Source: an uncultured Clostridia bacterium
Lineage (GTDB): Bacteria; Bacillota; Clostridia; Oscillospirales; Ruminococcaceae
Assembly: GCA_947625125.1 (NCBI GenBank)
Contig: CANQNF010000028.1
Coordinates: forward strand, 1-35,693
DNA: 35,693 bases
Reading direction: 5' to 3'
Below, in pieces: positions 1 to 35,693 of the stretch. The notes below the pieces were generated by a model that was not told the origin of the DNA, did not search any database, and saw only the letters and a program-made list of their open reading frames with translations. Position 1 is the first letter of the stretch. Every line of letters begins with the position of its first letter. Made by a program: the position numbers and the translations under genes.

Positions 1-3000
1 GAGAACGGCATCGCCATGAATGACTACTTTGTGCGGCACCCGGAGATGATCGTGGGAAAAATGGAGATGGTGTCCGGACCTTATGGCATGGAAAGCACCT
101 GCCAGCCTGATGTCACAAGACCCTTTGCAGAGCAGCTTGCAGAAGCCATAAGCCATATTGAGGGGGAATTTGAGGAAGCGGAGCTTGATGACCTTGCCGA
201 TGACCTTGCAGACCAGACCATTCCGGCAGACCCGGACGTGAAGAATTACAGCTATGCAATTGTGGACGATCAGGTGTATTACCGGGAAAACTCCGTCATG
301 AAGCCTGTGGATATGAAAGACTCCATGCTGGAGCGCATAAAAGGAATGGTAGGAATAAGGAACTGCACACAGGAACTGATCAACGTGCAGCTTCAGGAAT
401 ATCCGGATACCGTCATTAAAGAGAAACAGGCAGAATTAAACTCGCTGTATGATGCTTTCTCTAAAAAGTATGGACTTATTAACTCACAGACCAATAAAAG
501 GGCGTTCAATCAGGATGCAAGCTACTGTCTGCTCTGTTCACTGGAGAAGATGGACGAGGAAGGGAACTTCATCGGCAAGGCGGATATGTTCACAAAGCGC
601 ACGATCAAGAAAGCGGAGGTTGTTACAAGCGTTGACACGGCAACGGAAGCCCTTGCAGTGTCGCTGTCGGAAAAGGCAAGGGTTGACCTTGACTATATGG
701 CGGAGCTGTCCGGGAAAGATGCTGACACGATAAAAGAGGAACTGACCGGGGTGATCTTCCAGAACCCCGTGACGGACAGATGGGAAACAGCGGACGAGTA
801 TCTGAGCGGCAACGTGAGGGATAAGCTGGAAACAGCGAAAGCCTATGCGGAGAACCACCCGGAATATGCCGTGAACGTGCAGGCGCTCACGCAGGTGCAG
901 CCAAAAGAGCTGGATGCAAGTGAGATTGAAGTCCGCATCGGCGCAACATGGATCGACCAGAAGTATATCGAGGACTTCATGCGTGATACCTTTGAAACGC
1001 CGCAGCATTTACTGGACAGGAACATCATGGGCATACAGTTCTCGGACGTGACGGGACAGTGGAATGTGAAAGGCAAAAATGCGGACTATGGCAATACGCT
1101 GGTCAACATGACTTACGGCACAAGCCGCAGGAACGCCTACCAGATCCTGGAGGATTCCCTGAACCTGAAAGACAGCCGGGTATATGACACCATTGAGGAA
1201 GATGGGAAGGAAAAGCGGGTACTCAATAAAAAGGAAACCACCCTTGCTGCGCAGAAGCAGGACACCATAAGGGAAGCCTTTAAGGACTGGATCTTCCGTG
1301 ACCCGGACAGGCGGCAGGACTTGGTGGAAAAATACAATAAGCTGTTCAATTCCACCAGACCGAGGGAATATGACGGCTCGCATCTGAAATTCCCCGGAAT
1401 GACGCCGGACATTGAATTAAAGCCGCACCAGAAAAATGCGGTAGCCCATGTCTTATACGGGGACAATACTCTGCTGGCGCACTGTGTCGGTGCGGGCAAG
1501 ACCTTTGAGATGACAGCGGCGGCGATGGAGAGCAAGCGGTTAGGCTTATGCCAGAAAAGCCTGTTTGTTGTGCCGAACCACCTGACGGAGCAGTGGGCAA
1601 GTGATTTCCTGCGGCTCTATCCCGGCGCAAATATCCTTGCGGCAACGAAAAAGGACTTTGAGCCTGCCAACCGGAAGAAATTCTGTTCAAGGATAGCGAC
1701 GGGCGATTATGATGCAGTCATCATCGGGCATAGTCAATTCGAGAAGATCCCGCTGTCACAGGAAAGGCAGGCGGCGATCATTGAACGCCAGATAGACGAG
1801 ATTGAAACAGCAATCGCTATGGCGAAAGCCGACAACGGAGAGAGGTACACCATCAAGCAGATGGAAAAGACGAAAAAATCACTCACGGCAAGGCTTGACA
1901 AGCTGAACGACACTTCAAGGAAAGACAACGTGGTGACCTTTGAGCAGTTAGGCGTTGACAGGCTGTTTGTGGACGAGTCGCACAATTACAAGAACCTCTT
2001 TTTATACACAAAGATGCGCAATGTGGCGGGCATTGCACAGACGGAGGCGCAGAAGTCCTCAGATATGTTTGCCAAGTGCCAGTACCTTGACGAGATAACG
2101 GGCGGCAAAGGGGTCACTTTTGCGACAGGAACGCCGATAAGCAACAGCATGACGGAGCTTTATACCAATATGCGCTACCTCCAGTACGGGACGCTGCAGA
2201 AGTTAGGATTAGGGCATTTCGACAGCTGGGCGGCATCCTTTGGGGAAACGCAGACAGCGATAGAATTAGCCCCGGAGGGTACGGGATACCGGGCAAAGAC
2301 AAGGTTTGCGAAGTTCTTCAACCTGCCGGAGCTGATCGCATTATTCAAGGAGAGCGCCGACATCCAGACGCCGGATATGCTGAAACTGCCCGTGCCGGAA
2401 GCGGAGTATGAAAATGTGGTACTGAAACCGAGCGGGTATCAGCAGGATATGGTAGCGTCACTGGCGGAACGTGCGGAAGCTGTCCGTGACAGGAGAGTGG
2501 ACGCAGCGGTTGATAATATGCTGAAAATCACAAATGATGGAAGAAAACTGGCATTAGACCAGCGGCTCATCAACGATATGCTGCCGGATGATGAAAATTC
2601 AAAAGCGAGTACCTGCGTGGAAAAGGCATTTGAGATTTGGGAGCAGACAAAAGGGCAGAAATCGGCACAGTTAATCTTTTGTGATTTGTCCACACCCAAA
2701 AATGACGGGACATTCAATGTCTATGAGGACATCAAAAACAAGTTGGTGGAGAAGGGAGTGCCGGAGAATGAGATAGCGTTTATCCATAGTGCGAATACGG
2801 ACACAAGAAAAGCGGAGCTGTTTGCAAAGGTAAGAAGCGGGCAGGTTCGTTTTTTATTGGGTTCCACGCAGAAAATGGGAGCCGGAACCAACGTGCAGGA
2901 CAGGCTGATTGCATTACACCACCTTGACGTGCCTTGGCGTCCTTCCGACATCGAACAGCAGGAGGGGCGTATTTTAAGGCAGGGCAACATCAATCCGAAA

Positions 3001-4107
3001 GTAAAGATCTTCCGGTACGTAACCGAAAATACGTTCGACAGCTACTCATGGCAGGTGATTGAGAACAAGCAGAAATTTATCAGCCAGATCATGACGAGCA
3101 AATCCCCTGTGCGGAGCTGCGAGGACGTGGACGAAGCGGCTCTCACTTATGCGGAGGTCAAGGCTCTGGCAACGGGCAATCCCTATATAAAAGAAAAAAT
3201 GGATCTCGACATCCAGGTATCCAAGTTAAAGCTCATGAAGGCGAACCACACAAGCCAGAAATACCGCCTTGAGGACAATATCGCAAAGCATTACCCACAG
3301 CAGATAGCCATCCTGAAGGAGAGGATCAGCGGCATGGAGGCTGACATTCAGACAGCAAAGGCAAACCTCCAGCGGACGGGTACGTCCGTTGCAGACAAGG
3401 AGCAGTTCCTTATGAAAGTCGGGGATAAGCCTTATACGGACAAAAAAGAAGCCGGAACCGCACTGGTGGAGATGTGCAGGGAGATGAAAACCGTCAATGT
3501 GCCTGCCACGGTCGGGGAATATGCCGGGTTTCAGATGGCGGTGTCCTTTGATTCTTTTAACCACAAATTTGTGATGAACCTAAAAGGGCAGCTTTCCCAT
3601 AACCTTGAGATCGGATCTGACCCGCTCGGCAACATTGCCCGCATCAACCACGCTTTGGAATCCATGCCGAAACAGCTTGCCGAAGCGCAGACCAAACTGG
3701 AAAACGTGGAGCATCAGCTTGAAACCGCAAAAACGGAGGTAAACAAGCCTTTCGCACAGGAAGCGGAGCTTGCACAGAAGCAGGAACGCCTTGCCGCATT
3801 AAATGCCCTGCTGAATATGGACGAAAAGGGCGGTGAAGCGCTCGGAATGGACGATGAGCCGGAAAACATTCCTGAACAGCCGGAAAATGCTGCGGATGCG
3901 CCGACACCATATCCGGGGGAAAATGCGGGATGGGCGCCTATGGCTGGCGGCAGAAGCCCGCAGGCAATGAGAGCTGCGGCAGGAATGGCTGACAAGCCTG
4001 CACCGAGGGCATCGCTCCGGGAAAAACTGGAAGCGTTCAAAACGCAGGCAGCCGGGACGCAGAAACAGGCGGAAACAAAAGAAAAACGGAAAGAGGTGGA
4101 CATATAA
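1..4107 (+). CDS. ICE methylase/helicase mega-protein, SNF2-type helicase part (5' partial)
   Basis: The reading frame is open from the first base, so the gene starts left of the window and about 1368 residues of its C-terminal part are visible. The first visible residues, around HPEMIVGK and FGMEST-like YGMEST, resemble the segment that follows the N6-adenine methylase part of the very large methylase/helicase proteins of Tn1549-like ICEs. A superfamily 2 helicase follows: Walker A GAGKT near visible residue 497, Walker B DESH about 160 residues later, and a C-terminal lobe with QQEGRILRQG (motif VI). The last 250 residues are coiled-coil-like and end in a Pro/Ala-rich tail. Such proteins are thought to act on the element's own DNA during transfer, by protecting or remodelling it; that role is inferred. 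The stop at 4105 is followed by a separately promoted two-gene insert before the next backbone gene. Confidence 0.9.
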   Translation, partial: ENGIAMNDYFVRHPEMIVGKMEMVSGPYGMESTCQPDVTRPFAEQLAEAISHIEGEFEEAELDDLADDLADQTIPADPDVKNYSYAIVDDQVYYRENSVMKPVDMKDSMLERIKGMVGIRNCTQELINVQLQEYPDTVIKEKQAELNSLYDAFSKKYGLINSQTNKRAFNQDASYCLLCSLEKMDEEGNFIGKADMFTKRTIKKAEVVTSVDTATEALAVSLSEKARVDLDYMAELSGKDADTIKEELTGVIFQNPVTDRWETADEYLSGNVRDKLETAKAYAENHPEYAVNVQALTQVQPKELDASEIEVRIGATWIDQKYIEDFMRDTFETPQHLLDRNIMGIQFSDVTGQWNVKGKNADYGNTLVNMTYGTSRRNAYQILEDSLNLKDSRVYDTIEEDGKEKRVLNKKETTLAAQKQDTIREAFKDWIFRDPDRRQDLVEKYNKLFNSTRPREYDGSHLKFPGMTPDIELKPHQKNAVAHVLYGDNTLLAHCVGAGKTFEMTAAAMESKRLGLCQKSLFVVPNHLTEQWASDFLRLYPGANILAATKKDFEPANRKKFCSRIATGDYDAVIIGHSQFEKIPLSQERQAAIIERQIDEIETAIAMAKADNGERYTIKQMEKTKKSLTARLDKLNDTSRKDNVVTFEQLGVDRLFVDESHNYKNLFLYTKMRNVAGIAQTEAQKSSDMFAKCQYLDEITGGKGVTFATGTPISNSMTELYTNMRYLQYGTLQKLGLGHFDSWAASFGETQTAIELAPEGTGYRAKTRFAKFFNLPELIALFKESADIQTPDMLKLPVPEAEYENVVLKPSGYQQDMVASLAERAEAVRDRRVDAAVDNMLKITNDGRKLALDQRLINDMLPDDENSKASTCVEKAFEIWEQTKGQKSAQLIFCDLSTPKNDGTFNVYEDIKNKLVEKGVPENEIAFIHSANTDTRKAELFAKVRSGQVRFLLGSTQKMGAGTNVQDRLIALHHLDVPWRPSDIEQQEGRILRQGNINPKVKIFRYVTENTFDSYSWQVIENKQKFISQIMTSKSPVRSCEDVDEAALTYAEVKALATGNPYIKEKMDLDIQVSKLKLMKANHTSQKYRLEDNIAKHYPQQIAILKERISGMEADIQTAKANLQRTGTSVADKEQFLMKVGDKPYTDKKEAGTALVEMCREMKTVNVPATVGEYAGFQMAVSFDSFNHKFVMNLKGQLSHNLEIGSDPLGNIARINHALESMPKQLAEAQTKLENVEHQLETAKTEVNKPFAQEAELAQKQERLAALNALLNMDEKGGEALGMDDEPENIPEQPENAADAPTPYPGENAGWAPMAGGRSPQAMRAAAGMADKPAPRASLREKLEAFKTQAAGTQKQAETKEKRKEVDI

Positions 4108-4124
4108 AATTCATAAAAAATTTA

Positions 4125-4153
4125 TTGCAAAAGCAGCGGAAACATCATAAAAT
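4125..4153 (+). promoter_or_regulatory. Candidate sigma-A promoter of the small gene/GNAT pair
   Basis: TTGCAA (4125-4130) and TAAAAT (4148-4153) are separated by 17 bp, about 90 bp ahead of the small gene at 4244. Both boxes differ from consensus, so the call rests on spacing and position. It would let the pair be expressed independently of the upstream helicase gene. Confidence 0.45.
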
Positions 4154-4243
4154 ATAGTTAGGAAGGTCTGAGTGAACAAACAGTTTTAACTCTTGGAATA
4201 ACTGTATTTAGAATGAGCCATACTGACAAAGGAGGTGTTTCTT

Positions 4244-4438
4244 ATGGCAACTTCAAGCATCACGAAAAATTTTGTTATATCAGGTCAGAGGCAGGTTGAG
4301 ATGTTTGCCGATGCAATAGAAGCGTCTGCCAATGATCAGACTCCTCCTATAAAAGTCAATGCAACTTTTTTGACAGACCCAAAGGATATAGCAGAATTTA
4401 TGGAAAAAAGGAAGAAAACGAATGCAGGAAGTAAGTAA
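4244..4438 (+). CDS. Small acidic protein, possible antitoxin partner of the GNAT
   Basis: This is a 64-residue protein beginning MATSSITKNF. The ATG at 4244 is chosen because AAAGGAGG (4228-4235) lies 8 bp ahead; a GTG at 4235 overlaps that site and is unlikely. The protein has no membrane segment and ends in a lysine-rich tail. Its gene overlaps the following GNAT gene by 17 bp, which implies translational coupling. Small proteins of this N-terminal type are common in Firmicutes next to GNAT genes. I infer an antitoxin or chaperone-like partner from the arrangement; nothing in the sequence proves it. Confidence 0.6.
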   Translation: MATSSITKNFVISGQRQVEMFADAIEASANDQTPPIKVNATFLTDPKDIAEFMEKRKKTNAGSK

Positions 4439-5036
4439 ATACATTGTTTTCAACATTCGTGAGTATTTAAATGGACAAAATGACGAACTCGGAGAGGACG
4501 ATTTACTTCAGGTTCTTTCCGAGTTTTCATGTGAAAAAAATAAGGATGTTGAAAAATTTGCAAAGGAGCGGTCAATCGAGTTTGCCAAAAAACAACAGTC
4601 CGTTACCTATCTTGTATTTTCATCGGAAGATGCAGAGCTGGTCGGGTATTTTGCCATTACCATAAAGCCAATAACGGTAAATGCAGAGCCATTCAGCAAT
4701 ACGGCAAAGAGAAAACTTGACAGGGTAAGCGAATTGAATGAGCAGAACCATACATATAATCTGGCGGCGTATCTGATTGCACAGCTTGGTAAAAATTACC
4801 ATAATGGTGCAAATGAGCGCATTACCGGGGAGGAACTGCTTGGGCTGGCAATCAAACAAATACAGCATCTTCAATATTTAGCCGGGGGAATGGTTGTGTT
4901 TTTGGAAACATCGAACGAGGAAAAGCTGTTGTCATTTTACCAAAGCAAAGGTTTTCAGCAGTTTGACAGCAGGCTATCGGAAACAGTGGGGCGTGAGCCT
5001 CATGAGCTGATTCAGCTTTTGAAAATTTTAAAGTAA
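4422..5036 (+). CDS. GNAT-type acetyltransferase, possible toxin of a two-gene module
   Basis: The 204-residue protein has a C-terminal part typical of GNAT folds: a hydrophobic strand VVFLETSNE and then the helix-strand motif FYQSKGFQQF near residues 175-185, the usual end of the acetyl-CoA site. The middle (YLIAQLGKNYHNG) fits the acetyl-CoA-binding helix region. The start ATG at 4422 lies inside the upstream gene. With its own promoter and a terminator directly downstream, the pair forms a compact cassette between two conserved ICE transfer genes. GNAT toxins that acetylate aminoacyl-tRNA are known from toxin-antitoxin systems, but the substrate here cannot be read, and a plain metabolite acetyltransferase remains possible. 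Confidence 0.65.
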   Translation: MQEVSKYIVFNIREYLNGQNDELGEDDLLQVLSEFSCEKNKDVEKFAKERSIEFAKKQQSVTYLVFSSEDAELVGYFAITIKPITVNAEPFSNTAKRKLDRVSELNEQNHTYNLAAYLIAQLGKNYHNGANERITGEELLGLAIKQIQHLQYLAGGMVVFLETSNEEKLLSFYQSKGFQQFDSRLSETVGREPHELIQLLKILK

Positions 5037-5045
5037 CATATTGAC

Positions 5046-5093
5046 AGGTGTATGGACAGTGTTGTTATAGCAATCCATGCACCTTTTTATTTT
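5046..5093 (+). terminator. Rho-independent terminator after the GNAT gene
   Basis: AGGTGTATGGA (5046-5056) pairs with TCCATGCACCT (5074-5084), with one G-U pair, and is followed by TTTTATTTT. It lies 10 bp after the GNAT stop and closes the cassette. Confidence 0.85.
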
Positions 5094-5160
5094 AGAAAAT
5101 ACCGTCTTGTAAGTATTCAGGGCGGTATTTTTGCGTGGAAAAAGAAAGGAAAATCAAAAT

Positions 5161-8100
5161 ATGGCAGACATAAAAACAGAAAAGCAGAAAGTCAAGGAGA
5201 TCACGGACAGGCTGGAGGATGGCTTAAAAGAGCTTTTTGAAAGCGAGAAATATAAAAGCTATCTTTCCACCATGTCCAAATTCCACAATTACAGCTTTAA
5301 CAACACGCTCCTGATCGCCATGCAGAAGCCGGAGGCGAGTCTGGTCGCAGGGTTTAGGGCATGGCAGACAAATTTCAACCGCCATGTGAAAAAAGGGGAA
5401 AAGGGCATCCGCATCCTTGCCCCTGCCCCGTACAAGGTAAAAGAGGAACGGGAGAAGTTAGACCCCGTGACAGGGGAAGTCATGCTCGATGAGAACGGTA
5501 TGCCGCAGAAAGAGGAAGTCGAGGTAAAAATCCCCGCTTTCCGTGCGGTGTCCGTCTTTGACATTTTACAGACGGACGGAGAGCCGATCCCGGAACTGGA
5601 GGCGGAGGAGCTTCTGTCCACGGTAGAGGGCTATGAGGACTTTATCAGGGCAGTCACCTTTGTTGCCCCTGTCCCAATCGGCTTTGAGGACATTCCCGGC
5701 GATTCCAAGGGGTATTTTAACACAGCGGAAAACCGGATTGCGGTGCAGGAGGGCATGAGCGAGAGCCAGACCTTAAAGACAATGGTGCATGAGGTGGCAC
5801 ATTCCATGCTGCACAGTAAGGAAGTCAACAAGGATATTCCTGCCCCGGCAAAGGACAGGAACACCAAAGAGGTGGAAGCCGAGAGCATCGCCTATACGGT
5901 GTGCCAGCACTTCGGCATAGACACATCGGACTATTCCTTCGGGTACATTGCCGGGTGGAGCAGCGGGAAAGACATGAAAGAGCTGAAATCTTCCCTCGAC
6001 ACGATCCGCAGGACTGCATCGGAGCTTATCACGGGCATAGAGGGGCAGCTTCAGGAATTGCAGCGTGACCGTGCGCTGATGCAGGAAATGTCCATAAATG
6101 GACAGGCAAAGGAGAGCCTTCTGCTGGTACAGAACAGCGACCTGTCAGAGTACAGCCTTTTGAGCGTCAGGGGGATGGATGCGGCGGAGATTATGGAAGC
6201 CCTGTCTGCCATGAATGACGATGACAGGCTGAGCATTGCCGCATATCTGGAGAGCAGGGGCGCATGGACTGCGGAGATTGCCAATGAGGAAACAAAGGAA
6301 TTTGGGGAGTACCGCCTTGATGTCCGGTACAACACCGATACAAACGAGATCACTGACCTAAAGGCAGAAATGGCATGGAACGGGAGGGCAAAAGAGCCTA
6401 TTGAGGCAGATGATGTGATTCTCAAAATCACACATTCAGACGGTTTTGAGGTAGAGCGCATTACCAACAGGACACCGGAGGAAGTGCAGGAGATCATGGC
6501 TGCGCTCACCAAGCTGGAGAATAAGGACAGAAAAAGTATCCGTGACTGTCTGGAAAGCAGCGGTGCTGACTATATCCCTATCATTGTGGAGGGCGGCAGA
6601 AATTCCGAAACGCCGCAGTTTAATGACTTTGAGATTGACCTGAATAAAAGAGAGGCAATAATGATGCACCACCTTTCCCCGGCAAAGCAGGCGGAGGGCA
6701 TCATCAACCGCTTGGAATTTGCCAAGACCGCCTTTTCCGATGATGAGCGCAGCCTGATCATAAATTATGCCTGCAAGCTGAATGACATGGAAAAGACGAG
6801 GGAGCTTGCGGAGCATATCTATTATGAGGAAACGGAAGGCAGTCAGGGGGCTGCCCTTGCAGTCATTGACGCACAGGCGGAGATTGATGCGCTTCCGGAC
6901 CCGATAATCGGCTTGTCGGAAATGGAGGAATACGGATACACATGGAATGGGATGCTGCCATTGACAGAGGAGAAGGCACTGGAGCTTTTTGACCATGACC
7001 TGCCCGTGTATCTGCTCTATGAGGACGGTTCGGAAACGACAGCAGAGGACAGGAAGCAGATCATGGAACATGAGGGCATCTTCGGCATAGAAAAAGGCGA
7101 TTGGGAGAATGAAAGAAATCTGCGGGCTATGCAGGGGGAACTTGAAGAAAGCGGCGCAAACAGGGAAACGCAGCTTTTATATGGAAGCTCTGACAAGTAT
7201 GGCATCTATCAGCTAAAGGACAATCCGGAACTGGATCAGTTCCGTTTTGAGGGTACGGAAGCCTTAAAGCGTATGGGTATCACAAAATATAATTTTGATG
7301 CCATTAAACCGGAGAACTACAACCTGATTTATGTGGGCGGGCTTTCGGAGCTGCAAAGACGTTCACAGGGGGAAACATTAGAGGCGGTTTATGAGAAATT
7401 CAACATAGACCACCCGGAGGACTTCAAAGGTCATTCCCTTTCTGTCAGCGATATAGTGGTGCTGCATGAGAACGGGGAGAACAGCGCACACTTTGTAGAT
7501 TCTTTCGGTTTTACCGGGCTTCCTGATTTTATGCGTGAGCTGGAGGGAGTAAAAGAGCAGGAGGAGGAACTGGACACTTCCGGACATGATGTCAATCATT
7601 CAGCGGAGCAGAATGCTTTGAAGTCCGACACAGAGAAGCAAAAAGCACAGGAAGCGCTGCAGGAGTCGGAACAGGCAGGGGCGGAAAAATATCCAGCTGT
7701 TTACCGTGAGTCTTTGAATTATGCAATGGAGCATGGGGAAGCGGACAATTACCTTGAAACCCGCAGACTTGACAGGGAATGTAAAGGAGCGATTGAGGAA
7801 ACAATCCGGCAGAATTTTGACGGTATGCACTTAAATGATGATATTGTGAAGCCTTTGGCGGAGCGGTACGGTTCGGAGCGCATCGCATTTGTCCTTGCCA
7901 ATACGATCCGGCAGGAATCCTGGGACGGGCGTTTTTCAAGAGATAACAAAGCATGGGCATCAGAATTTTCCATTCCTGAAAATATCGTGCGTGGGATGGA
8001 CATGAACAGTGACCTGGTCGTGAGTAGCCACCCGGCGGTCTTGGACGGTTTTATTGATATGTTCCGCAGTGAAGTCTTGGAACAGGAAAAAGAATTGTCC

Positions 8101-10209
8101 ACCGGACAGGAAAAAGTGACTTCTGGACACAATGTCAATCAATCTGCAAAGCAGAATGATTTGAAGTCGGAAGCAGAACAGCCAGAAACGGAACAGCCGG
8201 AACGGAATGAGCCGGAGAAGCTGTCTGAAACACCGGAATTAGGGGATATGGATGATGAGGAGGAGATCATTGACCTCGGAGATGACAGGGAACAGGTGCT
8301 TGCGGATATGAAGAAAACTCTGGAGAGCGGGCAGGAAACGGAGCTTGCCTTTTCCATTGCTGACCGTTTCATCAGCATACAGGAGGTTGAGGGCGGCTAT
8401 GATTATTCCATTATGGGAGCTGGCTATAAGGAGATAGACGGAGGGGTGTATGACAATCCGGATGTGAATATCAGGGAAGCGTTAAAGGACATAGTGGATG
8501 ATCTGAAATCAGAGCCAGACCATAACGGGGCAAAAGGCAATATCGGAGAAGATGATGAGCTGATACCGATTGATTATGATGAGCTGATGGAAAAGGTTGA
8601 AAGTGCCAGCCGCATCGAACCGCCGAGCAGCGTGGTAGCCGATTTTAAGGCAAAGACCGATGAATTATTCCATGGCATAAGCGAGATGAACCCGGCAGAG
8701 ATTGAAGAAACCGTAAAATGCCATGTGCAGGCGATATTGGACGAAACCGGGATTGATGCCGTTATCGTGGATGCTGCCGTGGCGGGGAGCAGGTGCAGAG
8801 GATTGGAACGGGACGGATCAGACCTCGATGTGGTGGTGGAGCTGTCCACGAATGAGCGTGAGGATGTGCTTTTTGATACATTCAATGAGGACGGGCTGCA
8901 TATCGGTGGCGTAAAGGTTGACATCAATCCGATCACTGCCCAGCGCACAGGCACTCTTGAAAGCTATCTGCCACAGGTGGAGGATTACCTTGCAGGTGTC
9001 AGGGAAGCAAGGGAAAAAGAACCGATAAGCATTTTTAATATCCGTATGAATGATGAAGAACGGTGGTTCAAGAACACCAGCGGGCTTGATGCGGAGGGGC
9101 TGTGCAAAGCTTATGCGGAATGTGACAAGCCATTTGTGGAAATGGGGAAATACGGGGAACGGATAGAAGCGGCAGACCATGCCTATATCGAGCAGGGGGA
9201 AAGGCTGGACTTCTCCATAGAGTTCAATGATGAAACTGACCAGATTACAATATTTGACGGTGAAAACTTTGAACATAAAGGGCTGCAAACATCCTTATTC
9301 CCGGAACAGGCTGAAACGGAAGTGACGCTGACTGTGGCAGAGTGCGGCGAATTTCACAATCTCGGTGAGTTTTATGAGAATATCCCAACGGTGGAGGAGG
9401 CAATCGCAATCTGGAAGCAGATACCGCCGGAGCGCATGAACGGCATCCCCGCCATCGGCATCAATGTCCACAGACCGGGTGAAGAAAGTTATATGGATGA
9501 TGAAATTGACCTGTTATACGGAAGCCGCATTGACTTGGAGATACTGGAGCATTGTCCGGGCATTACCAGTGAGCCGAAAGCAATGGAAGCCATTGCGGAG
9601 CTTGTGGCTAAGGCTCTGCCTTTGATGCCGGAGATGGAGATAGACGGCAATATGAGTGAGGAAATGGAAGCAAAGGTATGGGAGAAGCGTATGCCCGATC
9701 TGACGCCTGCAGAACAGCTTGCAGTGGAAATTGACCGCTTTGCATATGATTATGATACCGCCCTTTACCATGACAGCAACCAGAACATGACAGAGAATGT
9801 ATCAGAGATTGCGGAAGCCTTAAAGCAGAGGGATACCCACGACATCGCAATGTGGCTTGCCGATGTGGTTACAGAGGGGACGGAACCGGAAGAAGAAAAG
9901 AGGGCTAAGGAGCTGCTTGAAAAGCTGGCAGAGTACAAGCCCCTTGCCAAGATTGAGGAAAATGCCATAAATGGCATGGAAGAACAGAATTACAATATGG
10001 TCGATAATGTGCAAGGAACTGGCTACAGTTCCTTTAATAACGGTACAGGGGTAAAGGTTCAGAAGAAAGAAAACAAAAAAGAGCAGGAGCGTCCTGCAGC
10101 AAGGATTTCCTTAAAAGCCCGCCTTGCAGAGAAAAAGGTGCTTGTTTCCGATCAGGGCAAAGACCGAAAAGCACAGGGAAATAATAAAAATAACCAGAGG
10201 GAGATGTAA
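5161..10209 (+). CDS. ArdC-type polyvalent ICE protein (ssDNA-binding, metallopeptidase, YodL, DUF3849, nucleotidyltransferase domains)
   Basis: The ATG at 5161 follows AGAAAGGAAAA, giving 1682 residues; an upstream in-frame TTG at 5131 lacks a site. Domains in order: an ArdC N-terminal ssDNA-binding domain (about 20-120, with YSFNNTLLI and KKGEKGIRILAP); a zinc metallopeptidase part with HEVAH (H210, E211, H214) and a downstream EVEAESIAY; a YodL-like domain (about 670-795, GHSLSVSDIVVLHENG); a DUF3849-like domain (about 840-970); a nucleotidyltransferase-fold motif GSRCRG...SDLDVVV (about 1207-1228); and another polyvalent-type domain (about 1385-1480). Two linkers are near-duplicates. Such multi-domain proteins are known from ICEs and phages and are thought to enter the recipient with the DNA and blunt its defences; that role is inferred. 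The C-terminus is Lys/Arg-rich. Confidence 0.88.
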   Translation: MADIKTEKQKVKEITDRLEDGLKELFESEKYKSYLSTMSKFHNYSFNNTLLIAMQKPEASLVAGFRAWQTNFNRHVKKGEKGIRILAPAPYKVKEEREKLDPVTGEVMLDENGMPQKEEVEVKIPAFRAVSVFDILQTDGEPIPELEAEELLSTVEGYEDFIRAVTFVAPVPIGFEDIPGDSKGYFNTAENRIAVQEGMSESQTLKTMVHEVAHSMLHSKEVNKDIPAPAKDRNTKEVEAESIAYTVCQHFGIDTSDYSFGYIAGWSSGKDMKELKSSLDTIRRTASELITGIEGQLQELQRDRALMQEMSINGQAKESLLLVQNSDLSEYSLLSVRGMDAAEIMEALSAMNDDDRLSIAAYLESRGAWTAEIANEETKEFGEYRLDVRYNTDTNEITDLKAEMAWNGRAKEPIEADDVILKITHSDGFEVERITNRTPEEVQEIMAALTKLENKDRKSIRDCLESSGADYIPIIVEGGRNSETPQFNDFEIDLNKREAIMMHHLSPAKQAEGIINRLEFAKTAFSDDERSLIINYACKLNDMEKTRELAEHIYYEETEGSQGAALAVIDAQAEIDALPDPIIGLSEMEEYGYTWNGMLPLTEEKALELFDHDLPVYLLYEDGSETTAEDRKQIMEHEGIFGIEKGDWENERNLRAMQGELEESGANRETQLLYGSSDKYGIYQLKDNPELDQFRFEGTEALKRMGITKYNFDAIKPENYNLIYVGGLSELQRRSQGETLEAVYEKFNIDHPEDFKGHSLSVSDIVVLHENGENSAHFVDSFGFTGLPDFMRELEGVKEQEEELDTSGHDVNHSAEQNALKSDTEKQKAQEALQESEQAGAEKYPAVYRESLNYAMEHGEADNYLETRRLDRECKGAIEETIRQNFDGMHLNDDIVKPLAERYGSERIAFVLANTIRQESWDGRFSRDNKAWASEFSIPENIVRGMDMNSDLVVSSHPAVLDGFIDMFRSEVLEQEKELSTGQEKVTSGHNVNQSAKQNDLKSEAEQPETEQPERNEPEKLSETPELGDMDDEEEIIDLGDDREQVLADMKKTLESGQETELAFSIADRFISIQEVEGGYDYSIMGAGYKEIDGGVYDNPDVNIREALKDIVDDLKSEPDHNGAKGNIGEDDELIPIDYDELMEKVESASRIEPPSSVVADFKAKTDELFHGISEMNPAEIEETVKCHVQAILDETGIDAVIVDAAVAGSRCRGLERDGSDLDVVVELSTNEREDVLFDTFNEDGLHIGGVKVDINPITAQRTGTLESYLPQVEDYLAGVREAREKEPISIFNIRMNDEERWFKNTSGLDAEGLCKAYAECDKPFVEMGKYGERIEAADHAYIEQGERLDFSIEFNDETDQITIFDGENFEHKGLQTSLFPEQAETEVTLTVAECGEFHNLGEFYENIPTVEEAIAIWKQIPPERMNGIPAIGINVHRPGEESYMDDEIDLLYGSRIDLEILEHCPGITSEPKAMEAIAELVAKALPLMPEMEIDGNMSEEMEAKVWEKRMPDLTPAEQLAVEIDRFAYDYDTALYHDSNQNMTENVSEIAEALKQRDTHDIAMWLADVVTEGTEPEEEKRAKELLEKLAEYKPLAKIEENAINGMEEQNYNMVDNVQGTGYSSFNNGTGVKVQKKENKKEQERPAARISLKARLAEKKVLVSDQGKDRKAQGNNKNNQREM

Positions 10210-10213
10210 AAGC

Positions 10214-10420
10214 ATGGATACAATGTTTACAGTGGAAGAAAGCAATTTAATCTGCATTTATGCAGGAGAGAGTCGGAGCGAGGTCATAGAGGACATCGAA
10301 AAAGCCTTACCGTATCTTGATGATACGGATATGGAGGAACTGTCCAACAGAATAATCAGAAAGCAGCAGAATATGATTGATGAGAAATTTGAACAGCTTG
10401 AATTTGTGGTGATAGAATAA
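10214..10420 (+). CDS. TTRAP-family small ICE protein (transposon-transfer assisting)
   Basis: This is a 68-residue acidic protein starting MDTMFTVEESNLICIY, which matches the pattern of the small TTRAP proteins of Tn1549-like elements (FTVDELNLICIY-like start, LPYLDDTDMEEL middle). GGGAG lies ahead of the ATG at 10214, and the gap to the ArdC-type gene is 4 bp, so the two are translated from one message. The family name suggests a transfer role, but I know of no proven mechanism. It is the last gene of this backbone run, with a terminator 15 bp downstream. Confidence 0.8.
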   Translation: MDTMFTVEESNLICIYAGESRSEVIEDIEKALPYLDDTDMEELSNRIIRKQQNMIDEKFEQLEFVVIE

Positions 10421-10434
10421 GGACTATTATATGG

Positions 10435-10467
10435 CAGGGCATAGTGGTGTCTATGTCCTGTTTTTTA
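10435..10467 (+). terminator. Terminator ending the transfer operon
   Basis: CAGGGCATAG (10435-10444) pairs with CTATGTCCTG (10451-10460), with one G-U pair, a 6-nt loop and TTTTTT after it. It separates the backbone operon from the cargo. Confidence 0.9.
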
Positions 10468-10579
10468 CATTTACTGTACAGTGAGAGAGAATAGTAAAAA
10501 GGTGAGGGTAGCAAGGCATGGGTAATTGTCGTGTATTTTCTTATTAAATATGTAAATTTGTATTCATGTAAAGAAAAAA

Positions 10580-10606
10580 TTACATGGATAATCGAAAAAA
10601 TTACAT
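10580..10606 (+). promoter_or_regulatory. Tandem LytTR/AgrA-type binding repeat upstream of the RiPP operon
   Basis: TTACAT at 10580 recurs exactly 21 bp later at 10601, about two helical turns, with TCG in the middle of the spacer. A -10-like TATGAT starts at 10629, 28 bp after the second repeat start. The same layout occurs at 23244 and 23786 inside the agr locus. A LytTR regulator is encoded at 21224. The repeats are seen; regulation by that protein is inferred. Confidence 0.75.
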
Positions 10607-10628
10607 GCAAAAGGCAAATAAGGAAATA

Positions 10629-10637
10629 TATGATAAT
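10629..10637 (+). promoter_or_regulatory. Likely -10 element of the RiPP operon promoter
   Basis: TATGATAAT lies about 50 bp ahead of the peptidase ATG, with no good -35 box. This suits a promoter that needs an activator bound at the upstream TTACAT repeats. A very similar GGAAATATGATAA sequence is found at 23289-23301. Confidence 0.55.
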
Positions 10638-10684
10638 GTCTTATTTATAAGAATTAATAATAAAATTAATGATAGGTTGTAAAA

Positions 10685-11767
10685 ATGTATCAATTTATAG
10701 ATGACAAAAATTATAAACATTTGATAGCCATTATTGTTGGTGGCTCAGAAAACGAAAAAAATATACATGGACTAGCTCATGTAGGAGAGCATATGCTTTT
10801 ACTTCCTTGTTTTGAGGAAGATGACAAAGATGAAAGTTATAGTACATTTGGATACACGTGTATAGACCATATATTTTTGTATTTTACAGCTAAAAAGGAG
10901 AGTACCCTTGAAATTGTTAAAAATAAAATAGAAGATAAAAGCATAATAAGAGCAGACAGGCTTGAAATAGCTAAGCATCAGGTTATATGTGAATGTGAAA
11001 AGCTAAAAGACAAAATTGCATCCAATGAAGAAAAAGTAAGATTTATTACTAATAATAGAATAACAAATTTTGCTGCAGGGAATGTGGAAGATATCAAAAC
11101 AATTACAGAACAGAATATAGGTGAGTGGTTGGATGGCATCATAAATGAAAAAAGGATGTTCTTTTTCTCGCTGGAAGAGTATTCTTATGCCGCTTTGCAA
11201 AATGTATGTGTAAAGCGCAACCTTAACCAATGTATATCCAAGCAACAGGAAACGGTTCAATCGTTATATATGAATAGGCAAAAGAAGAATAGCTATAAAG
11301 TCGAGATTTACGTTCCTTTATCTTTGATTTGTGAAAAGGAGAAATATTTTTGGCAGCTTTTAGATGAATATTATATCAAAAATTATTTAAGTAAATTTAC
11401 GGAACAGATAGATGTGTCGGAAAAGTTTTTTTCGTATACGGAAAGATATCTGTTGATTAGCATAGAAAATGCTTTGCCAGATCTGATTCCGAAAATTGTC
11501 AGAGAATTAAGAAATAGCGCAGATTGGAGAAAAGATATATCCTATGAAAATGAGAAGGAGAAATTTTATTATCAGTTGATGAGGATACAAGATGATAGAG
11601 AGAGCAGTAATATGGACATTATTAATGCTGTTATCAAAGAATTGATCTTTAATATTCCTTTTATAGATATTGATAAAGATATTGATTTGTTGAAATCTGT
11701 AGGGAATTATTTGTCTGTGGAGATTCAGGAAAGTTTGAAGAAAAGTATTAAAGTTGTAATATCATAA
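10685..11767 (+). CDS. M16-family zinc peptidase, probable RiPP leader peptidase
   Basis: The 360-residue protein carries the inverted zinc motif HxxEH as HVGEH (H32, E35, H36) inside GLAHVGEHMLL, with a likely third ligand E103 in HQVICECEK. The distance is a little shorter than the usual 70-80 residues. The protein is shorter than most M16 peptidases (about 400-450). It has no signal peptide or membrane segment, so it should act in the cytoplasm. It is the first gene of a four-gene operon: 14 bp separate it from the ABC transporter gene, and radical SAM and precursor genes follow. M16 peptidases such as AlbE/AlbF serve subtilosin-type clusters, so removal of the precursor leader is the natural inference. 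The start ATG at 10685 has only a weak site (AGGTTG). Confidence 0.8.
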   Translation: MYQFIDDKNYKHLIAIIVGGSENEKNIHGLAHVGEHMLLLPCFEEDDKDESYSTFGYTCIDHIFLYFTAKKESTLEIVKNKIEDKSIIRADRLEIAKHQVICECEKLKDKIASNEEKVRFITNNRITNFAAGNVEDIKTITEQNIGEWLDGIINEKRMFFFSLEEYSYAALQNVCVKRNLNQCISKQQETVQSLYMNRQKKNSYKVEIYVPLSLICEKEKYFWQLLDEYYIKNYLSKFTEQIDVSEKFFSYTERYLLISIENALPDLIPKIVRELRNSADWRKDISYENEKEKFYYQLMRIQDDRESSNMDIINAVIKELIFNIPFIDIDKDIDLLKSVGNYLSVEIQESLKKSIKVVIS

Positions 11768-11781
11768 GCGGAGAAAAAGGA

Positions 11782-13596
11782 TTGAGTAAGAAAGAGATAA
11801 ATATAAGAGATTATGTCAAGCTATTCTTTTATGGAAATGGTCTTATGCTTAAAACTTCAAAAAGCAAGTATTTTGCTTTGTATATACTTAGCGTTTTGGG
11901 AGGCGTTGTTTCTCCGGTTAATGCCATTTTTTGGGAGAAATTACTAAATTGGTTTGTGGAAGCATTTGTAAATAGAAAAAATATTGGAAATATTGGATGG
12001 TATTATTTAATAATGCTGTCTGTCCTGCCTTTTTTAGGTTATATTTTCGATTTGCTTCTTGATTACATAAAACAGACTTTTAGCGATCAAATGAACCTTT
12101 TCATTACTGAACGGGTATTGACTAAAGCATTTAAATTATCAATGGAAAGATTTGATGAATCTTCCACATACAACGATTTGCAAATTGCAACGACACGCAC
12201 GACGCAGAATTGCATGGGGTTATTGGATGCTATTACGGAAATGATTTTTTATACGGTGCAAATCATTAGTTTTATTCTTATATTGGCGAATTTTAACTGG
12301 AAGATTATCGTTTTAGCCATAATAGGCGCTGTACCATCTTTATATGTGGCATTAAGGGTTAATAAGTATTGGTTTGATACATTGAATAATAGAATTGGAA
12401 AATTTAGGCATATCGATTATTTAAAGAGTTTGATTGTAAAAAATGAATATGTGAAAGAAACAAAGCTATATAATATGGGAAATAAAATACTGGGACATAT
12501 TAAGGAATCTTTTAACAAATTTATTTCCGAGGATAAAAAAGCGCGTAAGAGGATATTGGCAAGAAGGACATTCGCACGTGTTTTTGATGAAATATTGACG
12601 TTGATTATAAAAGTATGGATACTTTTGGAGTCCCTGAAAGATAAAAGTGCGGTCGGAGAAGTTGTTTTATTTTTTAATGCTAACGAAAGTTTGAAAGGTT
12701 CTTTAATAGTGCTTTTAAATGAGCTTGCTAAGTTGCATGAAAACGTTTTGTATTTACAAATATTGAAACGAGTAGATGATATGGAAGTTGAAGGCGATTC
12801 ACACAAGGAGAAGGTAAATTCATCGTTTCAGAGAATTGAGTTTAGAAATGTATCATTCTCGTATCCGGGACAAAACATGCAGGCACTTAAAAATATATCC
12901 TTTGTGTTTGAAAGAGGGAAAACATATTCGATTGTAGGATTTAATGGAGCTGGCAAAACCACATTGCTGAAATTGCTGCTTGGGTTATATGAACCGGAAA
13001 AGGGAGAAATATTAATAGATAGTGTGAATTTAAATCAGCTTAATATTGCGGAATATTATTCGCAAATTGGCGCTGTATTTCAAGATTTTATAAAATATCC
13101 GTTTTCAATAGAGGAAAACATTTCCACTGAGTTAGATGGATTAAATGCGGGGGACGTTTTTGAAGCTATCAAATTCGCACATTTGGAAGATATGGTTAAG
13201 AAAATGCCTAATGGAATAAAAACAGTTCTGATGCGGGAGTGGAATAATGGAATGGACATTTCACAGGGGCAGTGGCAAAAAATAGCTATAGCAAGGTGCT
13301 ATTACAGAAAACCAACCATTATGATTTTGGATGAGCCGTTTTCTTCGGTAGATGTTGAATCTGAAAATAGTATTGTTGGCAATATAAAGCAGAAAAGTGA
13401 TAAACAGCTAAACATATTTATAACTCATCATTTCTCAAGCATATCGATGGCAGATGAAGTTATTGTCATGGATGATGGGAGGATAATAGAACAGGGAACA
13501 CATAATAAATTAATTGAAAAAAAAGGACGATACTTTCAGTTATATTCCGAACAATTACAAAATCTTAATAAAATGAATAAATATACAGGAGGGTGA
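11782..13596 (+). CDS. ABC exporter (fused membrane and ATPase domains), probable RiPP export
   Basis: The protein is 604 residues from a TTG at 11782, chosen because GGAG sits 8 bp ahead; the next ATG is 20 codons inside. About six hydrophobic segments lie between residues 25 and 310. The ATPase domain has Walker A GFNGAGKT (about 386-393), a signature region DISQGQW (about 492-498, SQGQ instead of LSGGQ) and Walker B IMILDEP (about 513-519), followed by a His-loop THH. There is no N-terminal C39 peptidase domain, which fits a separate leader peptidase from the gene just upstream. The next gene starts 4 bp after the stop. The most likely cargo is the modified peptide, perhaps also giving self-immunity; substrate is inferred from context. 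Confidence 0.88.
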   Translation: MSKKEINIRDYVKLFFYGNGLMLKTSKSKYFALYILSVLGGVVSPVNAIFWEKLLNWFVEAFVNRKNIGNIGWYYLIMLSVLPFLGYIFDLLLDYIKQTFSDQMNLFITERVLTKAFKLSMERFDESSTYNDLQIATTRTTQNCMGLLDAITEMIFYTVQIISFILILANFNWKIIVLAIIGAVPSLYVALRVNKYWFDTLNNRIGKFRHIDYLKSLIVKNEYVKETKLYNMGNKILGHIKESFNKFISEDKKARKRILARRTFARVFDEILTLIIKVWILLESLKDKSAVGEVVLFFNANESLKGSLIVLLNELAKLHENVLYLQILKRVDDMEVEGDSHKEKVNSSFQRIEFRNVSFSYPGQNMQALKNISFVFERGKTYSIVGFNGAGKTTLLKLLLGLYEPEKGEILIDSVNLNQLNIAEYYSQIGAVFQDFIKYPFSIEENISTELDGLNAGDVFEAIKFAHLEDMVKKMPNGIKTVLMREWNNGMDISQGQWQKIAIARCYYRKPTIMILDEPFSSVDVESENSIVGNIKQKSDKQLNIFITHHFSSISMADEVIVMDDGRIIEQGTHNKLIEKKGRYFQLYSEQLQNLNKMNKYTGG

Positions 13597-13600
13597 TGAA

Positions 13601-15103
13601 ATGAAACAGAGAACATGGGAAAATATTTTGAAACTAAAGGAAACAGGGGAAATTGTGAGAATGGGAATACCTTTTTCAACATCCTGTAAAAATTATTTTT
13701 ATGATGCTGGAACAGGCAAAGTGGTGGAATTGAACGTTGATGAAAAAGAAATTATTGATTCTCTTTTTGATGCGACTATAAGTATTGAACGGGCTAGTGA
13801 AATAATCAGTAAATTGGATTATAGCAAACAGTTTCTAAAGAGTATTATTTCTGAAAATTTATTTGCAAGTCCTATTTTAAAAAAATTTATTCCACTTGAA
13901 TATAAATATCAAGAGGAAAATATGGAAATACAACAATTAATTATTGAACTAACAGGCAGATGTAATTTGCGTTGTAAATATTGTATCTATAATGATTACT
14001 ATGAAGGTAATAGAAACTTTAATACGGAAGACATAACATTTGAAACAGCGAAAAAAGCTATTGATTATGTATATCAACATAGAAGTCCAGAACGGTTGGC
14101 AATAACTTTTTATGGCGGAGAACCATTATTGAATTTTGATGTAATGAAACAATGTATTGATTATTCGTTGGAAAATCTCAAGAATTGTAATGATTTGAGT
14201 TTTTCATTTACTACAAATTTAACACTTATGACGGAAGAGATTGCAGACTATTTAGGAAAAATACCAAACTTAAGTATTGTGCTTAGTTTAGATGGACCGG
14301 CGGAAATACAAAATAGTGCAAGAGTATATAGTAATAATAAGTCTACATTTGATGATGCATATAGAGGATTGAAATATATTTCGGAAGCGGCAAAAAAGTA
14401 TGGAAAACTTCAATTTATTTTCAACTCTGTTTTAATGCCCCCATATTCAGAAGAAAAATATAATCAAATCAATGAATTTTTCTCTGGATTAGATTTTTTG
14501 CCTGAAAATACAAGTGTTAGAACATCTTATCCATGTAAGGGATCACTCCCCCAAAGTTATTATACGCAGGATGATCCAATAACAATTTTCGAATGGGCAA
14601 CTAGCAAATATTTGAAACCGGGGTTTTCAAATAATAAGCAAAATATATATTCTGTATTAATGGAAACGGCTTTAGTTAAAATACATAATAGGCAGATATA
14701 TGATGAGCCTATAAATTGCAGCTTTTATAATGGATGTTGTGTTCCGGGGCAAAGGAGACTATATGTGTGTACAAATGGTTTATATAAAGTTTGTGAACGC
14801 GTGGGGAATACTCCATATATCGGACATGTTGACCAAGGAATAAATATAGAAACATTAAAAGAGTATTATTTAAAGCAATATGAACAGAAATCAATTAAAT
14901 ACTGCTCAAACTGTTGGGCTTTTCGCTTATGCGATTTATGTTATGCAGATTGTTATGATGAGAATGGGCTAAACATAGAAACAAAATTAACATATTGTGA
15001 TGGTATAAAAGATAGATATAAAAAATGGTTGATACTATATCATTCAGCTTTAGAAAATGAGCCAAAGATAATAGAAGAGATTGATAAACTAGAGATAACT
15101 TAA
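13601..15103 (+). CDS. Radical SAM/SPASM peptide-modifying enzyme
   Basis: The 500-residue protein starts at an ATG with AGGAGG 6 bp ahead. The SAM-binding iron-sulfur motif CxxxCxxC is C121, C125, C128 in TGRCNLRCKYC, followed by YGGEP. The C-terminal Cys-rich SPASM region starts near C373 and includes CCVPG, VCTNG and CSNCWAFRLCDLC, which can hold two auxiliary clusters. The N-terminal 110 residues look like a peptide-recognition (RRE-like) region. SPASM enzymes in RiPP pathways commonly join Cys sulfur to backbone carbons (sactipeptides, ranthipeptides). The target is presumably the six-cysteine peptide encoded next. The bond type and which cysteines are used cannot be decided from sequence. 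Confidence 0.9.
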   Translation: MKQRTWENILKLKETGEIVRMGIPFSTSCKNYFYDAGTGKVVELNVDEKEIIDSLFDATISIERASEIISKLDYSKQFLKSIISENLFASPILKKFIPLEYKYQEENMEIQQLIIELTGRCNLRCKYCIYNDYYEGNRNFNTEDITFETAKKAIDYVYQHRSPERLAITFYGGEPLLNFDVMKQCIDYSLENLKNCNDLSFSFTTNLTLMTEEIADYLGKIPNLSIVLSLDGPAEIQNSARVYSNNKSTFDDAYRGLKYISEAAKKYGKLQFIFNSVLMPPYSEEKYNQINEFFSGLDFLPENTSVRTSYPCKGSLPQSYYTQDDPITIFEWATSKYLKPGFSNNKQNIYSVLMETALVKIHNRQIYDEPINCSFYNGCCVPGQRRLYVCTNGLYKVCERVGNTPYIGHVDQGINIETLKEYYLKQYEQKSIKYCSNCWAFRLCDLCYADCYDENGLNIETKLTYCDGIKDRYKKWLILYHSALENEPKIIEEIDKLEIT

Positions 15104-15144
15104 ATATAAGTAAGCAACCACATTATATGAAAGGAGGAACTCAT

Positions 15145-15342
15145 ATGAAAGTTGTAAATCCCTTAAACAAGACACCATTAACATATGAAACAATGGTAAA
15201 TAGCTGCCATTGCGTTTGTACAAGTCTCAGCGGTGTATCGCATGTGGGCGGCACTGTACCGATTGGCGGAAATTGTGGGTGCAGTTGTGGAAATGGTTCT
15301 GTTAACCAGAACGGAAATAACAATCAGGCCTCCGACGCATGA
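15145..15342 (+). CDS. Cys-rich RiPP precursor peptide
   Basis: The 65-residue peptide starts at the ATG at 15145, 7 bp after AAAGGAGGAA; an upstream in-frame ATG at 15127 overlaps this site. The leader-like start MKVVNPLNKTPLTYETM is followed by two matching CxCxC clusters, CHCVC and CGCSC, separated by a Gly/Ser/Val stretch with two GG pairs. A Gly/Asn/Gln-rich tail ending in DA has no cysteine. The start resembles Cys-rich clostridial bacteriocin-type precursors I recall beginning MKVINP, a memory-level match. The gene is last in the operon, 41 bp after the radical SAM gene, with a terminator 160 bp further on. Export as an antimicrobial or signal is inferred; the cleavage site is unknown. 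Confidence 0.82.
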   Translation: MKVVNPLNKTPLTYETMVNSCHCVCTSLSGVSHVGGTVPIGGNCGCSCGNGSVNQNGNNNQASDA

Positions 15343-15499
15343 TGATCGTAGCTTAAAATCATCCTGAGTTATTCAATTTTGTGGTGCGTATAACACTCAA
15401 AATATGTGCTGTGGTAATTAAAAATTCATTTGGTTGCTTATTTATATACATGCCTAAATAGCATGATATGTTTTGCAATTTGCTATGTAGGACAAAATG
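15343..15499 (+). other. Non-coding stretch between precursor and terminator
   Basis: There is no ORF with a ribosome binding site here. The DNA is A+T-rich. The 160-bp untranslated tail is part of the RiPP transcript. I see no further precursor gene. Confidence 0.5.
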
Positions 15500-15547
15500 C
15501 CAGAGTGAGAGCATATATAATTCTTGCTCTGGTGTTTTTTTATTTTA
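15500..15547 (+). terminator. Terminator of the RiPP operon
   Basis: CCAGAGTGAGA (from 15500) pairs with TTCTTGCTCTGG (ending 15532), with two G-U pairs, followed by TG and seven T residues. It separates the RiPP operon from the sigma-factor operon. Confidence 0.85.
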
Positions 15548-15668
15548 AGAGTTTTGTAACTGTAGAGAAAAATTTAATTATGTAATAAAATTTAATTTAT
15601 ATAATCATTTTATCTTTGTGATTCGTTATATATATATAGTTACTGCTTTTAAGAAAGTGTGAGCATAC

Positions 15669-16184
15669 ATGGATGATGATGAATTAATAGAACAGATAAA
15701 ACAGGGGAATGAAAAAGCGGCAGAAGAATTAATCTTGCGGTATTATCCGGCTATTTTGCGCTTCTGTAAATGGAATTGCAAAAATCCGCAGAAAGCGGAA
15801 GATATAACGCAGGAAACATTTTTTAAGTTTATTAAAAATCTGCCTGTGTATCGCTCTAAAAAGAAATTTCGAACATATTTGTACACGATTGCAAAACATT
15901 TATGTATTGATGAGAATAGAAAGCCCATCTGCTGTTCTTTGGAAAATGACAAAAGTCTACCTGATGCGTGCAATGATATGCGTCAGATCGAGGATCGGGA
16001 AGATGTCAAGGCGCTATTACAATTGTTATCTGAAAAACAACGAGAAGCTGTTATATTGCGGTTTGGTGAACAGTTAAGCTATCGGGAAATGGAAATAATA
16101 ACAGGCTGCAATATGAGGACATTGCAAAGCAGAGTGAAAAAGGCATTGGAAATTATGAGAAAGGAGAGCCGTTATGAAAGGTAA
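15669..16184 (+). CDS. ECF-type RNA polymerase sigma factor
   Basis: The 171-residue protein has a sigma region 2 (about 8-75: AAEELILRYYPAI, AEDITQETFFKF) and a region 4 helix-turn-helix (about 110-165: LSEKQREAVILRF, SYREMEIITG, RTLQSRVKKAL). The start ATG at 15669 has only a weak site (GAAAG). It overlaps the next gene by 11 bp, a membrane protein that could serve as its anti-sigma factor. ECF factors usually direct transcription of their own operon, which here continues with an ABC transporter and a D,D-carboxypeptidase, so a response to cell-envelope stress is a fair inference. The 120 bp upstream are very A+T-rich and I cannot name a promoter with confidence. Confidence 0.88.
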   Translation: MDDDELIEQIKQGNEKAAEELILRYYPAILRFCKWNCKNPQKAEDITQETFFKFIKNLPVYRSKKKFRTYLYTIAKHLCIDENRKPICCSLENDKSLPDACNDMRQIEDREDVKALLQLLSEKQREAVILRFGEQLSYREMEIITGCNMRTLQSRVKKALEIMRKESRYER

Positions 16185-16932
16185 AAAGTTCCAGAAATAC
16201 TTGACTCAGGTGTTGAGCCAAACAGAAGAAGCAGAGAAACTGGAGGAAACAATAAAGACATTTAAATTAATTATGAAAATGCAGACATATCATGTTGAAA
16301 CAAGAACGGGTTTTTTTACATTCCTGTCTGAAATCCTGCATTTTGAGGGCTTAAAGATATTCGGACTGCAAACATTGGTACTGCTTTTTACCTGTCTTGG
16401 AATTTTAAGCGTTTCAGACATGTCTGAATATATACCGGCCTTTATGCCGCTGTTTGCATTAGCCGTTATTCCGGCATTATTTCAGAATAAGACATATATG
16501 ATGGAAGAGATAGAAGCCGTCACGAGGTCTTCAACCGCACAGATCATCTTAGCAAAGTTGATACTTTTGAGTGCAGCCAATCTGGTTTCGTTTACGATAT
16601 TGGCAGTATTAGAAAAATATTCAGGAAATTCTTCTGTAAGTATGATCGTTTTTATCCTATATGCGGCGGTTCCTTTTTTATCATGTATGGTCATGATGTT
16701 ACGCTGTATACGCCTGCAAAAAAAAGACATGGCATTGCCGTGTATGTTTATGTCCCTGTTTTTCTGTCTCTGCTGGGGCGCTTCTGCGTTTGCTTTTCCG
16801 TGGCTGTACAGGATGTCAGCAACCGGAATCTGGATTATTGCATTTATTGTTTTTGGAAGTTTTTATGTAAAAGAAATCTATTACATTATAAAAGCAGCAA
16901 AGGAAGGGAGAAACTATGGAATTATTAATTGA
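16174..16932 (+). CDS. Multi-pass membrane protein, possible anti-sigma factor or transporter subunit
   Basis: This is a 252-residue protein with a charged cytoplasmic N-terminus of about 60 residues (QTEEAEKLEETIKTFK) and about six hydrophobic segments (roughly 65-85, 88-105, 125-145, 155-172, 185-205, 215-232). AAGGAG precedes the ATG at 16174. It overlaps the sigma gene upstream by 11 bp and the ABC ATPase gene downstream by 17 bp, so it is translationally coupled to both. No catalytic motif is visible. Sigma binding through the N-terminal part is an inference from gene order; a second ABC permease subunit is the alternative. Confidence 0.65.
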   Translation: MKGKKFQKYLTQVLSQTEEAEKLEETIKTFKLIMKMQTYHVETRTGFFTFLSEILHFEGLKIFGLQTLVLLFTCLGILSVSDMSEYIPAFMPLFALAVIPALFQNKTYMMEEIEAVTRSSTAQIILAKLILLSAANLVSFTILAVLEKYSGNSSVSMIVFILYAAVPFLSCMVMMLRCIRLQKKDMALPCMFMSLFFCLCWGASAFAFPWLYRMSATGIWIIAFIVFGSFYVKEIYYIIKAAKEGRNYGIIN

Positions 16933-17791
16933 CCGATTGACAAAACAGTATGGAAGCAAAATCGCAGTAGACTGCGTGAATGCAAAATTTACTCCGGGAG
17001 TTTATGGGCTGTTGGGAGCAAACGGTGCTGGAAAGACGACATTGATGCGGATGCTCTGTGCTATTTTGGAGGCAACTTCTGGAGAAGTTATGCTGGATGG
17101 GAACAATATCATAGAGATGGGGGGTGACTATCGAAATCTGCTGGGATATCTGCCGCAAAATTTTGGGTATTATCCCAATTATACAACAAGAGAATTTTTG
17201 CTGTATATTGCAACACTAAAAGGGATTCCCAAAAAGATTGCCAGACAGCGGACTGAAGAAATGCTTGAAAATGTCGGATTGAGCGATGTGGCTTCAAAAA
17301 AAATTCGGACATTCTCAGGGGGGATGAAACAGCGGATTGGAATTGCGCAAGCCATGCTTAATCACCCCCAGATCTTAATACTGGATGAACCGACAGCAGG
17401 ACTGGATCCTAAGGAGCGGGTACGTTTGCGCAATATTCTGTCTGAATATGCAAATGATAAAATCATTATCCTTTCCACGCATATTGTATCGGATATCGAA
17501 GCAATTGCGGATCAGGTTTTGATTATGAAAAATGGAAATTTTATACAATGCGGCACCGTTTCGGAACTGACAGACAAAGCAAAGGGAAAGGTCTGGGAAC
17601 TTCGCGTATCGCAAAGTGATGCAGGAAGATGGCTGGCAACAGCCAATGTTGCCAGCTATCGGCATGAGAAAGCTGATATTATACTGCGTATCGTTTCAGA
17701 AAACAAACCATCAGAAGCTGCTGTTTTGTGTGAGGCTTCTTTAGAAGATATTTACTTATACTATTTTCCAACAAAGGAAGGAGAGGAATAA
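16916..17791 (+). CDS. ABC transporter ATP-binding protein (BcrA-like)
   Basis: The 291-residue protein has Walker A GANGAGKTT (about 36-44), Q-loop YLPQNFG, signature FSGGMKQR, Walker B ILILDEPTAG and His-loop STH. The last 70 residues extend beyond the core ATPase, as in exporters of the BcrA/NatA type. It has GGGAG ahead of the ATG. The permease gene starts 4 bp after its stop. With the permease and carboxypeptidase it suggests export of, or protection from, cell-wall-active peptides. The transported substrate is unknown. Confidence 0.9.
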   Translation: MELLIDRLTKQYGSKIAVDCVNAKFTPGVYGLLGANGAGKTTLMRMLCAILEATSGEVMLDGNNIIEMGGDYRNLLGYLPQNFGYYPNYTTREFLLYIATLKGIPKKIARQRTEEMLENVGLSDVASKKIRTFSGGMKQRIGIAQAMLNHPQILILDEPTAGLDPKERVRLRNILSEYANDKIIILSTHIVSDIEAIADQVLIMKNGNFIQCGTVSELTDKAKGKVWELRVSQSDAGRWLATANVASYRHEKADIILRIVSENKPSEAAVLCEASLEDIYLYYFPTKEGEE

Positions 17792-17794
17792 ACA

Positions 17795-18997
17795 ATGGAA
17801 TTATTTCTTGCAGAACATAAAAAAATGTGGAAAAAAAGAAGTACCAGGATCTGCGCCTTATTGTGCTTTGCGTATATCTTTATTGCAGTCAACATTCTTT
17901 CTTTTCAGTGGATCTCTTTTGGCAGCTATAAAGATGGATTCGGGAATCATTTTGACGGTTACTCTCAGATTAGAAACAAGCAGGCATATGGAGAAAAATG
18001 GAAAGGGGAATTGACAGATCAAGTATTACAGCAAATGATAAAAGATTATCAGCGGATGTTAAAAAATGAGGAAATGGATAGTGTATGGGCTGCAGATTGG
18101 AGTAATATAAATAACTGGCTCAGGACACTGTACCCCGAATTGATGGCGAAAAATTCTTACGAACTAATGATAGATTACATCGATCCATATCAGATTACAG
18201 GGTTTTATGAGAGACGGCAGGAGAAAATTGGGGAATTTTTAGATAATAATGGACAAACCGGAGATGAGAAGGCATTTTTGCTGCAAATGAACAGCAAGGT
18301 AAAGATACCCTTTTCTTATGAATGGTCAGAAGGATGGAATTTCATTCTTTGTGCGGTAATCCCTAATACAGAGACTGTAATAGAGATTTTCATAGCAATT
18401 GTATTATCAACCATATTTGCAGGAGAATGGCATGACAATACAAGCACGTTTATCTTAACGACTAAAAAGGGATGGCGTGAATTGGCATACGCAAAAATAT
18501 GGACGGGGATCTCGTTTGTTTTTGAAATGTTTCTGGTGCTTCTTTTAGGAAATATAGTGACACAGATATTCTTTTTGGGAACGCATGGATGGAATATGCC
18601 GGTACAGTTTATTAAAATGCTGGCAGTTGCACCTCTTAATATGCTGCAAACAGAAGTTTATCAGTATATTTATATTTTATTTGGTGCGATCGGATTTGCA
18701 GGGGAAATTATGTTGGTATCCTCCATAGTGAAAAACAATTTTATTTCAGTGCTTATTGGGATAGCATTGCTTTATTTGCCGTCTGTGATATCTGGCTATC
18801 TGCCAATGTGGGCGCAAAAAGGATTGGATCTATTACCTTTAGCAGGAGATTCACTGGATATTTTCAGGACAAATACCTTTCATATTTTTGGAAAATATGT
18901 GTGGTCGCCGTACTTGCTGATTGCTGTTCCAGTTCTGATCGGTGTCTTGTGTATGCCGTTTACAGTAAAGTGTTGGTCAAGGCGGTTGAGGGATTGA
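17795..18997 (+). CDS. ABC-2-type permease
   Basis: The 400-residue protein has one hydrophobic segment near residues 18-40, a large soluble loop of about 150 residues (QMIKDYQRML to EWSEGWNF), and then about five segments to the C-terminus. This layout is usual for ABC-2 permeases partnered with BcrA-like ATPases. AAGGAGAGGA precedes the ATG, and the next gene starts 6 bp after its stop. The large loop probably faces outside and may contact the peptide substrate. Function is inferred from the ATPase next to it. Confidence 0.8.
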   Translation: MELFLAEHKKMWKKRSTRICALLCFAYIFIAVNILSFQWISFGSYKDGFGNHFDGYSQIRNKQAYGEKWKGELTDQVLQQMIKDYQRMLKNEEMDSVWAADWSNINNWLRTLYPELMAKNSYELMIDYIDPYQITGFYERRQEKIGEFLDNNGQTGDEKAFLLQMNSKVKIPFSYEWSEGWNFILCAVIPNTETVIEIFIAIVLSTIFAGEWHDNTSTFILTTKKGWRELAYAKIWTGISFVFEMFLVLLLGNIVTQIFFLGTHGWNMPVQFIKMLAVAPLNMLQTEVYQYIYILFGAIGFAGEIMLVSSIVKNNFISVLIGIALLYLPSVISGYLPMWAQKGLDLLPLAGDSLDIFRTNTFHIFGKYVWSPYLLIAVPVLIGVLCMPFTVKCWSRRLRD

Positions 18998-19003
18998 TGG
19001 GAA

Positions 19004-19723
19004 ATGGAAAGAAAGAGAGACTCAGGGAAAAAGACTAGAAAAAAACACTGGAAAGTGATTCCGATTCTAATTTTAATATATTTTATATTTGGCAGTCTAA
19101 AAAACAGCGACTCTATATTTCCTTTCCTTTTAGAGCGAAACGGAGTCAATGATGATTCACATATCATTCCTGTTTCGGAAGAATGGAATTTGATTGTTGT
19201 GAATCATTGGAACGAAATACCGGAAGACTATAGCGTAACATTAACGGAATTATCAAACGGACAAAAAGTTGACAGCCGAATATATCCGTATCTGCAGGAG
19301 ATGTTTGATGCAATGAGGTCAGACGGAATATATCCGATTGTCCGTGAAGGGTATAGAACAGAGGAAGAACAGAAAGAAACATTTTACGAAAAAGTACAAG
19401 CTTATATGAGTGAGGGTTATTTCAGAACAAGTGCTGAAAGGATAGCAAAAGAGTGGGTAGCGTTGCCGGGAACAAGCGAGCATCAGCTCGGTATAGCGGT
19501 TGATATTAACGCTGACAAGACACAATCCGCTAATGAGGAAGTATATGCGTGGCTTGCCGAAAATGCATACAAATATGGTTTTATATTGCGTTATCCGCAA
19601 GGTAAGGAGGATATTACAGGAACAAGTTATGAACCGTGGCATTTTAGATATGTTGGTATAGAACATGCACAAGTAATATATGAAAATCGTTTTTGTTTAG
19701 AAGAATACTTGGAAAATGACTAA
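19004..19723 (+). CDS. VanY-like membrane-anchored D,D-carboxypeptidase
   Basis: The 239-residue protein has a positively charged N-terminus and one membrane anchor (about 17-33), so the catalytic part should lie outside the membrane. The zinc site motif SxHxxGxAxD is SEHQLGIAVD (H160, D167), followed by EPWHFRYVG (E210, H213), as in VanY/VanX and LAS-type peptidases. These enzymes trim the terminal D-Ala from peptidoglycan stem peptides. It is the last gene of the ECF sigma operon, 6 bp after the permease gene. No van ligase, VanS or VanR is nearby, so glycopeptide resistance is not implied by itself. Remodelling of precursors to evade a lipid II-binding agent is plausible. Confidence 0.85.
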   Translation: MERKRDSGKKTRKKHWKVIPILILIYFIFGSLKNSDSIFPFLLERNGVNDDSHIIPVSEEWNLIVVNHWNEIPEDYSVTLTELSNGQKVDSRIYPYLQEMFDAMRSDGIYPIVREGYRTEEEQKETFYEKVQAYMSEGYFRTSAERIAKEWVALPGTSEHQLGIAVDINADKTQSANEEVYAWLAENAYKYGFILRYPQGKEDITGTSYEPWHFRYVGIEHAQVIYENRFCLEEYLEND

Positions 19724-19779
19724 AGGAGTATCGTCATAACAAGTAGTCAGAATGCACATAATACTTAGTGGATAACGTA

Positions 19780-20160
19780 TTTAAGAGGTTGGTACTTCTT
19801 ATAATGCGGCAAAAGCAGCGCAGTATTTGATTAATAAGTTTGAATCCATTTCATATAGATGGCGCATTTGGTGCCGGCGCTGAAACAGCAACGAAAACAT
19901 TTCAGCAGAAGATGTGGATTGGCGTTACCGGTGTAGTAAATTCTCTTACATGGCAGTATTTGTTCGGATATGATGCATATCCTGGTGGTGGTAGTGTTGT
20001 TACAGGCAATGAATCAGATGGATATCCCAAAGCAATGCACAGAGATATGGATTTGCATAATAATGAAGTTGGGAGGTGCATAGGAGTCGATAACAAGCAA
20101 GTATCAGAAGATGATATAGCGGATATTATTTACAATGAAATTAGTTATTCATCAACATAA
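19780..20160 (+). pseudogene. Decayed cell-wall-associated protein fragment
   Basis: One frame around 19788-19850 reads GTSYNAAKAAQYLINKFE, resembling the start of secreted amidase-like domains. A different frame from about 19840 reads a peptidoglycan-binding-like GAFGAGAETATKTFQQKMW...GVTGVVNSLTWQYLFG and then MDLHNNEVGRCIGVDNKQVS. The two frames are not joined, and no ribosome binding site precedes either part. I read this as a frameshifted, truncated remnant of an exported protein with a PG_binding_1-type repeat. The fragment ends 28 bp before the inverted repeat of an IS remnant. Confidence 0.55.
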
Positions 20161-20292
20161 TTCATATGGCTACATGAGTAGATGAAGAATGGAGGGTGTC
20201 CCAAAACTATAATTGATTAAAGTCATAGAGAGGGGCATCCTCTCCTTATGCTTTCTAAAATACGCTTTTTCATCAAAAATAGCGCTGGATAC

Positions 20293-20634
20293 TTATTCTT
20301 CCAGCGCCATTTTGCTGATGTTATGGGCAATCGCCAACAGTCCCCATTTGTTTCCGCCAGCGCTCCACATGAAGTTGATATTTCCCTGGATAGCTTTTGC
20401 TATCTGACGGGAAGAGTATGTTTTTTGGGAGAATGAATAGATCATTACCTTCAGCATCATCCTTGGGTAATACGCAGGGCAGCCGCCTTTTTTGTATCTG
20501 TCGTAGAGTGGCTTCAGCTCCAGACTGTCCACAACTGTATTTACGACCCGTACCAGATGATTTTCAGGAATGAAATCTTCAAAAGACAGTGGTAATTGTA
20601 GCTGATTCATAGTATAATCTTTAAATGTGGGCAT
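20293..20634 (-). pseudogene. IS1182-type transposase with in-frame internal deletion
   Basis: The 113-residue product starts like IS1182-family transposases (LSFEDFIPENHLVRVVN, YYPRMMLKVMIYSFSQKTYSSRQIAKAI) and runs to NFMWSAGG. It then jumps directly to what looks like the transposase C-terminus, NKWGLLAIAHNISKMA. The whole DDE catalytic part (about 300-400 residues) is missing while the frame is preserved. The protein cannot be an active transposase, but the N-terminal part could still bind the ends. Confidence 0.75.
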
Positions 20635-20666
20635 ACCTTATTATACCATATGATAAGGTAGAAATA

Positions 20667-20697
20667 GAGAGCGGTGTGGTAACCGTTCTCTTTTTTT
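20667..20697 (+). terminator. Terminator near the right end of the IS1182 remnant
   Basis: GAGAGCGGT (20667-20675) pairs with ACCGTTCTC (20682-20690), with one G-U pair, followed by seven T residues. It points rightward and would shield the downstream agr region from incoming transcription. Confidence 0.75.
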
Positions 20698-20773
20698 CGC
20701 AAAAGATAAGAGGGCAGTCCCTCAAGTCATTTCATGACTTTTGGGATACCCTCCATTTTTATTCGAAAATTGA

Positions 20774-20859
20774 GTAATTGATTACTTCTATTGATAGTAT
20801 CACGACAATCAAATCAGGGTAATATAAATGTATGTTATGTTTATGAGGTAATCAATTAT
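20774..20859 (+). promoter_or_regulatory. Paired operator-like sites of the XRE gene
   Basis: GTAATTGATTAC (20774-20785) recurs in inverted form as GTAATCAATTA (20848-20858), the second copy overlapping the start codon of the XRE gene. Two copies of one sequence bracketing a repressor promoter are typical of autoregulation. Binding is inferred. Confidence 0.5.
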
Positions 20860-21222
20860 GAAAAGTCGTATCAAGGAATTACGTGAAAACAGAAGGTTAA
20901 TACAAGAGATTCTTGCATCAGAACTAAACATTACGCAGCAGTCGCTTAGTAAATATGAGAGAGATATCACCACAATTAAAATTGATATTCTTAAAAGGAT
21001 AGCGAAGTATTTACAACGGATTATCTGTTAGGCGTATCGGATGTAAAAAGAGATTTACAAGGACAGATGAAAATGAATAAAGATATAGATGAATATTATG
21101 ATTTGATAGAAGTCTATAAAGGATTGGATAAATATGATAAGGAAATTGTCTGGTCAATTTTGCAAACGATTAAGAAGACGCATGAAAAACGTAAAAATGA
21201 TATAAAGAAAAGAGATGATTGA
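20858..21222 (+). pseudogene. Frameshifted XRE-family repressor
   Basis: The ATG at 20858 follows GAGG and opens an XRE helix-turn-helix (MKSRIKELRENR, NITQQSLSKYERD) of about 55 residues, which stops at TAG near 21030. The expected continuation DYLLGVSDVKRDL, then about 50 more residues, is intact in another frame from about 21014 to the stop at 21220. Family members read KYF...TTDYLLGVSD at this point, so a short deletion near 21010 has removed a few codons and shifted the frame. The C-terminal part overlaps the start of the LytTR regulator gene. Loss of this repressor could leave the agr locus less tightly controlled; a sequencing error is the alternative. Confidence 0.7.
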
Positions 21223-21223
21223 A

Positions 21224-21952
21224 ATGCTGAACGTAGCAATTTGTGATGATGATATTCGGACTACAGGGGAACTGGAGATGCTGATACAGAAAATTGCAAA
21301 GCATAACTTTGTTGATGTAGAAATAGAAGTGTTCTGGGATGGGAAAAGTTTGGTAGAGGAAATTAGTAAAGGGTTTTGTTTTGATATTATTTATTTAGAT
21401 ATAGAAATGGACAATGAAGATGGTATTTCTGCGGCAAGAAAAATTCGGATATATGATAAAAATGTCCTGATAATATATGTTACAGGCCATGAAAACCATA
21501 TGAGAGAATCCTTTTCTGTACGCCCATTTCAATTCTTAGTAAAGCCAGTAAATGAACAGGAGATGGAGAACTGTTTCAAGGATGCTTATGAGGATGTGGG
21601 TGACAGGAATTTCTATTTCCAATATAGTTATCAGAGAGTAAATTATAAAGTGCCAATTCAGGACATTTTATATTTTCAAAGCAGTAAGCGTAAGATTTTG
21701 ATTGTAACAGAAAGGGAAAATCTCATTTTATATGGAAAATTGAATACTATAGAAGAAAGCCTAAAGATATGTAAAGTATCATTTTTGCGGGTTCATCAGT
21801 CATATCTTGTAAATTACAGACATATTGAGGGACAAACATATGATTTTGTTGTGATGGACAATGGAAAAAGAATTTCTATCAGTGAGGACAGAAGAAAAAT
21901 GATCAGTGAACAGTACTGTTCAATGGAGGATACTATCCGTGCTGATAGATAA
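21224..21952 (+). CDS. agrA: AgrA-like LytTR response regulator
   Basis: About 242 residues from the ATG at 21224 (MLNVAICDDD); an in-frame ATG at 21215 adds three residues, and neither has a strong site. The receiver domain has the acid cluster DDD, the phosphorylated Asp in IIYLDIEM, Thr in YVTGH and Lys in FLVKPV (D62, T90, K110 counted from 21215). The LytTR DNA-binding domain follows (about 135-235; DILYFQSSKRKI, FLRVHQSYLVNYRHI). LytTR proteins of the AgrA type bind direct repeats spaced about 21 bp; three such repeats exist in this window (10580, 23244, 23786). The gene overlaps the kinase gene downstream by 14 bp. Confidence 0.9.
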   Translation: MLNVAICDDDIRTTGELEMLIQKIAKHNFVDVEIEVFWDGKSLVEEISKGFCFDIIYLDIEMDNEDGISAARKIRIYDKNVLIIYVTGHENHMRESFSVRPFQFLVKPVNEQEMENCFKDAYEDVGDRNFYFQYSYQRVNYKVPIQDILYFQSSKRKILIVTERENLILYGKLNTIEESLKICKVSFLRVHQSYLVNYRHIEGQTYDFVVMDNGKRISISEDRRKMISEQYCSMEDTIRADR

Positions 21953-23243
21953 AGTATTTTCAGTTGGGATAAATATATTGCTTATAGGATTCGCAATCTA
22001 TTTGTTCCTGTCATATTTCTCAATATTTTTTGTGAGAAGGGGAAAGAAAATAGCGTTTGTGGTTGGGATTTCTATATTTGCCGTAACAGATATTTTCCTC
22101 TCACTGCCGCCATATTTAAATGTCGGACTTACAATTTTGGATACACTGGCTGCTGTCATATTGATATATGAAGGAAAGTTCTGGAAAAAATGTGTGTTTG
22201 TGATTGCATTTAGCGCAATCTGGATGATGATAGAAACTTTCAGTGGATATGTATTTTTGATTTATTTTGGGCAATTTGAGGCACTTCAAACCTTAGCAGG
22301 ATTAGGTTCCTTTGTTTCCAAATGCTTATTTCTATGTGTTATCATGGCATTAAAAAGAGTATTTACAGATGATGAAATCAGGGATTTGCCTGCCAGTTAC
22401 AGTATAATGCTGGTTTTGATTCCAATGGGCAGTATTTATATCATGAATAACATTTTCATGCTTTGCCATAGCGTGAACAGTAGACAGGCTAATTTCAGCT
22501 CGGCAGTTGTCGCAATCATTTTACTGGGAATAAACATATTGATATTTTACATATATATCAGGCTGGCGGATGAACTGCAGCTAAAACGTATGACTTCCAT
22601 CTATAAACAGCAGTTGGAATTGTGTGAGAGGCATCAGCAGGAGCGTGAAATGTCCATATTACAGATACGAGATGTAAAACATAATATGAAGAATAATCTT
22701 GTATCAATTCTTGCTTATGCAGAAAAAGGTGAGAATGATCGAATTATTGGATTTGTCAATGAAATAATGGACGATGGAGGACTGCGGATATCCGCAGTCA
22801 CAAACAGCGGCAATATTGTTATTGATTCATTGATTGGATATTGGTATGCAAGGGCGCAGCAGCTGGGAATAGAATTTTCCGCAGATATCCGCATTCCGAT
22901 GAAGATACCATTTAAGGGAGCGGACATGTGCCTGATACTTGGAAATCTTTTGGAGAATGCGGTGGAGGCATCACAAAATGCAGGTGACAGGAAGTACATA
23001 AGCATCAGAATGAAATATGACAGGAATAATCTTCTGATATTTGTAGAAAACAGTTATGGAGGTTGTTTGAAAAAAACAAGAAATAAGGGATTAAGCACTA
23101 CAAAAGCTGATACACAAAATCATGGTGTCGGTTTGCCATCAGTTTATCGGGCTGTGGCAAAATATCATGGGACGGTGAGCATTGAGGACACCATGCTAGG
23201 TAAGTTTTTGATTAGGATCGTGTTATATGGAGAACAGGAATAA
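21939..23243 (+). CDS. agrC: AgrC-like GHKL sensor histidine kinase
   Basis: I choose the GTG at 21939 because GGAGG (21925-21929) is 9 bp ahead, giving 434 residues; a GTG at 21906 has no site. About six or seven membrane segments fill residues 5-200, the usual peptide sensor of AgrC-type kinases. A coiled dimerisation helix leads to the phosphorylated His in RDVKHNMKNN (H248). The GHKL ATPase follows with N-box LGNLLENAVEAS and a G-box GVGLPSVYRAV. It overlaps the LytTR regulator gene, and together with AgrD/AgrB downstream forms a full quorum-sensing circuit. Its ligand is inferred to be the peptide from 23873. Confidence 0.9.
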   Translation: MLIDKVFSVGINILLIGFAIYLFLSYFSIFFVRRGKKIAFVVGISIFAVTDIFLSLPPYLNVGLTILDTLAAVILIYEGKFWKKCVFVIAFSAIWMMIETFSGYVFLIYFGQFEALQTLAGLGSFVSKCLFLCVIMALKRVFTDDEIRDLPASYSIMLVLIPMGSIYIMNNIFMLCHSVNSRQANFSSAVVAIILLGINILIFYIYIRLADELQLKRMTSIYKQQLELCERHQQEREMSILQIRDVKHNMKNNLVSILAYAEKGENDRIIGFVNEIMDDGGLRISAVTNSGNIVIDSLIGYWYARAQQLGIEFSADIRIPMKIPFKGADMCLILGNLLENAVEASQNAGDRKYISIRMKYDRNNLLIFVENSYGGCLKKTRNKGLSTTKADTQNHGVGLPSVYRAVAKYHGTVSIEDTMLGKFLIRIVLYGEQE

Positions 23244-23298
23244 TTACATGAATGCTCGATATTATAACATAAGAAATGATTTGTATGGGAAATATGAT
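23244..23298 (+). promoter_or_regulatory. LytTR-type repeat and promoter ahead of the receiver gene
   Basis: TTACAT (23244) and TAACAT (23265) are 21 bp apart with CTCGAT in the spacer. A -10-like TATGAT starts at 23293, exactly 28 bp after the second repeat start, the same distance as in the RiPP operon promoter. It lies just after the kinase stop, so the genes from 23346 on probably form a separate autoinduced unit. Confidence 0.72.
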
Positions 23299-23345
23299 AA
23301 AATGAAAAGATAAGTTTTTACAGTAAGGTATTTGGGTGGCAATAA

Positions 23346-23735
23346 ATGAATAGGATATTATTGATTAGTGATAATGAAGATGTATTTCGTATTACGCAGG
23401 ATGTAACACAGGAAAAACACAAGCTTATTTGGTGTAAATATAATTATGAGGAAAACAAGCAATATCCAGATGCGGACATTGTTATTATGTATTTTGATAC
23501 AAATATGCTGCAGCAGGAAACCTCCGAAGTAGTTATCAAGGCGAAAGCAAGAATGAGGCATTCCATGCCAATTCTTGCACTTGTAGAGAAAGGAACGCCG
23601 CAGGATATATTTCTGATATTGGAAGCAGGGGCATATGATTATATGAAAATAACTGATAATAAACAGAACTATGAGAAAAAAATAGAGGAACTTATCTTGT
23701 GGGACTGGTACTTAAAAAAATATATATCCAAATAG
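23346..23735 (+). CDS. Stand-alone receiver-like protein
   Basis: The 129-residue protein has the beta-alpha pattern of a response-regulator receiver: LLISDNED at the start, an Asp at the end of the third strand (D51 in IVIMYFDTN), and LEAGAYDYMKI near the end (K101). The usual Thr/Ser is replaced within PILALVEKG, and the Lys is not followed by Pro, so phosphorylation is uncertain. It has no output domain. GGGTGG precedes the ATG at 23346. Lying between agrC and agrD under an AgrA-type repeat, it may modulate the kinase or regulator; that is inference. I do not know this as a standard agr component. Confidence 0.7.
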   Translation: MNRILLISDNEDVFRITQDVTQEKHKLIWCKYNYEENKQYPDADIVIMYFDTNMLQQETSEVVIKAKARMRHSMPILALVEKGTPQDIFLILEAGAYDYMKITDNKQNYEKKIEELILWDWYLKKYISK

Positions 23736-23785
23736 TAACTGTGATGATATCATTTCACCATTGTTTTTTGCAAGCAAAGAAAAAG

Positions 23786-23843
23786 TTACATGAACACTCG
23801 ATTTTATTACATAAAGAAAAAAATGATAGATTGTTGTAGTAAT
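23786..23843 (+). promoter_or_regulatory. LytTR-type repeat and promoter ahead of agrD
   Basis: TTACAT occurs at 23786 and again at 23807 (21-bp period) with CTCGAT in the spacer, as in the site at 23244. A -10-like TAGTAAT begins at 23837, 30 bp after the second repeat start. This is the expected autoinduction site of agrDB. Confidence 0.75.
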
Positions 23844-23872
23844 ATGGAAAGAAAAGAAAGGAGTTTTAAGTT

Positions 23873-24025
23873 ATGAATGCTGAAAAAGTAAGAAAACAGG
23901 CAGCAAAAGGTTTGGCGGACATATCTCTGAAACTGGGTAGAATATCCGCTGATAGTGTCTGCTGCTACATTTTTCATCAGCCCAAAATGCCGGAAGAACT
24001 GAAAAAAATGAAAAGGGGTAAATGA
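23873..24025 (+). CDS. agrD: AgrD-like cyclic autoinducer peptide precursor
   Basis: This 50-residue peptide (MNAEKVRKQAAKGL start) has AAAGGAG ahead of its ATG at 23873. An amphipathic N-terminal helix leads to ADSVCCYIF and then the conserved tail HQPKMPEELKK, the type seen in clostridial AgrD proteins. By comparison with such peptides the thiolactone ring would be CCYIF (C30 to F34), released after AgrB cuts before HQP; a ring from C31 is the alternative. The stop overlaps the AgrB start (ATGA), so the two are translated together. The tandem cysteines are unusual, because most AgrD peptides have one. Confidence 0.88.
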   Translation: MNAEKVRKQAAKGLADISLKLGRISADSVCCYIFHQPKMPEELKKMKRGK

Positions 24026-24615
24026 TGAAGCAGTTGTCGGAAAAACTAACGCAATTTGTTATTGATTCCGGTGTAATCTCTAAGGAATCATATGCGGTAT
24101 ACCAATATGGATTTCAGATTGGGCTTGAAATGTTGAGCTGTTTAATGGCCTGTTCAGTCATAGCAGTATATTTGCGTATGATTCCTGAATTTATTGCACT
24201 AACAGTTTTTTTTATGCTGTTACGGAGCTTTGCTGGCGGTGTGCATTTAAACAGTTTTTGGAAATGCTTTATATGTTCGGTTACAGTGCAGACTTTGGTG
24301 TTGGTTCTTAATGATTTGCATAGGTTTTCCATAAGGAATGCATGGGGAATTATCATATTAAGCAGCATATTGATTTTCAAGTTGGCGCCAGTACAAAGTA
24401 TAAACAGGGAACTTGATAATGATGAAAAGGAACATGGTAAAAGTGCTGTTATGAGAATCCTGAGCGTACTCCTGCTTTTTTCAGGATGCTGTACACTCAT
24501 TAGTAACAATAAAATGGTTTCGTTGATGGCTTTTATTGTTCTGACAATTTTAATTTCTCAATGTGTAGGGGTAGTAAAGTACAAGATTGAGAAGGATATA
24601 AGTGGGCGGAAATGA
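24022..24615 (+). CDS. agrB: AgrB-like autoinducer-processing peptidase
   Basis: The 197-residue membrane protein has about five or six hydrophobic segments. The active site is H75 and C82 in RSFAGGVHLNSFWKC, the same seven-residue spacing as the His/Cys pair of staphylococcal AgrB. AgrB cuts the AgrD tail and forms the thiolactone ring at the membrane. The start is ATG at 24022 (or 24025) with AAAAGGGG ahead, overlapping agrD by 4 bp. A hairpin with a T-rich tail overlaps its stop. Confidence 0.92.
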   Translation: MMKQLSEKLTQFVIDSGVISKESYAVYQYGFQIGLEMLSCLMACSVIAVYLRMIPEFIALTVFFMLLRSFAGGVHLNSFWKCFICSVTVQTLVLVLNDLHRFSIRNAWGIIILSSILIFKLAPVQSINRELDNDEKEHGKSAVMRILSVLLLFSGCCTLISNNKMVSLMAFIVLTILISQCVGVVKYKIEKDISGRK

Positions 24616-24642
24616 TAGATGGTATTATTTCCGTCTTTATTT
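24607..24642 (+). terminator. Terminator after agrB
   Basis: CGGAAAT (24607-24613) pairs with ATTTCCG (24627-24633), followed by TCTTTATTT. The stem overlaps the agrB stop. It is modest in strength. Confidence 0.6.
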
Positions 24643-24668
24643 GTTGAAATGACATTTAGTGTAAGAAA

Positions 24669-24695
24669 AAATACATGGGTAAGAGAGAATGAATA
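24669..24695 (+). promoter_or_regulatory. Possible degenerate LytTR site
   Basis: ATACATGGG within AGAAAAAATACATGG (about 24664-24678) closely resembles the first repeat at the RiPP promoter (AGAAAAAATTACATGG), but the position 21 bp later reads AATATG. It may be a half site or relic. No convincing gene follows before the terminator at 24781. Confidence 0.3.
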
Positions 24696-24780
24696 TGTAA
24701 ATTAAACGGAGTGCATGATGATAAAAAGATATAGTAATTTGCGAAAGCATAAAAACAGTATTAGAGAATTGCTACATAGT

Positions 24781-24831
24781 AAAAGGTGTATCGTGGTGAG
24801 AATGATAACTTCTAAGCGATACACCTTTTTT
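24781..24831. terminator. Strong terminator between agr locus and relaxase
   Basis: AAAAGGTGTATCG (24781-24793) pairs with CGATACACCTTTTTT (24817-24831). The A-run on one side and the T-run on the other let it act in both directions, serving the plus-strand agr side and the minus-strand relaxase gene whose stop is 10 bp away. Confidence 0.88.
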
Positions 24832-24840
24832 ATGTCGATT

Positions 24841-26241
24841 TTAGAGAGAGTTTGAAGTATTCTCTATTTTTTTGTCAGAGTTTTTTACTTGAGGAGAACG
24901 CCCAAGGTACTGGTTTAAGTTGTCCAGCTTCCGGCTGAAGGCTTTAATTTCCTTCTCCGCAGATTTGTATGTGCCCTGCAGGGTTTCTTTTTTGGAATAC
25001 AGCGCATCGTAGTCGCTGCGGAGCTTGTCAAGGTCAAGATTTTTCAGGTCAATGCCCATGCGCCTTAACATATTTTCTGCACCATCGTGGAGCAGAAGCT
25101 CCGTTTCGTGGCGGCGCAGGTAAGCGTCACGGTCTTTGGACTTCTGGTAACGGACATGAAAAATACGGTTTGCCTTGTACTGTTCGGCATACTTTATAAT
25201 CTCGCCTAAATCCTTTAGTTGATGCTCGGTTTCCACAAGGCTGCTCCGTGCGGTTTTTGCAGCGGAGGACTTTACGGCAATCTGCTGTTCAAGCTCTGCA
25301 ATGGAGCCAGCCTGACTATAGCCTGCAGCGGCAATCTTCAGATTTTCAATGTCTGCCCAATGCTTCAGACCGGAGCTGTTTTGGAACTTTTCTTCCGAGG
25401 TGTCGATGAGCGACCGGGCAGAATAATCCTTTATGACAGGTTTTCTTCGTTTTGGGAACGGAGTGCGTTTTGCGGGCTGCTCAAGAACTCTGTTTTCAAT
25501 CCGTTCCCTGATGTGTTCTTTGGTATATTCAGTGCCGAGGGACTTGGTGCTGCCACGCACAAAGCGTTCCCTGTTCGGCGGACGGAAGGAGATGTATTTT
25601 AACGATCCTTCTCCGAAGGCTTCGCCCTTGATTTCGTAGCCTTTTGCCCGAATCAGCTCAAGGAAAACCTCAAAGGAACCAGCGGCTTTGACGGCATCGT
25701 CGATGTCGGCTTTGAGCCTGCTTTTCCAAGACGAACTATTTTTGTCGGCTGACCATTCCTTGTATTTCCTGCCACGCTGTCCGGATGGGGAAATGACGGA
25801 AAGATTATGCTCCCTGCACAGCTCGTCATTCAGCCTGCGGATATGGTAATAGCTCTTTCTGCAGTCATGGTATTTCTCATAGCTGATGTTGTCCGCAGCG
25901 CAGAAAATGATGTGGTTGTGGACGTGCCCACGGTCAATGTGCGTGGACACAATGTAGGAGTATTTTCCTTCCAGAAGCCTGTCAGCCAGTTCTGTGCCGA
26001 TTCGGTGGGCTTCTTTATAAGAAACCTCGCCGGGGAGAAAAGACTGTATTAGGTGATAGGCTTTGTTTGGATCGGACTGGCTCGTTTTTGACAGCGCAAA
26101 CTTGAAGTCATAAGCGGCAGTTTCGGGGCTGCACCCATAGGAAGAAATCAGTATTCCCTCGTCGGTTTTGTCAGGGCTGCAGATGTAGTCTACTGCTTTA
26201 TTGACGGTTGCCGTGATAGCATGGATTTTTGTGTATGCCAT
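24841..26241 (-). CDS. MOBP-type relaxase
   Basis: The 466-residue protein has the relaxase metal site HxDxxHxHxH as THIDRGHVHNHIIF (H101, H106, H108, H110), and a likely catalytic Tyr19 in KAVDYICSP, as in the relaxases of Tn1549-like and other Firmicutes elements. The C-terminal third is a long coiled coil. It nicks oriT and pilots the DNA strand into the recipient. The start at 26241 has AGAAGG close ahead and lies 52 bp inside the mobC gene, so they are coupled. The operon is transcribed toward the cargo, opposite to the rest of the ICE. The G+C content is clearly higher than in the neighbouring agr locus. Confidence 0.93.
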   Translation of the reverse strand: MAYTKIHAITATVNKAVDYICSPDKTDEGILISSYGCSPETAAYDFKFALSKTSQSDPNKAYHLIQSFLPGEVSYKEAHRIGTELADRLLEGKYSYIVSTHIDRGHVHNHIIFCAADNISYEKYHDCRKSYYHIRRLNDELCREHNLSVISPSGQRGRKYKEWSADKNSSSWKSRLKADIDDAVKAAGSFEVFLELIRAKGYEIKGEAFGEGSLKYISFRPPNRERFVRGSTKSLGTEYTKEHIRERIENRVLEQPAKRTPFPKRRKPVIKDYSARSLIDTSEEKFQNSSGLKHWADIENLKIAAAGYSQAGSIAELEQQIAVKSSAAKTARSSLVETEHQLKDLGEIIKYAEQYKANRIFHVRYQKSKDRDAYLRRHETELLLHDGAENMLRRMGIDLKNLDLDKLRSDYDALYSKKETLQGTYKSAEKEIKAFSRKLDNLNQYLGRSPQVKNSDKKIENTSNSL

Positions 26242-26531
26242 ACCTTCTGCATCAGCTCCTTTACTTCTTTTACGTCGGCTTGATATACGTTGCCTGTGGC
26301 ATTCATGCGCTTTGCGATCTGGTTTAAGTTGTTCCCGATTTTGGCAAGCGCAGCGTTATATTCCCGCAGCTCTGAATAGTCAATGTCATAGACATAACCG
26401 TAAATGATCAGATGCCGCAGGAAAGAGGATTTGTCTTTCATATTGGAGGCTTTGAATTTCTGCTCCAGTATGTAAAGCTCATCATCGCTCAGACGTAATG
26501 TTAAGCGGTTTTGGCGTTCTCTGTTCTCCAT
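26190..26531 (-). CDS. mobC: MobC-like relaxosome accessory protein
   Basis: The 113-residue protein starts with a ribbon-helix-helix-like part (RLTLRLSDDELYILEQK) and continues with the MobC pattern (SSFLRHLIIYG, ALAKIGNNLNQIAKRMNATG). AAAGGAG precedes the ATG at 26531. MobC proteins bind oriT next to the nick and help the relaxase open the strands. It overlaps the relaxase gene and faces the hairpin-rich non-coding region to its right. Confidence 0.9.
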   Translation of the reverse strand: MENRERQNRLTLRLSDDELYILEQKFKASNMKDKSSFLRHLIIYGYVYDIDYSELREYNAALAKIGNNLNQIAKRMNATGNVYQADVKEVKELMQKVWHTQKSMLSRQPSIKQ

Positions 26532-27173
26532 TGTTTGGAATCTCCTTTCATTAAAAATGGTCTGTTTTTTTGGATATGCCGTATCCGGCGGGAGGGTTTT
26601 TCAAGCGTAAAAATCCAGAAATTCCATAGAGATAATTTCTGAATTTTGGAGTGCAAAGGGGGTCAGGGGGATATGCCCTCTGCAAGCCAATTTTCTCAAG
26701 TTTCTACCTGGAGAAACTTGGGGAAATTGAAGCCTACGGACGTCCGTAGGCAGTGCTTGCTATTCTTGTGCAAACTGCCCGTAGGGAGTTTGCGTGTTGT
26801 ACGAGCTTAGGCGAGTGTCTTACAACACATAAGGGCGTTACCGCCCAATCTTCTGTAAAGCCTTTCAGGTATTGGGCTGTAAGGGGATTGCTCTGGCAAA
26901 TAAAAAACTGCCACAACCGGAACAGGGCAGAATTTTACCCCGATCCGGCTCATAGCAGTTTGAGAGTCTTTTTATGAAGTTGTGATTTTATCCACTAAAG
27001 ATTTTAACAAGCGGCAGGAGGAAAGTCAACAGAAGAAAGCAGGAAGAAATGCAGAAAAAATGGTGTATAAGAGCTATCAAAAAATTTTTTCAAAATTTTT
27101 TACGAATATGAACGATACGTTCGGGTACGTTTTTTACAATGTCTTTGGAGGATTAGCAGAAGGGAGGTGAAGC
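26532..27173. other. Non-coding, hairpin-rich region: candidate oriT
   Basis: No gene is supported here. Successive inverted repeats are seen: CAGAAATT/AATTTCTG (26616-26641) with 14-bp extended arms, a perfect 20-bp palindrome at 26732-26751, GCAAACT/AGTTTGC (26770-26793), GTGTTGTA/TACAACAC (26794-26828), AAACTGC...AACCGGA with its complement (26905-26961), and GAACG/CGTTC (27110-27122). The position directly upstream of mobC, outside all genes, is where oriT lies in related elements. I cannot name the nick site. Confidence 0.6.
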
Positions 27174-27503
27174 ATGAATACAGCAGACCGCAGAATGGAA
27201 ATCATTAACATTCTGATTATTCGGCGGCGGACAACAGCGAGGGAGTTGTCAGAAGAACTTGGCGTTACCACTCGCACGATACAAAAAGATATTCAGGCTT
27301 TATCTCCCAGATTTCCAATTTATACAAAGCAGGGTGGGGATGGTGGAATTTTCATAGGCGAGAATTATAAGCCGTACATAAACACCCTTTCATTTGACGA
27401 GCTGAAAACTTTGTGCGAACTGTATGGACAGGCGGAGGGAAAGCAAAAGAAAATCCTGTTGCAGATTTTGAATAAATACGGACCCGATAAACTGGAGTTA
27501 TAA
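27174..27503 (+). CDS. Small HTH regulator (DeoR/HTH_11 type)
   Basis: The 109-residue protein has an N-terminal winged helix-turn-helix (RRMEIINILIIRRRTTARELSEELGVTTRTIQKDI, described here in parts: RRMEIINIL, ARELSEELGV, TRTIQKDIQAL) and then a short domain with a GGDGGIF turn. It lacks the sugar-phosphate-binding part of full DeoR proteins. AGGGAGGTGA precedes the ATG at 27174. Regulators of this size are usual in Tn1549-like elements near the integration module. Targets are unknown. Confidence 0.85.
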   Translation: MNTADRRMEIINILIIRRRTTARELSEELGVTTRTIQKDIQALSPRFPIYTKQGGDGGIFIGENYKPYINTLSFDELKTLCELYGQAEGKQKKILLQILNKYGPDKLEL

Positions 27504-27518
27504 ACTTGCCATTCCGCT

Positions 27519-27577
27519 AAAGCACATAATTTTTACAGAACCGTTCATAGCAGACGGAGAGTGCTTATGTGCTTTTT
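27519..27577 (+). terminator. Terminator after the HTH regulator
   Basis: AAAGCACATAA (27519-27529) pairs perfectly with TTATGTGCTTT (27565-27575), followed by TT. The loop is 35 nt long. Confidence 0.65.
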
Positions 27578-28070
27578 GGGCTGACAAGTCCAGAAATGAT
27601 TTTATCCAAAACAGGCAGAGCGATTTCTGCCGGGCAGCGCAGGCTGCCAAGTGTACCTTGATAATTGAATATGCAGATACATATGGGACGTGTGGGATAT
27701 GCGGAGCCGCTATGTGGACACGCCAAGAGCCGCCTGCTTCTATAACAGAAGTGTATGCGAGGGAATATTGTTTTTTGATATTGAAGCTAAGGTGGGGAGC
27801 GATGAATGTCTGGCAAAAAGTGTAGCAGATACATGAGGCTGTGAGGCATATCTTTGATAATGATACTTCCGATTGCGGAGAAGTCTGTGATCGGTCAATT
27901 TGGAATGACGGTGCAAGACCGATGTGGGCGGTGTACTGAGCCGCCACCCATATGTGTTTTTTGAAAGAAATGGGGAAGATTTTGTCTGCTGATGAAAGAA
28001 CAGAAAAATTTTCTGTTTTGTCACCAGCGGATAAACTGGACTATAAATTTTAGAAGGAGGACACAGCGTT
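27578..28070 (+). other. Structured non-coding leader ahead of the excisionase-like gene
   Basis: I see no ORF with start and ribosome binding site in these 493 bp. Tandem hairpins occur at GGCAG/CTGCC (27614-27631) and GGCAGC/GCTGCC (27633-27648), and a third, AACAGAAAA/TTTTCTGTT (27999-28017), lies 40 bp before the next gene's ribosome binding site. The arrangement resembles the long structured upstream regions of ICE excision genes, so an attenuation-type leader is possible. Confidence 0.4.
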
Positions 28071-28301
28071 ATGGGCAAATATATGGAGAAGCTGAATCTG
28101 GATAATCAGACTGGATGGGCAAAGCGTTTTGTGCGTTACAAGACGGGCGCATGGCTCTTTGAAATGAGCCAGAAAGAATTTGAACGGATGGCGAAAGAAT
28201 GCCATACCACTTATAAAGAATTACTTTACAAACCGAGTAAAATTGTTTTGGTTGATGCCAAAATTTTTGAAGAGTATATTGAACTGTTTCCCGTCAGGTA
28301 G
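28071..28301 (+). CDS. Excisionase-like small DNA-binding protein (DUF6462 type)
   Basis: The 76-residue protein (VRYKTGAWLFEMSQKEFERM; KIVLVDAKIFEEYIE) matches the pattern of small winged-helix proteins found next to ICE integrases, in which a short helix-turn-helix ends with a strand naming a residue fixed in the target groove. GAAGGAGG (28053-28060) is 10 bp ahead of the ATG at 28071. It lies 320 bp upstream of the integrase gene. A role in excision is inferred from position and size, not from a proven family function. Confidence 0.7.
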   Translation: MGKYMEKLNLDNQTGWAKRFVRYKTGAWLFEMSQKEFERMAKECHTTYKELLYKPSKIVLVDAKIFEEYIELFPVR

Positions 28302-28344
28302 CCAGATGATATGAATCCGTATATTTTTTGTTTTACAAAAACAC

Positions 28345-28373
28345 TTGACTATTTGTTAAACAACAATTATAAT
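28345..28373 (+). promoter_or_regulatory. Promoter of the RHH-integrase operon with internal palindrome
   Basis: TTGACT (28345-28350) and TATAAT (28368-28373) are exactly 17 bp apart, a near-consensus sigma-A promoter. TTGTT-A-AACAA (28353-28363) is a palindrome inside the spacer, a natural place for a repressor such as the RHH protein encoded 30 bp downstream. Confidence 0.75.
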
Positions 28374-28402
28374 GGTCTTAGGTTGTGGAGGAGGTGTATA
28401 AA

Positions 28403-28582
28403 GTGGCAAAGATTGGCAGACCAAAAGAAGTCAATCCCAGAGATAAGACGATTGGCGTCAGGCTTACCGATGAGGAACACAAAAAACTCCTTGCTTATAC
28501 TGAAAATCACAACCAGACCATAACACAGACTGTTGTTGACGGATTGAATTATCTTTATGAAAAGAAAGCTGTTGACAAATAG
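28403..28582 (+). CDS. Ribbon-helix-helix DNA-binding protein
   Basis: The start is a GTG at 28403, placed 5-6 bp after GGAGGAGGTG; the in-frame ATG at 28385 lies upstream of that site. The 59-residue protein starts MAKIGRPKEVNP and has the CopG/Arc pattern: a beta strand KTIGVRLT, a first helix DEEHKKLLAYTENH and a second helix TITQTVVDGLNYLYEK. It is the first gene behind a strong promoter that contains a palindrome, 38 bp before the integrase gene. Repression of its own operon, and so of integrase, is the simplest inference. Confidence 0.8.
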   Translation: MAKIGRPKEVNPRDKTIGVRLTDEEHKKLLAYTENHNQTITQTVVDGLNYLYEKKAVDK

Positions 28583-28620
28583 TAGTACGGATTCTCTTTC
28601 CTTGTCAGAAAGGAGTAGAG

Positions 28621-29856
28621 ATGAAGAAAAATTCAAGAAAAGACAGCAAAGGCAGAGTTTTACAGAAAGGAGAGTACCAAAGAAAGTGTGACGGTATCTA
28701 CGTCTACAAATACAAGGATTTCAATGAGAACTGGCAGGCGGTTTATGCGGGCGATTTGGTTGAGCTTCGATTGAAGGAAAGGCAGTTGCTAAAGGATCAG
28801 TTAGACGGGCTTGATGTATATGCAGCAGGCAACGCAACGCTTAATTTCACATTTGAAAGGTATATGTCAACCAAGTATAACCTGCGGGAAACTACGAAAG
28901 CAAACTATACATATATGTATAACCAGTTTGTGCGGGACGATTTTGGAAAGAGGAAGATTGCGGATATTAAATACTCGGATGTGAAATTTTTCTATTATCA
29001 TCTCCTGAATGACAGAAATTTGCAGATTAACACGTTGGATACCATACATACGGTTTTGCATCCAACCTTTTCGATGGCTGTGCGTGACGATATTATCAGA
29101 AAAAATCCCTCTGACGGGGTTATGGCTGAGATTAAGAAAAGCGGCTGGAAAAACAAAGGTGTGCGCCATGCTCTGACAGTAGAGCAGCAGAAAGCGTTTA
29201 TGAATTACACGGCACTCAGCCCAGAGTATCACCACTGGCTGCCATTGTTTACTGTTTTGCTGGGGACAGGCTGTCGTGTTGGCGAGGTTGTCGGTCTTAG
29301 GTGGCAGGATGTAGATTTTAAGAACCGTTCTATCAGTGTCAATCATAGCATTTCATATTATACGAGGGCAAACGGAAAGACGGCATTTGGGGTATCGCTT
29401 CCAAAGACAGAGGCAGGAATCCGTATCATTCCAATGATGGATGCGGTTTATGATATTCTGAAGGAAGAATACAAAAGACAGCAGTTGGAAGGGTTTTGCA
29501 CTTATGAATTGGAAGGCATGAGTGGTTTTATATTTTCTAACCGCTATGGCACTGTGCATAATACCCATTGTATCAATTCGGCTATTAACCGGATTAGCGA
29601 GAATTACAATGCAAAGGAAATTCTGGATGCAAAGAAAGAGCATAGGGAGCCAGTGATCATTCCGCATTTTTCGTGTCATCATTTGCGGCATACCTTTTGC
29701 TCAAGGCTTTGTGAGAATGAAACCAATGTAAAAGTGATTCAAGAGGTCATGGGTCATGCTAATATTGAAACTACTCTGGATATATATGCAGAGGTAAATT
29801 ATGCGAAGAAAAAAGAGGCATTAGAAAATCTATCGCAGAAGATTGATATTTTTTAA
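28621..29856 (+). CDS. int: Tyrosine site-specific integrase of the ICE
   Basis: The 411-residue protein has an N-terminal arm-binding domain (about 1-70), a core-binding SAM-like domain (about 75-175) and a catalytic domain with R219 (GTGCRVGE), H353 and R356 (HHLRH), H379 (GHANI) and nucleophile Y389 (LDIYAEV). GAAAGGAG lies ahead of the ATG. All catalytic residues are present, so the enzyme should be active. It is the last gene of the ICE at this end; the attachment site is expected within a few hundred bases downstream. Confidence 0.95.
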   Translation: MKKNSRKDSKGRVLQKGEYQRKCDGIYVYKYKDFNENWQAVYAGDLVELRLKERQLLKDQLDGLDVYAAGNATLNFTFERYMSTKYNLRETTKANYTYMYNQFVRDDFGKRKIADIKYSDVKFFYYHLLNDRNLQINTLDTIHTVLHPTFSMAVRDDIIRKNPSDGVMAEIKKSGWKNKGVRHALTVEQQKAFMNYTALSPEYHHWLPLFTVLLGTGCRVGEVVGLRWQDVDFKNRSISVNHSISYYTRANGKTAFGVSLPKTEAGIRIIPMMDAVYDILKEEYKRQQLEGFCTYELEGMSGFIFSNRYGTVHNTHCINSAINRISENYNAKEILDAKKEHREPVIIPHFSCHHLRHTFCSRLCENETNVKVIQEVMGHANIETTLDIYAEVNYAKKKEALENLSQKIDIF

Positions 29857-30192
29857 CGGAAAGAGTCCCTTGTGGACTCGGAAATAGTAACATAAAAAAG
29901 CTGTTATTAACACAGAAGTAACACAAATTTGCTGGTGGGTGCTACCCGGGAATACCTATATGGTGGTTGTGGTAACATACGGAAAAAGCGTAATTTTCGG
30001 GTAATACCCGATAATACCCAACTACCTAACAGTATTCCCGACCATGCGGACGGTGGAGTGACGGAAGCCGCTGTTTATCGGACATTTACGGGTATTTTCT
30101 GTACCAATTTTTGGGTTTTGTACCATTCAGAAGAAGCAAAAAAGACAGGACAGTCCTCATTTGCCCTGTATATATTCTAATATCGGGGTTTT
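29857..30192. repeat. ICE right-end region with candidate integrase arm sites
   Basis: No gene is supported. A hairpin GAGTCC/GGACTC (29863-29879) follows the integrase stop. A motif of the form GGG(T)AATACC(C) occurs five times: 29948-29956, 29999-30010 and 30010-30020 in direct orientation, and inverted at about 30031-30040 and 30089-30096. A second theme, GTAACA, occurs near 29887, 29918 and 29971. Clustered short repeats just beyond int are what integrase arm sites look like. The exact attR core cannot be set without the left end. Confidence 0.5.
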
Positions 30193-30193
30193 T

Positions 30194-30331
30194 ATAAGGA
30201 GGAAAAGATAGAGAGTGATACCCTGGCGTTATCTACAGACAATCGTATTTTAATGAATGCTGTACGCTTGGAAATTGATCGAATTACATTTGAAATCCCT
30301 GTACCATTACCGGTGCAGGGATTTTTTTTGT
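30194..30331 (+). pseudogene. Possible 3' remnant of a host gene at the ICE junction
   Basis: The frame from about 30194 reads KIESDTLALSTDNRILMNAV and RLEIDRITFEIPVPLP to a TAA at 30329, without a start codon. It is followed directly by a terminator hairpin whose stem lies in its last codons. An open 3' end with a terminator next to an integration site fits a chromosomal gene cut by the ICE, but I do not recognise the protein. Confidence 0.25.
30293..30329 (+). terminator. Terminator in the ICE/flank junction
   Basis: AAATCCCTG (30293-30301) pairs with CAGGGATTT (30316-30324), followed by further T residues. It insulates the downstream promoter at 30542. Confidence 0.85.
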
Positions 30332-30541
30332 AATGCAGTCTTTTCATAAACCGTGCTATATAGGCGAACAGCCGCTTTAGCTTATAGAAAAATCCCAATG
30401 CCGGTAACAGACCTTTATTGGGCCAGAACAAGCCACGTGCTAAGCTGCTGATATTTAACCTGATATTTGGAATAAACAAAGGAGAAAGGCCACGCATAGC
30501 ATACAAAATTTAAAAAAAACAAAAAAAGTATGAAATTATAG
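30332..30541. other. Intergenic, nothing recognised
   Basis: No ORF with a ribosome binding site is convincing on either strand between the terminator and the promoter at 30542. An open minus-strand frame exists across this stretch, but it lacks coding features. Confidence 0.4.
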
Positions 30542-30570
30542 TTGACAAAGGACAAATGCCGAAATATAAT
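30542..30570 (+). promoter_or_regulatory. Consensus sigma-A promoter of the GTPase operon
   Basis: TTGACA (30542-30547) and TATAAT (30565-30570) both match consensus exactly, with a 17-bp spacer. Such a strong promoter is normally held down by a repressor; a palindrome begins 19 bp downstream. Confidence 0.9.
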
Positions 30571-30578
30571 CAGATTAT

Positions 30579-30614
30579 CAAATACATCATGCAACATGTT
30601 GCATTACATATTTG
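30579..30614 (+). promoter_or_regulatory. Palindromic operator downstream of the GTPase operon promoter
   Basis: ATGCAACATGTTGCAT (30589-30604) is a perfect 16-bp palindrome, flanked by outer arms CAAATA (30579-30584) and TATTTG (30609-30614) that extend the dyad to 36 bp with four internal positions per arm partly mismatched. It lies about 10-30 bp after the expected transcription start. The operon encodes an XRE-type HTH, the natural candidate to bind it. Confidence 0.7.
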
Positions 30615-30643
30615 AAAAAATAAAAATAAAAGGAGAGAGAACC

Positions 30644-30850
30644 ATGAAGAAGGAAAATGGGGCAATCATTGGGGCTATGTTTGGAGGAACCGCTGCGGCT
30701 ACTTTATATGTGGTCGCCGGACCGGTCGGGATGTTCATTCTGGGGGCAGCCGCACAAATAGTCGAATCTGCTTCAAGAATTGGCGAGTATATTGCGGACA
30801 CGACAGAAGAACGGTTGCCTGAATTCAACATCAACGTAAAAATAAACTGA
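30644..30850 (+). CDS. Small Gly/Ala-rich membrane protein
   Basis: The 68-residue protein has AAAGGAGAGAG ahead of its ATG at 30644. Residues 7-42 are hydrophobic and rich in Gly and Ala (GAIIGAMFGGTAAATLYVVAG in its first part), with GxxxG-like spacing that suits helix packing in a membrane. The C-terminal part is acidic and polar (IADTTEERLPEF). It is the first gene of the unit, 16 bp before the HTH-GTPase gene. I do not recognise the family. It may be a membrane partner of the GTPase, whose own C-terminus is rich in similar Gly/Ala segments. Confidence 0.75.
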   Translation: MKKENGAIIGAMFGGTAAATLYVVAGPVGMFILGAAAQIVESASRIGEYIADTTEERLPEFNINVKIN

Positions 30851-30866
30851 AAAGGAGGATGTGATT

Positions 30867-33218
30867 ATGATTAATCTGAAGAAAATCAGAGAAAGAAAAG
30901 GTCTTTCGCAGGGGGAGCTTGCGGAAGCCCTGAATCGGAAATGGGCGGTGATGTATCCGGAAGAACCGGAACATTTTACGGTAAATATGGTATTACGGAT
31001 GGAAAATGAACCGGGGAGAATACCAACAGATGCATTGATCGCAATCAGTCAGGTGTTTGGTATGAACGTTGAACAGATTTTGCAAATTGAGGCCCCGAGG
31101 CTGAATACTCCGCGGGTCGAAAATAAAAGAGAGAATATCGAAAAATTAAAAGATGAGCTCGCGCAATATATTCAGCAGCATTCGCAGGATGGTTTCGCCG
31201 AAAAGCATATAGAAATACAGAAGGGACTGGATAATCTCAGGAAACTGATGTCAAAAAAACCAAGAATCGCCTGTGTGGGACGCCCGGATGCAGGGAAGAG
31301 CACGATAATAGATATGTTGTTGGGGGAGGATATTCTGCCCAGGAACTGGACGCCGACAACCTCAACGATCATTTATCTAAAGCATATTTCAGACAGGCCG
31401 GAATATTTTGGAAATGATCTTGTCTGGGCATTTCAGGAAAAAACAAAAGTGTGCGACGGAGCCTTTGTGACGGCGGATGAATATTGGAATCCGGATCGGA
31501 TTGACGATGAGGAATATTGCCGGGAATGGAAGCTGACTGCGGGTGATTATGATCTGATTGCGCAATATGGGATACACTTCGGCAAAGAAGGAAATGAGGT
31601 AGGGGCCATTGTGGCTTTTGTTGACAGTCCGATACTCTATAACTGCGATCTGATCGATCTTCCAGGCTTTAATCCGGAGGCTATCCTAAATAAAGGTACG
31701 GACGCAAAAGTAGAGGATGTTTATGATTCCCTGGATACCATGATGTGCGACCGAATTGTCAAAATCGCGGATGGCTGTATATATTTAAGCATTGCAAACA
31801 GCTTTTTATATGGAGAAGAGCTGGCGATGGTGGAGACGATTATCCGGAATCTTCCCAGGATTGAGAAAAAGGGAGAGAACCAGATCCCACCGTTAGGTAA
31901 TCTATTTATTGTAGCCTCTCAGGCGCTGACGGTGAATCATGGGGATCGGGAGGCACTGGACAGAATCCGCAGGACTGCTGCAGCACGGATATGGAAGATG
32001 ATCTGTGATCATCCAGCGATCAGTACTCGTGAGGAACAAACCGGATGGAAATATAGTGAAGATACGGTTTACAGCAGAATATTTACATCTGAGATTGACT
32101 CAGAGGAATTGACAGCGGATTTTTTCTCTGAACTGGCTGAATTTGTAGAAATGCTTCCGAGGGAGCAGGAGAAGGATATATGGAAAAAACTGCAATTTTT
32201 TCTTGATGAGAGTATAGTGAATTTGAAAGGCATTATCAGACAGAATGACAGGATTATACAGAATCATAAAGAGGCGGTTGAAGAACTGAAGCTGATGGAG
32301 GCCAATGAATCAAGACGGATACAGGAGTTAAAAAATAATGAACGCGGGGTTACGAAGCAAATAGAAAGCATGAGAATGGATTCGGTAAAAGAATTTTCAC
32401 GCGTATATGATGAGGTGATTTGCGAAGATAACGTAAAACGCACGATTGAAGAGAATAAATTGAGGAAAAACAAGAAGGATATGCAGCAACTGACCTCTCT
32501 GTTAAATGCACAGCTTGAGAACGGAACTGTCTCTGTGCTGACAAAACAGTCCAAGCAGTTACAGCAGGTACTCGACAAGTATCTGCAGGATTGTAAAATT
32601 AGCTTTGAAAGCAGCTTTTCCGTCAGGCCGGATATTGAAGAAATGCCGTTTACTTTCAATATAGGCCGTTCATTTGTCGGTGGTCTGACCGGACTTGCAA
32701 CATATGGTGCGCTGTCCGCATGGGCGGCTGCTTACGGCAATTTAGGCGGCTATATTCTTGTGGCAAAGGCGGTGAGTGTGTTCGCGTCCATGGGGATTCA
32801 TATAGGCGGGACGGCAGCGGTAATATCATCGGTATCCGCGCTTGGGGGTCCTATTGTGCTGGGGATTGCGATTGCATCGGTGGCAATGGTTTCTGCGATT
32901 CTGTTGTTAGGCGGTTCCTGGAAGAAAGTGATCGGGAACAAAGTGGTCAATCAGTATAAGAAGAATAATGTAAAGGACAAATTATTGGACATTTCTGCAC
33001 AATTTTGGGATGAAACATTGATAGCTTTCCAGAAGGGTGTGGATAATATTGAGGCGGAATGGCAGAAGAAGATGGGAGATTACAAGAGAAAAGTAGAAAA
33101 TTATAATGAAGAGAGTCTGGAGGCAGAGAAGGGGATTGCGGAAAAAGCGATAGAGTTCCTTCAGGGAGTTTTCGAATACAGGGACAAAACACTGAATATC
33201 GCAGCGGAAAAAGAGTGA
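30867..33218 (+). CDS. XRE-HTH/dynamin-like GTPase/transmembrane fusion protein
   Basis: I choose the ATG at 30867, 8 bp after AAAGGAGG; a GTG at 30861 is too close to the site. The protein has 783 residues. Residues 1-75 form an XRE helix-turn-helix (LKKIRERKGLSQGELAEAL, FGMNVEQIL). A helical linker leads to a dynamin-type GTPase: G1 GRPDAGKST (138-146), Thr-rich switch TPTTST, G3 DLPG (264-267). No classical G4 NKxD is seen; FIVASQAL is at that place. Residues 430-590 are coiled coil. Residues about 597-690 are hydrophobic Gly/Ala-rich, able to enter membranes, followed by another coiled coil. Fusion of DNA-binding and membrane-remodelling GTPase parts in one chain is unusual. Function unknown; defence or stress sensing is inference. 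Confidence 0.85.
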   Translation: MINLKKIRERKGLSQGELAEALNRKWAVMYPEEPEHFTVNMVLRMENEPGRIPTDALIAISQVFGMNVEQILQIEAPRLNTPRVENKRENIEKLKDELAQYIQQHSQDGFAEKHIEIQKGLDNLRKLMSKKPRIACVGRPDAGKSTIIDMLLGEDILPRNWTPTTSTIIYLKHISDRPEYFGNDLVWAFQEKTKVCDGAFVTADEYWNPDRIDDEEYCREWKLTAGDYDLIAQYGIHFGKEGNEVGAIVAFVDSPILYNCDLIDLPGFNPEAILNKGTDAKVEDVYDSLDTMMCDRIVKIADGCIYLSIANSFLYGEELAMVETIIRNLPRIEKKGENQIPPLGNLFIVASQALTVNHGDREALDRIRRTAAARIWKMICDHPAISTREEQTGWKYSEDTVYSRIFTSEIDSEELTADFFSELAEFVEMLPREQEKDIWKKLQFFLDESIVNLKGIIRQNDRIIQNHKEAVEELKLMEANESRRIQELKNNERGVTKQIESMRMDSVKEFSRVYDEVICEDNVKRTIEENKLRKNKKDMQQLTSLLNAQLENGTVSVLTKQSKQLQQVLDKYLQDCKISFESSFSVRPDIEEMPFTFNIGRSFVGGLTGLATYGALSAWAAAYGNLGGYILVAKAVSVFASMGIHIGGTAAVISSVSALGGPIVLGIAIASVAMVSAILLLGGSWKKVIGNKVVNQYKKNNVKDKLLDISAQFWDETLIAFQKGVDNIEAEWQKKMGDYKRKVENYNEESLEAEKGIAEKAIEFLQGVFEYRDKTLNIAAEKE

Positions 33219-33229
33219 AGAAAAAGGCA

Positions 33230-33310
33230 GGGGAAACGCCGTTTGCCATCTGGCATTCAAAGCGTTTCCCCAGAGGGGGATATGAGGCTCCTTTGGGGAA
33301 TCATTATTTT
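33230..33310 (+). terminator. Structured tail with two mutually exclusive hairpins after the GTPase gene
   Basis: GGGGAAACGC (33230-33239) pairs with GCGTTTCCCC (33262-33271), enclosing a small TGCCA/TGGCA hairpin. The same TTCCCCA can instead pair with TTGGGGAA (33293-33300), followed by TCATTATTTTT. The first stem lacks a T-run. The pair looks like a termination region or switch. Confidence 0.55.
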
Positions 33311-33453
33311 TACAGTTATTGAAAAAGTATGCTGTCAGGTGAACAATTCAGGAATATTTCCAGATATCATTTTTTATAGAAAGAGGTCATGTCCGATCAA
33401 GAGGAGGAGGATAACTTTATAAAATATGTAATTTCTAACGTTCAATTGTAATT

Positions 33454-33726
33454 TTGCATGAATTGATACACTTACATGAATATGTAATAGAGATGCAGCC
33501 GATGTTCTATCATGATGCAGTATTCTGGAAATTATATTGTGATTTGAAAGAGAAAATAAATGATTTGGATGAGGTAATATCCAGGCATGCGAATATTTTG
33601 TCCGGGCAGTTGATTTATAATGAAGGAGGTAACCACGATATTCTATTTTTCCTAAAGAGTTTAGATTTGGATATGAAAATGGGATATCGCCTGGGCAATG
33701 TCATCAAATTAAGGGGCATATTTTGA
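33454..33726 (+). CDS. Hypothetical 90-residue protein, doubtful start
   Basis: The frame opens at a TTG (33454); the first ATG is at 33493, and neither has a clear ribosome binding site. A GAGGAGGAGG at 33400-33410 lies too far upstream and is followed by an out-of-frame ATG TAA. The product has amphipathic segments (FWKLYCDLKEKINDLDEVISRHANIL) and no membrane segment; described in parts because no family is recognised. It may be the 3' end of a decayed gene. The stop is about 250 bp from the IS30 element. Confidence 0.35.
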   Translation: MHELIHLHEYVIEMQPMFYHDAVFWKLYCDLKEKINDLDEVISRHANILSGQLIYNEGGNHDILFFLKSLDLDMKMGYRLGNVIKLRGIF

Positions 33727-33977
33727 ACTTTCCCGGTTTTATGCGGCTTAGCCCGTCAACTTAATGATTTTTTCGCCTGAAAAACCCAAAAAAGAGTCCG
33801 TCTTTTTATGGAAAAAGCTGACTTGCAATCCGAAATTCCAGTGAAAAAGTAAATTCCACCGCACTTTAAAATTTGGCGTATTTTATATATTCCCTTAAAT
33901 GAATTTCAAGAAGCTATTTTCGGGATTTTGTGGACGATAGTCTTACAAATTAGCAGAATTAACTTTTGCATAAAAAG
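33727..33977. other. Intergenic, nothing recognised
   Basis: About 250 bp of A+T-rich DNA between the hypothetical gene and the IS30-family element. I see no gene, repeat or promoter that I can support. Confidence 0.5.
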
Positions 33978-35401
33978 TAGAAGTTACTTCTGCAATCGTT
34001 TATACTGTTGCTGCGATATCTGCCTGCAGACAGGAGGTTTGGAATGGACTCCAGATATCGTAAGCATCTTACATTACAGGACAGGTATACTATTGAAGAA
34101 GGTCTTAACCACGGATACACCTTGACGCGGATTGCTGAAGAGGTGGGGAAAGATAAGACCACTATATCTAAAGAAATCCGTAAGCACCGTATAGGAAATT
34201 CACAGCGTATAGGTAAAACGAACGACTGCATGAACCGTTTCCAGTGTCCGATCCAGCATCTGTGTAAGGACTGCCTTATGGACAGGGACTGCTGCAAATG
34301 CAGAAAAGAAGACTGTAGAAAAATATGTCCGGAATACCGGTCTGACAGCTGCCGTTATACGCACAGGGCGCCATATGTCTGCAATGGGTGCAGCATGGTC
34401 TACGACTGTCACAGACCGCATTTCTACTACAGGGCAACCTCCGCATATTCATCCTATGTGGAACAGCTGAAATCCTCCCGGGAGGGGATCATGCTCAGCA
34501 AAGAGCAGCTGTTTGAACTGGATTGTTTACTGACACCTTTGTTAAAACAGGGACAGTCGATCGCACATATCTATGCTATGCACAAACAGGAGATCCCCTG
34601 CTCCATGAAGACCCTTTACAACTACATTGATATGGGAATCTTCACTGCCAGAAATATAGATCTCCCCAAAAAGGTAAAATATAAAAAGCGGAAAAACAGG
34701 CGTAAAGAACCCGAAACAGATTACGCGTACCGCGAAGGACGTACCTATAAGGATTTCCTGGAGTATATTTCCGCGAATGGTGAAACACCGGTTGTAGAAT
34801 TGGATACTGTACATGGATCAAAAGCCACGGGGCGTGTTATGATGACAATGTTGTTTCGCAGCAGTACCCTCATGTTGATCTTTTTACTTCCGGATTGTAC
34901 GCAAAAAAGTGTACGGGCAGTATTTGACCGGTTGACAGATTCGCTGGGACTGGAGGAATTTCGCAAATGCTTTCCGGTCATCTTAACGGATAACGGCTCA
35001 GAATTTAAGGACCCGGTTTCACTGGAAAAGACAGAAGGCGGGCAGACCCGGACCAGGATATTCTATTGTGACCCGCTGGCTTCCTGGCAAAAGGCGAGGC
35101 TGGAAAAAAATCATGAGTTCATACGTCGGGTGATTCCAAAAGGACAGCCGCTGGATCCATATACACAGGAAGACATGACACTGCTGGCCAACCATATCAA
35201 CAGCACAGCCAGATCCAGTTTAAACAACCGCACACCCTATGAACTGGCAGAATTCATCAACTCAGAGAAACTACTTAAAACACAGAGTTTGGAGAGGATT
35301 GATCCGGACAGGGTGATCTTGACCCCGCAGCTATTCAAACACAGATAAAGTAGAAATAAAACATGCAGGCAGGTATCTTTTTTGTAAAAAAGTAACGTCT
35401 G
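33978..35401 (+). mobile_element. IS30-family insertion sequence
   Basis: An intact transposase gene is flanked by related sequences AGAAGTTACTT (33979-33989) and, inverted, AAGTAACGTCT (35390-35400), which differ at one position and probably form part of the terminal inverted repeats. The element would be about 1.4 kb. The exact ends and a target duplication could not be fixed by eye. Confidence 0.6.
34044..35348 (+). CDS. IS30-family transposase
   Basis: The ATG at 34044 follows AGGAGG, giving 434 residues. An N-terminal helix-turn-helix (HLTLQDRYTIEEGLN, LTRIAEEVGKDKTTISKEIRKH in two parts) is typical of IS30. A Cys-rich insert (about residues 70-120, with many CxxC pairs) is common in the clostridial branch. 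The DDE catalytic part shows D in VVELDTVHGS, D in LTDNGSEF and E in LEKNHEFIRR. All three are present and the length is normal, so the gene appears intact. Confidence 0.93.
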   Translation: MDSRYRKHLTLQDRYTIEEGLNHGYTLTRIAEEVGKDKTTISKEIRKHRIGNSQRIGKTNDCMNRFQCPIQHLCKDCLMDRDCCKCRKEDCRKICPEYRSDSCRYTHRAPYVCNGCSMVYDCHRPHFYYRATSAYSSYVEQLKSSREGIMLSKEQLFELDCLLTPLLKQGQSIAHIYAMHKQEIPCSMKTLYNYIDMGIFTARNIDLPKKVKYKKRKNRRKEPETDYAYREGRTYKDFLEYISANGETPVVELDTVHGSKATGRVMMTMLFRSSTLMLIFLLPDCTQKSVRAVFDRLTDSLGLEEFRKCFPVILTDNGSEFKDPVSLEKTEGGQTRTRIFYCDPLASWQKARLEKNHEFIRRVIPKGQPLDPYTQEDMTLLANHINSTARSSLNNRTPYELAEFINSEKLLKTQSLERIDPDRVILTPQLFKHR

Positions 35402-35693
35402 ACATGTGGAATTCTCTTTAAGAAGGCTTTTTCCAGATGTCTTGTTGTTGTACAGAAAAAAAGGCGGAATTACTTGATTTACAGACTGTGAGACCATTTA
35501 TCATGTGGTTTCAAGGAGTTAAAATCCAGTATTATGGCACATAATTGTAGAAAGGCTTCCACGGGACAGAGTAGAATCTCAAAATTCAATCAAGGTGGGG
35601 AAAGAATATCTAAAAGTGTTAGGGTACAATAGATAGGTAACAGAAAAATAAAAAACAAGGATTCACCTGTGTATGATATATTGGAGTTGTCGA
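35402..35693. other. Window end, nothing recognised
   Basis: About 290 bp after the IS30-family element. I see no ORF with a ribosome binding site and no clear repeat or terminator. Confidence 0.5.

Follow-up and report, generated by a model that had tools for sequence, protein, structure and literature searches.

A candidate LytTR operator common to an Agr-type locus and RiPP operons of clostridia

In the window, that is, the whole analysed stretch of 35,693 nucleotides, an agr-type locus and an operon for a radical SAM-modified RiPP are preceded by the same paired TTACAT repeat, and these repeats are most probably the operators of the response regulator encoded at 21215-21952, through which the cyclic peptide of the Agr system would turn on both the agr locus and the RiPP operon. 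What the sequence itself shows is the operator repeat with its constant spacing, the regulator gene that accompanies it and the RiPP genes that follow it. The proposal of a preliminary description of this DNA, namely that a cyclic-peptide quorum signal switches on a radical SAM RiPP operon more than 10 kb away, is supported computationally by a held-out model (R1), by relatives of the locus and by the spacing of the -10 element.

Operator repeats and the genes that follow them

The three operators of the window and their -10 elements are as follows.

10580-10606, plus strand: operator of the RiPP operon, TTACAT-N15-TTACAT with a TCGA core (pattern counts and held-out R1 match)
10634-10639, plus strand: -10 hexamer TAATGT with a preceding TGA, at +33 relative to the start of repeat 2
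23244-23270, plus strand: operator 5' of the receiver-like gene (repeat pattern; R1 training set)
23298-23303, plus strand: -10 hexamer TAAAAT with a preceding TGA, at +33 relative to the start of repeat 2
23786-23812, plus strand: operator 5' of agrD (repeat pattern; R1 training set)
23840-23845, plus strand: -10 hexamer TAATAT with a preceding TAG, at +33 relative to the start of repeat 2

Exact reading of the sequence bears out the 21-bp period described earlier for all three sites; the TTACAT pair is exact at 10580 and 23786, and the second copy at 23244 is TAACAT (one mismatch). The central TCG, likewise described before, is common to the three sites, where the core reads TCGA within a frame of 18 fixed letters, TTACATGNANNNTCGANNNNATNACAT, to which the three sites fit by construction, the frame having been derived from them. 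With at most one mismatch, this frame was found in 2 of 396 family genomes, namely the window's own genome (the three window sites) and G136, and the backwards control gave 0; the G136 match (L025, one mismatch) adjoins a tRNA-Cys gene and was taken as chance. As for the -10-like element, which had been placed 28, 28 and 30 bp after the start of the second repeat, TATGAT does stand at +28 at two of the sites, but the element common to all three lies at +33.

The hexamer pair read loosely is by itself only mildly unusual: with up to two mismatches, 12 pairs occur in the window versus a shuffle mean of 5.29 (12 being reached in 1 of 100 shuffles), and with up to one mismatch the own genome holds 24 versus 11 in the backwards control. 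Loose hexamer matching proved too noisy as a sole criterion, and a trained model was used in its place. Among the 24 loose places of the own genome, a central TCG together with a -10 element at precisely +33 is confined to the three of the window. More TTACAT-like half-sites lie on the minus strand at 10550-10576, just 5' of the RiPP operator; a half-site TTATAT at 23223, within the coding end of the kinase gene, was not counted, its counterpart being listed for L037 and L038 but not for L034, L036, L039 or L040.

The RiPP operon downstream of the first operator comprises four genes.

10685-11767, plus strand: opening gene of the operon, product of 360 aa (HVGEH, by eye, as HxxEH-like motif)
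11782-13596, plus strand: ABC exporter (PF00005, 105 bits)
13601-15103, plus strand: radical SAM peptide maturase (PF04055, 72.5 bits)
15127-15342, plus strand: Cys-rich RiPP precursor of the CA_C0660 family (NF035954, 62.7 bits, cut-off 60)

With 62.7 bits, the precursor clears the curated threshold of 60 bits for the putative sactipeptides of the CA_C0660 family, and its true start may be an internal ATG at 15145, behind an AGGAGG-like stretch. The maturase reaches 475 bits against the RumMC equivalog NF035951, whose cut-off is 720, and is thus a relative rather than a member of that family. For the 360-aa protein, searches of Pfam, NCBIfam and PDB gave no meaningful match; its HVGEH motif suggests an M16-type peptidase. 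Between the RiPP operon and the agr locus, at 15669-19723, there are genes for an ECF sigma factor, an ABC transporter and a VanY-type carboxypeptidase, which could serve as self-protection against a cell-wall-active product.

The agr locus contains AgrB, AgrD and, adjoining agrBD, a GHKL kinase with a LytTR regulator, which together make up the gene set of an Agr system.

21215-21952, plus strand: AgrA-like response regulator, receiver and LytTR domains (PF00072, PF04397)
21906-23243, plus strand: AgrC-like GHKL histidine kinase (PF14501, 78.1 bits)
23346-23735, plus strand: 129-aa stand-alone receiver-like protein (weak matches to response-regulator models)
23873-24025, plus strand: AgrD, cyclic autoinducer precursor (TIGR04223, 49.7 bits, cut-off 19; PF05931, 25.8 bits, cut-off 22.7)
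24022-24615, plus strand: AgrB, AgrD processing and export (PF04647, 118.7 bits, cut-off 23)

The receiver-like protein is encoded between kinase and AgrD behind an operator of its own, a position that relatives retain, is 48-90% identical to its counterparts in five relatives, and is possibly a modulator of the regulator. Two further genes upstream appear incomplete: a Cro-like HTH gene at about 20858-21030 reads as broken, its counterpart being intact 5' of the regulator in L034 and L035, and a partial DUF6973 gene lies at 19840-20160, the front of which matches a peptidoglycan-binding domain.

Relatives of the locus and a model trained on agr sites

When the regulator was used as the query, one relative was retrieved among viral contigs (L034, 73% identity), and genome contigs yielded six close relatives (L035-L040, 72-93%) and seven distant ones (L041-L047, 25-45%); Faecalimonas umbilicata DSM 103426 and Sporofaciens musculi WCA-9-b2, among the close relatives, are two named strains with this system. 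Sites precede both the receiver-like gene and agrD in L034, L036, L037, L039 and L040, the contig of L038 stops after the receiver-like gene, and in L035 an IS200-type transposase gene lies 3' of the regulator, with the receiver-like gene, agrD, agrB and both sites on another contig. At the distant loci L041-L047, seven weak matches were found, and none joins both hexamers (up to one mismatch) with the TCGA core.

R1 is a sequence-only model built from 14 agr-locus sites, with zero RiPP sites in its training, and it spans the -10 region; it was run on 12 assemblies, 8 of which hold this agr locus, with up to 150 prefiltered candidates scored per genome. In this matrix scan of the element and its relatives, which the preliminary description had proposed, the agr-only model recovers the RiPP promoter of the window at 23.8 bits, third in the 3.17-Mb own genome, where the next best reported place has 13.4 bits. 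At E<0.01, the 12 assemblies gave 24 places, 17 at agr loci and 7 at RiPP operons and nothing else. The 17 agr places are the 14 training sites, two copies in G401 and one held-out site in G400, where the agrD behind it is decayed. Held out, too, is every one of the 7 RiPP places, which comprise three radical SAM operons, three class II lanthipeptide operons and one decayed cluster.

Window, radical SAM operon: 23.8 bits
G396, operon with a RumMC-like maturase: 27.5 bits
G398, dual radical SAM operon: 29.1 bits
G397, class II lanthipeptide operon: 32.7 bits
G396, class II lanthipeptide operon: 22.5 bits
G402, class II lanthipeptide operon: 22.3 bits
G400, decayed cluster (Cys-rich peptide and exporter fragment, by eye): 21.1 bits

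The sites of G396, G401 and G402 are near-identical and therefore not independent; the LanM proteins of G396 and G402 are alike at 1025 of 1049 residues. In the lanthipeptide operons, LanM scores 805 and 854 bits (cut-off 304) and LanA is of the plantaricin-C type, and for the dual radical SAM genes of G398, whose operon also holds an M16/PreP-like protease and an exporter, the nearest models are SCIFF/PapB, with scores below their cut-offs. The 25th place of R1 is the promoter of a lachnocin operon (17.6 bits, E 0.021) with a maturase of 800 bits (cut-off 550) and three small precursor-like genes; lachnocin sites receive weak scores, 14.7 and 15.7 bits. The lowest E in G403-G406, four assemblies in which the regulator that was fetched has 38-45% identity, was 0.029. 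Lachnocin-type operons lie directly 5' of agr at L035:3267-8765 and L037:5159-8800, each with an exporter, three small precursor-like genes, a maturase and a subtilase-like protein.

Judged by gene content, these operons have in common modified-peptide synthesis behind the operator. The operons behind the operator are not orthologous: the maturases of the window and L034 are 33% identical (exporters 27%), and the RiPP classes differ. That relatives might conserve the genes without the repeats, raised earlier as a possible refutation, was not borne out; the different RiPP operons of relatives carry the operator together with the -10 spacing.

Operator-like repeats with the same -10 spacing were additionally seen 5' of a secreted DUF6973 gene upstream of agr (L034:8736, L036:4218, L039:2135, L040:4014), for which R1 gives about 9 bits at three sites, the fourth not being listed; 5' of the DUF6973 gene part of the window (19840-20160), no operator was found. 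At L134 and L135 (G431 and G725) there are two tandem agr copies, each with its operator, the receiver-like gene being in one copy and agrD with agrB in the other.

Spacing of the -10 element and specificity of the pattern

A TANNNT hexamer begins at +32 to +34, counted from where repeat 2 starts, at 30 of 30 sites before agr loci, RiPP operons and the secreted DUF6973 gene (+33 at 25 sites, +32 at four, +34 at one), versus 0 of 15 other pattern places with a locus, away from agr, RiPP and DUF6973 genes. The background for a -10 element at these three offsets is 7.4%, by which about one would be expected among the 15 other places, the contrast being with the 30 of 30. The rule was fixed after the sites had been inspected, and some rows are near-identical (L034/L039/L040; L083/L086), so that the independent sites are fewer than 30. 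At four of the 35 loci, the scoring took a stronger site nearby, and the sites of these loci themselves are in a separate list; of 13 two-mismatch pattern places that had no locus, that list covers four, and nine were left out. The L091 place, which has no -10 element, was taken as chance; in a pattern scan of viral contigs, which returned four stretches, L130-L132, inspected by eye, lacked a correctly placed -10 element, and the remaining stretch is the L034 contig.

The pattern alone is a poor guide if read loosely. A 16-letter repeat pattern with up to two mismatches has 43 places in 10 whole genomes and also 43 in the backwards control, and hence carries no signal by itself. Restriction to one mismatch or none leaves 12 of the 43: 11 at agr loci or RiPP operons (one being the decayed cluster of G400) and one (G404) elsewhere. 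The evidence accordingly rests on close matches with up to one mismatch, on the -10 element and on gene context. The explanation by chance, whereby AT-rich intergenic DNA yields such repeats often, can point to loose pairs that are only mildly in excess and to a two-mismatch pattern that equals its control; however, it is unlikely already by sequence statistics and is opposed by the frame found in two of 396 genomes, by the held-out result of R1, by the three-site combination of TCG and -10, and by 30 of 30 against 0 of 15, which leaves it a negligible probability. The earlier concern that the pattern might be as common in unrelated intergenic DNA did not materialise.

Family-wide scans with R1 scored 12 prefiltered candidates per genome, and the scan of the F. 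umbilicata family was restricted to E<=0.001 under stricter filters. There, 6 of 397 genomes matched, namely F. umbilicata, G431, G725, G510, G537 and G657. An agr locus is present in G431, G725 and G510, with regulators 61-69% identical, and in G537 a 49-aa piece beside the site resembles the end of the regulator by eye, Pfam giving no match for it. The G657 site (L138:9481; 25.6 bits, correct -10) lies 5' of carboxylase and NRPS/PKS genes. The closest regulator of that genome has 31% identity, and the site would be either a false positive or an orphan target.

In 396 genomes of the window's own family, 4 matched. Besides the own genome, these are three with scores of 20.8-22.0 bits, in which the site is situated before a Tex gene, in coding DNA and directly before an AgrB gene (G058), respectively. 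Given such matches elsewhere, the weakest RiPP sites (21-24 bits) persuade mainly by position and -10 element, and a single R1 match of 21-24 bits proves nothing when taken alone. Around ten relatives of the radical SAM protein (28-41% identity) from nine family genomes, for each of which 4.2-4.5 kb were fetched, a span outside which operon starts may fall, R1 gave one weak match, of 12.6 bits, and nothing higher. The G058 site (L178:277-330), from another genus of the same family, has a spacing of 19 bp, not 21 bp.

The LytTR gene at the agr locus, described earlier as the sole one visible, is the only one in the window, but the whole genome has 8, and a genuine operator before the RiPP operon could be bound by another LytTR regulator of the host, in which case the RiPP would answer a different signal; G657, with a site and no close regulator, also fits such a reading. 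This alternative is given a low probability. Elsewhere in the own genome, R1 reaches at most 13.4 bits, and this fourth-best place is on contig C30, which carries none of the seven further LytTR genes; those genes thus show no such site of their own. The operator is, moreover, kept beside the kinase gene of the regulator at the agr loci of seven relatives (L034, L036, L037, L038, L039, L040 and L087), which favours the regulator of the agr locus.

Proposed mechanism, known systems and the mobile element

In the proposed mechanism, AgrB would convert AgrD to a cyclic peptide, and on accumulation of this predicted mature signal the GHKL kinase would phosphorylate the LytTR regulator. A regulator dimer would then bind the two half-sites, which lie 21 bp (two helical turns) apart and would be placed for RNA polymerase to use the -10 element at +33. 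The regulator would thereby turn on agrDB and the receiver-like gene, a positive feedback, and the same protein would raise expression of the radical SAM RiPP operon about 11 kb away; in relatives, the same regulator family would drive other cassettes, namely lanthipeptide, dual radical SAM and probably lachnocin. Activation rather than repression is likewise a prediction, as is an antimicrobial activity of the products.

Agr promoters usually operate under positive feedback, and the presence of the same geometry at the agr promoters of the window therefore counts against a regulator that binds the RiPP site and represses or tunes the operon, as does the position of the repeats, which end 5' of the -10 element without covering it. 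Such repression is considered unlikely, albeit with a precedent in PlnD, which according to passages of PMC2714321 represses from the repeats of PlnC.

A wider reading than activation of the two loci of the window is put forward tentatively, at somewhat less than an even chance: a portable "plug-in" regulon, in which a single family of Agr loci, from Lachnospiraceae and their relatives and here on a mobile element, would use one operator as a socket. Any RiPP cassette (CA_C0660/RumMC-like, plantaricin-C-like lanthipeptide, dual radical SAM or lachnocin) could then be fired by the same kind of cyclic signal, along with the secreted DUF6973 protein, while the receiver protein would tune the response.

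Agr signalling is already known, as are LytTR repeats and the quorum control of bacteriocins. In the pln system of Lactobacillus plantarum, the signal is not known to be an AgrB/AgrD cyclic peptide and the targets are unmodified two-peptide bacteriocins; in Staphylococcus aureus, the half-site of AgrA differs and the targets are RNAIII and virulence; the Rgg/SHP control of tryglysin is not of the two-component LytTR kind. The earlier statement that LytTR regulators bind direct repeats of 21-bp period agrees with PlnC and PlnD, LytTR regulators that bind 9-bp repeats with a 12-bp spacer just 5' of the promoter (passages of PMC2714321), and the paired half-sites of the window, with their 21-bp period and their position 5' of candidate promoters, have the layout of a LytTR direct-repeat regulon. 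The PlnABCD/pln regulon is similar in the 21-bp period of its paired repeats and in their position 5' of the pln operons, its own included (same passages of PMC2714321), whereas the putative targets here belong to the radical SAM and lanthionine RiPPs and TTACAT around a TCGA core takes the place of TACGTTAAT. Similarly, the S. aureus AgrA, a LytTR regulator, binds as a dimer to direct repeats upstream of P2/P3, promoters with suboptimal spacing (as excerpted from PMC4227749).

The clostridial precedent is Clostridium acetobutylicum, in which an Agr cyclic-peptide system controls the adjacent lanthipeptide-synthetase-like (LanM-like) gene CA_C0082, as followed by a reporter in agrA and agrB mutants; genes of this type are described in the same excerpts as lacking catalytic residues and other lanthipeptide genes (PMC10301443), and the term "direct repeat" is absent from the PMC10301443 text. 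Here, by comparison with CA_C0082, the operator stands before complete RiPP operons belonging to several classes, not all of which adjoin the agr locus. In Staphylococcus epidermidis, agr affects the lantibiotic epidermin, by the title of Kies 2003 (in the reference list of PMC11178275) through precursor processing, not through a shared operator. Quorum sensing also regulates a radical SAM RiPP in streptococcal tryglysin (PMC8092268), where control, by the title of PMC13361665, runs via Rgg/SHP; a paper on gut sactipeptides mentions a response regulator, agr and LytTR being absent from its text (PMC13239113). In the open-licence literature, outside which most subscription journals fall, no Agr operator common to several RiPP classes appeared among the matches listed. 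Beyond the window, the finding extends to a family of Agr loci with an operator that also stands 5' of unrelated RiPP cassettes.

If the proposed mechanism is true, one small cyclic peptide would time several chemically unrelated modified peptides in these clostridia, silent RiPP clusters could be woken by adding the peptide, and the operator with its -10 spacing would become a sequence rule for predicting responsive clusters. The way in which mobile elements join a peptide cassette to its density switch would also become testable. The presence of the repeat before several unrelated modified-peptide clusters of relatives suggests that crowding switches such clusters on.

The RiPP operon and the agr locus are likely to reside on the same mobile element, as the window also contains relaxase, MobC and Tn916-type integrase genes; integrase and relaxase are among the marks of an integrative conjugative or mobilisable element.

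24841-26531, minus strand: relaxase and MobC/NikA-like genes (PF03432, PF21983, PF05713)
28621-29856, plus strand: Tn916-type tyrosine integrase (PF00589, PF02920)

With all three sites on one element, the RiPP site might be a copy of an agr promoter from a recent duplication, devoid of regulatory meaning. This is judged very improbable: the stretch from operator to -10 element in the RiPP promoter differs from that of the agr promoters, and diverged, non-orthologous RiPP operons elsewhere keep both features, repeats as well as spacing, although drift would be expected to remove them. A query of viral contigs with the radical SAM protein returned no relative; among plasmids, the best radical SAM relative is 36.1% identical (among 20 of 173 matches listed), and one AgrB-like record stands at 30%.
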